Shown here: piece after piece, positions 1 to 64,000 of the stretch | How positions within the stretch are numbered: the first letter of the stretch is position 1 | Layout: every line of letters begins with the position of its first letter | Assembly: GCF_006912135.1 (NCBI RefSeq) | Contig: NZ_VIRS01000014.1 | Span: 62,001-126,000, forward strand | Length of the DNA stretch: 64,000 nt | Direction of reading: 5' to 3' | Source of the DNA: Cryptosporangium phraense | GTDB lineage: Bacteria > Actinomycetota > Actinomycetes > Mycobacteriales > Cryptosporangiaceae | Position numbers and translations under genes: made by a program | The notes under the pieces: model-generated | Told to the model about the DNA's origin: nothing | The model's database searches: none | Seen by the model: only the letters and a program-made list of their open reading frames with translations

Positions 1-1
1 C

Positions 2-532
2 GTGGCGGGGAGCGTCGTCGGCGGGCTGGTACTCGGTGCCCGTGCTTGGCCGGGGACTCCGGCGACGCAGTCCCGGGGCGTCCAGCTCGGGCTCGCGGTG
101 CTGCTAGTGCCGATCTGGGCCGTCGTCATGCGGCCCGGTGGGCCGCCCTTGGTGCTGCTCGGGGCGCTGCTCGCGGTGTTCGGCTCGATGCTCGCGCCCT
201 GCTTGATCCTGCAGCAGGCGGTGCTGGACGACCTGGTGCCGGCCGCTGCGCGCCTACCGGCCCAGGCCTGGCTGGCCAGCGGCACGACCGCCGGAACCGC
301 GCTGGGCACCGCGATGGCCGGCGCTGTCGTCGAGCTCGGCGGCCCGGTGCGCGCGCTGGCCATGGCCGTGGCGCTGACCGCGGCCGCAGCCGCGGCGGCG
401 GTGCGGGTCGCGTCGGCGGCCCGGATCTCGGCCGCCGGCCCGGGCGCGGCGGCGGGCGCGGTTTCGTCGAGCGCCACGCCTGATGGCGCCGAGGTTTCCG
501 CCCCCGACGCAACTCCGGCCCCACCCGGGTAA
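2..532 (+). CDS. MFS-type transporter, C-terminal part (cut by window start)
   Basis: Only the C-terminal part is visible; the frame is open to the left edge. It contains several hydrophobic, Ala/Leu/Val-rich helices (about residues 28-42, 48-70, 93-112 and 115-137) separated by short Arg-containing loops, as in the last membrane helices of a major facilitator superfamily exporter. A Pro/Ala-rich soluble tail follows. No substrate can be assigned. It is followed by an 80-bp gap holding an AT-rich palindrome, so it is probably not in the same operon as the catabolic genes downstream. Confidence 0.65.
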   Translation: MAGSVVGGLVLGARAWPGTPATQSRGVQLGLAVLLVPIWAVVMRPGGPPLVLLGALLAVFGSMLAPCLILQQAVLDDLVPAAARLPAQAWLASGTTAGTALGTAMAGAVVELGGPVRALAMAVALTAAAAAAAVRVASAARISAAGPGAAAGAVSSSATPDGAEVSAPDATPAPPG

Positions 533-606
533 CCGTTTCGCGCTCGTGAAGTCCTTGTAGCAGAGCCATTGCTGCCCTGGACGACCGCTCGGCAGCCAGT
601 CACATT

Positions 607-616
607 TCATATATGA
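607..616. promoter_or_regulatory. AT-rich palindrome overlapping the start of the catabolic operon
   Basis: The perfect 10-bp palindrome TCATATATGA overlaps the ATG of the first gene of the catabolic operon, in a region otherwise dominated by G and C. No Shine-Dalgarno sequence precedes that ATG, so transcription may begin at or near the codon. The half-site TCATAT recurs over the start codon of the hydrolase at the other end of the cluster (11448-11453). A shared operator is inferred, not shown. Confidence 0.4.
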
Positions 617-1131
617 TCGGAGATGCCACCGAGGAGCTGCTGGCTCGTCTCGACGCGTTGGAAGCCCAGGACGCCGTCCGCAAGCTCAAAGCGGCGTACA
701 TGCAGGGCCTCGACGACCGTCTGCGCGGGCGGGTGGCGGACCTCTTCTGGGAGGACGCGGTCTGGGAGTCACTCCCGGGCCGGGCCCCTACCAGTCCTCC
801 GCCCTCCGCACCGATCGTCGGCCGCGAGGCCATCGCCCAGTCGTTCGTCGACGCCGCGAACTGGATGTCGTTCACCGCGCACTACCTCACGAACGAGGAC
901 ATCGCGGTGACCGGCGACCGGGCGGTCGGCCGCTGGAAGCTGCTGCAGACCTGCACGGCCGAAGCGACCGACACCGCGTTCTGGCAGGCCGGCGTGTACG
1001 TCGACGACTTCGAGCGCCGGGACGGCGTCTGGAAGTTCTCCCGGCTGCGCCTCGCGATGGACTTCCGCACCCCGTTCGACGAGGGCTGGGCGAAGACCCG
1101 GTTCTGGGACCCCACGAAGGACGGCTCATGA
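613..1131 (+). CDS. SnoaL-like / NTF2-fold protein
   Basis: A 172-aa soluble protein with the size and pattern of the SnoaL-like/NTF2 superfamily: N-terminal helices around an Asp-rich segment (residues 20-50), a central aromatic stretch and a C-terminal beta-rich part with alternating Trp/Phe/Tyr. Members are often isomerases, dehydratases or small subunits of ring-hydroxylating oxygenases. No catalytic residue can be fixed here. It is the first gene of the operon and its stop overlaps the next start (ATGA). The ATG lacks a ribosome-binding site and sits inside an AT-rich palindrome, suggesting leaderless translation. It could be an accessory beta-like subunit for one of the Rieske oxygenases, but those look like alpha-only enzymes. 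Confidence 0.75.
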   Translation: MIGDATEELLARLDALEAQDAVRKLKAAYMQGLDDRLRGRVADLFWEDAVWESLPGRAPTSPPPSAPIVGREAIAQSFVDAANWMSFTAHYLTNEDIAVTGDRAVGRWKLLQTCTAEATDTAFWQAGVYVDDFERRDGVWKFSRLRLAMDFRTPFDEGWAKTRFWDPTKDGS

Positions 1132-1967
1132 GAATCGCGAAGTTCCGCTCCGGCGGGGTCGTCCGCACCGGCCTCGTCACCGGCGACGAGATACAGCCGC
1201 TGCACCACTCGCTCGACGAGCTGGTCGGCGGCGCGACCCCGGAGCCGCTCGGCGGCCGGATCCCGCTGACCGCGGTCGAGCTGCTCGCACCGCTGACCGT
1301 GGACTGCCGCGGCTTGCTCTGCTGCGGCATCAACTACGTCGAGCACCAGCGCGAGTCCGCCGAGGCGTTCGTCAAGGACGTGCCCGAGTACCCGATTCTG
1401 TTCTTCAAGACGCCGGCCGCGGTGGCCGACCCGTTCGCGGCGCTCGACCTCGACCCGCACGTCTCCACCGAGTTCGACTGGGAGGTCGAGCTGGGCGTGG
1501 TGATCGGCCGGGGCGGCCGGGACATCGCGGCCGAGGACGCCGAGCAGCACATCTTCGGCTACACGGTCGTCAACGACGTCACCGCCCGGGACGTGCAGCA
1601 CCGGCACAAGCAGTGGCACCTGGGTAAGAACGTCGACCGCAGCACGCCGGTCGGGCCCTGGATCGTCACCGCCGACGAGCTCGGCTACCCGCCGGTCGTC
1701 GACGTCGCGCTGACCGTCAACGGCGTCCGCAAGCAGCACGCGACGACCCGGGACATGGTCTTCAGCATCGCCGACCAGATCGCGGTGATCTCCCGGTACC
1801 TCGAGCTGCGCCCGGGCGACGTGCTGGCCACCGGCACGCCGGCCGGCGTCGGCTTCGCCCGGACGCCGGCCGAGTTCCTGCGGGACGGCGACGTCGTCGA
1901 GGCGTCGATCGACGGCATCGGAAGCGTGCACAACCAGGTCCGGGCCCGCACGGCGGTGAGCGCGTGA
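1128..1967 (+). CDS. Fumarylacetoacetate hydrolase family protein
   Basis: A 279-aa protein of the FAH / 2-hydroxyhepta-2,4-diene-dioate isomerase family. It shows the metal-binding residues Glu119 and Glu121 (DWEVELGVVIG), Asp150 (NDVTARD) and the C-terminal TGTPAGVG loop. Such enzymes hydrolyse or decarboxylate acylpyruvates made by ring cleavage (fumarylpyruvate, oxalocrotonate and relatives). The N-terminal cap domain (residues 1-55) is present, so the gene looks complete. It is translationally coupled to the SnoaL gene (ATGA) and to the Rid gene (GTGA). Its place beside oxygenases and a VOC dioxygenase supports a late step in aromatic catabolism; the exact substrate is unknown. Confidence 0.9.
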   Translation: MRIAKFRSGGVVRTGLVTGDEIQPLHHSLDELVGGATPEPLGGRIPLTAVELLAPLTVDCRGLLCCGINYVEHQRESAEAFVKDVPEYPILFFKTPAAVADPFAALDLDPHVSTEFDWEVELGVVIGRGGRDIAAEDAEQHIFGYTVVNDVTARDVQHRHKQWHLGKNVDRSTPVGPWIVTADELGYPPVVDVALTVNGVRKQHATTRDMVFSIADQIAVISRYLELRPGDVLATGTPAGVGFARTPAEFLRDGDVVEASIDGIGSVHNQVRARTAVSA

Positions 1968-2398
1968 ACCGGGTCGTGCGCACCGACGGAGAGACCGTAG
2001 GTCTCTACTCGCCGGCCGTCGCCACGCCGGCGAACACCGGGCTGGTGTTCGTCAGCGGTGTCCTCTCGGTCGACAAGGCCGGCGAGACGATCCACGCCGG
2101 CGACTTCGAAGCCCAGATGCGCAACGTGTTCACGCTGCTCGGCAGCGTGTTGGAAGCCGCCGGCAGCTCGTTCGGCGAGCTAGTGAAGATGACCACCTAC
2201 CTGGTCGACCCCGACCACATCGCGGACTTCTACGCGGTCCGCGAGGTGATCTTCGAAGACCTGTTCCCGGGACGCCGCCCGCCCGGCAACACGCTGCTGG
2301 TCGTCCGCCGGCTCGTACGCGCCGAATTCCTGATCGAGATCGAGGGCGTCGCGACGACGACCCGGGAGCGAGGAGAGTCCGATGAGCTCGTCGGTTGA
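1964..2398 (+). CDS. Rid family protein lacking the catalytic arginine
   Basis: A 144-aa YjgF/YER057c/UK114 (Rid) protein starting with GTG inside the previous stop. The family signatures VSGVLS, the helix with LLGSVLEAAG, and the C-terminal LIEIEGVA are clear. The arginine that binds the imine carboxylate in RidA lies in a PARS-like motif; here the aligned stretch is PPGNTL, with Gly in its place. The protein therefore belongs to the Arg-lacking Rid groups rather than to 2-iminopropanoate deaminase proper. In aromatic pathways Rid relatives include 2-aminomuconate deaminase, so a deaminase or hydrolase step is possible. Its 3' end overlaps the cupin gene by 17 bp. Confidence 0.88.
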   Translation: MNRVVRTDGETVGLYSPAVATPANTGLVFVSGVLSVDKAGETIHAGDFEAQMRNVFTLLGSVLEAAGSSFGELVKMTTYLVDPDHIADFYAVREVIFEDLFPGRRPPGNTLLVVRRLVRAEFLIEIEGVATTTRERGESDELVG

Positions 2399-2789
2399 GA
2401 CCACGTCATTCGCCAGCGGGAGCCGGCTGGTCGGCACCGGCGCGCTGGACGCCGACAACGCGGCCGATGCGGGTGGCGCGTCCGGCGCGCTCTCCCGCGG
2501 GACCGCGACCTCGGCGGCCGGTATGTGGATGGGCACGAGCGTGCTCCCGCCCGGTAGCAGGTCCGCACCCCACCACCACGAGGACCAGACCACGTTGGTC
2601 TGCGTCATCTCCGGCGCGATGCGGTTCCTGGTGCAGGGACCGGACGGCCTGGAGGACTTCACCGCCACCGCCGGGCAGATCGCGGTGGTCCCCGGTGGCC
2701 TCGTCCACCACGAGGAGAACCCCGGCGACGAGGAGTGCCTGTGCGTCGTCGTGCGCAGCTCCGAAGCCCCCGTCGTCGTGAACGTCTGA
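2382..2789 (+). CDS. Small cupin protein
   Basis: A 135-aa single-domain cupin preceded by a good GAGGAG ribosome-binding site. The first cupin motif contains a PHHHEDQ cluster (about residues 63-69) followed by VCVISG; the second has PGGLVHHEEN (about 104-113). The metal-site histidines and glutamate are therefore present. Small cupins in catabolic clusters act as metal-dependent dioxygenases, isomerases or sugar/acid-binding proteins, and the sequence does not decide between these. It lies between Rid and Rieske genes in the same operon (14-bp gap downstream), which supports an enzymatic role in this pathway. Confidence 0.85.
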   Translation: MSSSVETTSFASGSRLVGTGALDADNAADAGGASGALSRGTATSAAGMWMGTSVLPPGSRSAPHHHEDQTTLVCVISGAMRFLVQGPDGLEDFTATAGQIAVVPGGLVHHEENPGDEECLCVVVRSSEAPVVVNV

Positions 2790-2802
2790 AGGAGTCAACC
2801 GG

Positions 2803-3981
2803 ATGAACCCGCAGGTCCAGGCCATCCTGAACGCGCTCGATCCCACGTCGACCGACTACACGACCGCCCGCACGATGCCGGCCTCGGTCTACACGTCCGA
2901 GGACTTCTACGCCTTCGAGAAGGAAGCGATCTTCGCGAAGGAGTGGCTCTGTCTCGGGCACGTCAGCCAGGTCCCCAACGAGGGTGACTACTTCACGATC
3001 CAGGTCGCCGACGAGCCGCTGATCGTCGTCCGGGGCAGCGACGGCGCGATCCGGGTCATGTCGTCGATCTGCCAGCACCGCGGCTATCCGGTGAAGATCG
3101 ACGGCGACCAGGGCAACGCCAAAGAGTTCCGCTGCGACTACCACTACTGGGCCTACAACCTCGACGGCCAGCTCAAGGCCGCGCCCGAGATGACCCGCAC
3201 GTGCCCGCTGGCGCAGCTCCGCGCCGAGACGCAATTACCGCAGCTCAAGGTCGAGATCTGGCACGGCATGATCTTCGCGAACATGGATCTGGACGCCGCC
3301 CCGCTGGCGCCCACGCTGACCAAGCTCGCGCCCGAGTTCGAGGCCTATGACGTCTCCAACCTGACGCTGATCAACCCGATGGAGTACAAGGGCCAGCCCT
3401 GGAACTGGAAGGGCATGCACGAGAACGCCCTCGAGCCCTACCACACGTCGTTCGTCCACATGGGTTACCACGACATCGCGCCGGCCTCGATGGCCGAGTT
3501 CACCGAGTGGGACGACGCCGACGGCCAGGTCATGCACCCGACGAACTACCGCTGGATGGACGCCGGCTTCAACCCGACCGGGATGGCGATCCTGCCGGTC
3601 TTCCCGGGGCTGTCGGAGGAGCGGCGCAAGCGCGTCATGTTCGCTTCCGTCTTGCCGACGGTCTTCTTCGCGCTCAGCCCCGAGCAGGTCTTCTACTTCC
3701 TGATCACGCCCGAGTCGGCGAACACGATGACGCTGCGGATGGGCTGGCTGTTCCCCGAGGTCTCGCTCAAGTCGCCGGGCTTCCAGTGGGCGTTCGAGAT
3801 GCAGAACGCGGTGAACCAGGTCATCAACGACCAGGACATCTACTCGAACACGCGGATGCAGGACGGTCAGCGGTCCCGGTACACCAAGCGCGGCCGGTAC
3901 AGCTGGCAGGAAGGCACGCTGCCGCAGATGAACCGGTGGCTGACCCTTCGTTACCTGAAGCACGCCGCCGAACTCGGATGA
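2803..3981 (+). CDS. Rieske non-heme iron oxygenase, alpha subunit (first paralogue)
   Basis: A 392-aa aromatic-ring-hydroxylating / demethylating oxygenase. The Rieske [2Fe-2S] ligands are Cys90, His92, Cys111 and His114 (ICQHRGYP and CDYHYW). The mononuclear iron site is in ENALEPYHTSFVH, giving His214 and His219, with a C-terminal acidic ligand in NDQD. The residue bridging the two metal centres is Glu211 rather than the usual Asp, as in carnitine monooxygenase CntA. It is full length and preceded by GAAGGAG. It needs an electron-transfer partner, but none is encoded nearby. The substrate could be an aromatic acid, a methoxy-arene or a quaternary amine. The gene overlaps the permease downstream (ATGA). 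Confidence 0.93.
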   Translation: MNPQVQAILNALDPTSTDYTTARTMPASVYTSEDFYAFEKEAIFAKEWLCLGHVSQVPNEGDYFTIQVADEPLIVVRGSDGAIRVMSSICQHRGYPVKIDGDQGNAKEFRCDYHYWAYNLDGQLKAAPEMTRTCPLAQLRAETQLPQLKVEIWHGMIFANMDLDAAPLAPTLTKLAPEFEAYDVSNLTLINPMEYKGQPWNWKGMHENALEPYHTSFVHMGYHDIAPASMAEFTEWDDADGQVMHPTNYRWMDAGFNPTGMAILPVFPGLSEERRKRVMFASVLPTVFFALSPEQVFYFLITPESANTMTLRMGWLFPEVSLKSPGFQWAFEMQNAVNQVINDQDIYSNTRMQDGQRSRYTKRGRYSWQEGTLPQMNRWLTLRYLKHAAELG

Positions 3982-4820
3982 CCGTCATGTCGCAGTCGGC
4001 GGTCCAGGAGGCCCGCGAACAAGACGTGGTCGACCGGGCCCTGCCCCCGTCCCGGGGTACGGGCCGGCGGCTGCGCCGGGCCGGTGCTGCCGTCGTCCAC
4101 GCGGTCTGGCCACTGATCGCGCTGTTCGGGGCCTGGGCACTGTGGGTGCGGGCCGGCGACGTCCCGCCCGCCGTCGCGCCCAAGCCGGGCACGGTGCTCG
4201 AGTTCCTGGCCGAGAACGCCGGGAGCTTCGTCGGCGACGCGCTCAACACGCTGGCCGTCGTCGTGGGTGGCCTCGTCGTCGGCGCGGTGGCCGGCGTGGT
4301 GCTGGCCGCGCTGTCGTGGACGTCGCAGATCGCCCGGGCGGTGATCAACGGGCCCGCGTTGCTCACCCAGTGCCTGCCGGTCGCGACGATCACGCCGGTG
4401 CTGGCCCGGTTGTTCGGCTACGGCGTCAGCACGATCGTCGTGATCACCGCGTTGATCTCGTTCTTCCCGGTGCTGGTCTTCGCCGCCACCGGGTTGCGTC
4501 AGACGCCGGCCGGCGCCGACGACCTGTTCGTCGTGCTCGGGGCCGGCCGGTGGACGCGGTTCTGGCGGCTGGCCGTGCCGTCGGCCGTGCCGCGGGTGCT
4601 CGTCGCGATGCGGGTGTCGGTCGTCGCCGCCGTCGCCGGAACGATGCTCGCGCAATGGGTCATGGGCACCAGCGGGCTCGGCTATCGCCTGATCATCGCC
4701 CAGACGTCGTTCCGTACCGCGGAGGCGTGGGCGTCGTCCGTCGTCTCGATCGTCCTGTCGGTTCTGCTCTTCGCGGTCGTGTCGGCGATCTGCCGCGTGG
4801 TCGAAAAGCGTTTCTCATAA
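3978..4820 (+). CDS. ABC transporter permease, NitT/TauT (SsuC) type, first
   Basis: A 280-aa integral membrane permease with about six hydrophobic helices and the cytoplasmic EAA-type loop near residues 180-215 (FVVLGAGRWTRFWRLAVP), as in SsuC/TauC/NrtB families. The start overlaps the Rieske stop (ATGA). A basic, soluble N-terminus of about 35 residues precedes the first helix. Together with the lipoprotein, ATPase and second permease downstream it forms one importer, probably with two different permease subunits. Families of this type take up sulfonates, nitrate, pyrimidine precursors, aromatic acids and similar small organic anions. Confidence 0.92.
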   Translation: MTVMSQSAVQEAREQDVVDRALPPSRGTGRRLRRAGAAVVHAVWPLIALFGAWALWVRAGDVPPAVAPKPGTVLEFLAENAGSFVGDALNTLAVVVGGLVVGAVAGVVLAALSWTSQIARAVINGPALLTQCLPVATITPVLARLFGYGVSTIVVITALISFFPVLVFAATGLRQTPAGADDLFVVLGAGRWTRFWRLAVPSAVPRVLVAMRVSVVAAVAGTMLAQWVMGTSGLGYRLIIAQTSFRTAEAWASSVVSIVLSVLLFAVVSAICRVVEKRFS

Positions 4821-4839
4821 CCCCCCACTGGAGAACCCC

Positions 4840-5874
4840 ATGGCCACCAGAAGGAACTTCCTCAAGATCGCCGGGCTCGGCGTCACCGCGATCGCCGCGG
4901 CCCCGCTACTGGCCGCCTGCGGCGGCGGCGATGACGACGCGAGCAGCAGCGGCGGCGTGACCGACCTCAAGGTCCAGCTGTCGTGGATCACCGACGCGAG
5001 CTTCTCGCAGCTCTACATCGCCGACTCCAAGGGCTACCTGGCCGACGAGAAGGTCAAGCTGTCGCTGATCCCCGGCGGCTCCGACATCGGCGCGATCGAG
5101 GGAATCGTCGCCAGCGGCGCGGCCGACGTCGGCATGTCGACCGACATCACGAGCCTGATCGCGGCGATCGCCGACGGCAACCCGCTGGTCTGCATCGGTG
5201 CGCTGTACCAGGAGAACCTCAACGCGCTGATGTCCGACCCGGCCAAGCCGATCACCAGCGTCGCCCAGCTCAAGGGCAAGAAGATCGGCGGCAACCAGGG
5301 CGTCCAGACGAAGTTCGACGCGATGTTCAAGCTGGCCGGGCTCGAGCCCGACTACACGTTCGTGCCCACCGGTTACGGCCCCGACCCGCTCATCAAGGGC
5401 GACGTCGACGCGCTCGCGGTGTTCGTCACCGACGAGGCGCTGGCCTACCAGGACACCACCGGCAAGGCGCCGACGCTGCTGACGTTCACCGAGGCCGGCC
5501 TGCCCGCGTACACCGAGCCGATCTTCGTCACGACCGACACGCTCAAGAACAAGCGCGACGCGCTCAAGGGCATGCTCTCCGCGTTGAAGAAGGCGTCGGC
5601 CGACGACATCGCGGACCCGGCGCTGGGCGCCAAGCTCGCGGTCGACCAGTACGGCAAGGGCAACGACCTGACGCTCGAGCACGAGACCGAGCACAACAAG
5701 GCGTACGTGAAGTTCATCGAGAGCGCGGCCACCAAGACCAACGGCTACCTCTGGGTCGACCCGGCCGAGATCTCCGGCCCGATCGTCAAGGGCATGAAGG
5801 CGTCCGGCCTGAAGACCGCCGACGTCTCCAAGATCCTCGACACCTCGCTGCTCGAAGAGCTCAAGGAGGGGTGA
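4840..5874 (+). CDS. ABC transporter substrate-binding lipoprotein (NMT1/SsuA-like), Tat type
   Basis: A 344-aa periplasmic-type binding protein. The N-terminus carries a twin-arginine motif TRRNFLK (residues 3-9), a hydrophobic core and the lipobox LLAAC with Cys27, so it should be folded in the cytoplasm, exported by Tat and lipid-anchored outside the membrane. A Gly/Asp/Ser linker precedes the mature domain, which begins with LKVQLSWITDASFSQLYIA, typical of NMT1/THI5-like and SsuA/TauA binding proteins. It sits between permease and ATPase genes. The ligand is not evident, but genomic context suggests the substrate of the flanking oxygenases. Confidence 0.93.
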   Translation: MATRRNFLKIAGLGVTAIAAAPLLAACGGGDDDASSSGGVTDLKVQLSWITDASFSQLYIADSKGYLADEKVKLSLIPGGSDIGAIEGIVASGAADVGMSTDITSLIAAIADGNPLVCIGALYQENLNALMSDPAKPITSVAQLKGKKIGGNQGVQTKFDAMFKLAGLEPDYTFVPTGYGPDPLIKGDVDALAVFVTDEALAYQDTTGKAPTLLTFTEAGLPAYTEPIFVTTDTLKNKRDALKGMLSALKKASADDIADPALGAKLAVDQYGKGNDLTLEHETEHNKAYVKFIESAATKTNGYLWVDPAEISGPIVKGMKASGLKTADVSKILDTSLLEELKEG

Positions 5875-5875
5875 C

Positions 5876-6673
5876 GTGACCGCCACCGCGACGCGGGGAG
5901 CCCCGATCCGGCTGGGCGGGGTCGGCAAGACGTTCTCGTTGAAACGAGGGAAGTCGGTCGAGGCCGTCCGCGACCTCTCGCTCGAGATCCAGCAGGGCGA
6001 GTTCGTCGCGCTGATCGGCCCGTCGGGGTGCGGCAAGTCGACGGTGCTGCGCATGATCGCGTCGCTCGACGCCCCGACCAGCGGAACGGTCACGGTCGCC
6101 GACCAGAAGCCGGGTGAGCTCGCCGCCCAGCATCGGCTCGGCGTCGCGTTCCAGGACAACGCGCTGCTGCCCTGGTCGTCGGTGCGGCACAACCTCGCGC
6201 TGCCCTACAAGGTCGCCCACCGGCCGGTGGACCGTCAGCGCATCGACGACCTGATCGACCTGATCGGGCTGCGCGGTTTCGAGGACGCCCGGCCCAAGCA
6301 GCTCTCCGGCGGTATGCGTCAGCGGGTGTCGATCGCCCGGTCGATCGTCCTCGAGCCCGACGTGCTGCTGCTCGACGAGCCGTTCGGCGCCCTCGACGCG
6401 GTCACCCGGCGCCGGTTGAACGGGGAACTCCAGCGGATCTGGATGGCCGACCCGGTCACCACCGTGCTGGTCACACACGACGTCGACGAGGCTCTGCTGT
6501 TGGCCGACCGGGTCGTCGTCCTCTCGCCCCGGCCCGGCCGGGTGAGCAAGGTCCTCGAGGTGCCGTTCGCCCGCCCGCGTACGCAGGAGGTCACCCGCAC
6601 GCCGGAGTTCCACGAACTGGTCGACGAGCTGACCGCCGAGCTCGACGTGCTGAGCCGGGGGTCGGGCGAGTGA
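5876..6673 (+). CDS. ABC transporter ATP-binding protein (SsuB/TauB type)
   Basis: A 265-aa nucleotide-binding subunit starting at GTG one base after the lipoprotein stop. Walker A is GPSGCGKST (residues 48-56), the signature is LSGGMRQR (143-150), Walker B is VLLLDEPFGALD (163-174) and the switch His is in VTHD. The length and the DEPFGALD form are those of the NitT/TauT importers. It is coupled to both neighbours: GAGGGG precedes it, and its stop overlaps the next permease start (GTGA). It energises import by the two adjacent permeases. Confidence 0.96.
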   Translation: MTATATRGAPIRLGGVGKTFSLKRGKSVEAVRDLSLEIQQGEFVALIGPSGCGKSTVLRMIASLDAPTSGTVTVADQKPGELAAQHRLGVAFQDNALLPWSSVRHNLALPYKVAHRPVDRQRIDDLIDLIGLRGFEDARPKQLSGGMRQRVSIARSIVLEPDVLLLDEPFGALDAVTRRRLNGELQRIWMADPVTTVLVTHDVDEALLLADRVVVLSPRPGRVSKVLEVPFARPRTQEVTRTPEFHELVDELTAELDVLSRGSGE

Positions 6674-7419
6674 CCAGGGCGCTGCGATCGAGCGCCTACG
6701 GCGCCCTGGGAATGGTGGTGGTCCTCGCCGTCTGGCAGCTCCTGGCCACCACGGGGACGCTCGGTGGCGCGCTCACCGCCCCGACGGTGGTGGCGCGGGT
6801 GTTCGGGGACGCCGAGGAGCGGTCGACGCTGGCCCAGGCGGCGGTGGCGACGGGCGGCGAAGCGGTCGTCGGGTTCGGTTGGAGCCTGCTCACCGCGGTC
6901 GTGGTCGGGCTGCTCGTCACGCTGGTCCGGCCACTGCGCCGCGGAGTCGACCAGCTCGCGACGATCGAGAGCGCGATCCCGTTCCTCTCGCTCGCGCCGA
7001 TCATGCTGGCGCTCGTCTCCCGCGAGCACGTGCCGGCCGCGATGGCCGCCGCGACCGCGTTCTTTCCGCTCTACGTCGCGGTCACGGCCGGCCTGGACGC
7101 GGTGTCCAGGTCGGTCGCCGACCTGTGCACGGTGCTCGGGGCGTCCCGGATCGACACGCTGATCCGGGCCCGCATCCCGGCCGGTCTGCCGGTCATAGCG
7201 ACCGGTTTCAAGGTCGGCATGCCGCTGGCCATCGTCGGCGCGGTGATCGGCGAATGGTTCGGATCCAGCGACGGTGTCGGGCCGATCATGCTCGCCGCGA
7301 TGCGCGGCTACCAGATGCCCACGATGTGGGCGGCCGTGGTCGCCACGGTCCTCGTCGCGCTCGTCCTCTACGGCGTCTGCGCACTTCTCGAAGCACTCGT
7401 GACTCACCGATTCGGCTAA
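6670..7419 (+). CDS. ABC transporter permease, NitT/TauT type, second
   Basis: A 249-aa permease with six predicted helices and an EAA-like loop (TVLGASRIDTLIRARIPAG). The GTG start lies inside the ATPase stop. It is clearly different in sequence from the first permease at 3978-4820, so the importer probably uses a heterodimeric membrane core. Downstream, 9 bp separate it from the IPNS-like oxygenase gene, indicating that transport and catabolism are transcribed together. Confidence 0.92.
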   Translation: MTRALRSSAYGALGMVVVLAVWQLLATTGTLGGALTAPTVVARVFGDAEERSTLAQAAVATGGEAVVGFGWSLLTAVVVGLLVTLVRPLRRGVDQLATIESAIPFLSLAPIMLALVSREHVPAAMAAATAFFPLYVAVTAGLDAVSRSVADLCTVLGASRIDTLIRARIPAGLPVIATGFKVGMPLAIVGAVIGEWFGSSDGVGPIMLAAMRGYQMPTMWAAVVATVLVALVLYGVCALLEALVTHRFG

Positions 7420-7428
7420 GGGGTCCCC

Positions 7429-8436
7429 ATGGCCTTTCCTCCCGTCATCGATCTCACCAGCCCCGACGCCCCCGCCCTCATCGACGAAGCCTGCCGCAAC
7501 GTCGGCTTCTTCCAGGTCGTCGGGCACGGCATCCCGCAGTCGCTCATGGACTCGGTCTTCGACGTGGCCGACCGGTTCTTCGGCCAGGAACTACCGGCCA
7601 AGATGGCCTGGGCCTCCCCGTCGCCGGAGATCGAGCGCGGCTACTCGGCCAAGGGCACCGAAGGGCTGGCCTACAGCCTCGGGCTCGAGCAGCCGCCGGA
7701 CCTGTTCGAGGCGTTCACGATGGGCCGCGACCCGCTGCCCGACGACCCGGCCTACCACACGACCGAGCACACGCTGTTCGCCGAGAACATCTGGCCGGAC
7801 CAACCGGCTGACCTGCGTCCGACGTTGATCGAGTACTGGGACAATGCGGAGCGCGTCGTCCATCGGATCACGTCGCTGATGGCGGTCGCGCTCGGTCTGG
7901 ACAGCAACTACTTCGAGGCCTACACCGACAAGGCCGTCGAGGCCGTCCGGATCAACTACTTCGAGGGACGCCCGGGTGACACCGCGCTCCCGAACCAGAT
8001 GGGCATCGGCGCGCACACCGACTACGGGATCGTCACCGTGCTGCTCGCCGACCAGGAACCGGCGCTGCAGGTCTACACGAAGGACGAGGAGTGGGTCTAC
8101 GTCGCTCCCGTTCCCGGCGCACTGGTCGTGAACGTCGGCGACCTGATGGCGCGGTGGACCAACGACCGGTGGCGGTCGACCCTCCACCGGGTGATGCCGG
8201 TGCTCAGCGACGACAACTCCGTCCGCCGTCGCCGCTCGGTGCCGTTCTTCCACGAGGGCAACTTCGACGCGATCATCGAGTGCCTGCCCACGTGCACCGA
8301 CGCCGAGAACCCGCCGAAGTACGGGCCGATCAAGGGCGGCGACCACTTCTACGCCAAGACGATGTCCGGCCGGCTCCTGGAGGCGGCGGACGCCGAGTCG
8401 ACGCTCGGCGAGCGCGAGAAGGCGCTGAAGTCTTGA
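7429..8436 (+). CDS. Isopenicillin N synthase-like Fe(II)/2-oxoglutarate oxygenase
   Basis: A 335-aa non-heme iron oxygenase of the IPNS/2OG-Fe(II) family. The N-terminal DIOX_N part (residues 5-110) contains GFFQVVGHG. The iron triad is His196 and Asp198 (GAHTDYG) with His253 (TLHRV); the 2-oxoglutarate/substrate RxS motif is Arg268-Ser270, followed by PFFHEGNFD. All key residues are present. The family hydroxylates, desaturates or demethylates diverse small molecules. A role in antibiotic synthesis is unlikely here because no peptide synthetase is present; the setting among catabolic oxygenases suggests a degradative hydroxylation. The next gene starts within its stop. Confidence 0.93.
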   Translation: MAFPPVIDLTSPDAPALIDEACRNVGFFQVVGHGIPQSLMDSVFDVADRFFGQELPAKMAWASPSPEIERGYSAKGTEGLAYSLGLEQPPDLFEAFTMGRDPLPDDPAYHTTEHTLFAENIWPDQPADLRPTLIEYWDNAERVVHRITSLMAVALGLDSNYFEAYTDKAVEAVRINYFEGRPGDTALPNQMGIGAHTDYGIVTVLLADQEPALQVYTKDEEWVYVAPVPGALVVNVGDLMARWTNDRWRSTLHRVMPVLSDDNSVRRRRSVPFFHEGNFDAIIECLPTCTDAENPPKYGPIKGGDHFYAKTMSGRLLEAADAESTLGEREKALKS

Positions 8437-9614
8437 CGTCCGACGTCTCGGCGCTGGTCGAGCAGGTCGCCCGGTCCGCGGGCGACCTGCCGTCGGCGAT
8501 CTCGCTCCCGCCGCGCTCCTACACCTCGCCGGAGTTCTACGAGTTCGAGCGGGATGCGGTCTTCGGCGACAGCTGGCTGTACCTCTGTCACGTCTCCGAG
8601 GTCGCGAGCCCCGGGGACGTGCTGCCGATCACGGTCGCGGGCGAGCCGCTCGTCGTCACTCGGGACCAGAGCGGTGAGATCCACGTGCTGTCGTCGCTCT
8701 GCCGGCACCGGTCGTACCCGGTGATCGCCGAGCCGGCGAACACCCGCTCGCTGCGCTGCCCGTACCACTACTGGAGCTACGGCCTCGACGGTCGCCTGCA
8801 GAACGCGCCGTCGATGGATCCGGCCCATCGGCTGGCCGACCTGAAGGCGACGTACTGCCTGCCGTCGTTCCCGGTCGAGATCTGGCAGGGCTTCGTCTTC
8901 ACGCACCTCGGCGACGACCCGGAGCCGCTCTGGCCGACGCTGGAGCGGCTGGCGCCCGAGTTCGCCGCGCACCGGACGTCGGAGATGGTCGTGGGCGGCG
9001 GGCTGGTGCTGAAGGACCAGCCCTGGAACTGGAAGAACATGATGGAGAACGCCCTGGAGGCGTACCACACCAGCTTCATCCACCGCGGCTACCACGAGAA
9101 CGCCCCGGCGCGGCTGGTCGAGTTCCTCGACTTCGACCCGGACACCGAGAACGGCATCATGCGCTACGCGCCGTTCCTGCAGGAGGACGGCGGATTCCTC
9201 CAGGAGGACGGCAAGGCCGCGTTCCCGGTCATCGACGGTCTGACGAAGGAGCAGCGCAGCCGTGTCGTCTACGCGGCGGTGCCGCCGACGATGTTCGTCT
9301 CGATGAAGCCCGACTCGATGATGGTCTTCCGCATCACGCCGGACGCTCACGACCGCCTGACGCACTCGGTGACCTGGCTGTTCCCACCCGCGACGGTGCA
9401 GATGCCGGAGTTCGACGAGCTGATGGCCAAGCTGCGCGGGTTCTTCGACGTCATCAACGGCCAGGACGCGGAGGCCAACGCGAACATGTTCGCCGGGTTG
9501 AGCGCCCGCAACGCGGCCCGCGGTCCGTTCTCGCCCCAGGAGGCAACGTTGCCGCAGCTCAACGGCTGGCTGCTGCGCCGGTACCGGGCCGCCCTGCGCA
9601 AGGCCGACCGATGA
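8433..9614 (+). CDS. Rieske non-heme iron oxygenase, alpha subunit (second paralogue)
   Basis: A 393-aa paralogue of the protein at 2803-3981, starting with a TTG that overlaps the previous stop (TTGA). The Rieske ligands are Cys90, His92, Cys109 and His112. The catalytic iron site MENALEAYHTSFIH gives His212 and His217 with Glu209 as the inter-centre residue. A short repeated segment occurs near residue 250, where FLQEDGGFLQEDG may be a small internal duplication. The two paralogues are alike over their whole length yet differ enough to imply different substrates or successive steps. No reductase or ferredoxin gene is seen in the cluster. Confidence 0.92.
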   Translation: MTSDVSALVEQVARSAGDLPSAISLPPRSYTSPEFYEFERDAVFGDSWLYLCHVSEVASPGDVLPITVAGEPLVVTRDQSGEIHVLSSLCRHRSYPVIAEPANTRSLRCPYHYWSYGLDGRLQNAPSMDPAHRLADLKATYCLPSFPVEIWQGFVFTHLGDDPEPLWPTLERLAPEFAAHRTSEMVVGGGLVLKDQPWNWKNMMENALEAYHTSFIHRGYHENAPARLVEFLDFDPDTENGIMRYAPFLQEDGGFLQEDGKAAFPVIDGLTKEQRSRVVYAAVPPTMFVSMKPDSMMVFRITPDAHDRLTHSVTWLFPPATVQMPEFDELMAKLRGFFDVINGQDAEANANMFAGLSARNAARGPFSPQEATLPQLNGWLLRRYRAALRKADR

Positions 9615-10558
9615 CCGGGTTCGGGCCACGCCGGCTGGCCCACGTCAACCTGTTCGTCAGTGACCTGGAGCGGTCGACGGCGTTCTACACCGAGGTCTGC
9701 GGGCTGGACGTCGTGTTCGAGGAGCCGGGGATCTCGGCGGTGTTCCTCTCCAACGGCACCAGCCATCACGACCTGGCGTTGATGGAGGTCACGCCGGGGG
9801 AGCGGGTCGGCCGGGACGGGCACGTCCAGGTCTCCCGGGGCCGCGGCCGCCGGGCCGGGCTCAACCACCTCGGCTGGGAGATGGCCTCCGAGGCGGCGCT
9901 GGTCGAGGCCATCCACGACGTCCGCGGTCAGGGCGTGAAGCTGCACCGGACCGTCGACCACCAGATCTCGCGCAGCGCGTACGTGTTCGACCCGGACGAG
10001 GTCTACCTGGAGTTCTACTGCGACGCCGCCGAGGACTGGCGGGTCACGTACGCGAACAACACCGGTCAGCTGATCACCGGTTCCTGGGATCCGGACGCGG
10101 CCCCGGCCGACGCGTCGGCGCGCTACGCCGAGTCCCCGACGATCACCGTGGTCGAGGACGCCGCACTACGGCCGGTGCGCACGGCTCGGGCCAGCCTGAT
10201 CGTGTCCGACCTGGACGCGGCGGTGGCGTTCTACACCGGCGTGGGCGGGTTGTCGGTGCTCCGGCGGGGCGAGGCCGGGGCGGTGCTGGGCGGCTCGCTC
10301 GGACTACCGGACCTGACGCTGCTGGTCGGGACGAACCCGGGCCTCGACCATTTCGGCCTCGAGCTGCGGGACGCCGTCGAGCTGGCCGAGGGACTGGCCC
10401 GGGTTCGGGCGGCCGGTGTGCCGGTACTGCACGAGGAGTCGTCGCCGTACAAGCAGAGCCTGGTCCTCGTCGATCCGGACGGCATTCGGGTCGAGTTCCT
10501 GGTTCCCGGCGAAGGGGCGCTCGTGACACCGGGGCCGGAAAGTCCTTTCGCGATCTGA
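9611..10558 (+). CDS. Two-domain VOC (extradiol-type) dioxygenase-like protein
   Basis: A 315-aa protein made of two vicinal-oxygen-chelate domains. The N-terminal domain holds a full metal triad: His11 (AHVNLF), His86 (LNHLGW) and Glu134 (YLEFY). The C-terminal domain keeps the second His (DHFGLE) and the Glu (VEFL) but has Arg where the first His should be. In classical catechol 2,3-dioxygenases the iron sits in the C-terminal domain, so the arrangement here is reversed. It is the last gene of the operon, coupled to the second Rieske gene (ATGA). Ring cleavage of a dihydroxylated intermediate is the likely role; a lyase or glyoxalase role is possible. Confidence 0.88.
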   Translation: MTGFGPRRLAHVNLFVSDLERSTAFYTEVCGLDVVFEEPGISAVFLSNGTSHHDLALMEVTPGERVGRDGHVQVSRGRGRRAGLNHLGWEMASEAALVEAIHDVRGQGVKLHRTVDHQISRSAYVFDPDEVYLEFYCDAAEDWRVTYANNTGQLITGSWDPDAAPADASARYAESPTITVVEDAALRPVRTARASLIVSDLDAAVAFYTGVGGLSVLRRGEAGAVLGGSLGLPDLTLLVGTNPGLDHFGLELRDAVELAEGLARVRAAGVPVLHEESSPYKQSLVLVDPDGIRVEFLVPGEGALVTPGPESPFAI

Positions 10559-10578
10559 GGCTCGACCGGCAGAAGAAG

Positions 10579-10592
10579 CCGCCGTCCGGCGG
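10579..10592. terminator. Short hairpin between convergent genes
   Basis: CCGCC-GTCC-GGCGG forms a 5-bp stem with a tetraloop in the 38-bp gap between the VOC gene and the convergent hydrolase gene. There is no T-run, so this is a weak candidate for a bidirectional terminator. Confidence 0.3.
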
Positions 10593-10596
10593 GACG

Positions 10597-11451
10597 TCAG
10601 ATCCGTTTCTCCTGGAGAAAGGCCCGGACCAGCGCGTTGAACGTCGCCGGGTCCTCGAACTGCGGCCAGTGGCCGACGCCCGCCATCGGCGCGAAGCGCG
10701 CGCCCGGGATCCAGCCCGCCAGCTCCTGGCCGACGCTCTGCGGGCCGGTCGCGTCCCGATCGCCCCAGACGACGAGCGTGGGCGCGGTGATCTGCGCCCA
10801 GTCGACCGGGGAGAGCAGGTTCCGGGCCCGGACTTCGGGGTCTTGCAGGCACAACACCCTCTCCATGGCCTCGGAAGCCCCGGGGCGCCGGTAGATGGCC
10901 AGCCGGGCGCCGACCAGGTCCGCGGTCACGGTTGCCGGGTCGGCCATCAGCCAGGCCAGTCGTTCCCGGACGCTCTTCTCGGTCGGGGCCTCGGTCGCCG
11001 CGGCCGACAACGTCCGGATGGCGTTCATGACGGTGGGATCGGCGCGCACCCCGCCGGGAGCGACCAGGACGAGGCGACGGAGCCCGGAGGGGAACCGGCG
11101 CGCGAAGGCCGCGCCGACCCAGCCGCCGAGGGAGAGCCCGACAAGGTCGGGTGCCTCCAGGCCGAGGTGGTCGAGCAGCACCGACAGGTGCCGGACGTAG
11201 CCCTCGACCTCGTACGAACGGCCGGCCGGAGCGCTCGACCAGCCGTGGCCGGGAAAGTCGTAGGCGAACACGCGGTGGTCGACGGCGAGCGCGTCGATCG
11301 TGTGGGTCCAGGCCTCGAGGTGGCCCCCGACGCCGTGCAGGAGGACGACCGGGGGAGCGGCCGGTGGACCGGCCTCGACGAGCCGGGTACGGACGCCGTC
11401 GACGTACACCCGGCGGGGGCTGAGGGCCTGCTCTTTTGGCACCCAAATCAT
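10597..11451 (-). CDS. Alpha/beta hydrolase, meta-cleavage-product hydrolase-like
   Basis: A 284-aa alpha/beta-fold hydrolase with the oxyanion-side motif LLHGVGG, nucleophile elbow GLSLGG (Ser107), acid Asp233 (WGDRD) and His261 (GVGHWPQFE). This layout is that of C-C bond hydrolases acting on ring-fission products as well as haloperoxidase-like esterases. It converges on the VOC dioxygenase and diverges from a small VOC gene. The ATG lies within an AT-rich block (11445-11470) without a Shine-Dalgarno sequence, much like the first gene of the operon. Co-regulation with the operon and action after ring cleavage are inferred. Confidence 0.9.
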   Translation of the reverse strand: MIWVPKEQALSPRRVYVDGVRTRLVEAGPPAAPPVVLLHGVGGHLEAWTHTIDALAVDHRVFAYDFPGHGWSSAPAGRSYEVEGYVRHLSVLLDHLGLEAPDLVGLSLGGWVGAAFARRFPSGLRRLVLVAPGGVRADPTVMNAIRTLSAAATEAPTEKSVRERLAWLMADPATVTADLVGARLAIYRRPGASEAMERVLCLQDPEVRARNLLSPVDWAQITAPTLVVWGDRDATGPQSVGQELAGWIPGARFAPMAGVGHWPQFEDPATFNALVRAFLQEKRI

Positions 11452-11470
11452 ATAACATATAGGTTGTTAC
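11445..11470. promoter_or_regulatory. AT-rich divergent promoter/operator region
   Basis: This 26-bp AT-rich block covers the start codon of the minus-strand hydrolase and lies just upstream of the plus-strand VOC gene. On the minus strand it reads as a direct repeat TATATG-T-TATATG ending at the ATG. It shares the half-site TCATAT with the palindrome at 607-616. It is likely to hold promoter and operator elements for the divergent pair. Confidence 0.45.
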
Positions 11471-11491
11471 CTGCGGGTTAATGGAGCTGCT

Positions 11492-11941
11492 GTGCTGGAT
11501 GTGCAAGCCGTCGACCACGTGGCGGTCACCGTTCCCGACCTCGACGACGCGGTCTCCCTGCTCACCGACGTGTTCGGGGCGCGCGAGCTGTACCGCCGTG
11601 TGTACGCTCCGCGCGGCGACGAGATGGTGACGCAGTTCAACGCGCACGCCGAGGCCCGGTACCGGCTGGCGAAGCTGCGGCTGGGCGGCACCGACGTCGA
11701 GGTGTTCGAGTACACCGCTCCCGACCAGCGGGTCGAGCATCCACGCAACGCCGACGTCGGCGGTGGGCACCTCGGGCTGCGGGTGCCCGACATCGACGCG
11801 GCGGTGGCGGCTCTGGCCGACGAGCCGCGCATCCGGGTGCTCGGCGAGATCCAGCGGATCGAGCCGCCGCACCCGCTGGCCGGCCGGCGTTGGATCTACC
11901 TGCTCACGAGTTGGGGTCTGCAGCTGGAGCTGGTGTCCTGA
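11492..11941 (+). CDS. Small VOC protein, methylmalonyl-CoA epimerase/glyoxalase-like
   Basis: A 149-aa single-chain VOC protein with two beta-alpha-beta-beta-beta repeats. Metal ligands visible are His9 (VDHVAV), the central acidic residues of VEVFEY, His93 (GGHLGL) and a Glu in the C-terminal LELVS. This pattern matches methylmalonyl-CoA epimerase and lactoylglutathione-lyase relatives. The GTG start has GGAG five bases upstream. It is divergent from the hydrolase gene and could belong to the same regulon. A catabolic epimerase or isomerase role is plausible but unproven. Confidence 0.85.
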   Translation: MLDVQAVDHVAVTVPDLDDAVSLLTDVFGARELYRRVYAPRGDEMVTQFNAHAEARYRLAKLRLGGTDVEVFEYTAPDQRVEHPRNADVGGGHLGLRVPDIDAAVAALADEPRIRVLGEIQRIEPPHPLAGRRWIYLLTSWGLQLELVS

Positions 11942-11986
11942 GCCTGCGTCAGCGCTCTCTCAGGAACGTCAACCTAGGGTGATCCT

Positions 11987-14797
11987 GTGACAGGGATGCC
12001 CGGACCGGCGCGCACGGGTTGGCGCGCAGTGGTCACCGTCAGGCGAGTTCTCACCACGGTGGCCGTGATCGTCGCGGTCGCCGCGCTGATCGTCTGGATC
12101 CGCTGGCCCGACGGGGAGTCGGTCCGGACGACGTCCGCGATGGTCACCGTGCAGTCGGGGCCGGGCCGGAACCAGCCGATCGCGCTGGACACCTCGGTCT
12201 TCGTCCCGTCGAGCGCCTCGGCCGACCATCCGGTGCCCGCCGTCCTGCTCGCCCACGGGTTCGGCGGCAGTAAAGACAGCGTCGCCGCGCAGGCCCGCAA
12301 GCTGGCCGGTCAGGGCTACGTCGTGCTGACCTGGAGCGCGCGCGGGTTCGGCCGCTCGGGCGGCACGATCTCCCTCGACGACCCGGACTACGAGGTGAAC
12401 GACGCCCGCGCGCTGATCGACCGCCTGGCCGACCGGGACGACGTCGAGCAGGACGGTTCCGGTGACCCGCGGGTGGCCGTGGTCGGCGGCTCGTACGGCG
12501 GGGCGCTGAGCCTGCTGCTGGCCGGCTACGACCAGCGGGTCGACGCGATCGTCCCGCAGATCACCTGGAACGACCTGCCCAACGCGTTCTTCCCCGAGTC
12601 CACCGGGGCCGGGCCGGCCGACGGCGTGTTCAAGCGCTCCTGGGCCGGCCTGTTCTTCGGCAGCGCGGGGGCCGGTGGCGGGAACCCCAGCGACCTGGCC
12701 GCGCTGCTGGGCGCGCGCTCGGACTCGAACGGCGAGATCGACCCGGCCAGCATCGACCCGGCCAAGGCCGAGGAACTCGTGCAGTGCGGCCGGTTCTCGC
12801 CCGACCTCTGCCGTCTGTACCTGCAGGCCGCGACCACCGGGCGGGCCACGCCGGAGATCATCCGGCGGCTCGACCGGGCCAGCCCGGCCGGCATCTTGAA
12901 CCGCATCAAGGCGCCGACGCTGCTGATCCAGGGCCAGGCCGACACGCTGTTCCCGCTCTCCGAGGCCGACGCCAACGCCCGCGGGATCGCCGCGACCGGC
13001 ACGCCGGTGAAGGTCGCCTGGTACGCGGGCGGCCACGATTCCAGCCCGTCGACCCGGGAGTCCGACCGCATCGACGCGCTGACGCTCGACTGGCTTCACC
13101 ACTACCTGCGCGGCGGCGGTCCGAAACCGAACACCGACTTCAGCTACACGACGGCCGGCGCGATCAGCGTCCGGGACACCCGGCCGACCACCCGGATCTA
13201 CACGCTCAACGGTTATCCGCCGCAGGGTGACGGTTATCGGGTCCGGCTCTACGGCCCCAGCCCGCAGCCGATCGCGAACCCGCCGGCCGGCACCCCGGCC
13301 GCGCTCTCGTCTTTGCCCGGCACCGGCGCGCTGACCAGCCGGTTGTCCAGTGCCGGCATCGACGTCCCGGGGCAGTTCGCGAACTACACCGGGGTCGAGC
13401 TGTCCCGCTCGATCGACGTCGCCGGGGCGCCGACCGTGCAGATCCAGGCCGCGTCGCCGACCGGTGAGGCCGTGTTGTTCGTCAAGCTCTACGACGTCGA
13501 TGCGGACGGCCGGGCCACGCTGCCCGGCGGGGCGGTCGCGCCGGTGCGGCTGACCGGCCTGCCCCGGTCCGCCGACCAGCTCGGGAGCCGGTTGCCGGTG
13601 ACCGTGACGCTGCCGACGCTCGGCCACCGCTTCGAGTCCGGGCACAGCGTCCGCCTGGTGATCAGTACCAGTGACCAGGCCTACGCCGGGCCGGTGACGC
13701 CGGCCGTCTACCAGGTGGCCGTGGCCGCGAACAGCCTGCACCTGCCCGAGGTGACCCCGGTGCCGGTGGCGGACGCCACCGGTACCTGGCTGTGGGTGCT
13801 GGCCGGCCTGCTGCTGCTCGTGGTCCTCGGAGTGACCTCGGCCGTGCTGATCGTCCGCGCGCGCCGGCGGACCTCCGCCGTCGACCCCGCGACCGCGGAG
13901 GTCCCGCTGACCGTCCGCGGGCTCCGCAAGGCCTACGGCGACGGGTACCTGGCCGTGCGCGACCTGTCGTTCACCGTCGAGCCGGGGCAGGTCGTCGGGC
14001 TGCTCGGGCCGAACGGCGCGGGCAAGACGACCGCGCTGCGGATGTTGCTCGGGCTGATCCGGCCGAGCGGCGGCGAGATCCTGGTGTTCGGGCACCGGAT
14101 CGGGCCCGGCGCGCCGGTGCTGTCGCGGATCGGCGCGTTCGTCGAGGGGCCCGGCTTCCTGCCGCACCTCTCCGGGCTGGAGAACCTGCGCCGGTACTGG
14201 CAGGCGACCGGGCGTCCGGCCGAGTCGGCCCGGCTGGACGAGGCGCTGGAGATCGCCGGGCTCGGCGCCGCCGTCGAACGCAAGGTGAAGACGTACAGCC
14301 AGGGCATGCGTCAGCGGCTGGCGATCGCGCAGGCGATGCTCGGCCTGCCCGACCTGCTGGTACTCGACGAACCGACGAACGGACTCGACCCGCCGCAGAT
14401 CGCCGAGATGCGCGAGGTGCTCTCCCGGTACGCGACCGACGGCCGCGCGGTGCTGGTCTCCTCGCACCTGCTGGCCGAGGTGGAGCAGGTCTGCACGCAC
14501 GTCGTCGTGGTCAGCAAGGGCACCGGCGTTGCCGCCGGTCCGGTCGCCGAGATCGTCGGCGAGGGCCGGTCGGTCCTGGTCGGGGTCAGGTCCGGCGATG
14601 AGGAAGTTGCACTCACGGCGCTGCGGGCGATGCCGGGCGTCTCGGTGGCCCAGCCGAACGGGCACGGGCTCGTCGTCGAGCTGGCCGGGGCGGAGCGGGG
14701 AGACGTCGTGCGGGAGCTGGTCGGAGCCGGGGTCGGAGTGGAGCGGCTGGTCGCGCGCCGCCGTCTGGAAGACGTCTTCTTGGAGCTGGTGAAATGA
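11987..14797 (+). CDS. Fusion of membrane-anchored S15-like hydrolase and ABC ATPase
   Basis: A 936-aa fusion protein. Residues 17-40 form a membrane anchor. Residues about 50-590 are an X-Pro dipeptidyl-peptidase/CocE-like alpha/beta hydrolase with nucleophile GGSYGG (Ser169), a GQADTLFPL acid segment and GGHDSS histidine, then a jelly-roll-like C-terminal part. A second membrane helix (about 600-625) leads to an ABC ATPase with Walker A GPNGAGKTT (674-682), the degenerate signature YSQGMRQR and LLVLDEPTNGLDP. By topology the hydrolase should be outside the membrane and the ATPase inside. The next gene, overlapping by ATGA, encodes the permease. It may couple export with extracellular processing of a peptide or ester. 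Confidence 0.88.
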   Translation: MTGMPGPARTGWRAVVTVRRVLTTVAVIVAVAALIVWIRWPDGESVRTTSAMVTVQSGPGRNQPIALDTSVFVPSSASADHPVPAVLLAHGFGGSKDSVAAQARKLAGQGYVVLTWSARGFGRSGGTISLDDPDYEVNDARALIDRLADRDDVEQDGSGDPRVAVVGGSYGGALSLLLAGYDQRVDAIVPQITWNDLPNAFFPESTGAGPADGVFKRSWAGLFFGSAGAGGGNPSDLAALLGARSDSNGEIDPASIDPAKAEELVQCGRFSPDLCRLYLQAATTGRATPEIIRRLDRASPAGILNRIKAPTLLIQGQADTLFPLSEADANARGIAATGTPVKVAWYAGGHDSSPSTRESDRIDALTLDWLHHYLRGGGPKPNTDFSYTTAGAISVRDTRPTTRIYTLNGYPPQGDGYRVRLYGPSPQPIANPPAGTPAALSSLPGTGALTSRLSSAGIDVPGQFANYTGVELSRSIDVAGAPTVQIQAASPTGEAVLFVKLYDVDADGRATLPGGAVAPVRLTGLPRSADQLGSRLPVTVTLPTLGHRFESGHSVRLVISTSDQAYAGPVTPAVYQVAVAANSLHLPEVTPVPVADATGTWLWVLAGLLLLVVLGVTSAVLIVRARRRTSAVDPATAEVPLTVRGLRKAYGDGYLAVRDLSFTVEPGQVVGLLGPNGAGKTTALRMLLGLIRPSGGEILVFGHRIGPGAPVLSRIGAFVEGPGFLPHLSGLENLRRYWQATGRPAESARLDEALEIAGLGAAVERKVKTYSQGMRQRLAIAQAMLGLPDLLVLDEPTNGLDPPQIAEMREVLSRYATDGRAVLVSSHLLAEVEQVCTHVVVVSKGTGVAAGPVAEIVGEGRSVLVGVRSGDEEVALTALRAMPGVSVAQPNGHGLVVELAGAERGDVVRELVGAGVGVERLVARRRLEDVFLELVK

Positions 14798-15636
14798 GCG
14801 TCGCTTTCCGGCCTGGGCGGACGTTGAGTTTCGGCGCCGAGTTCGCGCGGCAGCTGACCCGGCGGCGGACCCAGATCGCGCTCGGGTTCCTGGTCGTGTT
14901 GCCGCTGATCCTGGTGGCGGCGTTCAAGGTCGGGGTGCCGTCGGATCCGGATTCGGCCCAGGAGGGCGCCAGCATCGCCGACGTGGCCACGTCCGGCGGG
15001 GCGAACTTCACGCTGTTCTCGATCTACGTGGCGTCCAGCTTCCTGCTGCTGGTGGTCGTCGCGTTGTTCTGCGGTGACACGGTGGCCAGCGAGGCGAGCT
15101 GGGGGACGCTGCGCTATCTGCTCGCGTCTCCGGTGCCGCGCGGGCGGCTGCTCCGGCAGAAACTCACGGTCGGTCTGGCCTACAGCGGATTCGCGCTGCT
15201 GCTGTTGCCGACCGTGGCAATGATCGCCGGGACGCTCGCGTTCGGATGGCATCCGTTGCGGACGCAGCTCGGTGCGGATATTCCGGCGCTGGAGGCGCTC
15301 GGTCGCATTCTGCTGGCGGTCGGTTATATCGCGATCACGCTGCTGCCGGTCGCCGGACTCGCGTTCTACCTCTCGGTGCGAACCGATGCGCCGCTCGGTG
15401 CGGTGGGTGGGGCCGTGATGCTGTGGATCATCTCGAACATTCTCGAGGCGGTCACCGCACTCGGGGATCTGCGCGGGCTGCTCCCGACTCGGTACGGAAC
15501 GGCCTGGCTCTCGTTGTTGTCGTCACCGATCGATGCAGAGGACATGGTGAAGGGGACGGTTTCGGCTGTCGTCTACACGACCGTCTTTCTCTCGCTGGCC
15601 TGGTGGCGCTTTCTCCGCAAAGACATCGTGAGCTAG
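14794..15636 (+). CDS. ABC-2 type transporter permease
   Basis: A 280-aa protein with six hydrophobic helices (first near residues 30-46, others about 75-95, 125-150, 170-195, 205-230 and 250-270). The loop GDTVASEASWGTLRYLLASP is typical of ABC-2 family permeases. It overlaps the fusion gene (ATGA) and should be the membrane partner of that ATPase, forming an exporter whose substrate is unknown. There is no other permease nearby. Confidence 0.88.
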   Translation: MSVAFRPGRTLSFGAEFARQLTRRRTQIALGFLVVLPLILVAAFKVGVPSDPDSAQEGASIADVATSGGANFTLFSIYVASSFLLLVVVALFCGDTVASEASWGTLRYLLASPVPRGRLLRQKLTVGLAYSGFALLLLPTVAMIAGTLAFGWHPLRTQLGADIPALEALGRILLAVGYIAITLLPVAGLAFYLSVRTDAPLGAVGGAVMLWIISNILEAVTALGDLRGLLPTRYGTAWLSLLSSPIDAEDMVKGTVSAVVYTTVFLSLAWWRFLRKDIVS

Positions 15637-15726
15637 TCGTATCTCTGACGGGTGTGTGCCTTTGTGGGACGCGAACTGCGAATATGACCGCGAGTAAGCA
15701 CGACCGACTCGGCAAAGGATCGCGTG

Positions 15727-16518
15727 ATGTTCAAGAAGCTCTCGGCGATGTTCGGCGGCGGAGCGTCCGTCGACACGGTGCTCGCTACCCCGCAGACGCA
15801 ACCGGGCGGTGTGCTCCGGGGCGAAGTGCGGATCGGCGGCGGCAACGTCGAGATGGTCGTGGACCGCGTCGAGTTGGAGCTGGTCGCGCGGGTCGAGGTC
15901 GAGGGGCAGACGCTGGGCGGCGAGGACTACGAGCACAACACGAACCTGGCGTTCCAGCGGCTGCACCTCGGGCACCGGTTCAGCCTGCAGCCGGGCGCGT
16001 TCCACGCGGTGCCGTTCGAGCTGGCGGTGCCGTGGGAGACGCCGATCACGAGCGTCAACGGGTACCCGCTGCACGGGATGCAGCTCGGGGTGCGGACCGA
16101 GCTGGAGCTGGCCGGGGCGCTGGACAAGGGGGACATGGACCCGATCCAGGTGAACCCGCTACCCGCGCAGGCGCGGCTGCTGGACGCGTTCAACCGGCTC
16201 GGGTTCCAGTTCAAGGGGGCCGACCTGGAGCGGGGGACGCTCTACGGGTCGCGGCTGCCGTTCTACCAGGAGATCGAGTTCTACCCGGCGCACCAGTACG
16301 CCGGCGCGGTCAACGAGCTCGAGGTCACGTTCATCTCCGGTCCGCAGTCGATGGACGTGCTGCTGGAGCTGGACAAGCGCGGTGGGTTCCTGAGCTCCGG
16401 CAGCGACGCGTACAACCGCTTCACGGTCCAATACGCCGGCGCCGAGGACCTCAACTGGGAGCAGTGGCTCCACGAGCACCTACAGATCCTCACCCAACGC
16501 CGCGGCCTCTTCCAGTAG
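15727..16518 (+). CDS. spo0M: Sporulation-control protein Spo0M family
   Basis: A 263-aa protein of the Spo0M (arrestin-like) family. It begins MFKKLSAMFGGG and shows the family pattern of beta strands around VDTVLATP, GGVLRGEV and a central PFELAVPWETPIT segment, followed by the second sandwich domain with conserved Asp/Glu. An AAAGGA Shine-Dalgarno precedes the ATG; a GTG one codon upstream is a less likely start. In Bacillus Spo0M influences sporulation and cell division; in actinomycetes the role is poorly known. It stands alone between an exporter pair and a large inverted repeat. Confidence 0.88.
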   Translation: MFKKLSAMFGGGASVDTVLATPQTQPGGVLRGEVRIGGGNVEMVVDRVELELVARVEVEGQTLGGEDYEHNTNLAFQRLHLGHRFSLQPGAFHAVPFELAVPWETPITSVNGYPLHGMQLGVRTELELAGALDKGDMDPIQVNPLPAQARLLDAFNRLGFQFKGADLERGTLYGSRLPFYQEIEFYPAHQYAGAVNELEVTFISGPQSMDVLLELDKRGGFLSSGSDAYNRFTVQYAGAEDLNWEQWLHEHLQILTQRRGLFQ

Positions 16519-16524
16519 TGGGCG

Positions 16525-16622
16525 GCCCGCCCAGAACGACGGGGACAGCCGCGCCACCCGACTTGAGTACGACCAGTACGCGACGTCGAGTGGCGCGGAT
16601 GTCAGCGCCGCCCTGGGCGGGC
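16525..16622. terminator. Nested inverted repeat downstream of spo0M
   Basis: An outer stem GCCCGCCCAG (16525-16534) pairs with CTGGGCGGGC (16613-16622). Inside it a 14-bp stem with one mismatch pairs 16549-16562 with 16585-16598. The inner loop contains GTAC repeated on both sides of GACCA. The structure begins 7 bp after the Spo0M stop, so termination of that transcript is the simplest role. No T-run follows, and the two-level folding is larger than an ordinary terminator. Confidence 0.6.
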
Positions 16623-16765
16623 TCCAGCTTCAAACAAGGAGCACGGCACCGCCGCTGTGTGTAAAGAGGTCAGCACAGTGAGCTAGGCAACTCCCATCGG
16701 CTGGGAGGATCCGCGACACGAATCGGAGCGCGCGCCGTAAACTAGGCGACACAACTTCATACGAA

Positions 16766-16886
16766 CTCATCCAGAGGGGCAGAGGGACACGGCCCGGTGA
16801 AGCCCCGGCAACCATCGCATCACTCGCTACGGCGAGGCGGGTGCGACAGGTGCCACTTCCGTCCCGGTGAATCCGGGAGAGATGAG
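16766..16886 (+). promoter_or_regulatory. SAM-I (S-box) riboswitch upstream of threonine synthase
   Basis: The conserved SAM-I core is present in order: P1 5' strand CTCATC, CAGAGG, GAGGGA, GGCCCGGTGAAGCCC, CGGCAACC, a P3 hairpin, GGTGCCACTTCC, a P4 hairpin (TCCCGG...CCGGGA) and the 3' strand GAGAGATGAG. The start codon of thrC is only 12 bases beyond P1. The 3' strand GATGAGG also contains the only visible Shine-Dalgarno (GAGG, 16884-16887), so SAM binding should hide it. GAGG can alternatively pair with CCTC at 16892-16895. Control at translation initiation is inferred from this overlap. Confidence 0.96.
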
Positions 16887-16898
16887 GCAAGCCTCGCC

Positions 16899-18185
16899 AT
16901 GACGTCACTTCTCGCTGCCCAGACCAATGCCGGCCACGGCGCCTCCAGCCCGGCCCGCGTCCTGCGCTGTCGCAACTGCGGGGCCGAATACCCGCTGATC
17001 GCGGTCCACGCCTGCGCGGAGTGCTTCGGTCCGCTGGAAGTCGGCTACGACGCCGACGCGCTCGCCGCGGTCACCCGCGCGCAGATCGAGTCCGGCCCGA
17101 ACAACATCTGGCGCTACGCGCCGCTGCTCCCGGTCGGCCAGAACCCGGACGACCGGGTGAGCCTGAACCCCGGCCTGACGCCGCTGGTCCGCGCCGACCG
17201 GCTGGCCGAGGCGATCGGCCTGAACGCCCCACTCTGGGTGAAGGACGACTCCGCCAACCCGACGCACTCGTTCAAGGACCGCGTCGTCTCGCTCGCGCTG
17301 ACCGCGGCCAAGGGGCTCGGCTACAACTCGGTGGCCTGCGCGTCCACCGGCAACCTGGCCAACTCGGTCGCCGCCCACGCGGCCCGCGTCGGCTGGCAGG
17401 CCACGGTCTTCATCCCGTCCGACCTCGAGCCCAGCAAGATCCTGGCCTCGGCCGTCTACAACCCGCGCCTGGTCGCGGTCGACGGCAGCTACGACGACGT
17501 CAACCGGCTGACCAGCGAGCTGCAGGAGGACGACGCGTTCGAGTCGACCGCGTTCGTCAACCAGAACGTCCGGCCGTACTACGCCGAGGGCTCGAAGACG
17601 CTGGGCTACGAGGTCGCCGAGCAGCTCGGCTGGCGGCTCCCGGCCCAGGTCGTGGTGCCGATCGCGTCCGGTTCGCTGCTCACCAAGGTCGACAAGGCGT
17701 TCGGCGAGCTGGTCAAGGCCGGCATCGTCGACGAGCGGGCCTACCGGGTGTTCGGCGCCCAGTCGCTGGGCTGCTCGCCCGTCTACACCGCGTTCGCCGA
17801 GGGCCAGGACGTCGTCCGGCCGGTGAAGCCGACCGGCATCGCGAAGTCGCTGAACATCGGCAACCCGGCCGACGGCCCCTACGTCCTGGACGCCGTCCGG
17901 CGCACCGGTGGGGCGATCGCCGCGGTCGACGACGACGAGATCCGGGCCGGTATCCGGCTGCTCGCCGAGACGACCGGCATCTTCGGCGAGACGGCCGGTG
18001 GCGTCACGATCGCCGTCCTCAAGAAGCTGGTGGCCGAGGGCGCGATCGACCGGGACGCCGAGACCGTCGTCTTCAACACCGGTGAGGGCCTCAAGACCGC
18101 GGACGCGGTCGAGAGCCAGGTCGGGCCGACGCACCGGATCGAGCCGTCGCTGCGCAGCGCGCGCGAGGCCGGCCTGCTCGGGTAG
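16899..18185 (+). CDS. thrC: Threonine synthase
   Basis: A 428-aa PLP enzyme converting O-phosphohomoserine to threonine. The PLP lysine is Lys126 in NPTHSFKDR; the phosphate-binding and Ser/Thr-rich loop ACASTGNLANS follows. The N-terminus carries two CxxC pairs (Cys24/27 and Cys39/42) resembling a zinc ribbon, as in several actinobacterial and archaeal-type threonine synthases. The ATG at 16899 is chosen because the upstream part of the frame is the SAM riboswitch. It is not linked to hom or thrB. Regulation by SAM ties threonine output to methionine metabolism, which competes for homoserine. Confidence 0.96.
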   Translation: MTSLLAAQTNAGHGASSPARVLRCRNCGAEYPLIAVHACAECFGPLEVGYDADALAAVTRAQIESGPNNIWRYAPLLPVGQNPDDRVSLNPGLTPLVRADRLAEAIGLNAPLWVKDDSANPTHSFKDRVVSLALTAAKGLGYNSVACASTGNLANSVAAHAARVGWQATVFIPSDLEPSKILASAVYNPRLVAVDGSYDDVNRLTSELQEDDAFESTAFVNQNVRPYYAEGSKTLGYEVAEQLGWRLPAQVVVPIASGSLLTKVDKAFGELVKAGIVDERAYRVFGAQSLGCSPVYTAFAEGQDVVRPVKPTGIAKSLNIGNPADGPYVLDAVRRTGGAIAAVDDDEIRAGIRLLAETTGIFGETAGGVTIAVLKKLVAEGAIDRDAETVVFNTGEGLKTADAVESQVGPTHRIEPSLRSAREAGLLG

Positions 18186-18196
18186 CCCGCCTCTCG

Positions 18197-18248
18197 AACG
18201 GCTCCGCACAAGTGATCCAATGCTCTGTGCGGAGCCGTTTGTCGTTTC
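18197..18248 (+). terminator. Rho-independent terminator after thrC
   Basis: A perfect 14-bp stem pairs AACGGCTCCGCACA (18197-18210) with TGTGCGGAGCCGTT (18226-18239), followed by a T-rich tail TTTGTCGTTT. This is the clearest intrinsic terminator in the window. Confidence 0.93.
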
Positions 18249-18637
18249 GCTTTCAACGCCTATTTCCGCATAAATAGAACGAACGGGTACGTATCTCCGG
18301 TAATTGCTTATGAACTAGTTGGTAATAAGCCCGGATCTGAATTCCCGGTATACCTCTTACCCAGACCAGTGGGAGGCGTGGTTCTGCTGGGAAACCCCAG
18401 TAATACGGTTTCCGGGTAGCGTCCGTTATCGCATCGGCAGAAACTTCCCCAGTAACCGCGGCCTTTTCGTAGCGTCACTTCCGCGCTGCTTAGAGGTCCG
18501 GTACCGTCCTGACCGGTCGCAGTTCGTTCTTGCCAGTGTTCGTGCGTTTGCTAGTGCGGGGCTCTTGGACGAAAGACCCGGGACGCATGGTCAAGGAGTG
18601 CGTCTCCGCGGGCAACAGCAAGTGAGGGAAGTGCACA
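18249..18637 (+). other. Long, relatively AT-rich leader before the cold-shock gene
   Basis: No protein-coding gene is supported in this 390-bp stretch, whose A+T content is higher than its surroundings. It holds a dyad GCTTAT (18306-18311)/ATAAGC (18325-18330) around the palindrome AACTAGTT, a 7-bp hairpin GGAAACC/GGTTTCC (18390-18413), and the 9-mer CCCCAGTAA twice (18395 and 18447). Such length and structure suit the long regulatory 5' leader of a csp mRNA plus its promoter. Confidence 0.5.
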
Positions 18638-18844
18638 GTGGCGCAGGGCACTGTCAAGTGGTTCAACTCCGAGAAGGGCTATGGCTTCATCGCCGTCGAC
18701 GGCGGCGCTGATGTCTTCGTCCATTACTCGGCGATCATGATGGACGGGTACAAGGCTCTCGAAGACGGCCAGCGGGTCGACTTCCAGGTCACTCAGGGGC
18801 CGAAGGGTCCGCAGGCGGAAAACGTCAAGGTCGTCGCCTCCTAG
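18638..18844 (+). CDS. Cold-shock protein (CspA family)
   Basis: A 68-aa single cold-shock domain with RNA-binding motifs RNP1 (KGYGFI, residues 13-18) and RNP2 (VFVHY, 26-30). It starts with GTG after GAGGGAAG. CspA-type proteins bind single-stranded nucleic acids and melt mRNA structure. It is monocistronic: a structured leader lies upstream and a strong terminator follows 31 bp after the stop. Confidence 0.96.
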
Positions 18845-18874
18845 GCGCAGGTTCCGTCTGGTTCGTTTCGGGCT

Positions 18875-18918
18875 GGGCCCGTTCCGGTGGGGTGACCGGA
18901 ACGGGCCCCGTCTGTTTT
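18875..18918 (+). terminator. Rho-independent terminator after the cold-shock gene
   Basis: A 14-bp perfect stem GGGCCCGTTCCGGT (18875-18888) / ACCGGAACGGGCCC (18895-18908) with a 6-nt loop, followed by CGTCTGTTTTCC. It isolates the cold-shock gene from groEL. Confidence 0.9.
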
Positions 18919-19019
18919 CCGCGCTACCAATTCGTATTCCCGAGCCGGCGGCCGACCCGCGGGCGCCCTCGAGGGCGCCGCGAGCGCCCCCCGGGGCCTG
19001 CTCGGACGCCTGGTGTTTC

Positions 19020-19046
19020 CTTGCACTCCCCTGGGTCGAGTGCTAA
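19020..19046. promoter_or_regulatory. CIRCE operator 1 (HrcA site) upstream of groEL
   Basis: The 9-9-9 arrangement CTTGCACTC-N9-GAGTGCTAA matches the CIRCE consensus TTAGCACTC-N9-GAGTGCTAA, perfect in the right arm and with two differences in the left. HrcA binding here represses groEL under normal conditions. Confidence 0.88.
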
Positions 19047-20855
<1,809 letters not shown>

Positions 20856-20865
20856 GTCCGTAGCG

Positions 20866-20925
20866 CCGGCCCCTTCGGGCCGGTCGCCTGGGGCGGGTCC
20901 GGGGTTTCCCCGGGCCCGCCCTTTC
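20866..20925 (+). terminator. Double-hairpin terminator after groEL
   Basis: Two hairpins in succession: CCGGCCC (20866-20872)/GGGCCGG (20877-20883), then a 14-bp stem with one mismatch, 20891-20904 against 20908-20921 with a TTT loop, followed by TTTCG. They start 11 bp after the groEL stop. Confidence 0.82.
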
Positions 20926-20946
20926 GCGTGCGGGGTGGCCGCGCGG

Positions 20947-21000
20947 ATTGACGGGCTATCGGGGTTCTCCGGGGCCCGGAAGGCCCGACAACCCGTCAGA
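20947..21000. repeat. Dispersed hairpin element, copy A
   Basis: A near-complete palindrome: TTGACGGG (20948-20955) pairs with CCCGTCAG (20992-20999), TATCGGG with CCCGACA, and TCCGGG with CCCGGA at the tip. The blocks TTGACG, ATCGGGGTT, CCCGGAA and CGTCA recur in the same order at 32004-32059. It lies between the groEL terminators and the 3' end of the subtilase gene. Confidence 0.6.
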
Positions 21001-21004
21001 CCGC

Positions 21005-21070
21005 GGAGCGGCCCGCGCCCGCGGCCCGGAGCGGCCCGCGCCCGCGGCCCGAAGCGGCCCGCGGCCCGCG
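21005..21070. repeat. 23-bp tandem repeat, about 2.8 copies
   Basis: Two identical 23-bp units starting GGAGCGGCCCGC (21005-21027 and 21028-21050) are followed by a partial third copy with GA for GG (21051-21070). They contain only one A per unit and end just before the subtilase stop. No coding function is evident. Confidence 0.75.
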
Positions 21071-21088
21071 GACGCCGAGGGGCGCGCG

Positions 21089-23452
21089 TCAGCGGGGGCG
21101 GGTGGCGGTGGTCTGGCGGGCCAGGGTGACGGCGGCGGACGCGTCCACTTCGCCCGCGCCCAGCACGTTGCGCTCGCTGCCTCCGCAGGCGCTGGTACCG
21201 CCCAGGCTCGCGTCCTGGGCGCTCGCCCGGAGCAGGGCCGCGGTCCGCGTGACGTCGCCGCGCAGCGACGGTGCCGCCTGCCAGACCAGCGCCACCACGC
21301 CCGCCACCTGCGGCGTCGCCATCGACGTCCCGGACAGCCGGGCGTACCCACCGCCGGGCCAGGCCGACAGCACGTCGACGCCCGGCGCGACCAGGTCGGG
21401 CTTCGCTTCGGAGTCGCTCGGCACCGGGCCGCGCGAGGAGAACGACGCGATCTCCTTCTTGTCGTCGACGGCACCGACCGTGAACACCGAGTCGTACCGG
21501 CCGATCGGGTCGGTGATCGTCCGGCAGCGCGGCCCGGAGTTGCCCGCCGCCGCCACCACGAAGATGCCGGCGGCCCGGAGCGCGTTCGTCGCCGGCTCGA
21601 GCGTGTTCGCCCCGCAGCCCTCCAGGTCGGGGCAGCCCCAGGAGTTGCTGAGGACGTCGGCCGCGCGGGCCGGGTCACCGTCGGTGAACGGATCGCCTCC
21701 GGTGCGGAACGGGGCCAGCATGAACTGCAGACAGCCCAGGTAGTAGGCCGGGTTGCCGAGCGGGCGGGCCAGGTTCGCGCACCCGATCCAGGTCGCGCCG
21801 GGAGCCACGCCGACCGTCTTACCGACCGCGCTGGCCGCGGTGTGGGTGCCGTGCCCGTTCGGGTCGGTCGGGGTCGTCGTCGAGAACCACGGGTCGTACC
21901 AGCTGTCGGCGCCACCGCGGTAGCCCGGGCGCAGCGTCGGGTGCGTGACGTCGACGCCGCTGTCGGAGAAGCCCACCGTAACACCGCGGCCGTCGACGCC
22001 GTCGGCCCAGGCTTCCGGGGCCTTGATCGTGAGCAGGTTGGCCGGCGGGCCGGTCGGGGTCTCGTCGCTCGCCGCGCCGGGTCCGGCGAGCTCGGGGATC
22101 GGGCGGAGCTCGGGGTTCGGGCGCACCGACGCCACGTCGTCGCGCGCGGCCAGCACCGCCCTGACCACCGGGGTGTCGTCCACCTCGATGGCGTTGACCA
22201 GGTAGAACGGCGTCGGGTCGGCTCCGGCCTTCCGCAGCGCGGAGAGCAGCGGCGCCTGCGTCCGGCGCGCGTGTTCGACCAGGCGGTCGTAGACCGCCCT
22301 CCGGCGGGCAGTGAGGTCGGTCGTGTTCGCGACCGCGGTCAGGTCGGCCTGACTGCTCAGGACGACGAAGAGCCGGTCGCCGAAGAACCCGGCCCGCCCC
22401 GGCCCCACCCACACCGTCGCCGAAGCCAACACGACGACCGCCACGGCCAGCCCGGCCAGCACGCGCCCCCGCCCCCGGGCGGCCACGACCGGGACCGTCC
22501 GGCGGGTGCGCAGCACGAGGACGATGGCCGCTACCGCGCCCGCGACCAGCGCCAACCACGCCGAGACACCCGTCGCCACGGCTGCCCAGCGCGGGACGTC
22601 GCCCGGAATCAACAGGACCGAGATCTCCTCGGCGTCCGCAAAACCGAGCGGGCCGTAGGCACACGCGGCCACCAGCAGCAGGCCGGCCCACCGCCCCCGC
22701 GGTTCGGTGACGGCCAACGCCAGGCCGGCGGCCGGCAGCACGCCGAGCAGCAGCACCTGCAGGCCCGGCGTACCGAAGGCCCCGGCCAGCAACGTCAGCG
22801 GAACCGCGACGACCAGCGCATCCAGCACCAGACCGGCCACCGGCCCACCCACCGGCACCCGGACCGGACCAATCCGGCGCAGCCGGGAGGCCAGCGCGCC
22901 GAGCGCGAGCGCGGCCAGCAACGCGGCGACCGCGTCCAACGGGCTGCCGAGCGCCCCCACCCACCACCACGGCAGCAGCACGAGCAGCCCGACCGCCAGC
23001 GAGGCCAGCACGCCGATCCCACCGACCCGGGGCCGCGCGGGCTCACCCCCGGAAACCCCACCCCGGACGACGAACACCAACCCCAGCGCGACGACCGCGA
23101 ACAGCACCGACGTCGACGTGTCCCCGAACGACCAGGGCACGACCCGCACCAGCCCGAGCACCGCCGCACACCCGGCCGCGAACGTCCACGACCGCGCGAT
23201 CCCCCGGAGCACCGGACGCTTCACCAGCACCCAGGCCAGCGCCGCCGGCCCACCGGCCACCAGCGCGACCACGACCGACAGCAGCGGCCAGTAGGCACCG
23301 GGCACCTCGTACCCGGTGGCGGTCAGGACCTCCTCGACCCCCCAGCCACCGACCTGACCGACCGCGGTCACCCCGGCGGCCCAGACCCCGGCGAGTGACA
23401 CCGCGGTCGGCGCGATCCAACGAGGCACCCCGGGCGTCGCGTTCGGCTGCAT
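21089..23452 (-). CDS. Polytopic membrane-anchored subtilisin-like serine protease (S8)
   Basis: A 787-aa protein. Roughly the first 370 residues form about ten hydrophobic helices. A short region (about 375-460) with an I9-like look, containing FYLVNAIEVDDTP and DDVASVRPNPEL, precedes the S8 catalytic domain. The triad is Asp497 (SDSGVD), His537 (NGHGTHT) and Ser710 (SGTSMATP), with the oxyanion Asn in AAGNSGP. Topology suggests that the protease faces outwards. Most subtilases have only a signal peptide, so the large N-terminal membrane domain is unusual. The gene is divergent from glpD (about 60 bp). Confidence 0.92.
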   Translation of the reverse strand: MQPNATPGVPRWIAPTAVSLAGVWAAGVTAVGQVGGWGVEEVLTATGYEVPGAYWPLLSVVVALVAGGPAALAWVLVKRPVLRGIARSWTFAAGCAAVLGLVRVVPWSFGDTSTSVLFAVVALGLVFVVRGGVSGGEPARPRVGGIGVLASLAVGLLVLLPWWWVGALGSPLDAVAALLAALALGALASRLRRIGPVRVPVGGPVAGLVLDALVVAVPLTLLAGAFGTPGLQVLLLGVLPAAGLALAVTEPRGRWAGLLLVAACAYGPLGFADAEEISVLLIPGDVPRWAAVATGVSAWLALVAGAVAAIVLVLRTRRTVPVVAARGRGRVLAGLAVAVVVLASATVWVGPGRAGFFGDRLFVVLSSQADLTAVANTTDLTARRRAVYDRLVEHARRTQAPLLSALRKAGADPTPFYLVNAIEVDDTPVVRAVLAARDDVASVRPNPELRPIPELAGPGAASDETPTGPPANLLTIKAPEAWADGVDGRGVTVGFSDSGVDVTHPTLRPGYRGGADSWYDPWFSTTTPTDPNGHGTHTAASAVGKTVGVAPGATWIGCANLARPLGNPAYYLGCLQFMLAPFRTGGDPFTDGDPARAADVLSNSWGCPDLEGCGANTLEPATNALRAAGIFVVAAAGNSGPRCRTITDPIGRYDSVFTVGAVDDKKEIASFSSRGPVPSDSEAKPDLVAPGVDVLSAWPGGGYARLSGTSMATPQVAGVVALVWQAAPSLRGDVTRTAALLRASAQDASLGGTSACGGSERNVLGAGEVDASAAVTLARQTTATRPR

Positions 23453-23512
23453 GGGCGCACCGTATCGGCCCTGCTTGATCCGGCGACAACCGTGGCGACG
23501 TACCGTGGAGCG

Positions 23513-25252
23513 GTGAGTCGGAATCCGCAGGTGTCCCGCTTCGCCGCCAGTCAGCTCGGTCCGGAGCAGCGCGTCGCCGCACTACAGCGGCTGCGTGACG
23601 AGACGTTCGACGTCGTCGTGATCGGCGGGGGCGTGACCGGGGCCGGAGCCGCGCTCGACGCGGCCAGCCGAGGCCTGTCGGTCGCGCTGGTCGAGGCGCG
23701 CGACTACGCGGCCGGGACGTCCAGCCGGTCGAGCAAGCTCATCCACGGCGGCCTGCGCTACCTGGAGCAACTCAACTTCAGCCTGGTGCGGGAGGCGCTG
23801 GAGGAGCGCGGGCGGCTGCTCACCACGCTCGCCCCGCACCTGGTGCGCCCGACGCCGTTCCTGCTGCCGCTCGAGCACCACGGCTGGCAGCGGCTGTACT
23901 ACGGCGCCGGGGTCGCGCTCTACGACACGCTCGGGTCGATCCTGGGCACCGCCCGGGGCGTGCCCCGGCACAAGCACCTCACCCGCACCGCGGCCCGCCG
24001 GCTGTTCCCGAGCCTGCGCCGGGACGCGCTGGTCGGTGCGATCCGCTACTACGACGGCCACGTCGACGACGCCCGCTTCGTGCTCACGCTGGCCCGCACC
24101 GCGGCGTCCTACGGGGCGGTGGCGGCCACCAGCACGCGGGTCGTCGGCCTGCTGCGCAACGCCCGCGAGGTCGTCGGCGTCCGCGTGCGCGATCTGGAGA
24201 CCGAGGACGAGTTCGAGGTCAAGGCCCGCACGGTCGTAGCCGCGACCGGCGTGTGGAGCGACGATCTCTCAGAGATGCTGCACGAACGCCCCGGCCTGCG
24301 GGTCCGGGCGTCCAAGGGCGTGCACCTGGTGGTGCCCCGGTCGGTCATCTCCGGGGACGTCGGCCTGATCCTGCGTACCGAGAAGTCCGTGCTGTTCGTG
24401 ATCCCGTGGGGCGGGCACTGGATCATCGGCACGACCGACACCGACTGGGACCTCGACCGGGCGCATCCGGCCGCCTCCAGCGTCGACATCGACTACATCC
24501 TCGACCACGTGAACGCGGTGCTGGAGCGTCCGATCACGCACGACGACATCGAGGGCGTGTACGCCGGGCTGCGTCCGCTGCTGGCCGGCGAGGACGAGGC
24601 GACGTCGAAGCTCTCCCGCGAGCACGCGGTCGTCGAGCCGATGCTCGGGCTGATGCTGGTCGCGGGCGGGAAGTACACGACCTACCGGGTGATGGCCGCG
24701 GACGTCATCGACAAGGCCGCCCACCGCCTGCACGACGTGCCGGAGAGCCGCACCCGGGACATCCCGCTGATCGGCGCCGACGGCTACGCGGCGATGTGGG
24801 CGAACCGGGCCGACCTCGCGCGCAGGCACGGAGTGACCGTGGGCGCGGTCGAACACCTGCTCGAGCGGTACGGGACGCTCACCACCGAGCTGCTGGCCTC
24901 GATCGACGAGGACCCGCGGCTGGGGCAGCCGGTGAGCGGCGCGCCCGAGTACCTGGCCGCCGAGATCGCCTACGCCGCCTCGCACGAGGGTGCGCTGCAC
25001 CTGGACGACGTGCTGACCCGCCGGACCCGGATCTCGATCGAGACCGCGCACCGGGGGATGGACTCGGTGGAGGACGTCGCCGACCTGCTCGCGCCGGTGC
25101 TCGGGTGGGACGCGGCGACCCGGCGCCGGGAAGTGGAGCACTACCGGGCCCGGGTGCAGGCGGAGCGGGAGTCACAGCGGATGCCCGACGACCTGACCGC
25201 GGACGCGGCCCGCCTCGGCGCTCCGGACGTGCGTAAGCCTGCCGCTTCTTAG
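23513..25252 (+). CDS. glpD: Glycerol-3-phosphate dehydrogenase (FAD-dependent, aerobic type)
   Basis: A 579-aa flavoprotein oxidising glycerol 3-phosphate to dihydroxyacetone phosphate and passing electrons to the quinone pool. The FAD-binding motif is VVVIGGGVTGAGAALDAAS near residue 30, with the GlpD motif SSRSSKLIHGGLRYLEQ. The C-terminal DAO_C domain is complete. GTG at 23513 is preferred because GGAG lies just upstream; GTG at 23492 in frame has no ribosome-binding site. No glpF or glpK is near. Its stop overlaps by 3-4 bp the stop of a convergent small gene. Confidence 0.95.
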   Translation: MSRNPQVSRFAASQLGPEQRVAALQRLRDETFDVVVIGGGVTGAGAALDAASRGLSVALVEARDYAAGTSSRSSKLIHGGLRYLEQLNFSLVREALEERGRLLTTLAPHLVRPTPFLLPLEHHGWQRLYYGAGVALYDTLGSILGTARGVPRHKHLTRTAARRLFPSLRRDALVGAIRYYDGHVDDARFVLTLARTAASYGAVAATSTRVVGLLRNAREVVGVRVRDLETEDEFEVKARTVVAATGVWSDDLSEMLHERPGLRVRASKGVHLVVPRSVISGDVGLILRTEKSVLFVIPWGGHWIIGTTDTDWDLDRAHPAASSVDIDYILDHVNAVLERPITHDDIEGVYAGLRPLLAGEDEATSKLSREHAVVEPMLGLMLVAGGKYTTYRVMAADVIDKAAHRLHDVPESRTRDIPLIGADGYAAMWANRADLARRHGVTVGAVEHLLERYGTLTTELLASIDEDPRLGQPVSGAPEYLAAEIAYAASHEGALHLDDVLTRRTRISIETAHRGMDSVEDVADLLAPVLGWDAATRRREVEHYRARVQAERESQRMPDDLTADAARLGAPDVRKPAAS

Positions 25253-25410
25253 TGGTGCACTTCGTCGAAGAGGCTGGAGTGGCCCTCGTAGACGGGCTCG
25301 AGGTCCTCGTCCTTCGAGCGGTTACGACCCCACAGCGCCGTGCCCATGATGCCCGCGATAACCGCGACCGTCAGCACGGTGAAGAGCGTCAGAACCAGAG
25401 GTGTGCTCAT
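25249..25410 (-). CDS. Small single-pass membrane protein (53 aa)
   Basis: It encodes MSTPLVLTLFTVLTVAVIAGIM-type sequence: one N-terminal membrane helix (residues 4-27), an Arg/Lys-containing junction (GRNRSKDEDLEP) and an acidic tail ending in DEVHH. Positive-inside logic places the tail in the cytoplasm. No family is recognised. It is convergent with glpD, sharing stop-codon bases, and CGTTC-GGTT-GAACG (25457-25470) lies upstream. The frame's longer extension upstream lacks a sensible start. Confidence 0.65.
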   Translation of the reverse strand: MSTPLVLTLFTVLTVAVIAGIMGTALWGRNRSKDEDLEPVYEGHSSLFDEVHH

Positions 25411-25563
25411 AGGGCCAGCCTCCGACCTCCGGGCTCGGGCGTCAAGCGCCCTAGACCGTTCGGTTGAACGCTTAAGGTCCGAGCGAGGGATCAGCTGACT
25501 CAGCGCCACTAGGCAATTTAATCTGCGTCGCTTTCACGGTCATCGGCTGTCTTGGCGTCTCCA

Positions 25564-25588
25564 GTTTGGGCTCGTTATCGGCGGGAAA
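25564..25588 (+). promoter_or_regulatory. Possible SigB/SigF-type promoter
   Basis: GTTT (25564-25567), a 15-bp spacer and GGGAAA (25583-25588) resemble the GTTT-N14-16-GGGTAT promoters of actinobacterial stress sigma factors. It lies 35 bp before the PfpI-type gene, a family often stress-induced. The -10 differs from consensus at two positions. Confidence 0.3.
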
Positions 25589-25622
25589 GCCACGGCGGAC
25601 CAAAGACGACGAAAGGCTGACG

Positions 25623-26168
25623 ATGGCTACGCAATTGAACGGTGCACGGGTCGCGTTCGTGGCTACCGACGGCGTCGAGCAGGTGGAGCTCGACCAGCCG
25701 TGGGCTGCGGTAACGGATGCCGGCGGACAGCCCGAACTGATCTCGCTCGCGGACGGGAAAATTCAGGCGTTCAACCATTTGGACCATGGCGACACGCGTC
25801 AGGTCGATCGTGTTCTCGACGATGTGGACGCAGACGATTACGTTGCGCTCGTTCTTCCTGGCGGTGTGGCCAATGGGGACTTCGTCCGGGTGGACCACCG
25901 GGCCGTGAGTTTCGTCAAGGATTTCTTCACGGCCGGGAAGCCGGTCGGTGTGATCTGTCACGGCGGATGGGTGCTGATCGAGGCCGGTGTCGCGTCCGGA
26001 CGGACGGTGACGTCGTGGCCGAGCCTGCAGACCGACTTCCGGAACGCCGGGGCGGAGTGGGTGGATCAGGAGCTCGTCGTGGACGAGAACCTCGTGACCA
26101 GCCGGAAGCCGGATGATCTGCCGGCGTTCACGAAGGCGGTCGTGGAGAAGATCGCGGCGGCGGTCTGA
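25623..26168 (+). CDS. DJ-1/PfpI family protein
   Basis: A 181-aa type 1 glutamine-amidotransferase-fold protein with nucleophile elbow VICHGGW (Cys112, His113) and an N-terminal acidic residue in GVEQVEL. Family members include PfpI/YhbO proteases and DJ-1-type chaperones or deglycases, commonly stress-related. GAAAGG precedes the ATG. The last 41 bp overlap the end of the convergent DUF3068 gene. Peptidase activity cannot be assumed from sequence. Confidence 0.92.
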   Translation: MATQLNGARVAFVATDGVEQVELDQPWAAVTDAGGQPELISLADGKIQAFNHLDHGDTRQVDRVLDDVDADDYVALVLPGGVANGDFVRVDHRAVSFVKDFFTAGKPVGVICHGGWVLIEAGVASGRTVTSWPSLQTDFRNAGAEWVDQELVVDENLVTSRKPDDLPAFTKAVVEKIAAAV

Positions 26169-27297
26169 GGGGTTCTTCGGGGGCTCGGTGCCGGCCGGTC
26201 GGGCGTTCGGTCTCCCCGTCGAGATAGGGGCGGACGTAGCGGCTGAGCGGCCGGTCGGCGACCGGGATCTCGTCGGTCGCGTGCCGAGCGCTTCCGCCGC
26301 TCCAGCGCTCGGGGGCGCGCTGCCCGATCGGTAGGGCGCGGGAGGTGCTTCTCGGGGGTGCCGGGCTCACCGGGGCAGGGGTTCGGGCGGCCGCGCGGTG
26401 GCGGGGCCGTGGGCGTCTCCACAGCAGCAGCGCCACGCCGAGGGCGGCGAGGACTCCGCCGGCCCCGATCGCCCGGAGCGGCCACCGCTGCACCAGCTCG
26501 ATCCGTCGTTTGCCGTCGGTGACCAGGGCGAGCGTCTGCGCGTCCGGGTGTGCGCTCCGCAACGTCCCCGCGAACACCGTCGCCCGGTCCTGGTTCCGCG
26601 AGTTGCGCAGCGTCGTCCTGGTCGTCACCTGCAACGCCAGCGGCGTTCCGGTCACCGGCTCGACCCAGTACGTCCTCGTGCTCTCGTTCCACACCGGAGC
26701 GTCGAAAGTGCGCGGCTCACCCACCAGTGCCCCGGTGTCGGTCTGGGTCCGGATCTGCCGGGCGGGGGAGTGCGTCACGAACCGGTAGACGGTGTGGCCC
26801 GCGACCGTGTCGGTCCCGGCGTACCTCGCCGGGTTCGCGGTCGACGACGTGCCGTCCCAGAGCGTCAGGTCCCGCTGCGGCGTCCCGAACGGGAACTTGA
26901 ACAGGTAACCCGAGTGCTCGGCCGGCGTCTCGTCCACGGACTCGTCGCAGCAGTTCACCGCCGCGCCCGACCGCCGGTCGATCGCCGCGTGCTCCACCGA
27001 TGCCCGGATGAACTGACCGTCCGCGGTCGAGATCACCTGCGACAGGTCGACGACCAGCACGCGGTCGGTGCTCTCGGAGACGTCGGCCCGGACCGTCTGC
27101 CGCAGGACGACGTCCGCGGTCTTCTCCCGGACCGCGGTCAGGTCCAGATAGGTGGCTCGCCCCGGTAGGTCGAGCGTGCTGTAGAGATCAATGGGGACGA
27201 CGACCAGCCGGTCGTAGGCCCAGTACCGGATCGCGCCACCGAGAACGGCCAGGAACAGACCCAGGCAGATGAGGGTGAATCCGATGCCGCGCCGCAT
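26128..27297 (-). CDS. DUF3068 (PorA-family-like) membrane protein
   Basis: A 389-aa protein with an N-terminal membrane helix (residues 7-26), a large beta-rich outer domain with paired Cys (AVNCCDES), a second helix (about 280-300) and an Arg/Pro-rich cytoplasmic tail. This is the layout of DUF3068 proteins of actinobacteria; the function is unknown, although the family has been linked to cell-envelope proteins. A 16-bp perfect palindrome lies 10 bp before the ATG. The tail end overlaps the PfpI gene and has lower sequence complexity than the rest. Confidence 0.85.
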   Translation of the reverse strand: MRRGIGFTLICLGLFLAVLGGAIRYWAYDRLVVVPIDLYSTLDLPGRATYLDLTAVREKTADVVLRQTVRADVSESTDRVLVVDLSQVISTADGQFIRASVEHAAIDRRSGAAVNCCDESVDETPAEHSGYLFKFPFGTPQRDLTLWDGTSSTANPARYAGTDTVAGHTVYRFVTHSPARQIRTQTDTGALVGEPRTFDAPVWNESTRTYWVEPVTGTPLALQVTTRTTLRNSRNQDRATVFAGTLRSAHPDAQTLALVTDGKRRIELVQRWPLRAIGAGGVLAALGVALLLWRRPRPRHRAAARTPAPVSPAPPRSTSRALPIGQRAPERWSGGSARHATDEIPVADRPLSRYVRPYLDGETERPTGRHRAPEEPLRPPPRSSPRPPS

Positions 27298-27307
27298 GGC
27301 CAGGCAA

Positions 27308-27323
27308 GTTACCAGCTGGTAAC
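27308..27323. promoter_or_regulatory. Perfect 16-bp palindrome upstream of the DUF3068 gene
   Basis: GTTACCAGCTGGTAAC is fully symmetric and lies 11-26 bp upstream of the DUF3068 start. The length and symmetry fit a TetR- or MarR-family operator overlapping the promoter or leader. No regulator gene is adjacent. Confidence 0.5.
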
Positions 27324-27398
27324 GCGAAAGTCGGCGAAGTCGAACGAATTGGACAAGTCAACCGCGGTTCACACCAGCGTGAGTGACAAGATTCGAGT

Positions 27399-28922
27399 TC
27401 AGACGACCGGCCGCAGGCGGGGCTCCCACGGCAGGTGCCGGTCGAGCTCCGTCCACGCGGCCGCGAATCGGCGCACGACCTCGGCGAGGAACTCGTCGGG
27501 AAAGCAGTACGGCAGACGCAGGTGGGAATCGTGCCCGCCGGACACGTCCATCGAGCTCCCCGGAATCGCCTCGACGCCGTGCCGCAACGCGATCTGCGTG
27601 AACGTGCCCGCGTCCACGCCGGGCATCTCGATCCACAGCGACGGCCCCCCGCGGGGCGTCTGCCAGCGCCAACTCGGCAGGTGCTCGGCCAGCAGCGCCT
27701 CGATCGTCGCGAGCTGCGCGCGCCGCTCCGGGACCCGTCGCTCGATCAGGTCTTCCAGGTCGGGCACGATCCGGGCCGCGACGAGTTGGTCGATGATCGG
27801 CGAGCCGAGGTCGGCCAGCGCCTTACGTCGGGCCAGCCGGCTGATCACGTCGGACGACGCCCGGGCCCAGCCGACCCGCAGACCGCCCCAGACCGACTTC
27901 GACAGCGACCCGAGCTGGATGAGCGTCACCGGCCGGTCGCCGGCCGCGGCCGCGAAAGCGGGCAGCGGCGGCGGCACGTCGTGCCCGAGGCTGACGCCCG
28001 AGAGCGTGTCGTCGGCGACGACCACGACGTCGTGCTCGGCCGCGAGCTCGACGATCCGGCGGCGCCGGGCGGCCGAGAGCAGGTTCCCGGTCGGGTTGTG
28101 GAACGTCGGCATCAGGTACACGAGGTCGATCGGGCTCTCGGCGAGCACGCGGGCCAGCGCCTCGGTGCGGACGCCGTCCTGGTCGATCGGGATCGGCACC
28201 AGCGTCGCCCCGGCGCCGCGGAACACGTCGTAGCAGGCCGGCCAGCCCGGCGCCTCGACCGCGACCCGCGCACCCGGCCGCAGGTAGAGCTGGGCGATCA
28301 GATCGACGGCCTGGTGCGCGCCGGTCGTCACCAGGATCTCGTTCGGCGCGCTGGGCAACTCGATCCGGGTCAGGTATCCGGCGATCGCCTCGCGCAGCCG
28401 GGGGATGCCGTGCGGCTGGTAGCCCGGCTCGATCATGGCCGCGGCCAGGTCGTGGCGCGCGACCTCGTCCAGCGCGACCGGGACCACGCTGTCCGCGCTG
28501 CCGGCCGCGGAGGCCAGCGAGAGGATGCCTCCCGGTCCGTCGATGAGTCGTTGGAACAGCTGGGCCGACTGACCGCCGGGCACCCGGCCGTCCCCACCCG
28601 GAAGGCGGTTGGCGCGCGCGGTGCGCGCGATCCGGGTGCCGCTGCCGCGGCGGCTCTCGACCAGGCCCTCGCCGCGGAGCTGATCGTAGGCCGCCACCAC
28701 GGTCGCGCGGCTGACCGCCAGCACGGCGGCCAGCCGCCGCTCGGCCGGCAGGCTGCTGCCGGCCGGGAGCGCACCCTCGGCGATGCCGCGCCGGACGGCC
28801 GCGGCCAACTGCTGGTAGAGCGGACCCTCTCCGACAGACCAGTCACTGATCACGTGGACGAGCCGCGATTCGTCATTGGACCGGTCGTCGTCGTCGGAAT
28901 AACGGTCCACCTCGGCAGTCAT
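27399..28922 (-). CDS. MocR-type regulator (GntR HTH plus aminotransferase domain)
   Basis: A 507-aa fusion of an N-terminal GntR winged helix (about residues 25-95; PAGSSLPAERRLAAVLAVSRATV) and a class I aminotransferase-like domain with PLP lysine Lys342 (GSLSKSVWGG). MocR proteins sense PLP or amino-acid adducts and control vitamin B6, GABA, taurine or transport genes. The start ATG follows an acidic N-terminal stretch. Three copies of TTGGAC(C/T)GG occur within and just upstream of its 5' end. The divergent target would be a small membrane-protein gene. Confidence 0.93.
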   Translation of the reverse strand: MTAEVDRYSDDDDRSNDESRLVHVISDWSVGEGPLYQQLAAAVRRGIAEGALPAGSSLPAERRLAAVLAVSRATVVAAYDQLRGEGLVESRRGSGTRIARTARANRLPGGDGRVPGGQSAQLFQRLIDGPGGILSLASAAGSADSVVPVALDEVARHDLAAAMIEPGYQPHGIPRLREAIAGYLTRIELPSAPNEILVTTGAHQAVDLIAQLYLRPGARVAVEAPGWPACYDVFRGAGATLVPIPIDQDGVRTEALARVLAESPIDLVYLMPTFHNPTGNLLSAARRRRIVELAAEHDVVVVADDTLSGVSLGHDVPPPLPAFAAAAGDRPVTLIQLGSLSKSVWGGLRVGWARASSDVISRLARRKALADLGSPIIDQLVAARIVPDLEDLIERRVPERRAQLATIEALLAEHLPSWRWQTPRGGPSLWIEMPGVDAGTFTQIALRHGVEAIPGSSMDVSGGHDSHLRLPYCFPDEFLAEVVRRFAAAWTELDRHLPWEPRLRPVV

Positions 28923-28965
28923 TGGCACTGTCCTCTCGCGGGTCGTGCCACCATCATTGCCGGTG

Positions 28966-29008
28966 TTGGACCGGTCCACCAGGGGGCTGGTGGGGCCAAT
29001 TGGACTGG
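28966..29008. promoter_or_regulatory. Candidate MocR operator: palindrome and direct repeat
   Basis: TTGGACCGGTCC at 28966, containing the perfect palindrome TGGACCGGTCCA (28967-28978), and TTGGACTGG at 29000-29008 lie in the intergenic region between the MocR gene and a divergent small ORF. A third copy is inside the MocR gene at 28876-28886. MocR regulators typically bind pairs of such repeats. Confidence 0.5.
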
Positions 29009-29026
29009 AGTCGAGAGGTGGAACTG

Positions 29027-29170
29027 ATGATGCTCGGGATAGTGATCCTCTGGCTGGTGATCGCGGCCCTCGCGGCCAAGTTCGGCGTCGACAGTCGGGA
29101 CGGGATGGACTGGCGCCCGTTCGACGAGGCACTCCGGCGCCGGTCGGGTCTGCGTCCGCGGAGCAGCTGA
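29027..29170 (+). CDS. Very small membrane protein (47 aa), divergent from the MocR gene
   Basis: A 47-aa product with one N-terminal hydrophobic helix (MMLGIVILWLVIAALAAKFG) and a basic C-terminal tail. An AGAGGTGG ribosome-binding site lies about 5 bp upstream of the ATG. No family is recognised. The position opposite the MocR regulator across the repeated motif suggests regulation by it, but the gene is short and could be spurious. It converges on the XPB gene, 9 bp away. Confidence 0.5.
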   Translation: MMLGIVILWLVIAALAAKFGVDSRDGMDWRPFDEALRRRSGLRPRSS

Positions 29171-29179
29171 GCCCCAGCC

Positions 29180-30841
29180 TCAGCCGACGTCGGGGAGCGG
29201 TGGTCCGATCACGTCGTCGGCGTCGACGATCGTGTAGGCGTACCCCTGCTCGGCGAGGAACCGCTGCCGGTGAGCCGCGTAGTCCGCATCCAGACTGTCG
29301 CGGCTGACCACCGTGTAGAAGTGCGCCTGCCGTCCGTCGGCCTTGGGCCGGAGGACGCGCCCGAGCCGCTGCGCCTCCTCCTGCCGGGAGCCGAACGTGC
29401 CGGAGATCTGGATCGCGACCGCGGCCTCGGGCAGGTCGATCGAGAAGTTCGCGACCTTGGAGACGACCAGCGTGTTGATCTCGCCGCGCCGGAACGCGTC
29501 GAACAGCCGCTCGCGCTCGCGGTTGGTCGTCTTGCCCTCGATCACCGGCGCCTCGAGTTCGGCGCTGATCTCGTCGAGCTGGTCGAGGTAGGCGCCGATC
29601 ACCAGCACCTGCTCGCCCTGGTGCTTCTCGACCAGCTTCCGGACGACCGGCATCTTCGTGCGCGCGGTCGCGCACACCCGGTACCGCTCCTCGGGCTCGG
29701 CGACCGCGTACGTCATCCGCTCGGCGTCGGTCATCGTGACGCGCACTTCGACGCACTCGGCCGGCGCGATCCAGCCCTGCGCCTCGATGTCCTTCCACGG
29801 GGCGTCGTAGCGCTTCGGGCCGATCAGCGAGAAGACGTCGCCCTCGCGGCCGTCCTCGCGGACCAGCGTGGCGGTGAGCCCGAGCCGGCGGCGCGACTGC
29901 AGGTCGGCGGTGAGCCGGAAGATCGGCGCGGGCAGCAGGTGCACCTCGTCGTAGACGATCAGGCCCCAGTCGCGGGCGCCGAACAGCTCCAGGTGGCGGT
30001 ACTCGCCGTTCTTCCGGGACGTCATGACCTGGTAGGTCGCGATCGTGACCGGGCGGATCTCCTTGCGCTCGCCCGAGTACTCGCCGATCTCGTCCTCGGT
30101 GAGCGAAGTGCGGGCGATCAGCTCGCGCTTCCACTGGCGTCCGGCGACCGTGTTCGTCACCAGGATCAGCGTCGTGGCTTTGGCCTGGGCCATCGCGGCC
30201 GCGCCGACCAGCGTCTTGCCCGCTCCACAGGGCAGCACGACGACGCCGGAGCCGCCGGCCCAGAAGTTGTCGACCGCCTCCTGCTGGTACGAGCGCAGCG
30301 TCCAGCCGTCTTCGGCCAGGTCGATCGAGTGCGCTTCCCCGTCGACGTAACCGGCCAGGTCCTCAGCGGGCCAGCCGACCTTCAGCAGCACCTGCTTGAG
30401 CCGGCCGCGCTCGGACGGGTGGACCGCGACCGTGTCGTCGTCGATCTTCGCCCCGAGCATCGGGGAGACCTTCTTGTTCCGGGTGATCTCGACGAGGACC
30501 GCGCGGTCGAGCGCGTGCAGCACGAGCCCGTGCACGGGCGAGTTCAGCAGCTGCAGCCGACCGTACCGGTCCATCGTGTCGGCGACGTCGACCAGCAGCG
30601 CGTGCGGTACCGGGTATCGCGAGAACCTGACCAGCGCGTCCACCACCGACTCGGCGTCGTGGCCGGCCGCGCGGGCGTTCCACAGCCCCAGCGGCGTCAG
30701 CCGGTAGGTGTGGACGTGTTCGGGGGCCCGTTCGAGCTCGGCGAACGGGGCGATCGCCATCCGGCAGGCCTGGGCGTCCGGGTGGTCGGTCTCGAGCAGC
30801 AGAGTTTTGTCCGATTGGACGATCAGGGGTCCGTTGGGCAC
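29180..30841 (-). CDS. DNA repair helicase XPB
   Basis: A 553-aa SF2 3'-5' DNA helicase of the bacterial XPB family. The N-terminus NGPLIVQSDKTLLLE is diagnostic. Walker A is CGAGKT (Lys209), motif II is DEVH, the XPB-specific RED motif appears as REDGREGD, and motif VI is QRLGRVLRP. It is thought to act in repair by opening DNA at lesions; actinobacteria lack the eukaryotic TFIIH partners. GTG at 30841 matches the usual start of the family; an in-frame GTG at 30904 would add 21 residues. The usual partner, a Helicase_C_3 protein, lies about 4 kb away at 32611-34974. Confidence 0.95.
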   Translation of the reverse strand: MPNGPLIVQSDKTLLLETDHPDAQACRMAIAPFAELERAPEHVHTYRLTPLGLWNARAAGHDAESVVDALVRFSRYPVPHALLVDVADTMDRYGRLQLLNSPVHGLVLHALDRAVLVEITRNKKVSPMLGAKIDDDTVAVHPSERGRLKQVLLKVGWPAEDLAGYVDGEAHSIDLAEDGWTLRSYQQEAVDNFWAGGSGVVVLPCGAGKTLVGAAAMAQAKATTLILVTNTVAGRQWKRELIARTSLTEDEIGEYSGERKEIRPVTIATYQVMTSRKNGEYRHLELFGARDWGLIVYDEVHLLPAPIFRLTADLQSRRRLGLTATLVREDGREGDVFSLIGPKRYDAPWKDIEAQGWIAPAECVEVRVTMTDAERMTYAVAEPEERYRVCATARTKMPVVRKLVEKHQGEQVLVIGAYLDQLDEISAELEAPVIEGKTTNRERERLFDAFRRGEINTLVVSKVANFSIDLPEAAVAIQISGTFGSRQEEAQRLGRVLRPKADGRQAHFYTVVSRDSLDADYAAHRQRFLAEQGYAYTIVDADDVIGPPLPDVG

Positions 30842-30954
30842 GCCTTCCAGTGTCCCTCGCGCGAGCGTGGTCCGCAGGTAGCCGGGTGGCCGAACGTGAA
30901 TCACGCGTTCAACCGCTCTGGGTGATCGGGGTTCTACACGCAGCGGCGTTATTA

Positions 30955-30998
30955 CTGTCACAAGGGTGAGTTGACCTGCAGCGATACGTGTGTGACAG
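30955..30998. promoter_or_regulatory. Inverted repeat CTGTCACA / TGTGACAG in a divergent promoter region
   Basis: Perfect 8-bp arms (30955-30962 and 30991-30998) flank a 28-bp spacer in the gap between XPB (minus) and the L,D-transpeptidase (plus). TTGACC at 30971 could be a -35 element for the plus-strand gene. The wide spacing suggests two half-sites or an RNA stem, not a CRP box. Confidence 0.35.
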
Positions 30999-31054
30999 GA
31001 CGGAATGCTTCGGAGAGTCGGCAATCCTCGTAGCGCGCGCGTAATCTTCGGTCC

Positions 31055-31951
31055 GTGCCTGGTCGACATTCATCCTCAGCAGACACCACGGAGTACATCT
31101 ATATCGCTGAGGAAGCGCCACGCGGGAAGCACACCCGCATGCGTGGGCGTCGTCGCCGCGAGAACCCGGTCGGCCGGGCCGCGAAGGTCGGTATTGCCGG
31201 TGTCGTCGCCGCCGCGGTGGCCGGGAGCATCTCGTACGGTGCGGTCTCGATGGTGACGCGTAGTTCGAGTACCGGAACGGCGAGCGCGATCGACATCGCC
31301 GCTCCGGCGCGTTCCAGTGACAATCGGGCGTCTCGCGCTGGTGGGTATTGCGCGCGGACCGGACCCGGGCAGGCGCGGGTCGAGCAGTATCTGGCGACGC
31401 AGACGGCGAAGTTCGGCCAGGTCACGATGGATGCGACGCAGGACGGGACGGACTGCGCGGCGATCCGGAAGTTCCAGACTGCGGTCGCGCTGCCGACCGT
31501 CACCGGCTTCGCCGACGACGCGACCGCCGAGATCGCCGACCGCCTCTACGGCTCGTCCCCGGCGTCCTGCCAGGCGGACGCCACGACGACGACGGTCTGC
31601 GTCGACCTGACCCGCCAGACGCTCTGGGTGATGCGGACGGGTTCTGTAGTTTTTGCCCCGGTCGTGGTGCGGACGGGCGGTAAGGGGCTGAAAACTCCGG
31701 TCGGTCAGTTCGAGATCAGCGAGAAAAAGACACTGACGACATCGAGTGAATACGGCACGAAGTTGCCGTACTGGGAGCGCTTCTACCAGGACTTCGGCCT
31801 GCACGCTGCGGATACGTCGTTCTATTCGGACGAGTCGGCGGGTGGCTCGCACGGTTGTGTGAATCTGCTGGCGAGTGACGCGAAGGCTGTTTACGGTTTG
31901 ACCGAGGTTGGCACCCAGGTTCACGTTTTTGGCAACAAGTCGGGCACGTAG
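31055..31951 (+). CDS. L,D-transpeptidase (YkuD domain) with peptidoglycan-binding-like domain
   Basis: A 298-aa envelope protein. After a basic N-terminus there is one membrane helix (about residues 44-66), then a PG-binding-1-like segment (about 100-165) and a YkuD catalytic domain (about 185-295). The catalytic motif is GGSHGCVNL with Cys268. Such enzymes form 3-3 cross-links in peptidoglycan or attach proteins to it. The N-terminal basic RGRRRREN before the helix predicts a cytoplasmic tail. It is monocistronic, transcribed away from XPB. GTG is the only reasonable start. Confidence 0.93.
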   Translation: MPGRHSSSADTTEYIYIAEEAPRGKHTRMRGRRRRENPVGRAAKVGIAGVVAAAVAGSISYGAVSMVTRSSSTGTASAIDIAAPARSSDNRASRAGGYCARTGPGQARVEQYLATQTAKFGQVTMDATQDGTDCAAIRKFQTAVALPTVTGFADDATAEIADRLYGSSPASCQADATTTTVCVDLTRQTLWVMRTGSVVFAPVVVRTGGKGLKTPVGQFEISEKKTLTTSSEYGTKLPYWERFYQDFGLHAADTSFYSDESAGGSHGCVNLLASDAKAVYGLTEVGTQVHVFGNKSGT

Positions 31952-32003
31952 CCCAGCGGTTCCCTCTTGGCCCCTGCGCGACCGTTCGCCCATGCTCTCG
32001 GCG

Positions 32004-32059
32004 GTTTGACGCCAAATCGGGGTTATTCCGCGCTGTTTGAGCCCGGAAAGCCGTCAAAC
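32004..32059. repeat. Dispersed hairpin element, copy B
   Basis: GTTTGACG (32004-32011) and CGTCAAAC (32052-32059) are perfect terminal inverted repeats, with TTCCG/CGGAA as an inner pair. Compared with copy A at 20947, the blocks TTGACG, ATCGGGGTT, CCCGGAA and CGTCA are in the same order, and the distance from TTGACG to CGTCA is 46 bp in both. Confidence 0.6.
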
Positions 32060-32354
32060 TGCGCGCCGGGCCTTAGCCGGCTCGGCATTGCCCAGGCCGC
32101 ACGCCGGGGTGCACGCAGGGGCGCGCGCCCAACGCACGAGTCGGACCGGCGAGGGGCCGGCCCAATGCGCTGGTCGGGACCTCGATATCGCGTGCGCCTC
32201 ATGAGGCGGAGCGTTCAGCGGATTGGTGCGGCAGCGCTGGAGGAAAGGCCGGGTCCGATACGGGTGCTCATATCGAGGGCCGCCAAATCCGCCCGCTGCC
32301 GGGCGAGCCGGTAGCGGCGGCCAGTCAACTGGCTGCGAGCGGAGCCATGAGGTT

Positions 32355-32390
32355 CCCGAGAACGGTCAAGCACCTTGACCATTCTCCGGG
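32355..32390. repeat. Strong 36-nt hairpin in the gene-free stretch
   Basis: CCCG-AGAA-C-GGTCAAG, loop CAC, CTTGACC-A-TTCT-C-CGGG: the arms pair over 15 positions with one mismatch and one bulged base. No T-run follows on either strand. It could be an operator, an RNA stem or a remnant terminator. Confidence 0.6.
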
Positions 32391-32610
32391 CTAGTGAGGT
32401 CCCGCCGGCCGTTCGGCGGCGGAGTCGATTGCGCGAGTTCGCTATCGACCAGGAAGCCGTCCGGCGGCGGGCAAGCCGGCCAGGGGCGGCTCAGGGCATA
32501 ACGCGGCTGGGCGGACCTGCGTCCGCATCGGTTGGCTCTCCCGGCGGGCGACTGCCGGGCGCGCGGGATCCGATCGGACCGCCAGGCAGCTCAGAAGTGC
32601 GGGGCACCCC

Positions 32611-34974
32611 TCACTCCTTCGTCGGAATCGCACTCACAACCCGATGCAACGCGAACGTGTGCTCGGTCTCAGTGCGATCATCCTCAGCCCGCAAATACCC
32701 CCCACCCACCGAAACCGGCCGCACCACCCGCGCCGTGACGCCCCCATGGGCGTCGACATAACTGAGCCAGACCCGAGCGCGCTCGCGCGCGGCCTGTTGG
32801 AGAACACCTACCGCGGCACCCGGATCCGCCTCGCCGGGCTGGGTGAGCACCGGGGCGCGCCGGGCCGCGCGGGCGGCCTCGTCGCCTCGGCGGACCGCGG
32901 CTACCGCTCCGGCCAGGTAATCAGCGTCCAGCGAGATCTCGTTGGCGCCCCGGGGCGTGCTCCGGGCCGACCGGCCCGCGGTGCGCTTCGCGTCCGGCCA
33001 GCCGAGTACCAGGCCGCCGTTCGCGTCCTCGGCGCCCGGGGCGTAGCCGCAGCCTCGAAGCAGGTCGACCACCCGTCCTACGGCGGCCGACGACACCAGC
33101 ACCGTGTCGGCGATCCGGCGCAGGTTCAGCTCCGTGCAGCGCCGGTCGGCCAGCACGGTGGCGAGCAGCGCCGGGTCGTCGCTCCGCACGTACGACCCGG
33201 CCGCGCCGACTCGGAGGCCACCGTGGCGGCGGGCGACGTCGTCGATCAGGTAGGTCAGCGACTGGGGCACCGGCGTGCGCGAGCGGGCGGCGAAGAACGC
33301 GTGCAGGTCGCTGCCGGATCGGCCGGCGTCCAGGGCCCGGCGGACGCTCTCCGGCGTCACCCGGTAGACGGTCGCGCTGCCGGCCGACTCGACGTCGGCG
33401 ACCAGCGCCATCTCGGCCGAGAGCGCGGGCTCGAGCGGGCCGGGCGCCACCACGGTCAGGTCGGCCTGCACCAGGACGTGGTCGACCGGCTCGGGCAGCA
33501 GATCGATCAGCAGCGGCACCGGGTCCTCGCCGACCACGACCGCCCGGCCGAACGACGTGAGGGTGTTCTGCGCGACCAGCCCCAGGACTCCGGCCTCGGT
33601 CAACTGCTCGGCGATCGCCTCGTCCCGCCGTCGTCCGCTGCGGCGGGGCGTCCGCCAGTCGAGGACGCCGACGATGTCGGCGGTGGCCAGCGGTCCCGGG
33701 TATTCGACGAGTACCTGCAGCGTCGCGGCCCGGAGCGTCGGGGCGGCCGAGCGGGTGACCTCGGCCGACAGTGCGGCGACGGCCCGGTCGCGCTCGTCCC
33801 GGGTACCGACCAGCGCGGGCATCCGCGCCATTCCGAACCACGCGGACGCGAGCTGAGCCCACCGGCGCTCGGCCGGCGTGGCCTGCCAGACGTCGAACGC
33901 GGCGGTCGGCAGCCAGGTCGGGTCGGCGTCCGGGGTCCGGGCCAGCAGCCCGGCCTCGTACGCGACCTCGAGCAGCAGCGCGGCGGTCGGCTCGTCGACG
34001 GCGGCCGCCCGGGCGAGCCGACGCAGCTCCCGGACGCCCAGTCCGCCCGCTTTCAGCACCGGCGGCGGCTCGCTCGCGCACGCGTCCAACAAAGTCGTGG
34101 TCTGACGCAGGACCTCGAGCACCTGGCCCGACCCGGCCCCGTCGATCCGATCGGCCGGGACGGCCGCGGACGCGGCCGGCACCGGCGCAGAAGAGTGCAG
34201 CGGCCCCAGCGGCGAATCGCCGCGCAACGCGAGCCCGACCTCCCGCGGAAGCTCGACCGTGGAGGCGTCCAGCGGGACGAGGAGCCCGTGCACGAGCAGC
34301 CACCGGATCGGCGTGTCGGCGTCCGACGGGTCGGCCGGACGACGGACGTCGCGGATCGCGCCGATCGGGTTGCCGCCGGTCGCCAGCCGTTCGAGCACGG
34401 CGATCGCCTCGGGCGGGCAGGCGTCGAGCAGCGCCGAGAGCCGGACCGGATCCCCGAACGCCTCGGTGATCAGCGCCGTGGCCTCGGGCTGACGGGCCGA
34501 CGGCAGGTGCAGCGCGGCCAGGATCGGGGCGACGTCCTCGGTGCGCTCGTCCTGGATCAGCTGCGCCACCGGACGCCCGAGCCCGACCGGATAGCGGGAC
34601 GTGACCTCGTCGAGCATCGACGGGAGCCGCAGCGTGGTCTCCCCGTCGGGCCAGGCCAGGCCGAGCGTGATCAGGTGGTCGAGCGTCTTCCGGACCGTGA
34701 AGTCCGGAGCGCCGGACAGCAGATCGAGAGCTTCCTTCTGGTCCGCGCGGTGATCGGCGCCCGCGACCAGCCGAAGCGCATCGAGCACCTCCAGATGGAA
34801 CCGGTCGAGGTGATCCAGCGCCCGGGCGATCGACATCCGAGAATGCGCACGTTGCGCCAATACGGAGAAGTCGGACGGAACCGGGACGGCGAGGTCCGGA
34901 CGCGCGGCGAACAGCCGTTCCAGCTGTTCGTCGGTCAGCGCGCGATAGTGATCTGCCAAGCTCGCCGTACTCAC
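32611..34974 (-). CDS. Helicase-associated (Helicase_C_3) protein, XPB partner
   Basis: A 787-aa protein of the actinobacterial family carrying the Helicase_C_3 / XPB-Ssl2-like N-terminal domain. It begins STASLADHYRALTDEQLERLF with a helical repeat region (SMIARALDHLDRFHLEVLDAL type), a middle winged-helix-rich part, and a C-terminal region with YLIDDVARRHGGLRVGAAG and a WYL-like end (RVWLSYVDAHGGV...RVVRPVSV). No helicase ATPase motifs are present, so it is not itself a motor. The family usually neighbours XPB; here an L,D-transpeptidase and the hairpin gap lie between. A DNA-repair role with XPB is inferred. GTG at 34974 starts it. Confidence 0.85.
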   Translation of the reverse strand: MSTASLADHYRALTDEQLERLFAARPDLAVPVPSDFSVLAQRAHSRMSIARALDHLDRFHLEVLDALRLVAGADHRADQKEALDLLSGAPDFTVRKTLDHLITLGLAWPDGETTLRLPSMLDEVTSRYPVGLGRPVAQLIQDERTEDVAPILAALHLPSARQPEATALITEAFGDPVRLSALLDACPPEAIAVLERLATGGNPIGAIRDVRRPADPSDADTPIRWLLVHGLLVPLDASTVELPREVGLALRGDSPLGPLHSSAPVPAASAAVPADRIDGAGSGQVLEVLRQTTTLLDACASEPPPVLKAGGLGVRELRRLARAAAVDEPTAALLLEVAYEAGLLARTPDADPTWLPTAAFDVWQATPAERRWAQLASAWFGMARMPALVGTRDERDRAVAALSAEVTRSAAPTLRAATLQVLVEYPGPLATADIVGVLDWRTPRRSGRRRDEAIAEQLTEAGVLGLVAQNTLTSFGRAVVVGEDPVPLLIDLLPEPVDHVLVQADLTVVAPGPLEPALSAEMALVADVESAGSATVYRVTPESVRRALDAGRSGSDLHAFFAARSRTPVPQSLTYLIDDVARRHGGLRVGAAGSYVRSDDPALLATVLADRRCTELNLRRIADTVLVSSAAVGRVVDLLRGCGYAPGAEDANGGLVLGWPDAKRTAGRSARSTPRGANEISLDADYLAGAVAAVRRGDEAARAARRAPVLTQPGEADPGAAVGVLQQAARERARVWLSYVDAHGGVTARVVRPVSVGGGYLRAEDDRTETEHTFALHRVVSAIPTKE

Positions 34975-35085
34975 CGAATAGACGCTAACCGGTTTCTGCC
35001 GACAACGGTCCGCATGCCGACACCCACGAGCGTGCTCTCGGTTGCACGTGCCACCCTTCGGCCCGTGGCGAACGAGACGGGATGG

Positions 35086-35580
35086 ATGCTGTTGGCGGGC
35101 TGGCGCCGCTGGCGAGAGAGACGCCGGGCGAAGCGTCGGCGCCGGCGCGGCCACGGCGGGGACTCGGGCGACGGCTGGTGGGCGTGCGATCTGCCCGCCT
35201 GCGGCGGGCACGGCCATCACGGAGGCCGCGACGGCTGTGATGGGTGCGATGGCTGTGACGGGTGCGACGGCTGCGACTGCAACTTCAACCTGCTGAGCCT
35301 GGGGACGCTGCTCCTGCTGATCCCATTCCTACGGACGCAGCCGACGCTGAAGAGACAGAACACGATCCCAGGACGTGGCGGCGTCCTGTTGATCCGCGGC
35401 TACCAGCGGAAGATCAGCCGGCATCTCCCGACGAAATGCCGATACACGCCCTCGTGCAGCGAATACGGCGCCCAGGCCGTGTCGTGGTACGGCCTCGCCG
35501 ACGGGTCGCGCCTGATCGCGGCCCGGATCAAACGGTGTACTAGGGCGGTCCCAATGGGTACTCCGGACCCGCTGCAATGA
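35086..35580 (+). CDS. yidD: YidD-like membrane insertion factor with Cys-rich repeat
   Basis: A 164-aa protein. Residues 101-163 are a YidD domain (LLIRGYQRKIS, CRYTPSCSEYGAQAV, and a C-terminal MGTPDPL). Before it come a strongly basic N-terminus (residues 7-22), WWACDLPACGG, five exact GCD tripeptide repeats (50-64) ending in CDC, and one membrane helix (69-83). Ordinary YidD is about 70-110 aa and sits between rnpA and yidC; this one is isolated and extended. ATG at 35014 would add 24 residues. The cysteines might bind metal, but this is only inference. Confidence 0.8.
   Translation: MLLAGWRRWRERRRAKRRRRRGHGGDSGDGWWACDLPACGGHGHHGGRDGCDGCDGCDGCDGCDCNFNLLSLGTLLLLIPFLRTQPTLKRQNTIPGRGGVLLIRGYQRKISRHLPTKCRYTPSCSEYGAQAVSWYGLADGSRLIAARIKRCTRAVPMGTPDPLQ
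35233..35277 (+). repeat. Five tandem 9-bp units encoding Gly-Cys-Asp
   Basis: Five in-frame 9-bp units (GGCTGTGAT and close variants) encode GCD repeated five times in the YidD-like protein. The units differ at synonymous positions, so the amino-acid repeat is older or more conserved than the DNA repeat. Confidence 0.9.
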
Positions 35581-35618
35581 CACACTGATTCCAGTCGTCA
35601 GTGCACCGAGGAGGAACG

Positions 35619-35807
35619 ATGGCGTCCGACGCCCGTCAGGCCAAGCCCAGCAAGAGCGCCGTGGTGAAAGACGGTCACCTGGCGGTCAGTGAGTTCCTCG
35701 GCGAGCACCAGGGGCCGTCCAGCCCGTTCGGCGACATCCCGCTGCCGCTGCCGAACGACCAGATCGACTACGTGCACCCGGGCTCCGAAGACGCCCCGGC
35801 CCACTAA
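35619..35807 (+). CDS. Small hypothetical protein (62 aa)
   Basis: An ORF with a very strong Shine-Dalgarno (GAGGAGGAA) and ATG. The product is hydrophilic, Pro-rich in the middle (PFGDIPLPLPNDQ) and has no membrane helix, cysteine or recognised motif. It starts 38 bp after the yidD stop and overlaps the convergent gene by 4 bp. The ribosome-binding site and plausible codon use support reality; the function is unknown. Confidence 0.6.
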   Translation: MASDARQAKPSKSAVVKDGHLAVSEFLGEHQGPSSPFGDIPLPLPNDQIDYVHPGSEDAPAH

Positions 35808-36079
35808 CGACCGAGAGACTTCTCCACGTTCTGCCAGATCGGGCACGGCCACGGGACGCGTGCCCAGGTGCCGGAGCACTCCGGGCAGAACGGTGATCCG
35901 TCGCGCGGTTCGTGCAGGCGGAGGAACTCCGACAGGGCCAGCGAGAGATCGCTGAGGTCGTCGCGCGCGTAGGCCAGCAGCGTCAGGTCGTCGGCCTCGC
36001 GGGCCAGCGCGCGGGCCTCGCGCAGGCGCTGCCAGACCGCGTAGTGCCGACTGAGCCGCTCGGCGTCCTGTCCGATCAC
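35804..36079 (-). CDS. Small hypothetical protein with CPEC motif (91 aa)
   Basis: A mainly helical protein (residues 5-60 with many Arg, Leu and Ala) ending in a compact segment with FCPEC and a further WPCPIW, which may form a zinc-binding knuckle. The GTG start overlaps the stop of the upstream gene at 36076 (GTGA), indicating co-translation. No family is recognised. It converges with the 62-aa gene. Confidence 0.6.
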   Translation of the reverse strand: MIGQDAERLSRHYAVWQRLREARALAREADDLTLLAYARDDLSDLSLALSEFLRLHEPRDGSPFCPECSGTWARVPWPCPIWQNVEKSLGR

Positions 36080-36285
36080 GGGTGCCTCCTCGAAGCCTGG
36101 GCGGTTCCGGTCCCCGGGCGAACGGCGCCGCCGCAGCGGTGGTGCCGGGTCTCGCTGTTCCGGTTCTGCCGTCCCGGGTAGGGGCGGTGACCCCCGTGCC
36201 GTTCGGCCTCGGCGCTGAACGAGCCGCTCTCGTCCCAGAAGTAGACGGTCGCGTACTCCAGGTAGTCGGCCGGGCGGATGTCCAT
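36076..36285 (-). CDS. Small hypothetical protein (69 aa)
   Basis: The ATG at 36285 has GGAGGATCG directly upstream. The N-terminal half (MDIRPADYLEYATVYFWDES) looks folded, while the C-terminal half is basic and His/Arg/Gly-rich. It is coupled to the 91-aa gene by a 4-bp GTGA overlap, which is the best evidence for both being real. A hairpin (36315-36339) lies upstream. The function is unknown. Confidence 0.55.
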   Translation of the reverse strand: MDIRPADYLEYATVYFWDESGSFSAEAERHGGHRPYPGRQNRNSETRHHRCGGAVRPGTGTAQASRRHP

Positions 36286-36743
36286 CGATCCTCCAGTGCG
36301 TGCGAAGGCCCCCCGCAACTACCCGTGGCCGGGAGTTGCAGTGGAACTGTCGCGCACGTTCGCGCCCGAATGTGATTACCGGTCGGATATTCGCGATACC
36401 TGTGGGTATCCGGTGCTGGAGGCCGGGCGCTTCGGGGTGGTGTTGCCCCCGAGGGCTTGTGTGGACCTCTTTCGAGATGTTGTGCGAGCTATGCTACATT
36501 TTCCGGCATATGCTCCGATTGTGGGGTAGGGTCGCTGGCTTTCAGGTCCATGACCTGCAAAAACTCCTCGGGTAGTGGCTGACGAATTGGGTCGTTGCTA
36601 TTCGGGATGGCGACGTCGCAGGGTCTGCAACGGCGCGGACCTAGTAGGGGCGTGTGGCGTCGTATCGGAGGCGCGGCAGGCGGGCGAAGCTGACCGCCTC
36701 CCTGCCGCGCCTCCTCCAATCCCGCATTAATTAGCGTGGAACC
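36286..36743. other. 458-bp intergenic region with two hairpins, possible small RNA
   Basis: No gene is supported. GCAACT-a-CCCG / CGGG-AGTTGC forms a hairpin at 36315-36339. Further on there is an AT-richer segment (about 36480-36560) with promoter-like TATGCT, and then a perfect 14-bp stem 36667-36680 / 36701-36714. A transcript starting in the AT-rich segment and ending at the stem would be about 200 nt. Confidence 0.4.
36667..36714. terminator. 14-bp perfect inverted repeat upstream of the HAD gene
   Basis: GGAGGCGCGGCAGG pairs perfectly with CCTGCCGCGCCTCC around a 20-nt loop. It ends 29 bp before the HAD phosphatase ATG and has no T-run. With no plus-strand gene before it, it may terminate an unannotated RNA or control the HAD gene. 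Confidence 0.5.
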
Positions 36744-37388
36744 ATGCCCCTGACGCCTCCCGTGGTCGGTTTCGACCTGGACATGACCCTGATCGACAGT
36801 CGCCCAGGTATCGGCGCGGTCTACGACGCGCTGGCCGCCGAGACCGGCGTCGCGATCGACACCGCGTTGGTCACGTCCCGGCTCGGACCGCCGCTGAGCG
36901 TCGAGCTCGCCAACTGGTTCCCGGCCGAGCGGGTGCCGGCGATGGTCGACCGGTACCGCGGGCTCTACGCGTCGCTCGCGATCGGTCCGTCGGCCGCGCT
37001 GCCCGGCGCGGTCTCCGCGCTCGAGGCCGTGCATTCGCACGGCGGCAGCACGGTCGTCGTCACCAGCAAGATCGCCCGCAGCGCCTGGCTGCACGTCGAA
37101 CATCTCGGGCTCGCCGTCGACGACCTCGTCGGCGACGTCTACGCCGCCGCCAAGGGTCCCGCGCTCGCCGAGCGCGGCGCGGTGGTCTACGTCGGCGACC
37201 ACACCGCGGACATCGCCGCGGCCCGGGCCGCGGGAACGGTGTCGGTCGCGGTCGCTACCGGTCCGTTCCCGGCCGACGCCTTGCGGCGCGCCGGGGCCGA
37301 CGTCGTGCTGGACGACCTCCGGGCGTTCCCGACGTGGTTCGCGGACTTCAGTCGGCCTCGAGAGCCTCGCGGACCGCGCGGTTCGTAG
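36744..37388 (+). CDS. HAD-family hydrolase (phosphoglycolate-phosphatase-like)
   Basis: A 214-aa haloacid-dehalogenase phosphatase. Motif I is GFDLDMTLIDS (Asp10 nucleophile, Asp12), motif II VVVTSK, and motifs III/IV lie in the Lys-containing stretch AAAKGPALA and VGDHTADI. The helical cap follows motif I (about residues 20-85). The substrate is probably a small phosphomonoester. The last 41 bp overlap a convergent membrane-protein gene. Its C-terminal tail (REPRGPRGS) is low-complexity and partly a consequence of that overlap. Confidence 0.9.
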   Translation: MPLTPPVVGFDLDMTLIDSRPGIGAVYDALAAETGVAIDTALVTSRLGPPLSVELANWFPAERVPAMVDRYRGLYASLAIGPSAALPGAVSALEAVHSHGGSTVVVTSKIARSAWLHVEHLGLAVDDLVGDVYAAAKGPALAERGAVVYVGDHTADIAAARAAGTVSVAVATGPFPADALRRAGADVVLDDLRAFPTWFADFSRPREPRGPRGS

Positions 37389-37587
37389 CCGTGGCCCGAC
37401 GGACCAGGCCGACCAGGATCAGCGCGAAGCCGAGCGGGCCGAGCATCGTGCCGACCGCGGCCAGCGCGGGCTGAGCGGACGAGCCGGCGAAGAACGGCAG
37501 GAAGACGACGCCCACGAACACCAGGCCCACCAGGAACGACGCCGACCCGACACGGATCAGCCAGCGGCCTGAATTGGCACTCGTCAC
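37348..37587 (-). CDS. Small two-helix membrane protein (79 aa)
   Basis: A 79-aa protein with two hydrophobic segments (about residues 11-33 and 41-63) and a short basic, charged C-terminus. No family is recognised. The 3' end overlaps the HAD gene by 41 bp. It is divergent from the cold-shock-domain gene. The hydrophobic pattern and length are typical of accessory membrane proteins; the function is unknown. Confidence 0.7.
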
Positions 37588-37701
37588 GTGATGAGCCTAG
37601 GCCATTGGTTGCCGGGCTCCGGTGTCGCTAGCCTTGAGGCGGGGGCAGCGGGGGACCGCTGGCCCTTGTTTATCGGGCGATGGGGAAAACGGGGTCAGGA
37701 C

Positions 37702-38088
37702 GTGCCGAGCGGCAAGGTGAAGTGGTTCGACCCGGAGCGCGGCTTTGGCTTCCTGGCCCGGGACGAGGGCGGCGACGTGTTCGTGCACAAGGGCGCGCTG
37801 CCGCCGGGCGTGACGGAGCTCAAGCCCGGCACCCGGGTCGAGTTCGGCGTGGCCGCCGGGCGCAAGGGCGACCAGGCGCTGTCGGTGCGGGTCGTCGATC
37901 CGTTGCCGTCGCTGGTGGCGCAGACCCGTCGTCCGGCCGACGAGTTACACGGGATGGTCGAGGACATGATCAAGGTTCTCGAAGCCCGCGTACAGCCCGA
38001 CCTGCGCAACGGTCGCTACCCCGACCGCAAGTCGGCCCGCAAGATCGCCGAGTTGGTCCACGCCGTAGCCCGCGAATTAGAGGTCTAG
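37702..38088 (+). CDS. Cold-shock-domain protein with C-terminal extension
   Basis: A 128-aa protein: an N-terminal cold-shock domain (residues 1-68; [15 protein letters not shown] and [11 protein letters not shown]) plus a helical C-terminal extension of about 60 residues ([22 protein letters not shown]...). This two-part form is a conserved actinobacterial variant and not a simple CspA. GTG at 37702 is chosen because the domain begins there. The stop overlaps by 4 bp the end of the convergent membrane-protein gene. It may be an RNA-binding regulator. Confidence 0.9.
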
Positions 38089-40106
38089 CGCCAGGGCGGC
38101 GGGAGCTTCTGGGGGTTGGGGACGTCGGCGGCCGGTAGGCGGACGATCTGGATCTCGAGTTCCGGGCGCCGGCGCTGGATGTCCGTGAGGCCACGGAGCA
38201 GATCGTCGCGGGCGTCGGAGATCACGAACCGCACCGGTTTCGGGCTCACCTCGGCGACGTGCTCGACCGTCTTGATGCCCCGAGCCCCGTTCAGCCCGCC
38301 GACCGGCAGCGCCGCCTCGCCGCCCTGCCGCCGCAGCGCGGCCAGGAACAGCGACGGCGTGTACAGCCGGTACCCGGTGAGGATGATCGTCACCGTGCCG
38401 TCGTCGCCGTTCGGGAACGCCCGGTAGGTGTTCACGGTGCCCTTGCCGTCGTTCGGCCGCCAGAGCCGGGCGGCGTGGAACGTCCGCCCCCGGCTGGTGC
38501 CGGCCGCCGGCTCGGTCACGCCACCGCGCTCGGACGTCCGCGTGTGCAGCATCGAGTTCGGCACCAACAACCCGAACGCGAACGCGACGACGAGCCCGGA
38601 CGCCCCGGCCGGCAGCGCGAACGTCACGAACCACCGGACCGGCGCGGCCCCGATCGGGAACCGCACCCGGGGCAGCAGCAGCGACACCGCGCCCAGGCCG
38701 ACGAACGCGCACACCAGCACCGCGTGCAGCGACTTCTCGAAGTAGTACGAGACGCCGCCGGTGCGGTCCCACTGGTACAGCCCGATCGCCGCCACCATCA
38801 GCAGGCTGATCAGCAGCTGCGAACCCACCGAGCGCCAGACCGGGTTCCGTCGCCCGGCCCGCCGCAGCACGGTCCCCAGCAGCACGAGCACGCACAGCGC
38901 GACGAGCCACCGCCGGTCGATCTCCGGGATGCCGACGTCGGGCAGCAGCGCCCGCCCCGGCGACACCCCCGAGCGCAGCGAGATCACCGGCCAGGCCAGC
39001 ACCAGTGGCGCCGCGACGACCGCGATCGCCAGGCTGCCCCACCGGAAGCGCCAGTAGAAACACGCCCAGGCCAGCACGACCGCGCAGGCGACCGGCGCGA
39101 AGAAGTAGTACGTGAAGCTGATCCCGACGACGCCCGCCGCGAGCAGCAGCGCCTGCTCCTTCGGTCCCCGCACCGGGCGGGCGGCCAGCGCGAACACCAT
39201 GGCCAGCAGCGAGAGGCCCATCGCCTCGCTCGGGTACCCGCTGCCGAACAGCGAGACGAAGTAGCCGCCGCCGGTGCAGGCCGCGATCACCGAGACCGCG
39301 GCCACCAGCCGCCAGCCCCGCAGCGCCGGCCCGGCGACCCAGCGCACGCCCCAGACCAGCGCGAACGCCAGGATCCCGTACCCGACGAGGTTCCAGGCCA
39401 GGTAGTGGTCGAACGCCACCCAGCCGTCGCCCGGGTCGGTGGACGACCGGACGAAGTTGTCCATCAGCGCGCTGAACAGGTGTGAGGCCTGCGGGTAATC
39501 GACGACACCGGGGATGACCCGGCGGGTGATCTCGTCCCGGTGGAACGGCAGGTACCCGCCGACCGTGCGGATCGTGTCGAAGATCGTGAAGTGCCGGGCC
39601 AGATCCTCGGCGCCGACCAGCATGGCCAGCCGCTCGGTCGCGGGCTTGCCCCAGAACGACGACCAGAGGTAGAGCGCCGGGCCAACGCCTCCGGCCAGCA
39701 CCAGAGCGTCGGCCCACGACGTGCGCAGCGGAAGAGACGGCCACCGCCTGCTCACCAGCCCGGCCGCGATCAGCGTGAAGAACCCGGCCCGGGCGACCGG
39801 CACCGGGTCGAGCCCCCACGGCCAGATCGAGAAGACCAGCCCGGCCACGCTCACCGCGCCCAGCAGCATCAGTAGCGCCAGCGCCAGCCGGTCGAGGATC
39901 GTCCGCCCGCCCCGGAGCAGGGACGCGATGCCCAGCAGCAACAGCACCGGCAGGACGGCGTCCGCGTGGAGCCGGTGCGTGAGGCCGGGCAGTACCCAGG
40001 CGACGACGACGAACGCCAGCAGAAGCACGCCGTGCCGGCGACGAGCCGGGAGCAGCGGTGGGGGCTCGGTGGCGGGGGCGGGGGCCGTCGCCGGGATGGT
40101 CTCCAC
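38085..40106 (-). CDS. Large polytopic membrane protein
   Basis: A 673-aa protein with about 12-14 hydrophobic helices, a Pro/Ala-rich cytoplasmic start, and a soluble C-terminal region of about 130 residues. A loop after the early helices contains [15 protein letters not shown] with conserved-looking acidic and basic residues, as in GT-C glycosyltransferase-like proteins. That assignment is tentative because no DD or DxD motif is decisive. It is the last gene of a minus-strand run beginning with an MFS gene, 31 bp after mqnD. Confidence 0.7.
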
Positions 40107-40137
40107 TGCTACTCCGAGTCAGTCGGACGGGCTAGGC

Positions 40138-40974
40138 CTAGACAGAAGCAAGCCTCGGAATGGTGACACGTGGCACGAGCCCGGCTTCGGCGGCCCGCCC
40201 CAGAAGCGCGTCGACCGCCGCGTAACCGTCGTCGCCCAGGTCCCGGGTGAACTCGTTCACGTACAGCCCGATGTGCTGGTCGACGACGTCGTCCTCCATC
40301 TCCTGGGCGTGCGCGAGGACGTACTCCCGGCTGAGCGACGGATCGGCCCAGGCGGCCTCGACCGACGCGCGGACGAGCCGGGCGGCCTCGGCCGGGGTGA
40401 TGCCCACCCGGGACGCCAGGTCTTTACGGGCCAGGATCGCGCCGAGCGGGATCGGCAGGCCGGTCGTCGACTCCCACCAGTCGCCGAGGTCCTTCGCCGA
40501 GTGCAGGCCGTAGCGCTGGTAGGTGAACCGGGCCTCGTGGATCACCAGGCCGGCGTCGATCTCGCCGGCCGCGACCGCGGGCATGATCTCGTGGAACGGC
40601 CGGACGACGACCTCGGCCGGCGGCTCGTCGGCCGACCAGAGCCGGAACAGCAGGTAGGCGGTGGTGCGGTCGCCCGGGACGGCCACGACCTTGCCGGCCA
40701 CCGAGTCCGAACCCCGGGTGAGCACCAGCGGCCCGCACCCGCGGCCCAGCGCGCCACCGCAGGGCAGCAGCGTGTACTGGTCGAGCAGCCAGGGCAGCGC
40801 TGCGTACGACACCTTCACCAGGTCGTACTCACCGCGTTCGGCCGCGCCGTTGGTGACGTCGACGTCGGCGAAGTCCACCTCCACCGGCGGGGTGCCGGGG
40901 ATCCGGCCGTGCACCATCGCGTCGAAGACGAACGTGTCGTTCGGGCAGGGGGAGAACGCCATCCGCATCGTCAC
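40138..40974 (-). CDS. mqnD: 1,4-dihydroxy-6-naphthoate synthase
   Basis: A 278-aa enzyme of the futalosine route to menaquinone, converting cyclic dehypoxanthine futalosine to 1,4-dihydroxy-6-naphthoate. The hallmark SPCPNDTF (residues 8-15) and the catalytic His146 in GLVIHEARF are present in a periplasmic-binding-protein-like fold. Its start overlaps the mqnB stop (ATGA). MqnA and MqnC are not in the window. The organism therefore makes menaquinone without the o-succinylbenzoate route, at least in part. Confidence 0.96.
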   Translation of the reverse strand: MTMRMAFSPCPNDTFVFDAMVHGRIPGTPPVEVDFADVDVTNGAAERGEYDLVKVSYAALPWLLDQYTLLPCGGALGRGCGPLVLTRGSDSVAGKVVAVPGDRTTAYLLFRLWSADEPPAEVVVRPFHEIMPAVAAGEIDAGLVIHEARFTYQRYGLHSAKDLGDWWESTTGLPIPLGAILARKDLASRVGITPAEAARLVRASVEAAWADPSLSREYVLAHAQEMEDDVVDQHIGLYVNEFTRDLGDDGYAAVDALLGRAAEAGLVPRVTIPRLASV

Positions 40975-41582
40975 GAGTCAACCGTAGCTCTCACCAGAGC
41001 GGCCACCGCGGTGCGCAGCGACTCGAACGCCAGCGGGATGTTCCAGGCGCTGCGGTCGCGGCGTCCGACCAGGTTGCTGATCGCCCGGAGCTCGGCCCAG
41101 GGCACCCCGGCGGCCTGGGCCGCCCAGGCGACCCCGTAGCCCTCCATGGCCTCGGCCACCGCGGACGGGTGCACCGACGCCAGCTCGGCGCCCCGGCGGT
41201 CGGTGCCGGTCATCGTCGAGAGCGTCAGGATCTCGCCGGTCAGCACCGGCAGGTCGAGCGCGTCGGTGACCCAGCGCCCGCCCGGCGAGGCCAGCACGTC
41301 ACCGCCGGCCAGGCCCAGCCCGGCCAGGTCGAGGAAACCCTCGTCGGTGTCGGCGCCCAGGTCGGCCCAGCGGACGGTGTCGGCGACGACGATCGAGCCG
41401 ATCGGCGCGCGTCCGGCGAAGCCGCCGGCCAGCCCGGTGGAGAGCACCAGGTCGTACGTCCCGGAGCCCAGCGCCATCGCGGTGCTCACCGCGGCCGCGA
41501 CCGGCCCCACCCCGCCCACCAGCCCGTCGACGCCGAGGGCGTCCAGTTCGGCCTGGACGGCGGTCACCACCAGCAGGTTCAT
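40971..41582 (-). CDS. mqnB: Futalosine hydrolase
   Basis: A 203-aa nucleoside-phosphorylase-fold enzyme releasing hypoxanthine from futalosine. Visible are the N-terminal LLVVTAVQAELDAL, STGLAGGF, and the substrate-binding EAMEGYGVAWAA followed by ISNLVGRRDR. It is somewhat shorter than MTA/SAH nucleosidase relatives and matches MqnB. Coupling to both neighbours (ATGA overlaps with DUF2771 upstream and mqnD downstream) supports the assignment. Confidence 0.93.
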   Translation of the reverse strand: MNLLVVTAVQAELDALGVDGLVGGVGPVAAAVSTAMALGSGTYDLVLSTGLAGGFAGRAPIGSIVVADTVRWADLGADTDEGFLDLAGLGLAGGDVLASPGGRWVTDALDLPVLTGEILTLSTMTGTDRRGAELASVHPSAVAEAMEGYGVAWAAQAAGVPWAELRAISNLVGRRDRSAWNIPLAFESLRTAVAALVRATVDS

Positions 41583-42055
41583 GCGACGTCGAGCACGAAC
41601 CGCCAGAGGCCGCGGGCCTTCTCCGCGTTCTGTCCCGGGTGCAGCGCGAGCAGCTCGAGGACGTACGTCGTGCTGCCGGTCGCGTCGTTCGGGACCGTGA
41701 ACCGGATGTACGAGGTGCCCTGGCGGACGAACGACACCGGCGCCAGGTTGCCGTCCGAGCTGGCCAGCGCGGCCGTCCAGCCGTCCTCACCGACGTTCGG
41801 CGGGACGTCGACCTCGACGCTGCCGCCCGGCTTCACGGTGATCGTCCCGGCGTTGGCCGGACCGGCCTTGCAGTCCGAGCTCGGCGAGGACGCGTTGAAC
41901 GTGCCGTTCTCGAAGCACCAGGCCGTGGCCTCGCCGCCGGCGGAGTCGCCGTCGCTGACCACGGTCGCGTAGGGAGCCGGCTTGTCGCACGCGGCGACCA
42001 GCCCGAGAGTGGCCGCAGCCAGCGCAATCGCGACGCCACGCTTCGTCAGACGCAT
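41579..42055 (-). CDS. DUF2771 lipoprotein
   Basis: A 158-aa secreted lipoprotein: basic N-terminus, hydrophobic core and lipobox LVAAC (Cys23). The mature domain has one pair of cysteines (ATAWCFENG and SSDCKAG) and a beta-rich pattern. It belongs to DUF2771, an actinobacterial family of unknown function. The start is 9 bp from the MFS stop and the stop overlaps mqnB, so it is part of the menaquinone operon, although a direct role in that pathway is not known. Confidence 0.88.
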   Translation of the reverse strand: MRLTKRGVAIALAAATLGLVAACDKPAPYATVVSDGDSAGGEATAWCFENGTFNASSPSSDCKAGPANAGTITVKPGGSVEVDVPPNVGEDGWTAALASSDGNLAPVSFVRQGTSYIRFTVPNDATGSTTYVLELLALHPGQNAEKARGLWRFVLDVA

Positions 42056-42064
42056 GTCCCGAGG

Positions 42065-43405
42065 TTAGCCAACGGCCTGCTGGGACCACTCGCTCGGGGC
42101 GGACGCCGGGGAGACCTCGGCCCGGTGGGCGGTCCAGGCCCAGGAGCCGACGCGCAGCGCCACCGCGCCGACCACGAGCCCGACCGCGAACAGCCCCCAC
42201 GGGCCGGCCACCGGGACCAGCCCCAGGGCGCCGCCGCTCACCCAGGCCAGCTGGAGCATCGTCTCGGAGTGGGCGAACGCGCTCGCTCGGGACTCGTCGG
42301 GCAGCCGCTCCTGGATCACCGCGTCCACCGCGAGCTTGGCCAGGCCGCTGGCCAGCGCGGTCCCGAACGCCAGCACCAGCACGGCGGGCAGCGAGTAGAA
42401 GATCGCGGCCGCGATCGCGCCCAGCGCGACCCCGCTGACCGCGATCGCCCCCAGCAGCAGCGGACGGCGCAGCTTCAGCCGGGTACCGATCAGCGTGGCC
42501 ACGAACGCGCCGGCGGCCAGCGCACCGGCCACCGCGCCCAGCGCCGCCACCGGCGTCAGCAGGAGGTCGTCCTCACGGGCCCGGAACGCGACGAACAGCG
42601 CGATGAAGCCGTACATCGCGCGGAGCGTCCCGCCCGCGGTGATCGCGGCCCAGACCGGCAGGTTCCACAGCCGCAGCGCCTCGCGGTGGGCGAGCAGCGC
42701 GAACACCCGGGGCGGCACCTCGGGCTTGTCCGAGTCGACCCCGGACGGCAACCGCAGCGACAGCACCATCCCGACGAAGAACAGCAGCGTGGCCAGGCGC
42801 AGCGGCCAGCCCGGCCCGAACGTCGCCAGCCCGGCGCCGACCGCACCGGCGATACCGCCGAAGATCGTCCCGGCCAGCGAGCCGCGGGCGTTCGCCTCGA
42901 CCAGCGTGATCCGCGGGGGCAGCAGCCGGGGCACCGCCGCCGACCGCGCGACCCCGTACGACTTCGACATCACCAGCACGCCGAACGCGGCCGGGTAGAG
43001 CACCCAGGTGTCGATCTGGTCGGCGATCGCGAACGCGAGGAACCCGCGGGCCAGCATCGTGGTGGCCAGCGCCCAGCGGCGTCCGTGCCGGAACCGGTCG
43101 AGCACCGGCCCGACCAGCGGGGCCAGCAGCGCGAACGGCGCCATCGTGATCAGCAGGTAGAGCGCGACCCGGGTCCGGGCCTCGCCCACCGGCACGTCGA
43201 AGAAGATGGTCCCGGCCAGGCCGATCGCCACCAGCGCGTCACCGGCGCACGAGAGCGCGTGCAGGTCGAACATCTTGTGCAGCCCGGTCTGGTCGGCGCC
43301 GTCCGCGTTCCGGGCTCGTTGCACTCGGCACCACGCGGTCGCAACGGGGCCCCGGGAGCCCTTCCGCACCTCGTTGTCCGCTACCACGCCTCCATCGTTA
43401 CCCAC
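42065..43405 (-). CDS. MFS transporter
   Basis: A 446-aa major-facilitator protein with about 12 helices. The loop LDRFRHGRRWALA between helices 2 and 3 is the standard MFS signature region. The N-terminus carries a 45-residue soluble stretch before the first helix. Actinobacterial genomes often have an MFS gene of this type next to DUF2771 and mqn genes. The substrate is unknown. GTG at 43405 is the longest sensible start; later in-frame GTG codons are possible. It is divergent from the DUF3027 operon. Confidence 0.85.
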   Translation of the reverse strand: MGNDGGVVADNEVRKGSRGPVATAWCRVQRARNADGADQTGLHKMFDLHALSCAGDALVAIGLAGTIFFDVPVGEARTRVALYLLITMAPFALLAPLVGPVLDRFRHGRRWALATTMLARGFLAFAIADQIDTWVLYPAAFGVLVMSKSYGVARSAAVPRLLPPRITLVEANARGSLAGTIFGGIAGAVGAGLATFGPGWPLRLATLLFFVGMVLSLRLPSGVDSDKPEVPPRVFALLAHREALRLWNLPVWAAITAGGTLRAMYGFIALFVAFRAREDDLLLTPVAALGAVAGALAAGAFVATLIGTRLKLRRPLLLGAIAVSGVALGAIAAAIFYSLPAVLVLAFGTALASGLAKLAVDAVIQERLPDESRASAFAHSETMLQLAWVSGGALGLVPVAGPWGLFAVGLVVGAVALRVGSWAWTAHRAEVSPASAPSEWSQQAVG

Positions 43406-43541
43406 GCGGAGGCCCCACAGTCACCTACCGGGGGAGGGTTCATCCGTCCGGACGATGTCGCGTCGATTGAGTTCGGTGCCAAAACTGCACTACACGCCGA
43501 TAGGAGACCGGGTTCCCTCCTCGCGAGGCTCGTGAGGAAGA

Positions 43542-44444
43542 ATGAATACTGTGACGACCCGCACGGTGAACCGTCCCGCGGCAGCTGAGTCGACCGAGGA
43601 CGGTGTGGTGACCGGGAACCCAGAGGCCGCTGACACCCCACGTGCGCGGCGGACGCCCCGCGCCATCAAGCTCGACACGGTCTGCGCGCAGGCCACCGAC
43701 CTGGCCCGCGAAGCCGCCGTAGAGGTCGGCGGCGACATGGTCGGCGACCCGGTCGCGGTCAGCGCCGACGGCGAGCGGCTGGTGACCCACCGGTTCGCCG
43801 CGCTCCAGCCCGGCTACGCGGGCTGGTACTGGTCGGTCACCGTGACCCGGGTCCCGCGCTCGAAGCACGTCACGGTCAGCGAGGTCGCGCTGCTGCCGGG
43901 CTCCGACGCGCTGCTGGCGCCCGAGTGGGTGCCGTGGAGCGAGCGGCTGCGCCCCGGCGACCTCGGCGTCGGCGATCTGCTGCCGACCGCGCCCGACGAC
44001 GACCGGCTGGTGCCCGGGTACGTGCTCTCCGACGACCCCGAGGTCGCCGAGGTCGAGTACGAGATCGGGTTCGGGCGACCGCGGGTGATGAGCCGGCTGG
44101 GCCGGGAGGAGACCGCCGACCGCTGGTACACCGGCACCTCCGGCCCGGAGAGCGAGCTGGCCAAGGCCGCGCCGGCCCGGTGCGGCAGCTGCGGCTTCTA
44201 CCTGCAGCTGGCCGGTTCGCTCGGCGGGCTGTTCGGGGCCTGCGGCAACCTGTTCGCGCCCGACGACGGCCGGGTCGTCTCGGCCGACCACGGCTGTGGG
44301 GCGCACTCCGAGGCGCTGGTCGAGCCGGCGCCGCCGGTGCCGCCCGCGCCGATGGCGCTCGACGACGACCTCGAGGTCATCCGCACCGCGCACACGCCCG
44401 GCTCGGTGGAAGACACCGACGGCGAGCCTCTCGGCCACGGCTGA
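43542..44444 (+). CDS. DUF3027 zinc-binding protein
   Basis: A 300-aa protein of the actinobacterial DUF3027 family. After a variable basic N-terminus, the core (about residues 45-180) has GWYWSVTVTRVPRSKHVTV. The C-terminal part carries RCGSCGFYLQL, FGACGNLFAPDDGR and DHGCGAHSE, giving four cysteines and a histidine that likely bind zinc. The function is unknown. Its TGA overlaps the ATG of the GHKL ATPase gene by one base, and the two are followed by a third coupled gene, so they form one operon. Confidence 0.9.
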   Translation: MNTVTTRTVNRPAAAESTEDGVVTGNPEAADTPRARRTPRAIKLDTVCAQATDLAREAAVEVGGDMVGDPVAVSADGERLVTHRFAALQPGYAGWYWSVTVTRVPRSKHVTVSEVALLPGSDALLAPEWVPWSERLRPGDLGVGDLLPTAPDDDRLVPGYVLSDDPEVAEVEYEIGFGRPRVMSRLGREETADRWYTGTSGPESELAKAAPARCGSCGFYLQLAGSLGGLFGACGNLFAPDDGRVVSADHGCGAHSEALVEPAPPVPPAPMALDDDLEVIRTAHTPGSVEDTDGEPLGHG

Positions 44445-47350
44445 TGGATTCCTTCGGGACGGCGGAACGGCGGGCCGCCGTTCTCGCCTCCTGGGCCGGT
44501 GTCGCGACCCGGTTCCGGGAGGACGCCAACGCGGAGGAGGAGCTCGTCCGCGGTGGCCTCGGCGGTTATGCCGACCGTCTGGTGGTGGAGCTCGCCCAGA
44601 ACGCGTCCGATGCGGCCGCGCGCGCCGGCGTCCCCGGTTCGCTGCGTTTCTCGTACGTCGACGGCGTCCTGTCGGTCGCCAACACCGGTTCGCCGTTGGA
44701 CGCGGCCGGAGTGGACGGCCTCACCTCGCTGCGTGCGTCAGCCAAGACCGACGTCAGGGAGCCCGGCACCGTTGGTCGCTTCGGCGTCGGGTTCGCGGCC
44801 GTGCTCGCGGTCAGCGACGCCCCCGAAGTGCGATCCAGCGCCGGTGGGGTGCGGTTCTCGGCCGAGCAGACCCGGGCCGAGGTATCGGCGCTCGGCGGCG
44901 CACCGGCCGCCGAGCTCGCCCGGCGGGGCGGGGCGGTGCCGGTCCTGCGGCTGGCCTGGCCGGCCGACGAGCCGCCGACGGCCGGCTACGACACCGAGGT
45001 ACGGCTGCCGGTGCGGCCGGACGCGATCGAGCGGGTGCGGGCCATGCTCGCCGACGTCGAGCCGACGCTGCTGTTCGCGTTCCCCGGGCTGACCCGGCTC
45101 GAGATCGCCGTCGACGGCGCCGAGCGGGTCATCGAGCGGGCCGGGTCGGTCGGCAACACGGTGTCGCTGGCCTCGAACGGCGAGGTGACCACGTGGCTCG
45201 TGTCGTCCGACCAGGGCGACGTGCCGCCGGAGCTGCTGGCCGAGCGTCCGCTGGAGGAGCGGGCGGCCCTGGCCCGGTATTCGACGCTGGCCGCGATTCC
45301 GCTGGGTCGCCGTCTCAGCGGCGACACGGTTCTGCACGCTCCGTCGCCGACCGACGAGCCGCTCTCGCTGCCGATCCACCTGGCCGCGACGTTCCCGCTG
45401 GAGGTCTCGCGCCGCCGGGTGGCCCCGGGCGCGCTCACCGACTGGCTCGCCGCCCGGGCCGCCGACACGGTGGTCGCGCTGATCACGGCCGCGCCGCCGG
45501 CCGTCGAGACGCTCGCGCTGGTGCCCCGGCCGGGCCTGGGCCGGGCTCCGCTCGACGCGGCGATCTGCTCGCTGGTGCTGGCCGGTCTCCGCGAAGCGGA
45601 GTTCCTGCCGCTGGAGCCGGTCCCCGACGCGGTTCTGCCGTGGTCGGACGACGAGGTCGCGTTACTTGCCTCCGGCCTCGGCGACGCCTTCGGCCTCACC
45701 CCGCCCGCGGAGCCCGACCCGCTCTCGTCGACCGCCGACTCGGCCGCGCCGACCGCCGACTCGGCCGCCGTGTGGGATCGGGTGGCGCCGACGCGGGCGG
45801 TCACGGTCACCTCCGAGCTCGCGGCCACCGCCGACCTCCTCGCCGGCGCGCTGGCCGGGGTCGTCCCCGGGTTGCTGCCCGCCGACTGGTCCAGCCGCGC
45901 GGCCGCGCCGGCGCTGGACGCGCTCGGCGTCCGGCGGCTGACGGTCGCCGACGTAGTCGAGGCCGTGGCCGGCCTCGATCGGCCGGCCCCCTGGTGGGGC
46001 GACCTCTACCACGCCCTCGAACCCGCGAGCGCCGACCTGGACGCGCTCGCCGCGCTCCCGGTCCCGCTCACCGACGGACGCACGGTCACCGGCGTGCGGG
46101 GCGCGCTGCTCCCCGGACCGGACCTGGCCGCGATCGCCCCCGACACGCTCGCCCCGCTCGGCCTCCGGGTCGTCCACCCCGACGCGGTCGGCAGCGACCT
46201 GCTGACCCGCCTCGGCGCCCGCCCGGCCACCGTCGGCACGATCCTGGCCGACGAACGCGTCCGGGCCGCCGTCGCCGACTCTCTCGACGCCGACGAGCCC
46301 GAACCGCTGGCCGAAGCGATCCTCGCGCTCGTCGCCGCGGCCGGTATCCGCCCGGGCGACGAGCCCTGGCTGGCCGAGCTCGCGCTCCCGGCCGACGACG
46401 ACTGGTACCCGGCCGGCGAACTGGTCGTACCCGGCTCGCCGCTGACCAGGGTCTTCGCCGGCATGGGCACCGACGACGCCCCGTTCGGCGTCGTCGACGA
46501 GGACTTCGCCAACGACGTGCTGGCCGCCCACGGTCCCGACGTGCTGGCCGCGGTCGGCTGCCTGACCACGTTCACCGTCCTCGACGCCGACGACATCGAC
46601 GTCGTCGACCTGGCCGACCTCGGCGCGGACGACGCGGACCTGGACCTCGACGGCCTGGAGGAGTGGGCCGACGCGGTGATCGAGGCGATCGACCCGACCG
46701 GAACCGTCGGCGCGCCGCCCGGCACCCGGATCGAGAGCTTCCGCGCGATCCGCGACCTCGACCTGGTCGACGAAGACCAGTGGCCGGTCGCCCTGCAGCT
46801 GCTGGCCGAGGGCCCGCCCCGCGAGGTTCTGAACGCGACCGCCTACGCGCTGACGCCGGACGGCCGCCGGATCGAGGTCCCGGCCTACACCCGCTGGTGG
46901 CTGGCCCGGGAGCCGATCCTGGACGGCCGCGCGCCCGGCGAACTCCGCACCGGCGACGCGTTCGACCTCGACGGCCTGTACGACGTGGCACCGGACGACG
47001 TCGATCAGGCCCTGCTGCCGCTGCTGGGCTGCCGCACCGGCCTGCTCGACGCGATCGCCGCCGACCCGAACGACCTGCTGCGCCGCCTGGCCGACGCCGA
47101 CCGCACCGCGGTGCCGCAGATCGTTCCGCTGGTCTACGCCCGGATCGCCGAGGCGCTGGCGGGCGCCCGGGTGGAGGCCCCGGCCCACGTCCGGGTCGCC
47201 CCCGACGCCGTCGCCGACACCGACCAGGTCGCGATCCTCGACCAGCCCTGGCGCCTGGACGCGCTCGACGGCCGGGTGCCGATCCTCGGCGGCGACGACC
47301 CGGTCTCGGTGGCCGAGCTGCTCGACGTTCCGCTGGTGTCTGAGTTGTGA
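44444..47350 (+). CDS. Sacsin-like GHKL ATPase protein
   Basis: A 968-aa protein with an N-terminal HSP90-like ATPase domain of the sacsin N-terminal type. The N-box VVELAQNASDAA has Glu49 and Asn53; the second box is ANTGSPLD, with Ala where DxG usually has Asp; the G-box is GRFGVGFAAV (111-120). A second, acidic, Leu/Ala-rich part (about residues 250-968) has no recognised domain. Such proteins resemble molecular chaperones or AAA-like regulators of DNA/RNA processes. Coupling to DUF3027 upstream and a propeller protein downstream (GTGA) suggests a complex. Confidence 0.85.
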   Translation: MDSFGTAERRAAVLASWAGVATRFREDANAEEELVRGGLGGYADRLVVELAQNASDAAARAGVPGSLRFSYVDGVLSVANTGSPLDAAGVDGLTSLRASAKTDVREPGTVGRFGVGFAAVLAVSDAPEVRSSAGGVRFSAEQTRAEVSALGGAPAAELARRGGAVPVLRLAWPADEPPTAGYDTEVRLPVRPDAIERVRAMLADVEPTLLFAFPGLTRLEIAVDGAERVIERAGSVGNTVSLASNGEVTTWLVSSDQGDVPPELLAERPLEERAALARYSTLAAIPLGRRLSGDTVLHAPSPTDEPLSLPIHLAATFPLEVSRRRVAPGALTDWLAARAADTVVALITAAPPAVETLALVPRPGLGRAPLDAAICSLVLAGLREAEFLPLEPVPDAVLPWSDDEVALLASGLGDAFGLTPPAEPDPLSSTADSAAPTADSAAVWDRVAPTRAVTVTSELAATADLLAGALAGVVPGLLPADWSSRAAAPALDALGVRRLTVADVVEAVAGLDRPAPWWGDLYHALEPASADLDALAALPVPLTDGRTVTGVRGALLPGPDLAAIAPDTLAPLGLRVVHPDAVGSDLLTRLGARPATVGTILADERVRAAVADSLDADEPEPLAEAILALVAAAGIRPGDEPWLAELALPADDDWYPAGELVVPGSPLTRVFAGMGTDDAPFGVVDEDFANDVLAAHGPDVLAAVGCLTTFTVLDADDIDVVDLADLGADDADLDLDGLEEWADAVIEAIDPTGTVGAPPGTRIESFRAIRDLDLVDEDQWPVALQLLAEGPPREVLNATAYALTPDGRRIEVPAYTRWWLAREPILDGRAPGELRTGDAFDLDGLYDVAPDDVDQALLPLLGCRTGLLDAIAADPNDLLRRLADADRTAVPQIVPLVYARIAEALAGARVEAPAHVRVAPDAVADTDQVAILDQPWRLDALDGRVPILGGDDPVSVAELLDVPLVSEL

Positions 47351-48666
47351 AGTTCTTACGCGGACTGGTCACTCTCGCGATCACGATCTGCGTGGCCCTG
47401 CTGCTGGTGGCGATCGCCGGCTACGGCAGCAGCAAGTCGGTGGCCGAGAAGGAGCGAACCGCCCCGGCGAAGGTGTTCCAGCCGTTCGGCTGGCAGCAGA
47501 CCGTCGAGAAGTCGCCCCCGGGGCCGGCCACGGTGCTGGTCAGCGGCGACGGCTGGGGCATGCGCGGGGTCACGTACCGGGGCAAGGTCGCGGTGGTCGG
47601 CGGCACCTACCGCACCCAGCGCTACCGGACCGACGTCGAGGCCGGGGAGGACGTCCTGCTCTCGCCGGACGGGACGACGATCGCCGACGGGATCCCCCGG
47701 CCGGTCCCGACGGCGTCGGGCAGCCCGGCCGCGACGACGACCGGCAGCCGCGACCCGGCGATCTGGTTCACCGACCTGGAGTCGGGCCGGACGAGAAGGA
47801 TGACCGTGCCGGCCACCGGCACCGCGCGGCCGGTCGCGTTCTCGCCGGACGGCCGGAAGATCCTGGTCCAGGTCGCGTCCCCGCCCGAACACGGGCCCTG
47901 GCCCGGCGGCGAACTCGACCTGATGGACCTCGCGACCGGCGAGGTGAGCCGGCTGGCGAACCTGGGCACCGCGCCGGTCCACCGCGCTCAGCTGGCCGCG
48001 TTCTCGCCGACCGGACGCGAGGTCGCGGTCCAGATCGGCGACGCGATCTCGGTCGTCGACGTGAAGTCCCGGGCCGCCCGCCCGCTCGCCCGGCTCGGTC
48101 CCGACCGCCGAATCGCCGGGATCGGCGCCTGGAGCGGGGACGGCACCCGGATCGCGGTGCTCACGATGTCCGGCTGCAGCAAGCGCTGCGACGCCGACGA
48201 CCTGGACGACCGGACCTGGCAGATCGACGAGATCGACGCCACCACCGGGGCCCCGCGGACCGGCTCGTTCGACCGGCTGACCGGCTCGACGATCCGGGTG
48301 CTCGGCCAGACCGACACCGGCGAGCTGGCCGTCGTCCGCTACCACGCGTCGAACGACGTCAGCATCGACGGCCTGGGCGAGCTGACCGTCGACGGCGACC
48401 CGGCCGAGGAGACGGACTACGGCGCGGTCGACGACGCCGACCTGCTCGGCCTGACGCCGTCGGGCCGGCGGCGGACGCTGGTGTCGCTGCCCCCGGGCTC
48501 GCGCCACGTCGACGTCGCCGGGCAGCTGGTCGTCGAGGACCGGATGGGCGGCGACTCGTCCCGGCCGATGCCGTGGCCGGCCCCGTTCTGGGTCGACCTC
48601 GCGCTGATCGCCGTGCTGCTGCTGGTGATCTGGGGCGCTTATCGCCTCCGCCGGGCGACCCGCTAA
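47347..48666 (+). CDS. Membrane-anchored beta-propeller (TolB/WD40-like) protein
   Basis: A 439-aa protein with an N-terminal helix (residues 5-25), a large extracytoplasmic domain and a C-terminal helix (about 410-430) followed by RRATR. The middle has repeated strand motifs such as LLSPDGTTIADG, VAFSPDGRKILVQ, AAFSPTGREVAVQ and GAWSGDGTRIAVL, characteristic of TolB-type propeller blades. The GTG start overlaps the ATPase stop. It probably senses or binds something outside the membrane for the upstream ATPase. The stop overlaps the next convergent gene by 4 bp. Confidence 0.82.
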   Translation: MKFLRGLVTLAITICVALLLVAIAGYGSSKSVAEKERTAPAKVFQPFGWQQTVEKSPPGPATVLVSGDGWGMRGVTYRGKVAVVGGTYRTQRYRTDVEAGEDVLLSPDGTTIADGIPRPVPTASGSPAATTTGSRDPAIWFTDLESGRTRRMTVPATGTARPVAFSPDGRKILVQVASPPEHGPWPGGELDLMDLATGEVSRLANLGTAPVHRAQLAAFSPTGREVAVQIGDAISVVDVKSRAARPLARLGPDRRIAGIGAWSGDGTRIAVLTMSGCSKRCDADDLDDRTWQIDEIDATTGAPRTGSFDRLTGSTIRVLGQTDTGELAVVRYHASNDVSIDGLGELTVDGDPAEETDYGAVDDADLLGLTPSGRRRTLVSLPPGSRHVDVAGQLVVEDRMGGDSSRPMPWPAPFWVDLALIAVLLLVIWGAYRLRRATR

Positions 48667-48998
48667 GCCGACACCGAAGCGTCCTCGGCCTTGGCGTCCG
48701 CCAGTTCTTCGTGAATCAGGACGCGGACGTGCATGGTCGTGCGCTGCTGCAGCGCGGCCCGAAGGGCGCGGTGCAGCCCGTCTTCCAGGTACAGGGCGCC
48801 GTCGAACTCGACCACGTGCGGGAACAGGTCGCCGTAGAACGTCGAGTCCTCGGCCAGCAACCGGTCCAGGGCGAGCTCCCGCTTGGTCGTCACCAGCTGG
48901 TCGAGCCGGACCTGACGGGGCGGTATCCGAGCCCACTCGCGCAGCGACAGACCGTGGTCGGGGTACGGCTTCCCGTCCCGGACCGCCTTGAATATCAC
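48663..48998 (-). CDS. ParB/sulfiredoxin-fold-like small protein (111 aa)
   Basis: A 111-aa protein of an actinobacterial family whose members share KAVRDGKPYPDHGL, IPPRQVRLDQLVTTKREL, EDSTFYGDLFPHVV and LYLEDGLHRALRAAL. The DGLHRALRA element resembles the DGxHR core of ParB/Srx-like domains, though the rest is not ParB-like. Some relatives may be annotated as toxin-antitoxin proteins; I see no toxin beside it. GTG at 48998 is chosen because AAGGAGCGTAAGGA lies just upstream; an in-frame GTG at 49028 is the alternative. Confidence 0.7.
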   Translation of the reverse strand: MIFKAVRDGKPYPDHGLSLREWARIPPRQVRLDQLVTTKRELALDRLLAEDSTFYGDLFPHVVEFDGALYLEDGLHRALRAALQQRTTMHVRVLIHEELADAKAEDASVSA

Positions 48999-49114
48999 GG
49001 TCCTTACGCTCCTTTCGTCCCCAGCCACCGTCGGTTCAGCCTAGCGAGCGCCGCACGTCCCGGAGTGCCGACCAGGCGGGGGAGGCCTCCTCCGTCCGGT
49101 CATTTCTGCAATTC

Positions 49115-49130
49115 GTAACGTGAGCGTTAC
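49115..49130. promoter_or_regulatory. Palindrome upstream of the photolyase gene
   Basis: GTAACG-TGAG-CGTTAC is a perfect 6-4-6 inverted repeat, 56 bp upstream of the photolyase ATG. Photolyase genes in actinomycetes are often under light-dependent MerR-type or sigma-factor control, and this may be such an operator. Confidence 0.4.
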
Positions 49131-49185
49131 TCGGAGTAGCTGTCTCGACTCGCGCGATCGGTGCGTCCGGGTGAAGATCGGGCGC

Positions 49186-50547
49186 ATGTCGCCAACGGTC
49201 TTCTGGTTCCGTCGTGACCTGCGCCTGTCCGACAACCCGGCGCTGCTGGCCGCCGTGAGCGCGGCCGGCGACGACGGGGTGCAGCCGGTATTCGTGCTGG
49301 ACCCGGTGCCGTTCCGGGCGTCCGGCGGCCCGCGGACGAGCCACCTGGCGCGGTCGCTCCGGGCGCTCGACGAATCGCTCGGCGGCCACCTGGTGATCCG
49401 CCACGGCAAGCCGGAGGAGGAGATCCCGCGGCTGGTGGCCGAGATCGGCGCCGAGGAGGTGCACATCGCCGCCGATTACGGCCCGTACGGCGCGGCCCGC
49501 GACCAACGGGTCGAGAAGGCGCTGGCGAGCCACGGGGCCACGCTGCACCGCACCGGCTCCCCGTACGCGATCGCGCCGGGCCGCATCCGGAAGCCCGACG
49601 ACACGCCCTACCGGGTCTTCACCCCGTTCTCCCGGGCCTGGCGCGAGCACGGGTGGCGCGCGCCGGTGGCCGCGCCGAAGAACGCGAACTGGCGGAAGGC
49701 CAAGTCGGGCGGCCTGCCGGACGTCCCCGACCTGCCCGACGTCGACCTGCCCGAGGCCGGTGAGGACGCCGCCCGGAAGCGGTTCGCCGACTTCCTGGAC
49801 GACGGGCTGGCGGGTTACGCGGACGAGCGGAACCGGCCAGACCGCGACGGCACCTCGCGCATCTCGGTCAACCTCAAGTACGGCGAACTGCACCCGCGGA
49901 CGATCCTCGCCGAGCTGGCGAAGCGCCGGGGCTCGGGCGCCGACACGTTCCGCAACGAGATCTGCTGGCGGGAGTTCTACGCCGACGTCGTGTTCCACCG
50001 TCCGTCGAGCCTGTGGGAGTCGCTGGACCAGCGGGTCGGGAGCATCCACACCGACTCCGGGAAGTCGGCCGACGCGAAGTTCGAGGCCTGGGCGGCCGGC
50101 CGCACCGGCTTCCCGATCGTCGACGCCGGGATGCGACAGCTGCTCGAGATCGGCTGGATGCACAACCGGGTCCGGATGATCACCGCGTCGTTCCTGGTGA
50201 AGGATCTGCACCTGCCGTGGCAGCGGGGGGCCGCGCACTTCCTCGACCACCTGGTCGACGGGGACTACGCCAGCAACAACCACGGCTGGCAGTGGGTGGC
50301 GGGCACCGGCACCGACGCGGCCCCGTACATCCGGGTGTTCAACCCGGTGACCCAGGGCAAGAAGTTCGACCCGGAGGGCGGGTACGTCCGCCGCTGGGTG
50401 CCGGAGCTGGCCGACGTTTCCGGGGCCGCGGTCCACGAGCCCTGGACCCTGGAAACCCAGCCCGAGGGCTACCCGGAACCGATCGTCGACCACGCGGCGG
50501 AGCGCCAGGAGACGCTCCGCCGCTTCGAGGCGGTCAGAGGGGCCTGA
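49186..50547 (+). CDS. phrB: Deoxyribodipyrimidine photolyase (CPD photolyase)
   Basis: A 453-aa FAD-dependent photolyase repairing cyclobutane pyrimidine dimers with light. The N-terminal DNA_photolyase domain (FWFRRDLRLSDNPAL) and the C-terminal FAD-binding region are complete: NEICWREFYADV, GFPIVDAGMRQL, GWMHNRVRMI, DLHLPWQRGA, GDYASNNHGWQW and IRVFNP with the substrate-side Trp residues. Class I in type. The start at 49186 lies before the conserved N-terminal strand; the Shine-Dalgarno is weak. The last 14 bp overlap the convergent aldose-epimerase gene. Confidence 0.96.
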   Translation: MSPTVFWFRRDLRLSDNPALLAAVSAAGDDGVQPVFVLDPVPFRASGGPRTSHLARSLRALDESLGGHLVIRHGKPEEEIPRLVAEIGAEEVHIAADYGPYGAARDQRVEKALASHGATLHRTGSPYAIAPGRIRKPDDTPYRVFTPFSRAWREHGWRAPVAAPKNANWRKAKSGGLPDVPDLPDVDLPEAGEDAARKRFADFLDDGLAGYADERNRPDRDGTSRISVNLKYGELHPRTILAELAKRRGSGADTFRNEICWREFYADVVFHRPSSLWESLDQRVGSIHTDSGKSADAKFEAWAAGRTGFPIVDAGMRQLLEIGWMHNRVRMITASFLVKDLHLPWQRGAAHFLDHLVDGDYASNNHGWQWVAGTGTDAAPYIRVFNPVTQGKKFDPEGGYVRRWVPELADVSGAAVHEPWTLETQPEGYPEPIVDHAAERQETLRRFEAVRGA

Positions 50548-51454
50548 CGCCCCAGGTACCGGTCCATTTTTCGCCCGGAGCCAGCGTGATCAGGCCCTCG
50601 CCGGAGTTGAACGCGTCCGGCGGGCACGTCATCGGCTCCACCGCCACCGCGTGGTTCGCGACACCGCTCGGCCCGATCCCGTTGTAGGCCTGCACCCAGC
50701 CGAACGACGAGTCCTGCCAGAGCTGCCCGCCGCGGCCCTCGGCGTCCACCAGTTCGCTGACCGCGAGGGAGTCCGAACCGCGCTCGGTGACGACGAACGG
50801 GGTGTCGAGCGAGACGCCGCCGAGCGTGCGGCCCGACCGGAAGTCCCACTCGGTGCCGGTCACGTCCTCGAGTTCGCCGGTCGGCAGCAGCCGGTCGTCG
50901 ACGAGGACCCGCTTCCCGGCCGGCAGCGTCAGCGTGGCCGCGTCGAGCGCTTCCCCGCCGATCGTCAGGAACGGGTGGATGCCGAGCCCGAACGGCGCCG
51001 GGGTCGGACCGGCGTTGACCGCCTGGTGCTCGACCTTCAACCCGTCCTTGCCCAGCGAGTAGTGCACCCGCAGCACGAGCGCGAACGGGTAGCCCGGACG
51101 CGGCTGGATCGTGCGGGCCAGCGTCACCGCGGTGGGGGTGTGGTCCATGCGGTCCCACAGCTCCCAGCGGACCAGGCCGTGGATCGCGGTGCGCTTGTCG
51201 GTCTCGTCCCAGCCGAGCTTGTGGTCGCGGCCGTCGAACGTGTACTTGCCGTCCCTGATCCGGTTGGGCCACGGAGCGAGGATCTGCCCGACACCCTTCG
51301 ACGCCATCGCGTCAGCCGGATATCCGGCCAGGACGTCTCGTCCGTTCACCGTGTACTCGCGGATACCACCACCGATCTCGACCAGCGTCACACGCTGGGT
51401 ACCCGCCTCGATCGTCCACTGATGTCCGGACGGGGTGTTCCACCGCGCCGTCAT
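50534..51454 (-). CDS. Aldose 1-epimerase family protein
   Basis: A 306-aa beta-sandwich mutarotase-family protein. Conserved pieces are VGQILAPWPNRIRDGKYTF, TAIHGLVRW, the FGLGIHPFL segment with the catalytic-type His, and EPMTCPPDAFN near the C-terminus with the acidic base. It probably interconverts sugar anomers; relatives also act on hexose-6-phosphates. The ATG at 51454 has GGAGG upstream on the minus strand. There are no sugar catabolic genes nearby. Confidence 0.92.
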   Translation of the reverse strand: MTARWNTPSGHQWTIEAGTQRVTLVEIGGGIREYTVNGRDVLAGYPADAMASKGVGQILAPWPNRIRDGKYTFDGRDHKLGWDETDKRTAIHGLVRWELWDRMDHTPTAVTLARTIQPRPGYPFALVLRVHYSLGKDGLKVEHQAVNAGPTPAPFGLGIHPFLTIGGEALDAATLTLPAGKRVLVDDRLLPTGELEDVTGTEWDFRSGRTLGGVSLDTPFVVTERGSDSLAVSELVDAEGRGGQLWQDSSFGWVQAYNGIGPSGVANHAVAVEPMTCPPDAFNSGEGLITLAPGEKWTGTWGVRPL

Positions 51455-51532
51455 CGCGCCTCCACATCGTCGGGGGCCAGTCATACCAATAGGAATGCAT
51501 ACTGCACTCCATCCGGGGCACGATATCGGGCG

Positions 51533-52138
51533 ATGGACGCCAGCACTCTCATCCCCGCCCAAGCGGACCTCTCTGCCCTCAAGTCGGCGGCCGCGGGCTG
51601 TACCGCGTGCGAGCTCCACGCTCCGGCGACCCAGACCGTCTTCGGCAGCGGCAACCCGGACGCGAAAGTGCTGCTCGTGGGCGAACAGCCGGGTGACGTC
51701 GAGGACCAGAAGGGCGTCCCGTTCGTCGGTCCGGCGGGCAAGCTGCTGCAGCGCGCGGTCGCCGAAGCGGGGTTCCCGGCCGGTGCGGTGTACGTCACGA
51801 ACGCGGTGAAGCACTTCCGGTTCGAGCTCCGCGGTAAGCGACGCATCCACCAGACCCCGCTGCCCGAGCACATCAAGGCCTGCAATCCGTGGGTGCGGGC
51901 CGAGATCGCCGCCGTGCGGCCTCAGATCGTGGTCTGCCTGGGCGCCACCGCGGTGAAGGCGCTGCTCGGCTCGCAGTACCGGGTCACCAGGGACCGCGGT
52001 CACCTGATGCCGTACGAGAACATCCAGGCGCTGATCACGATCCACCCGTCGGCGATCCTGCGGATGCCCGACGACGCCCGCGAGCAGGGCTACGCGGATC
52101 TGGTGCGCGATCTGAGCGTCGTCGTCCAGGCCGTGTAA
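51533..52138 (+). CDS. udgX: Uracil-DNA glycosylase, UdgX type
   Basis: A 201-aa iron-sulfur uracil-DNA glycosylase. Motif A is GEQPGD (residues 50-55), motif B is HPSAILR (171-177), and four cysteines (Cys23, Cys26, Cys117, Cys135) are placed to bind a [4Fe-4S] cluster. The distinguishing loop KRRIHQTP (102-109) with His106 is that of UdgX. The mycobacterial enzyme forms a covalent bond to the abasic sugar after removing uracil and stays attached to DNA. It therefore repairs or flags uracil in an unusual way. It is a single-gene unit between galM-like and qor genes. Confidence 0.95.
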   Translation: MDASTLIPAQADLSALKSAAAGCTACELHAPATQTVFGSGNPDAKVLLVGEQPGDVEDQKGVPFVGPAGKLLQRAVAEAGFPAGAVYVTNAVKHFRFELRGKRRIHQTPLPEHIKACNPWVRAEIAAVRPQIVVCLGATAVKALLGSQYRVTRDRGHLMPYENIQALITIHPSAILRMPDDAREQGYADLVRDLSVVVQAV

Positions 52139-52189
52139 TCTCCCCCTCACTGGTAGGGAATGCGGCCGCAACCGGCTTACGCTGGTGCG

Positions 52190-53125
52190 ATGCGCGACTA
52201 CGCGATCGTGGTGCAGTCGAATGGCCTGGCGCCCGAGCCGATCGAGATCCCGCCGCCCGGCCCGGGCGAGGTCCGGATCCGGCAGACCGCGGTCGCGCTC
52301 AGCTTCGCTGACCTCCGGGCCCGCTTATCGACGGTTCCCGGGAGCTCGGCGGTCGGCGTCGTGGAGGCGGCGGGGCGGCGGGCCGGGTTCGCGGTGGGGG
52401 AGCGCGTCGCGTACGCGGCCGGGCCGCCGGGCGCCTACGTGTCGGTGCGCAACGTCCCGGCCACCGCGGTCGTCCCGGTTCCGGACGCGATCTCCGACGA
52501 GGACGCGGCCGCGGTCCTCGACAAGGGCCTGCTGGCCTGGGCGCTGCTCCGCCAGGTATATCCGGTGCAGGCCGGCGAGACCGTCGTGTTCCACGCCGCG
52601 GCCGGCGGCGTCGGCCTGCTGGCCGGGCAGTGGCTGAGCCACCTGGGCGCCCGGGCGATCGGCACGGTCGGGTCGGCCGACAAGGTGCGGCTCGCGGTCG
52701 AGAACGGCTACGACGAGGTCGTCCTCTACCGCACCGACGACCTCGCGGCCCGCGCCCACGACCTGACCGACGGCGCCGGGGTGCCGGTCGTCTACGACCC
52801 GATCGGTGCGGCCACGTTCGAGATGTCGCTGGCCGCGCTGCGGCCCCGCGGCCTGCTGGTCTCGTTCGGCGCGATCTCCGGCCCGGTCACCGGCGTCGAC
52901 CTGTCGGCGTTGGAGGGCTCCCTGTCGGTCGTCCGTCCGCGGCTGGCCGACTACCTTCCGGACGCGACGACGCTGCGCGCCGCCGCGTCGGAGCTGTTCG
53001 GTCTCGTCGACGCCGGGGTGATCCGGCCCAACCTGCGTCAGCGGTTCGATCTGGCGGACGCCGGGAAGGCCCAGGAAGCACTCGAATCGCGGGCGACGGT
53101 CGGGGCTACGGTGCTCCTACCGTGA
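52190..53125 (+). CDS. Quinone oxidoreductase-like MDR protein (shortened N-terminal domain)
   Basis: A 311-aa zinc-independent medium-chain dehydrogenase/reductase. The NADPH-binding region has AAAGGVGLLAGQWL and the family strand GARAIGTVG. It is a tandem paralogue of the following gene, but about 15 residues are missing from the N-terminal catalytic domain between SFADLRARL and SSAVGVVEAAG. TACGCT lies 6 bp before the ATG with no Shine-Dalgarno, suggesting a leaderless mRNA. It may be active with altered substrate, or degenerating. Confidence 0.88.
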   Translation: MRDYAIVVQSNGLAPEPIEIPPPGPGEVRIRQTAVALSFADLRARLSTVPGSSAVGVVEAAGRRAGFAVGERVAYAAGPPGAYVSVRNVPATAVVPVPDAISDEDAAAVLDKGLLAWALLRQVYPVQAGETVVFHAAAGGVGLLAGQWLSHLGARAIGTVGSADKVRLAVENGYDEVVLYRTDDLAARAHDLTDGAGVPVVYDPIGAATFEMSLAALRPRGLLVSFGAISGPVTGVDLSALEGSLSVVRPRLADYLPDATTLRAAASELFGLVDAGVIRPNLRQRFDLADAGKAQEALESRATVGATVLLP

Positions 53126-53137
53126 CAGGAGGCAGAC

Positions 53138-54115
53138 ATGGCTGAGCGCGCCATCCGCATCTACGAGACCGGCGGCCCCGAGGTGATGCGGCACGAGGAG
53201 CTCGAGCTGCCGCCGCCCGGCCCGGGCGAGGTGCGGATCCGGATCACCGCGGCCGGTCTGAACTTCCGCGACACCTATGAGCGCACCGGCCTCTACCAGG
53301 TCGAGCTGCCGACCGGGCTCGGCGGCGAGGCGGCCGGCGTCGTCACCGACGTCGGCGAGGGCGTCACCGGCCTGGCGCCGGGTGACCGGGTGGCCCACGC
53401 GACCGGGCCGCTGGGCGCGTACGCGACCGCGCAGAACGTCCCGGCGAGCTGCCTGGTGCCGGTCCCGGGCGGCGTGACCGACGAGGCCGCCGCCGCGGTG
53501 CTGCTCAAGGGGCTCACCGTCTGGTACCTGCTGCGCCGCACGTACCCGGTGCAGTCGGGCGAGACCGTGCTGTTCCACGCGGCCGCGGGTGGCGTCGGGC
53601 TGATCGCCGGGCAGTGGCTGCGCCACCTCGGCGTCCGGGCGATCGGGACGGTCGGCAGCGACGACAAGGCGAAGCTGGCGATCGAGAACGGCTACCAGGA
53701 GACGATCCTGTACCGGTCTCTCGACGTCGCGAAGCGGGTTCGGGAGCTCACCGACGGCGCCGGCGTGCCGGTCGTCTACGACTCGGTCGGCGCCGAGACG
53801 TTCGAGAACTCGCTCGACTGCCTGCGCCCGCGCGGGCTGATGGTGTCGTTCGGCAACTCGTCCGGGCCGGTGACCGGCGTCAGCCTGGGCATTCTGGCCG
53901 CCAAGGGGTCGCTGTACGTGACCCGTCCGACGCTCGGCACCTACGTCGCCGACCCGGAGGAGCTGCGCTCGGCCGCGGCCGAGCTGTTCGGGCTGGTCGA
54001 GTCGGGCGTGATCGACCCGAACATCGGCCAGCGCTTCCCGCTGGCCGACGCGGCCGACGCCCACCGGGCGCTGGAGTCGCGGGCGACGACCGGCTCTACG
54101 GTGTTGATCCCGTAG
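53138..54115 (+). CDS. NADPH:quinone oxidoreductase, zeta-crystallin type
   Basis: A 325-aa complete quinone oxidoreductase: N-terminal catalytic domain with NFRDTYERTGLYQVELP and GGEAAGVV, nucleotide-binding AAAGGVGLIAGQWL, and C-terminal ADAADAHRALESRATTGS. It reduces quinones or enones with NADPH. GGAGG precedes the ATG, 12 bp after the previous paralogue. The last 20 bp overlap the convergent MFS gene. Confidence 0.94.
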   Translation: MAERAIRIYETGGPEVMRHEELELPPPGPGEVRIRITAAGLNFRDTYERTGLYQVELPTGLGGEAAGVVTDVGEGVTGLAPGDRVAHATGPLGAYATAQNVPASCLVPVPGGVTDEAAAAVLLKGLTVWYLLRRTYPVQSGETVLFHAAAGGVGLIAGQWLRHLGVRAIGTVGSDDKAKLAIENGYQETILYRSLDVAKRVRELTDGAGVPVVYDSVGAETFENSLDCLRPRGLMVSFGNSSGPVTGVSLGILAAKGSLYVTRPTLGTYVADPEELRSAAAELFGLVESGVIDPNIGQRFPLADAADAHRALESRATTGSTVLIP

Positions 54116-55385
54116 TCGTGCCGTCGTAGCGCCAGAATTTCGGCACCGACACCGCCAGCACCGCGACCAGCACGACGCAGAGCAGGCCGCCACCGACCCA
54201 GGCCACGGTCGGACCGAGCCAGGACTCGGTGGCGCCGGCTCGCAGGTCGCCCAGGCGCGGACCGCCGGCCACCACGACCGTGAACACGCCCTGCATCCGG
54301 CCGCGCATCTCGTCCGGGGCGTAGACCTGCAGGATCGTCTGCCGGTAGACGGCCGAGACCAGGTCCGAGGCCCCGGCCACGGCCAGCAGCACGACGGCGA
54401 GCCAGAGGTTGCGGGCCAGCCCGGCGGCGGCGACCGCGACCCCCCAGCCCATCACCGCGAGCGTCAGCGCAACGCCCTGGCGCCGCACCCGCCCGATCCA
54501 CCCGGACGAGAGACCGGCCAGCACCGAGCCGATCGCGGTCGCCGCGAACAGCCACCCGACCGCGGCCCCGCCGCCGAACCAGTCGTCGGCGACCTGCGGG
54601 AACAGCGCGCGGGGCATCGCGAACACCATCGCGATGATGTCGACCGCGAACGACATCAGCAGCACCGGCTTGAGCACGATGAACGCCAGCCCCTGGCCGA
54701 CCGCACGTAGCCCGGGGCTGACCCGCTCGCCGGTCGGCTCCAGGTGCGGCAGCCGGAAGGCAGCGTAGAGCGCCATCGTGAACAGCACCGCGTCGACGCC
54801 GTAGGCCACCGCGTACGACCAGCGGGCCAGCACGACGCCGGCCAGCAGCGGCCCGACGACCGTGCCGAAGTTGCTCGCGGTGAAGTTGAGCGTGTTCGCC
54901 GCCGGCACCTGCTCGCGCGGAACCAGCCGGGGGATGATCGCGCTCCGGGTCGGCCCGCTGACCGCGAACCCGGCCGACTGCACCGCGGTGAGCGCGAGCA
55001 GCAGCCAGGCGCTGTCGACGCCGGCCAGCGCCTGGACGACGAGCGCACAGGTCGCGACCCACAGCACGACCGACGAGATCAGCAGCAGCGTGCGCCGGTC
55101 GACGGCGTCCGCGACCGCGCCGCCCCAGAGCCCGAACAGGATCAGCGGGATCAACGCGGCCAGGCCGAGCATGCCGACCCAGAACGACGAGCCGGTGATC
55201 GCGTACATCTGTACGGGAACCGCGACCGCGGTCACCTGGTAGCCGATGAACGAGACGCTCTGCCCGGTGAACAGCCGCCGGTACGGCCCGAGCTTCAGCG
55301 GGGTGGTGTCGACGAGGATCCGGCGCCAGCGGGGCAGTTCCTTCGGGGGAGCGGCCGCGACCTGGGTCTCTTCCGGAGAGCTCAC
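54096..55385 (-). CDS. MFS transporter
   Basis: A 429-aa major-facilitator exporter with about 12 helices and the loop ADAVDRRTLLLIS. The N-terminal cytoplasmic tail has KELPRWRRI. The form resembles the drug/siderophore exporter group of the MFS_3 type. The GTG start overlaps the pdxH stop (GTGA), a coupling that may be accidental in function. The substrate is unknown. Confidence 0.9.
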   Translation of the reverse strand: MSSPEETQVAAAPPKELPRWRRILVDTTPLKLGPYRRLFTGQSVSFIGYQVTAVAVPVQMYAITGSSFWVGMLGLAALIPLILFGLWGGAVADAVDRRTLLLISSVVLWVATCALVVQALAGVDSAWLLLALTAVQSAGFAVSGPTRSAIIPRLVPREQVPAANTLNFTASNFGTVVGPLLAGVVLARWSYAVAYGVDAVLFTMALYAAFRLPHLEPTGERVSPGLRAVGQGLAFIVLKPVLLMSFAVDIIAMVFAMPRALFPQVADDWFGGGAAVGWLFAATAIGSVLAGLSSGWIGRVRRQGVALTLAVMGWGVAVAAAGLARNLWLAVVLLAVAGASDLVSAVYRQTILQVYAPDEMRGRMQGVFTVVVAGGPRLGDLRAGATESWLGPTVAWVGGGLLCVVLVAVLAVSVPKFWRYDGTTTGSTP

Positions 55386-56026
55386 GGGCCCAGCCGTTCG
55401 ACGACCCAGGTCTCGCCGTCCCGGCGGTAGCGCAGCCGGTCGTGCAGCCGGTCGGGGCGGCCCTGCCAGAACTCGACCGTGTACGGCACGACCCGGAACC
55501 CGCCCCAGGTCGCCGGGCGGGGGACGTCGTCGGGGTGCTCGGCGGCCAGGGCGGCCTCGGCGTTCTCCAGCGCGGCCCGGTTCGGCACCACGCGCGACTG
55601 CGGGCTGGCCGCCGACCCGAGCTGCGACCCGCGCGGCCGGGTGCGCCAGTAGGCGTCGGACTCGGCCTCGTCGACCCGGTGGACGATGCCGGCGACGTTC
55701 ACCTGACGCTGCAGTGGGTGCCACGGGAACAGCAGCGTGGCCCGCGGGTTCTCGGTGAGCTCCCGGCCCTTGCGCGAGGTGTAGTGGGTGAAGAATTCCA
55801 GCCCGTGCTCGGTGGCGTCCTTGAGCAGCACCGTGCGGGCGCTGGGCGTCCCGTTCGCGGCCGCGGTGGCCACGATCATCGCGTTCGGCTCGACGATCTC
55901 CGAGGCCACGGCGGCCTCGGCGAACCACAGGCTGAACTGCGCGAACCAGGTGTCGGCCAGCGACTCCTCGGAGAGGGCGGCCCGGTCGTATCCCACGCGC
56001 ATCCCGCCGACCTGTGACAGGTCCAC
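55382..56026 (-). CDS. pdxH: Pyridoxamine 5'-phosphate oxidase
   Basis: A 214-aa FMN enzyme making pyridoxal 5'-phosphate. Conserved stretches are EPNAMIVATA, RTVLLKDATEHGLEFFTHYTS, KGRELTENP, LLFPWHPLQRQV, and the C-terminal DRLHDRLRYRR and WVVERLGP. The GTG at 56026 is chosen because GGAGG lies 5 bp before it; extensions upstream have no site. Downstream coupling to an MFS gene is noted. PLP supply serves threonine synthase, SerC and the MocR protein, though it is not linked to them. Confidence 0.95.
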   Translation of the reverse strand: MDLSQVGGMRVGYDRAALSEESLADTWFAQFSLWFAEAAVASEIVEPNAMIVATAAANGTPSARTVLLKDATEHGLEFFTHYTSRKGRELTENPRATLLFPWHPLQRQVNVAGIVHRVDEAESDAYWRTRPRGSQLGSAASPQSRVVPNRAALENAEAALAAEHPDDVPRPATWGGFRVVPYTVEFWQGRPDRLHDRLRYRRDGETWVVERLGP

Positions 56027-56174
56027 TTTTCCTCCGCCCCGGGCACGATTTTCATGGCCCACGCAACCATATGCGGGTCTTACGGCTTCATGACCGTGAT
56101 ATGTCCCCGTCGTGTCGTCCAAGGATGTGGGCTGCGACACGATCACAATGGGCTTGGAGCGGTCTTCCCTCGCG

Positions 56175-56225
56175 GACCACCCGGGAACGGTAGGAAGATG
56201 GCAGAAACGTTCCCGACTGGTGGTC
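56175..56225. promoter_or_regulatory. Long inverted repeat in the citrate synthase leader
   Basis: The arm 56175-56189 (GACCACC then CGGGAACG) pairs with 56208-56225 (CGTTCCCG, a 3-nt bulge, then GGTGGTC): 15 paired bases around an 18-nt loop. It ends 71 bp before the citrate synthase ATG. It may be an operator for a dimeric regulator or an RNA stem. Confidence 0.55.
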
Positions 56226-56296
56226 GGCTACCGCCTGCCGCCGGTCGAGCCGGCCGGGGCGTACCGCCACCGAAGACCACTGGGAGCTGAGCCAGC

Positions 56297-57403
56297 ATGT
56301 CGGACTTCAAACCGGGGCTCGAAGGCGTCATCGCCTTCCACACCGAGATTGCGGAGCCGGACCGGGACGGGGGCGCGCTGCGGTACCGCGGCGTGAACAT
56401 CGAGGACCTGGTCGGGAAGGTTTCTTTCGGGAACGTCTGGGCGCTGCTGGTCGACGGGAAGTTCGGCCCCGGTCTCCCGCCGGCCGAGCCGTTCCCGGTG
56501 CCGGTGCACTCGGGTGACATCCGCGTCGACGTGCAGGCCGCGATCGCGATGCTGGCGCCGTACTGGGGCCTCAAGCAGCTGATCGACATCGGCCCCGAGC
56601 AGGCCCGCGAAGACCTGGCCCGCATCTCGGTCACCGCGCTCTCGTTCGTCGCCCAGTCGGCTCGCGGCATCGGCCTGCCCGCCGTCCCGCAGCGGGAGAT
56701 CGACAAGGCGCAGACGATCGTCGAGCGGTTCATGATCCGCTGGCGCGGCGAGCCCGACCCGAAGCACGTCAAGGCCGTCGACGCGTACTTCATCTCGGCC
56801 GCCGAGCACGGGCTGAACGCCTCGACGTTCACCGCCCGGGTCGCCGCCGGCACCGGGGCCGACTGCGCGGCCTGCATCTCGTCGGCCGTCGGTTCGATGT
56901 CCGGACCGCTGCACGGCGGCGCGCCCTCGCGCGTCCTCAAGATGCTCGACGAGGTCGAGAAGTCCGGCGACGCGGACGCGTGGGTGAAGAACGCGCTCGA
57001 CAAGGGTGAGCGGCTGATGGGCTTCGGCCACCGGGTCTACCGGGCCGAGGACCCGCGGGCCGCGGTGCTGCGGAAGACCGCGAAGGAGCTCGGGAGCGTC
57101 CGGTTCGAGGTGGCCGAGGCGCTGGAGAAGGCCGCGCTGGCCGAGCTGCACGCGCGCCGCCCCGACCGGGTGCTGGCGACGAACGTCGAGTTCTGGTCGG
57201 CGGTCGTGCTCGACTTCGCCGAGGTACCGGCGCACATGTTCACGTCGATGTTCAGCTGCGCGCGGACGGCCGGCTGGTCGGCGCACGTGGTCGAGCAGAA
57301 GAACCTGAACAAGCTGGTACGCCCGTCGGCGCTCTACACCGGCCCGGGCCCCCGCAAGCCCGAAGAGGTCGAGGGCTGGGACACGATCAAGCGCAGCGAG
57401 TAA
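56297..57403 (+). CDS. citA: Citrate synthase 2
   Basis: A 368-aa citrate synthase family protein of the shorter actinobacterial type. Active-site histidines are His171 (AEHGLNAS), His206 (GPLHGGAP) and His245 (MGFGHRVYR). The catalytic acid position is Glu298 (NVEFW) rather than the common Asp. It condenses oxaloacetate and acetyl-CoA, or a related keto acid and acyl-CoA. GGGAG precedes the ATG. The leader holds a large inverted repeat, suggesting specific control. A terminator follows. Confidence 0.92.
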   Translation: MSDFKPGLEGVIAFHTEIAEPDRDGGALRYRGVNIEDLVGKVSFGNVWALLVDGKFGPGLPPAEPFPVPVHSGDIRVDVQAAIAMLAPYWGLKQLIDIGPEQAREDLARISVTALSFVAQSARGIGLPAVPQREIDKAQTIVERFMIRWRGEPDPKHVKAVDAYFISAAEHGLNASTFTARVAAGTGADCAACISSAVGSMSGPLHGGAPSRVLKMLDEVEKSGDADAWVKNALDKGERLMGFGHRVYRAEDPRAAVLRKTAKELGSVRFEVAEALEKAALAELHARRPDRVLATNVEFWSAVVLDFAEVPAHMFTSMFSCARTAGWSAHVVEQKNLNKLVRPSALYTGPGPRKPEEVEGWDTIKRSE

Positions 57404-57417
57404 GCCGTACGGTTCTG

Positions 57418-57456
57418 AGGGCGGGCGCCGAACCGGCGGCCCGCCCTCAGCGTTTT
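57418..57456 (+). terminator. Rho-independent terminator after citrate synthase
   Basis: GAGGCGGGC (57418-57426) pairs with GCCCGCC(C)TC (57440-57449) with one bulged C, followed by AGCGTTTTT. It lies 15 bp after the stop. Confidence 0.8.
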
Positions 57457-57459
57457 TCC

Positions 57460-57484
57460 ACCGAACCCCGAACCCCGAACCCCC
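57460..57484. repeat. Short tandem repeat CGAACCCC, three copies
   Basis: Three consecutive CGAACCCC units lie between the citA terminator and the serC Shine-Dalgarno. They are the promoter-proximal part of the serC upstream region; no function is evident. Confidence 0.75.
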
Positions 57485-57497
57485 ACGAAGGAGCACC

Positions 57498-58613
57498 GTG
57501 AGCGTCACGATCCCCGCCGAGTTGCTGCCGGCCGACGGACGGTTCGGCTCCGGCCCCTCGAAGGTGCGCGCCGAGGCCGTGGACGCGCTCGTCGCGACCG
57601 GCCGTAGCTTCCTCGGCACCTCGCACCGGCAGGCGACCGTGAAGAACCAGGTGGGGCGGCTGCGGGCCGGGCTGAGCGAGCTGTTCCGGCTCCCCGACGG
57701 GTACGAGGTCGTGCTCGGCGTCGGCGGCACCACGGCGTTCTGGGAGGCCGCGGTCTTCGGGCTGATCCGCGACCGCGGCCAGTTCCTCTCCTTCGGAGAG
57801 TTCGGCTCGAAGTTCGCCAAGGCCGCGAAGATCGCGCCGTTCCTGGGCGACCCGACGATCATCGAGTCCGCGCCCGGCGACGCTCCGGTGTTCGAGCCCG
57901 AGGGCGGCGTCGACGTCTACGCGACCCCGCACAACGAGACCTCGACCGGCGTCGCGATCCCGGTGTCGCGGGTGCCCGGCGATCACCTGATGCTGCACGA
58001 CGGAACGTCCGCGGCGGCGGGACTCCAGGTCGACGTCGCTCAGTCGGATGTGTACTACTTCGCGCCGCAGAAGGGGCTGGGCAGCGAGGGCGGGCTCTGG
58101 CTCGCGATCATGTCCCCGGCCGCGCTGGCCCGGGTCGACGAGATCAGCGCGTCCGGGCGGTACATCCCGGCGTTCCTCGACCTGGTCACCGCGATCGACA
58201 ACTCGCGCAAGGACCAGACCTACAACACCCCGGCGCTGACGACGATCTTCCTCGCCGCCGAGCAGGTGGACTGGTTCAACGAGCAGGGCGGTCTGGCCTG
58301 GACGACCGCGCGCACCGCGGAGTCGGCCCGCACGCTCTACGAGTGGGCCGAGGCGTCGGCGTTCGCGACCCCGTACGTCAAGGACCCGGCCAAGCGGTCG
58401 AACGTCGTCGGCACGATCGACTTCGACGAGCCGGTGGACGCGACCGCGGTCGCGAAAGCCTTGCGGGCCAACGGGATTCTCGACACGGAGCCGTACCGGA
58501 AGCTCGGTCGGAACCAGCTGAGGATCGCGATGTTCCCGGGCATCGACCCGGCCGACATCGCGGCCCTGACGGCCTGCATCGACTACACCGTGAGTGCACT
58601 CGCGACCCGCTGA
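57498..58613 (+). CDS. serC: Phosphoserine aminotransferase
   Basis: A 371-aa PLP enzyme of serine biosynthesis. The PLP lysine is Lys192 (APQKGLGSEGG). Substrate-binding elements include GRSFLGTSHRQATVKN and the C-terminal PYRKLGRNQLRIAMFPGID. It is of the mycobacterial SerC type. AAGGAG precedes the GTG start. It is a single-gene unit, between a terminator and the sepH promoter region. Confidence 0.95.
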   Translation: MSVTIPAELLPADGRFGSGPSKVRAEAVDALVATGRSFLGTSHRQATVKNQVGRLRAGLSELFRLPDGYEVVLGVGGTTAFWEAAVFGLIRDRGQFLSFGEFGSKFAKAAKIAPFLGDPTIIESAPGDAPVFEPEGGVDVYATPHNETSTGVAIPVSRVPGDHLMLHDGTSAAAGLQVDVAQSDVYYFAPQKGLGSEGGLWLAIMSPAALARVDEISASGRYIPAFLDLVTAIDNSRKDQTYNTPALTTIFLAAEQVDWFNEQGGLAWTTARTAESARTLYEWAEASAFATPYVKDPAKRSNVVGTIDFDEPVDATAVAKALRANGILDTEPYRKLGRNQLRIAMFPGIDPADIAALTACIDYTVSALATR

Positions 58614-58692
58614 CGGCGCGTCGGGGCGGACAAACTGGACGTATTGGTCGTACCGTAGGACTTGCCGGAGAACGGCGCGCCCGTACGGCGTG

Positions 58693-58707
58693 GTATGCGG
58701 GGCATAC
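58693..58707. promoter_or_regulatory. Palindrome in the sepH upstream region
   Basis: GTATGC-GGG-GCATAC is a perfect 6-3-6 dyad about 57 bp before the sepH ATG, near a possible TATGGT -10 element (from 58723). It could be an operator. Confidence 0.4.
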
Positions 58708-58763
58708 GAGCCCTGCCGTCGTATGGTGGGCACGCTCGCCGGTGTCTGGAGAGGGAGGTCGCA

Positions 58764-60347
58764 ATGCGACCGTTGCGGTTCGTCGCGCTCTCCGCTGACG
58801 GGCAGGCCATGATTCTGACCGACGAGGTCGGGCGGATGCTTTCGCTCGCCATCGACGACCAGGTGATCGCCGCCGTTCAGCGAGAGCGATCCGGTACACC
58901 CGGTCAGCTATCGATGGATGTGGAGGCGACACTGACTCCGCGCGACATTCAGTCCAGGATCCGATCCGGCGAGTCGGCCGAGCACGTGGCCCGACTCGCG
59001 AACGTTCCGATGGAGAAGGTCCTGCGCTTCGCCGGGCCCGTGCTCCAGGAGCGGGCCGCGATGGCGCAGCTCGCTCGCCGTACCCGGCTGCGGGGCGCCG
59101 ACAGCGGTCAGACCCTGGCCGACGTCGTCGACGGGCGCCTCCGTGCGCACGGCGTCGACGTCGAGACCGTGGCCTGGGACAGCTACCGGCGCGACGACGG
59201 CGGCTGGCGCACGACCGCGACCTGGCCGTCCGGTAAGGCAACCGCGCACGCGATCTGGGACCTCGACCGGAGCCGGTCGATGGTCACCCCGGTCGACGAG
59301 ATGGCGAACTTCCTGTCCGGCGAGCAGGATCTGCTGATCGCGCCGGACGAGCAGATGTTGCCGTTCGGCATCCGGGCCGGTCAGCTGCCCGACGACGCCG
59401 ACCCGAAGGAAGGCCCGGTCGTTCCGGCGCTCTCGATGCTGCGCAGGCGCGACGAGCGCCGTCGGGACGAGCCCGCGGCGGCGGCCGCGGCCGCGGAGGC
59501 GGCGGCCGCGTCGGCACCGGCTCGGGAGGTACCCCGGGAGCTCCCGCGCGAGGGCCGCGGCGACCTGCGCCAGGCTGCCCGAGACAGTGGCCGTGGCCGC
59601 GCGCTCGACCCCCGCTTCGACGATCTCCGCGCTCCGCGCCGCCCGGACGTCCACCCCGGACTGTCGGCGCCCGGCCTACCGGCACCCGGCGAGCAGGCCC
59701 CCGGTGGGGCTCGCCCCGGCGCCCCGGCCGGACCTGGCGTGCCGGGTCCGGGTACGCCCGGGCCTGGTCTGCCCGCGGCCGGTCTCTCGGCCCCGGCGAT
59801 GCCGGGCACGCCCGCGGCCGGAGCGCCGAACCCGCCGGGCGTCGGTTCGCCCGGTCCGGCCGGTCGGCCGGGGCTCGCTGGGCCCGTGAACCGGCCCGGC
59901 GTTCCGAACCGGCCCGGTATCCCCGGGACGGGGCTGCCTCCGGCTGCTGCCCCCGGTGCGCCGGATCAGAGCGAAGGCACCGCTCCGGCGGCGTCCGGAC
60001 GGGACGGTCTGCGCGGTGCGGGCTGGCTCGACGATCCCCGCCCGGCGAGCGGGGCGCGCCCGGACGAGGTCCGTCGCCCGGACCCGTGGGGCGACGACCC
60101 CCGACGTCCGGCCGGCCGTCGCGGTGACGTGCCCGCCGAGGCGGCGCCGACCAGCGGCGGTGGCAGCGGCATCACCGGGCGCAGCGACTGGCGGGAGCGA
60201 CTCGACCCGACCGGCGTCGGCACCCCGCCGACCGGCCAGTCCGGCCGTCCGGAGCCGCCCAAGTCCGGCAGCGGCCGGGGCCGCAAAGCCGATCTCCCGA
60301 GCTGGGACGACATATTGTTCGGCAGCGGAGCCCGTAGAGGCTCCTGA
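58764..60347 (+). CDS. sepH: Septation protein SepH
   Basis: A 527-aa protein of the SepH family (DUF3071), which binds FtsZ and helps Z-ring assembly in actinobacteria. The N-terminal domain (residues 1-100) begins MRPLRFVALSADG and includes the HTH-like TPRDIQSRIRSGESAEHVARL; a conserved part runs to about 240. The long middle (about 280-470) is disordered, with Pro-Gly-Ala collagen-like stretches. The C-terminal LPSWDDILFGS motif is conserved in the family. GAGGGAGG precedes the ATG. A terminator follows at once. Confidence 0.95.
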   Translation: MRPLRFVALSADGQAMILTDEVGRMLSLAIDDQVIAAVQRERSGTPGQLSMDVEATLTPRDIQSRIRSGESAEHVARLANVPMEKVLRFAGPVLQERAAMAQLARRTRLRGADSGQTLADVVDGRLRAHGVDVETVAWDSYRRDDGGWRTTATWPSGKATAHAIWDLDRSRSMVTPVDEMANFLSGEQDLLIAPDEQMLPFGIRAGQLPDDADPKEGPVVPALSMLRRRDERRRDEPAAAAAAAEAAAASAPAREVPRELPREGRGDLRQAARDSGRGRALDPRFDDLRAPRRPDVHPGLSAPGLPAPGEQAPGGARPGAPAGPGVPGPGTPGPGLPAAGLSAPAMPGTPAAGAPNPPGVGSPGPAGRPGLAGPVNRPGVPNRPGIPGTGLPPAAAPGAPDQSEGTAPAASGRDGLRGAGWLDDPRPASGARPDEVRRPDPWGDDPRRPAGRRGDVPAEAAPTSGGGSGITGRSDWRERLDPTGVGTPPTGQSGRPEPPKSGSGRGRKADLPSWDDILFGSGARRGS

Positions 60348-60353
60348 ACTCCG

Positions 60354-60385
60354 GAAGGCCCGCGCGAAGCGCGGGCCTTCTTGTT
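60354..60385. terminator. Bidirectional terminator between sepH and a thioesterase gene
   Basis: GAAGGCCCGCGC (60354-60365) pairs perfectly with GCGCGGGCCTTC (60369-60380) around a GAA loop, then TTGTT. It separates convergent genes and can serve both. Confidence 0.9.
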
Positions 60386-61205
60386 ACTCCTCGTCCTCTT
60401 CCGGCTCGGGAGGGAGCGGGACTCGGGGGATGCGGGCGATCTGGCGGGACTGCGCGACCAGGCGGCCGGCCGAGTCGCGGATCGTGCAGTCCTCGTCGAA
60501 CCAGCCCGACGCGAGCACGCGCCCGCGCAGCTCGGCCCGGAGCCAGCCCGGCGCCGGCAACACCCGCAGATACGTCGTCATCTGCACGGTCGGCGCCCAG
60601 CCGTAGCGCCCGAGCGTGAACGTCACCGGCGGGAACGCGTCGGCGGCCAGGAGGCATACCAGCGGGTCGGGATCGCGCCCGTCGACCATCCTCGCCCACC
60701 CCCGCAGCGCCATGCTCCCGTCCGGCCGCCCGCGCACCACGTTCGCGAACTCCGGCGCCAGCCGGACGTCGACGTGGTCCATCAGCGCGAGGTTCGTGTC
60801 GGGCAGGACGTCCGACCGGATCCGGGTGCACTGGTCGGGCGACGGCAGCTCGATCGGCGGCGCGAGGTCGAGATCGGGGTTGTTGGAGTCGAGCGTGCTG
60901 GTCACCACCGACGACACGAGCACCGGTTGGCCGTCCTGGATCAGCGTCGCCCGGCTGGTACCGACCGTCTTGCCGGTACGCAGGCGCTCGACGACGATCT
61001 CCGCCTCACCGGCGTGCGGGGCGGTCAGGAAATCCGTCGTCACGGCCACCGGGTGCGGGTGACCCTCGGCCGCGAGAACCGCTCTCACCACGGGAAGCTG
61101 CAGGTAACCCCCGTTGAGCGAAGAACCGATCGCCCAACCGCCGTCGATGAGTGTTGCGTACCGATCAGGCCCGGTCTCCCGGATCTCGGTATGAATCTCC
61201 AGCAC
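60384..61205 (-). CDS. Acyl-CoA thioesterase family protein
   Basis: A 273-aa protein with two hot-dog-fold parts, of the TesB-like/4HBT_3 group. The first half has GGWAIGSSLNGGYLQLPVVRA and TTDFLTAPHAGEAEIVVE; the second half has TVQMTTYLRV and ASGWFDEDCTIRDSAGRLVAQS. The sequence pattern matches acyl-CoA thioesterases that hydrolyse medium or long acyl-CoA. GTG at 61205 follows GGGGG. It is divergent from the aldo/keto reductase. Confidence 0.9.
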   Translation of the reverse strand: MLEIHTEIRETGPDRYATLIDGGWAIGSSLNGGYLQLPVVRAVLAAEGHPHPVAVTTDFLTAPHAGEAEIVVERLRTGKTVGTSRATLIQDGQPVLVSSVVTSTLDSNNPDLDLAPPIELPSPDQCTRIRSDVLPDTNLALMDHVDVRLAPEFANVVRGRPDGSMALRGWARMVDGRDPDPLVCLLAADAFPPVTFTLGRYGWAPTVQMTTYLRVLPAPGWLRAELRGRVLASGWFDEDCTIRDSAGRLVAQSRQIARIPRVPLPPEPEEDEE

Positions 61206-61308
61206 GACCCCCACCCTGCCAGAGTTCGGCACCGCCGTTGTGGAAAGGCGGGTCCGCCGCCCGTGTGAAAGGTTTGGTGAGGCAACGAATCCGGTACTGG
61301 AGGTCAGC

Positions 61309-62301
61309 ATGCAGTACGTCCGCCTGGGTCGGTCCGGCCTGCGCGTCAGCCGCATCTGTCTCGGCACGATGAACTTCGGGCCCGAGACGTCTGAACAGGA
61401 CAGCCACCGGATCATGGACACCGCCCATGACCACGGGATCAACTTCTTCGACACCGCGAACGTCTACGGCCGCCAGCAGGGCGAGGGCGTCACCGAGAAG
61501 ATCATCGGCAACTGGTTCGCCTCCGGCGGGGCCCGGCGCGAACGTACGGTGCTCGCCACCAAGCTCTACGGCGCGATGGGCGAGTGGCCCAACCAGGGAA
61601 AGCTGTCGGCGCTCAACATCCGGCGCGCCTGCGACGAGTCGCTCCGACGGCTCCAGACCGACTACATCGACCTGTACCAGATGCACCACGTCGACCGGGA
61701 CACGCCCTGGGACGAGATCTGGGAGGCGATGGACGTCCTTCGTCAGCAGGGCAAGATCCTCTACGTCGGGTCGAGCAACTTCGCCGGCTGGCACCTCGTG
61801 CAGGCGCAGGAAGCGGCCAAGTCCCGGCACTTCCTCGGGCTGGTCAGCGAGCAGTCGTACTACAACCTGATGAACCGCTGGATCGAGCTCGAGGTGCTGC
61901 CGGCCGCGCGCGAGTACGGCATCGGCGTGATCCCGTGGTCGCCGCTGGAGGGCGGCCTGCTCTCCGGGGCCTTGCGCAAGCAGCGCGAGGGCACCGGCTC
62001 CCGGAGCAACTCGGGGCGCTCGGCCGCCGGGCTGGAGAAGAACCGGACGGCGATCGAGGCCTACGAGAAGCTCTGCGCCGACCTCGGGCACGACCCGGCC
62101 GAGGTCGGGCTGGCCTGGCTGCTGGCCCAGGACGGCGTCACCGCGCCGATCGTCGGCCCGCGCACCGGCGAGCAGTTCGACAGCGCGCTGCGCGCGCTCG
62201 ACCTCACGCTCGAGGAGAGCACGCTCACCGCGCTCGACGACCTGTTCCCGGCCCCGTTCCCCAACCCGGGTAAGCCGGCCCCGGAGGCCTACGCCTGGTG
62301 A
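61309..62301 (+). CDS. Aldo/keto reductase
   Basis: A 330-aa (beta/alpha)8 NADPH oxidoreductase. The tetrad is Asp48 (FFDTANVYG), Tyr53, Lys85 (LATKLYG) and His126 (QMHHVD). It is of the Kv-beta/YajO-like subgroup (IPWSPLEGGLLSG). GGAGG precedes the ATG by 6 bp. The substrate is unknown. The last 13 bp overlap thpR. Confidence 0.95.
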   Translation: MQYVRLGRSGLRVSRICLGTMNFGPETSEQDSHRIMDTAHDHGINFFDTANVYGRQQGEGVTEKIIGNWFASGGARRERTVLATKLYGAMGEWPNQGKLSALNIRRACDESLRRLQTDYIDLYQMHHVDRDTPWDEIWEAMDVLRQQGKILYVGSSNFAGWHLVQAQEAAKSRHFLGLVSEQSYYNLMNRWIELEVLPAAREYGIGVIPWSPLEGGLLSGALRKQREGTGSRSNSGRSAAGLEKNRTAIEAYEKLCADLGHDPAEVGLAWLLAQDGVTAPIVGPRTGEQFDSALRALDLTLEESTLTALDDLFPAPFPNPGKPAPEAYAW

Positions 62302-62816
62302 ACCACCCACGAGTCGAGTGACTCGTAGCGGACCCCCTGGGCCCCGGTCGTGCTGCTCATCAGGTGGTAGCGGTCGGCGGCCCAGGTCGGTCCGCGGTAG
62401 GTCCGCAGGCGGTCGACGTCCTCGCGGAGCTCGTCCCTGGTGATCCGCGCCCGCGGCCGGGCCAGCGTCAGATGCGGCTGGTACGGACGCGGCTCGGCCT
62501 CGACCCCGAGATGCCGACGCAGCACCTCCGCGTTGTGGGCCAGCGCTCCCACGTCACCCGCGACGCCGGCCCAGAGCACCCGCTCGCCGAAGCGTCCGGC
62601 CCCGGCCAGCGCGAGCGGGCCACTCCGCGCGTCCCCGGCCGCGGCCGCGAGCCGGCCGAACACCGGCTCCGACACCTCGCCCAGGAACACCAGCGTCAGG
62701 TGCCAGCGCTCGGGCGGTTCGAGCACCCCCGCGCGCACCACGTGCAGGCCGTCGATCGCCTCGCGCAGATGGTCGACGGCTTCCGGCGGCGGCAACACCG
62801 CGACGAACAGACGCAC
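62289..62816 (-). CDS. thpR: RNA 2',3'-cyclic phosphodiesterase
   Basis: A 175-aa 2H phosphoesterase. Two HxTx motifs are clear: HLTL at His39 and HLTL at His115, with the N-terminal MRLFVAVLPP. It hydrolyses 2',3'-cyclic phosphates and can ligate tRNA halves in vitro. It is complete and divergent from the MarR gene. Confidence 0.94.
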   Translation of the reverse strand: MRLFVAVLPPPEAVDHLREAIDGLHVVRAGVLEPPERWHLTLVFLGEVSEPVFGRLAAAAGDARSGPLALAGAGRFGERVLWAGVAGDVGALAHNAEVLRRHLGVEAEPRPYQPHLTLARPRARITRDELREDVDRLRTYRGPTWAADRYHLMSSTTGAQGVRYESLDSWVVHQA

Positions 62817-62861
62817 GCCACACAGTTTCTCACTGGCGGAATGCCGCGAATCGCGAGATCG

Positions 62862-62874
62862 TTACCAGAGGTAA
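62862..62874. promoter_or_regulatory. Palindrome TTACC-AGA-GGTAA, likely MarR operator
   Basis: A perfect 5-3-5 inverted repeat in the 96-bp gap between thpR and the MarR gene, 39 bp before the MarR start. Autoregulation by the MarR protein of itself and the coupled MFS gene is likely. Confidence 0.55.
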
Positions 62875-62912
62875 TGAGTTGAGCGGCACAACTGAGGAGG
62901 CCCCGAGCGGGC

Positions 62913-63338
62913 ATGCTCCATTACGAAGACCTCGCGGCGGACGTCCGGTCCACGACCGGTCGCTTCTTCCGTCGCCTACGGGCCGAGCGCCCCGCGCACG
63001 GCCTGACCATGACCCAGATCTCCGCGCTGTTCTCGATCTCGAAGGCCGAGGGCGGCCTGACCCCCCGGCAATTGGCCGAGATCGAGCGCGTTCAACCCCC
63101 GGCCGCCACCCGCACGGTCGCCGCCCTCGAGGACCGCGGGCTGATCCGCCGGGCCCCGCACCCCACCGACGGACGCCAGATCGTCCTGTCGACGACCCCG
63201 GCCGGCGACGCGCTGATCGTCGCCGACCGGCAGGCCCGCGAGGCCTGGCTGGCCGCGCGCCTGGCCGAGCTCGACGAGTCCGACCGGGAGGTCCTGCGCG
63301 CCGCGGTGACGATCCTCGACCGGCTGGCCCGCGCATGA
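62913..63338 (+). CDS. MarR family transcriptional regulator
   Basis: A 141-aa winged-helix protein. The DNA-binding part includes GLTPRQLAEIERVQPPAATRTVAALEDRGLIRRAPHPTDGR, the MarR wing with its basic tip, and dimerisation helices at both ends. It overlaps the MFS gene downstream (ATGA), a classic repressor-exporter pair. The ligand is unknown, probably a phenolic or toxic compound exported by the MFS protein. Confidence 0.94.
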   Translation: MLHYEDLAADVRSTTGRFFRRLRAERPAHGLTMTQISALFSISKAEGGLTPRQLAEIERVQPPAATRTVAALEDRGLIRRAPHPTDGRQIVLSTTPAGDALIVADRQAREAWLAARLAELDESDREVLRAAVTILDRLARA

Positions 63339-64000
63339 GCCCGGCCCTCCGGACGATGGTCTCGTCGCTGCGCGTCCGTAACTACCGCCTGTTCGCCGGC
63401 GGCCAGATCATCTCGCTGACCGGCACCTGGATGCAGACGACGGCCCAGGACTGGCTCGTCCTCGACCTCTCCCACAACTCCGGCACCGCGCTCGGCGTGA
63501 TCACCGCGCTCCAGTTCACCCCGGTGCTCCTGCTGACGCTCTGGGCCGGCGCGCTGGCCGACCGGCTCGACAAGCGCAAGGTGCTGCTCGCGACCCAGCT
63601 CGCGTCGATGCTGCTCGCGCTGGGCATGGGTGCGCTCGTCGTCACCGGTAGCGCCCAGCTCTGGAACGTCTACGTGTTCGCGCTGCTGCTCGGCACCGTC
63701 AACGCGTTCGACACCCCGGTCCGGCAGTCGTTCATCTCCGAAATGGTCGGACCGGACCGCCTGCCGAACGCGGTCTCGCTGAACTCGGCGACGTTCAACT
63801 CGGCCCGTCTGCTCGGCCCCGCGGTCGGTGGTCTGGTGATCGCCGCGGTCGGCGTCGGACCGGCGTTCCTGATCAACGGCGCCACCTACGTGGCGGTGCT
63901 GGTCGGCCTGCTCGCGATGCGCTCGTCCGAACTGATCACCGCGACCCAGGTGGCGCGGGCCCGCGGCGGGGTCATGGAAGGCCTCCGTTTCGTCCGCGGC
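63335..64000 (+). CDS. MFS transporter (truncated by window end)
   Basis: The frame starts ATGA-coupled to the MarR gene and is open to the end of the window. The visible 222 residues hold about six helices with LADRLDKRKVLLATQL in the 2-3 loop and FDTPVRQSFISEMVG, typical of the MFS_3/EntS-like exporter group. It is most likely the target of the MarR regulator. Confidence 0.92.
   Translation, partial: MSPALRTMVSSLRVRNYRLFAGGQIISLTGTWMQTTAQDWLVLDLSHNSGTALGVITALQFTPVLLLTLWAGALADRLDKRKVLLATQLASMLLALGMGALVVTGSAQLWNVYVFALLLGTVNAFDTPVRQSFISEMVGPDRLPNAVSLNSATFNSARLLGPAVGGLVIAAVGVGPAFLINGATYVAVLVGLLAMRSSELITATQVARARGGVMEGLRFVRG

Follow-up and report, generated by a model that had tools for sequence, protein, structure and literature searches.

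A DUF3027 gene and a sacsin-type GHKL ATPase gene as a conserved pair in Actinomycetes

Sacsin is a human ataxia protein. In the window analysed here, a 64,000-nucleotide stretch of the Cryptosporangium phraense genome, a gene for a DUF3027 protein is immediately followed by one for a sacsin-type GHKL ATPase of 968 residues, and comparison of gene order across genomes indicates that the two are a conserved two-gene unit. We propose, giving the idea about an even chance, that the ATPase might act as a clamp, powered by ATP, through which DUF3027 is remodelled or regulated. The original prediction had recognised a sacsin-like ATPase and had coupled its gene to that of DUF3027; both points are well supported, the first by family profile, sacsin SR1 matches, fold and ATP-site residues and the second by adjacency in three partly overlapping sets of loci.

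Layout of the locus

Three open reading frames lie on the + strand at 43542-44444 (DUF3027), 44444-47350 (ATPase) and 47347-48666 (a membrane protein), where the original prediction had placed three overlapping, coupled genes. The DUF3027 stop and the ATPase start share 1 base (TGATG, 44442-44446), while the ATPase end and the start of the third gene share 4 (GTGA, 47347-47350). Between the window and one congener, differences at codon positions 1/2/3 number 27/19/82 in the DUF3027 gene (protein identity 86%), 121/83/321 in the ATPase gene (83%) and 111/95/166 in the third gene (63%); given this concentration at position 3, all three frames behave as real genes. A search for DNA repeats within the locus returned low-identity matches alone.

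The sacsin-type ATPase

The ATPase (44444..47350, +; predicted model pLDDT 90.2) matches the NCBIfam profile NF047352 (sacsin N-terminal ATP-binding-like) with 77.1 bits against a cut-off of 50, as do all 25 members of a 25-sequence ATPase set at E <= 1e-3. The Pfam SACS profile (PF25794) matches 22 of these 25 at E <= 0.01 and gives the window protein 21.2 bits, below its cut-off of 32.8; thus, the ATPase is kin of the SACS domain rather than a Pfam SACS member. The Hsp90 profile PF00183 is absent from its matches at E <= 1, placing it outside that family, and Pfam and NCBIfam searches for UbL, J and HEPN domains likewise returned none at E <= 1. With 968 residues and one ATPase match, it does not have the whole-sacsin architecture. 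Within the same genome NF047352 has one match over the cut-off, the window ATPase, and three below it, and PF00183 has two matches elsewhere. A viral library search matched phage RIIA and Hsp90-like proteins. SspH (PMC9137472) was considered as the identity of the ATPase and rejected, since it has 142 aa and corresponds to SCO1241 of S. coelicolor.

The ATP site was examined at 18 positions in 117 sequences, comprising the window protein, 80 loci and 36 loci of a second locus set, with possible species overlap (L067, L128, L130, L138, L148, L149 and L150, truncated or mis-started, were left out). Fourteen positions are invariant in 117/117: Glu49, Asn53, Asp56 and Ala57 of the N box ELAQNASDAA (residues 49-58; 44588..44617, +); Asn80 and Gly82 of the G1 box ANTGSPLD (79-86; 44678..44701, +); Ser99 and Lys101 of the lid with Gly111, Gly114, Gly116 and Phe117 of the G2 box (44738..44794, +); and Arg323-Arg324 (45410-45415). 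The other four are kept in 110-115 of the 117, among them Leu50 (115), Pro84 (110) and Leu85 (112). Asn80 stands at the position of Hsp90 Asp79, and all three sacsin ATPase domains carry Asn there (Asn160, Asn1526 and Asn2592; PMC9880540, Table 1). The box singled out in the original prediction is therefore real, but 'degenerate' misleads as its description, since Asn80 is invariant and shared with sacsin. The remaining residues also agree with the list in section 6 of PMC9880540, including Lys for Gly100. In the model Arg323-Arg324 lies between a strand (312-315) and a long helix (330-349), and the same source describes sacsin Arg474 in a like context before a long helix; this equivalence comes from secondary-structure context rather than superposed coordinates. 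Thus, the ATPase has the Asn at Asp79, the Ser-x-Lys lid and the Arg loop of the sacsin type. The lid itself is modelled with low confidence.

Residues 18-385 of the predicted model combine an Hsp90-like ATPase domain with a middle (transducer) domain at residues ~205-385 (45056..45598, +), and two-domain Hsp90 chains align to both: Hsp90 8eob_B with Z 15.5 (295 aligned, rmsd 5.3) and Hsc82 6xlf_B with Z 15.4 (266 aligned, rmsd 4.8). GyrB 3zkd_C follows with Z 13.9 (271 aligned, rmsd 4.5), and sacsin SR1 5v44_C with Z 13.8 (170 aligned, rmsd 3.1). The Bergerat and middle domain fold is thus matched at Z up to 15.8, albeit for a predicted model and with a large two-domain rmsd of ~4.5-6. In a PDB profile search sacsin SR1 came out best, with matched stretches of 36-42 residues and E between 4.3e-4 and 1.3e-3, and a single-sequence PDB search found nothing at E <= 1.

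The C-terminal alpha/beta region (residues ~440-968, ~520 aa; 45761..47347, +) is mostly confidently modelled, and no sequence relative of it was found: no Pfam or NCBIfam profile matches it over cut-off, a profile of residues 455-968 gave nothing significant against five long relatives (best E 0.015), and self-comparison for internal repeats reached a best probability of 5.8%; the whole-model fold search barely probes these residues. The original claim that the last 700 residues contain no known domain does not hold for all of them, since ~205-385 is predicted to be an Hsp90-like middle domain.

The DUF3027 protein and a possible clamp

The DUF3027 protein (300 aa; 43542..44444, +) matches PF11228 over profile positions 1-192 of 193 with 282.6 bits against a cut-off of 25 (E 2.4e-84), the single such match in the genome, and is probably soluble. 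Its model has a pLDDT of 63 overall, the sole confident part being an N-terminal helix and four-strand domain at residues ~45-119 (43674..43898, +; block pLDDT ~88-97). This domain has a cystatin-like arrangement, whose best match (Z 8.2, 75 residues, rmsd 2.9) is to a designed protein and is too weak to assign a fold; Foldseek with the model gave nothing at E <= 1e-3, and a PDB profile search with the sequence nothing at E <= 1. Four cysteines and a histidine further along (Cys214, Cys217, Cys234, Cys252, His255; 44181..44306, +) are invariant in 43 alignment rows, making zinc binding plausible. We know of no function for DUF3027. It is listed as an actinobacterial signature gene, represented by SCO4330 in S. 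coelicolor (PMC4255298) and by Rv0877 in M. tuberculosis, with a frameshift in one BCG isolate (PMC7781554). Equating it with Rv0883c proved wrong, the orthologue of the latter, apparently the Cg0947-type protein, being termed DUF3071 in the literature seen.

Building on the genes, their order and conservation, the residues and the predicted fold, all established directly, we infer that the ATPase would hydrolyse ATP, dimerise and have DUF3027 as its partner. The N-terminal domain would bind ATP, using Glu49 as the base, Asn53 for Mg and Asn80 for adenine, whereupon the lid (Ser99-x-Lys101, GRFGVGF) would close. The middle domain could then dock, with Arg323/Arg324 contacting the gamma-phosphate, and the ATP cycle would move the 520-residue C-terminal arms. 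These arms may hold DUF3027, or a complex containing it, which would then be folded, loaded or released.

GHKL clamps are able to act as switches. This counts towards a different reading, in which DUF3027 controls development or secondary metabolism and has its activity set by the ATPase, which would then be a signal-sensing, ATP-gated switch and not a folding machine. Its support is that SCO4330 received >5 transposon insertions in an S. coelicolor set with decreased or abolished actinorhodin (PMC6585502; PMC4255298). However, the former places it among 71 genes with >1 such insertion, another 263 having one, so that the pigment phenotype is perhaps indirect; moreover, the portions of the literature examined contained no mutant of the ATPase gene, and a near-universal DUF3027 (below) does not favour a regulator. 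We consider this reading unlikely.

Linkage and descent of the pair

DUF3027 is near-universal in our sample of Actinomycetes, occurring in 292/296 genomes, and the ATPase is matched in 151/296, five of these matches being weak (E 4e-45 to 3e-4) and perhaps due to a long relative. About half of the sample thus has DUF3027 without an ATPase match, from which it follows that DUF3027 does not always need the ATPase. Both places are visible in 83 of the 151 ATPase-positive genomes, and in 76 of these the ATPase lies 3' of DUF3027, in the same orientation and no more than 2 kb away (<500 bp between matched stretches in 64, 500-2000 bp in 12). The two genes are on opposite strands in five of the 83, and in one genome 8.4 kb separates the matches with order and strand kept. 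DUF3027 is similarly upstream on the same strand in 38/43 loci of one set and in 66/80 loci, from many genera, of another (four at 2.4-6.6 kb); the 83 genomes, 43 loci and 80 loci overlap in part. In four genomes from a single family, two of which the tree places in Geodermatophilaceae, the genes occupy different contigs, and no DUF3027 is nearby at nine Geodermatophilaceae loci and at three others with 4-7 kb of upstream sequence. Among the matches listed in an open-licence literature search, none was a publication on the pair.

Across 39 loci the distances of the ATPase, DUF3027 and a neighbouring MFS gene agree (r 0.96-0.98), which points to an ATPase that is vertically inherited. The ATPase-DUF3027 agreement (0.965) is no better than that between the ATPase and the MFS gene (0.979), and hence there is no signal of co-evolution beyond common descent. 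This, together with the absence of the ATPase from half of the sample, would suit two unrelated functions under a shared promoter whose order is kept by descent alone. Against it stand the order kept across many genera, mostly with <500 bp between matched stretches, and the intact order and strand despite the 8.4 kb gap; we therefore rate it as somewhat less probable even than the regulatory switch. For the clamp itself, the missing ATPase in about half of the genomes, the split contigs, the opposite strands and the lack of excess distance agreement were counted as adverse, as were the poor DUF3027 model and the large rmsd of the fold alignments.

Relationship to Tiamat

Eight PADLOC TmtA models match the ATPase over residues ~23-604 (best E 1.4e-35), and 25/25 members of the ATPase set match two of them. 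PMC10482375 reports, moreover, that Tiamat is over-represented in Actinobacteria and nearly always encoded on the chromosome. These points would fit a Tiamat-type (TmtA) anti-phage protein whose place beside DUF3027 is fortuitous. However, the matches span only 65-542 of the 1302-1782 model positions (best model 30-328 of 1538, widest 22-563 of 1370) and do not run along most of any model, as judged by E-values rather than PADLOC's own cut-offs. The ATPase also has no helicase domain, whereas Pfam finds C-terminal ResIII/DEAD and Helicase_C in two of three long TmtA-like relatives and a sub-threshold NOV_C in the third. (That these relatives end in nucleases, as PADLOC names had suggested, is refuted by the helicase domains in 2/3.) Furthermore, a quick midpoint-rooted tree, in which the long relatives include two very long branches, resolves the ATPase as a clade separate from the long forms (SH-aLRT 99%, branch length 1.13). 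Given also a gene order and a descent in step with its neighbours, unlike those of a mobile defence gene, a defence role appears improbable, more so than mere co-descent.

The third gene

The third gene (47347..48666, +) encodes a protein of 439 aa with propeller-like repeats and two predicted membrane segments, hydropathy peaking near residues 1-32 and 411-435; the original description of it as bitopic is thus contradicted. A TolB-like propeller had also been suggested. The propeller receives weak backing: against a Pfam cut-off of 20.9 bits, PD40 scores 25.9 and 21.0 in two of the four genus orthologues and fails at 19.5 and 18.7 (the window protein), and DPPIV_N passes in one of the four. 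The TolB attribution falls away, TIGR02800 giving 17 bits against a cut-off of 343.15.

A genome-wide search found the protein in 5/61 relatives, namely 4/4 genomes of the window's genus and one of a sister genus, the latter weakly (E 3.8e-6) and on a different contig. A four-orthologue profile recovered the sister-genus copy from the collected loci (E 4.5e-8) and no further one, a single additional match having E 0.34. Across the 296-genome class sample the one strong match comes from the genome of the window itself; three further genomes match weakly (E 1.4e-6 to 2.6e-4, 29-33% identity, partial length) on contigs other than those of their ATPase matches. Elsewhere the gene after the ATPase is on the opposite strand in 55/78 loci by a crude gene caller, which also mis-set the start of the window ATPase, and no shared third gene was seen beyond the genus (DUF2530 occurs in 3/8 downstream neighbours scanned). 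The third gene looks like a lineage-specific addition to the operon, seemingly of the window's genus.

The conserved three-gene operon envisaged earlier hence shrinks, outside the genus, to DUF3027 and the ATPase, and an ATP-driven complex reaching across the membrane is unsupported, its own proponents having named lack of co-conservation as the refuting result. In each of the four genus genomes the start and stop codons overlap, which suggests co-translation there, but with no more than weak and partial matches outside the genus among 61 relatives and the 296-genome sample, and a next gene mostly on the other strand, such a three-protein machine is very improbable.

Implications

We tentatively entertain, as a speculation with odds well short of even, that the ATPase is a housekeeping, effector-free cousin of Tiamat turned dedicated sacsin-type clamp for the near-universal zinc protein DUF3027, its single encoded partner, and that some of the 'Tiamat' calls made on chromosomes of the phylum stem from it. 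If so, an N-terminal match alone would be insufficient to label such genes phage defence. A dedicated neighbouring ATPase would also offer a handle on the signature protein DUF3027. Furthermore, ATP binding and hydrolysis by the Hsp90-like domains of sacsin are termed unclear and debatable in PMC9880540; a one-module relative of 968 residues, with a likely single partner and genetically tractable hosts, could make this question testable.

Comparison with known systems

The third protein shares weak PD40 similarity with TolB/PD40 propellers and differs in its two predicted membrane segments. SCO4330 and Rv0877 are DUF3027 proteins like that of the window, with a near full-length profile match and nothing notable setting them apart. 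Tiamat TmtA has the N-terminal and middle domains in common with the ATPase, which differs in its 968 residues against models of 1302-1782 positions, in having no helicase end, and in its kept gene order and vertical inheritance. Hsp90/HtpG, and also GyrB and Topo VI-B, present the same two-domain arrangement (Z ~13-16 over ~250-360 residues), whereas the ATPase has no PF00183 match and carries Asn in place of Asp79. As to sacsin, whose 4579 aa hold three modules as well as UbL, J and HEPN domains, the ATPase has one module, and its C-terminal 520 residues match the sacsin repeats by none of the searches run. With the sacsin module (SR1/HSP-NRD with HSP-MRD; SIRPT; PMC9880540, PMC3629688) it shares Asn at the Asp79 position, the Ser-x-Lys lid, GxxGxGF and an Arg loop before a long helix, and it is with sacsin that the ATPase has its best PDB profile matches.

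The DUF3027-ATPase gene pair

Examination of the window reveals three genes on the same strand, coding for a DUF3027 protein (43542-44444, +, 300 aa), the sacsin-type ATPase (44444-47350, +, 968 aa) and a third protein with two predicted membrane segments (47347-48666, +, 439 aa). As originally predicted, they are real and successively overlap, by 1 base and 4 bases; codon-position counts against one congener show that all three are translated and under selection. A short gene for a PF23719 'VapB-like antitoxin' (48663-49028, -; 166 bits) converges on the third gene with a 4-base overlap, and a divergently oriented MFS gene is the upstream neighbor of the DUF3027 gene. Past the MFS and DUF2771-like genes lie two minus-strand genes (40138-41582) with matches to PF02621 (menaquinone biosynthesis) and PF01048 (nucleoside phosphorylase family), which on these domain matches we take as mqnD- and mqnB-like; they retain this place in many Streptomyces loci and in Actinocatenispora.

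DUF3027 is matched in 26 of 296 genomes of a phylum sample, all 26 from the organism's own class, and in 292/296 of a class sample (three of the four genomes lacking a match are 75-82% complete), while the ATPase profile matches 151 of these 296, 5 of them weakly. Given that DUF3027 is near-universal, co-occurrence is little informative and position is the telling evidence. At least 83 class-sample genomes have both coordinates among the matches listed; in these 83 the ATPase gene lies 3' of DUF3027 on the same strand within 500 bp in 64 and at 500-2000 bp in 12, the exceptions being 8.4 kb apart (1), on opposite strands (5) or on different contigs (1). Likewise, DUF3027 lies 5' of the ATPase on the same strand in 38/43 loci of relatives, and in 66 of 80 named loci (Streptomyces, Nonomuraea, Actinomadura, Nocardiopsis, Umezawaea, Actinocatenispora and others), these sets being partly the same. 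Of the five loci lacking it in the former set, one starts inside the ATPase and four belong to a single family (f84), whose four genomes retain both genes on different contigs; the 14 in the latter comprise 9 Geodermatophilaceae, with which two f84 genomes are placed by the tree, 2 that start no more than 300 bases from the ATPase, and 3 with 4-7 kb of upstream sequence. At one relative's locus (L061 in genome G128, about 4218-12616) some 8.4 kb separates the genes, with order and strand unchanged, and at two named Streptomyces loci (L190, L229) about 4.8-4.9 kb. One class-sample genome rated 100% complete (G544) has no DUF3027 match and just a 504-aa ATPase piece (profile 451-948), as if the two were being lost together.

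The third gene

All three genes had originally been read as one operon; among 61 relatives and 296 class genomes the third gene is well matched in the genus alone. A genome-wide search recovered it in 5/61 relatives, namely four genus genomes, in all of which (4/4) its GTG start overlaps the ATPase stop, and, weakly and on another contig, one sister-genus genome. In the class sample it is matched in 4/296: the window's own genome and three weak matches to part of the protein (E 1.4e-6 to 2.5e-4), each on a contig that does not hold the ATPase match. Searching the relatives' loci with a profile built from the four copies gave nothing else below E 0.3 except the weak sister-genus match. Outside the genus the gene 3' of the ATPase is mostly on the opposite strand, as in 55 of the 78 named loci where one was called. 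Therefore, the unit proper has two genes, to which the third is a lineage-specific passenger or a local tuning. The 420-aa sister-genus relative (L091:1087-2349, +; contig C105 of genome G299) has, by eye, a hydrophobic stretch near each end and lies directly 3' of a 185-aa frame that resembles a small sigma factor. The genus protein may have descended from a sigma-linked membrane protein of this kind.

Predicted fold and nucleotide pocket of the ATPase

The ATPase and 25/25 relatives match the sacsin N-terminal ATP-binding-like model NF047352; against Pfam SACS it scores 21.2 bits, under the cut-off of 32.8. A profile search of PDB placed sacsin SR1 domains at the top (E 4.3e-4 to 1.3e-3 over 36-42 residues), followed by Hsp90 and HtpG. 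Its predicted model (mean pLDDT 90.2, weak in the lid and the linker near 424-440) aligns with Hsp90 (8eob_B: Z 15.5, 295 aligned, rmsd 5.3, model 18-385; 7l7i_A: Z 15.8, 358 aligned, rmsd 6.4, model 18-499), GyrB (3zkd_C: Z 13.9, 271 aligned, rmsd 4.5) and sacsin SR1 (5v44_C: Z 13.8, 170 aligned, rmsd 3.1). As the span aligned with Hsp90 takes in the middle domain, a recognizable domain extends well beyond the N-terminal 270 residues, contrary to the original prediction of 700 C-terminal residues lacking any known domain.

Asn80, Glu49, Asn53, Asp56, Ala57, Gly82, Ser99, Lys101, Gly111, Gly114, Gly116, Phe117, Arg323 and Arg324 are invariant in 117/117 family members, with variation at Leu50 (115), Pro84 (110), Leu85 (112) and Thr184 (110). 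In sacsin, each of the three ATPase domains has Asn for Hsp90 Asp79 and Lys for Gly100, with Val, Gln or Pro at the Gly83 place (PMC9880540). Matched by sequence and secondary structure rather than superposed coordinates, the ATPase differs from sacsin in having Leu instead of Phe at the place of Hsp90 Met84, and Arg323-Arg324, between a strand (312-315) and a long helix (330-349) of the model, have the setting described for sacsin Arg474 (PMC9880540). The second box, once termed degenerate, does have Asn at the Asp79 place, but it has not decayed, since Asn80 is invariant and sacsin has Asn too. Judged from sequence, the pocket is sacsin-type and under strong selection.

DUF3027 and a potential mechanism

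Five Cys/His positions of DUF3027 are invariant across 43 rows, and its predicted model is good at residues about 45-120 alone, where a helix and four strands show weak cystatin-like similarity. The DUF3027 protein SCO4330 is listed as an actinobacterial signature gene (PMC4255298) and has more than 5 transposon insertions in a set with lowered or abolished actinorhodin (PMC6585502), and one BCG isolate has a frameshift in its DUF3027 gene (PMC7781554), which suggests that it can be lost in that lineage.

The gene pair, its conservation, the residues and the predicted fold are established. By analogy to Hsp90 and sacsin, the ATPase would bind ATP, close its lid, hydrolyze ATP with Arg assistance and act as a dimer clamp; going by gene position alone, DUF3027 could be its partner or client. 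We give this whole chain an even chance of being right. Counting against it, roughly half of the class-sample genomes have DUF3027 but not the ATPase, one family keeps the two genes apart, pairwise distances across 39 loci reveal no co-evolution beyond descent, and the searched open-licence literature, to the extent that its text was available, yielded no experiment on the ATPase.

Descent and relationship to Tiamat

The distances among these loci correlate similarly for ATPase-DUF3027 (r 0.965), ATPase-MFS (0.979) and DUF3027-MFS (0.963). In a quick, midpoint-rooted tree with two very long rows, the DUF3027-linked ATPases form one clade (99% SH-aLRT) apart from five long relatives (about 1570-1625 aa) resembling the anti-phage Tiamat protein TmtA. 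Within it taxa group mostly by family, except that a Glycomyces-labelled row falls beside Nocardiopsis and the Thermomonosporaceae rows are not one clade. Distances and tree together fit a vertically inherited housekeeping locus.

Within residues 23-604 the ATPase is matched in part by eight PADLOC TmtA models, the best two of which also match 25/25 relatives. Its likeness to the five long relatives is clear at the N-terminal domain (E 7e-11 to 1e-36), fainter for the middle domain (E 4e-3 to 6e-9) and not significant in the C-terminal region; two of the three long relatives scanned end in helicase domains. Two TmtA-like proteins of about 1570-1600 aa (L082:471-5255, -; L085:4297-9003, -) combine a sacsin-type ATPase front with a ResIII/DEAD and Helicase_C end. 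Tiamat is reported to be enriched among Actinobacteria and to lie almost always on the chromosome (PMC10482375); we speculate that some of the Tiamat calls reported there from Actinobacteria are in fact the DUF3027-linked ATPase.
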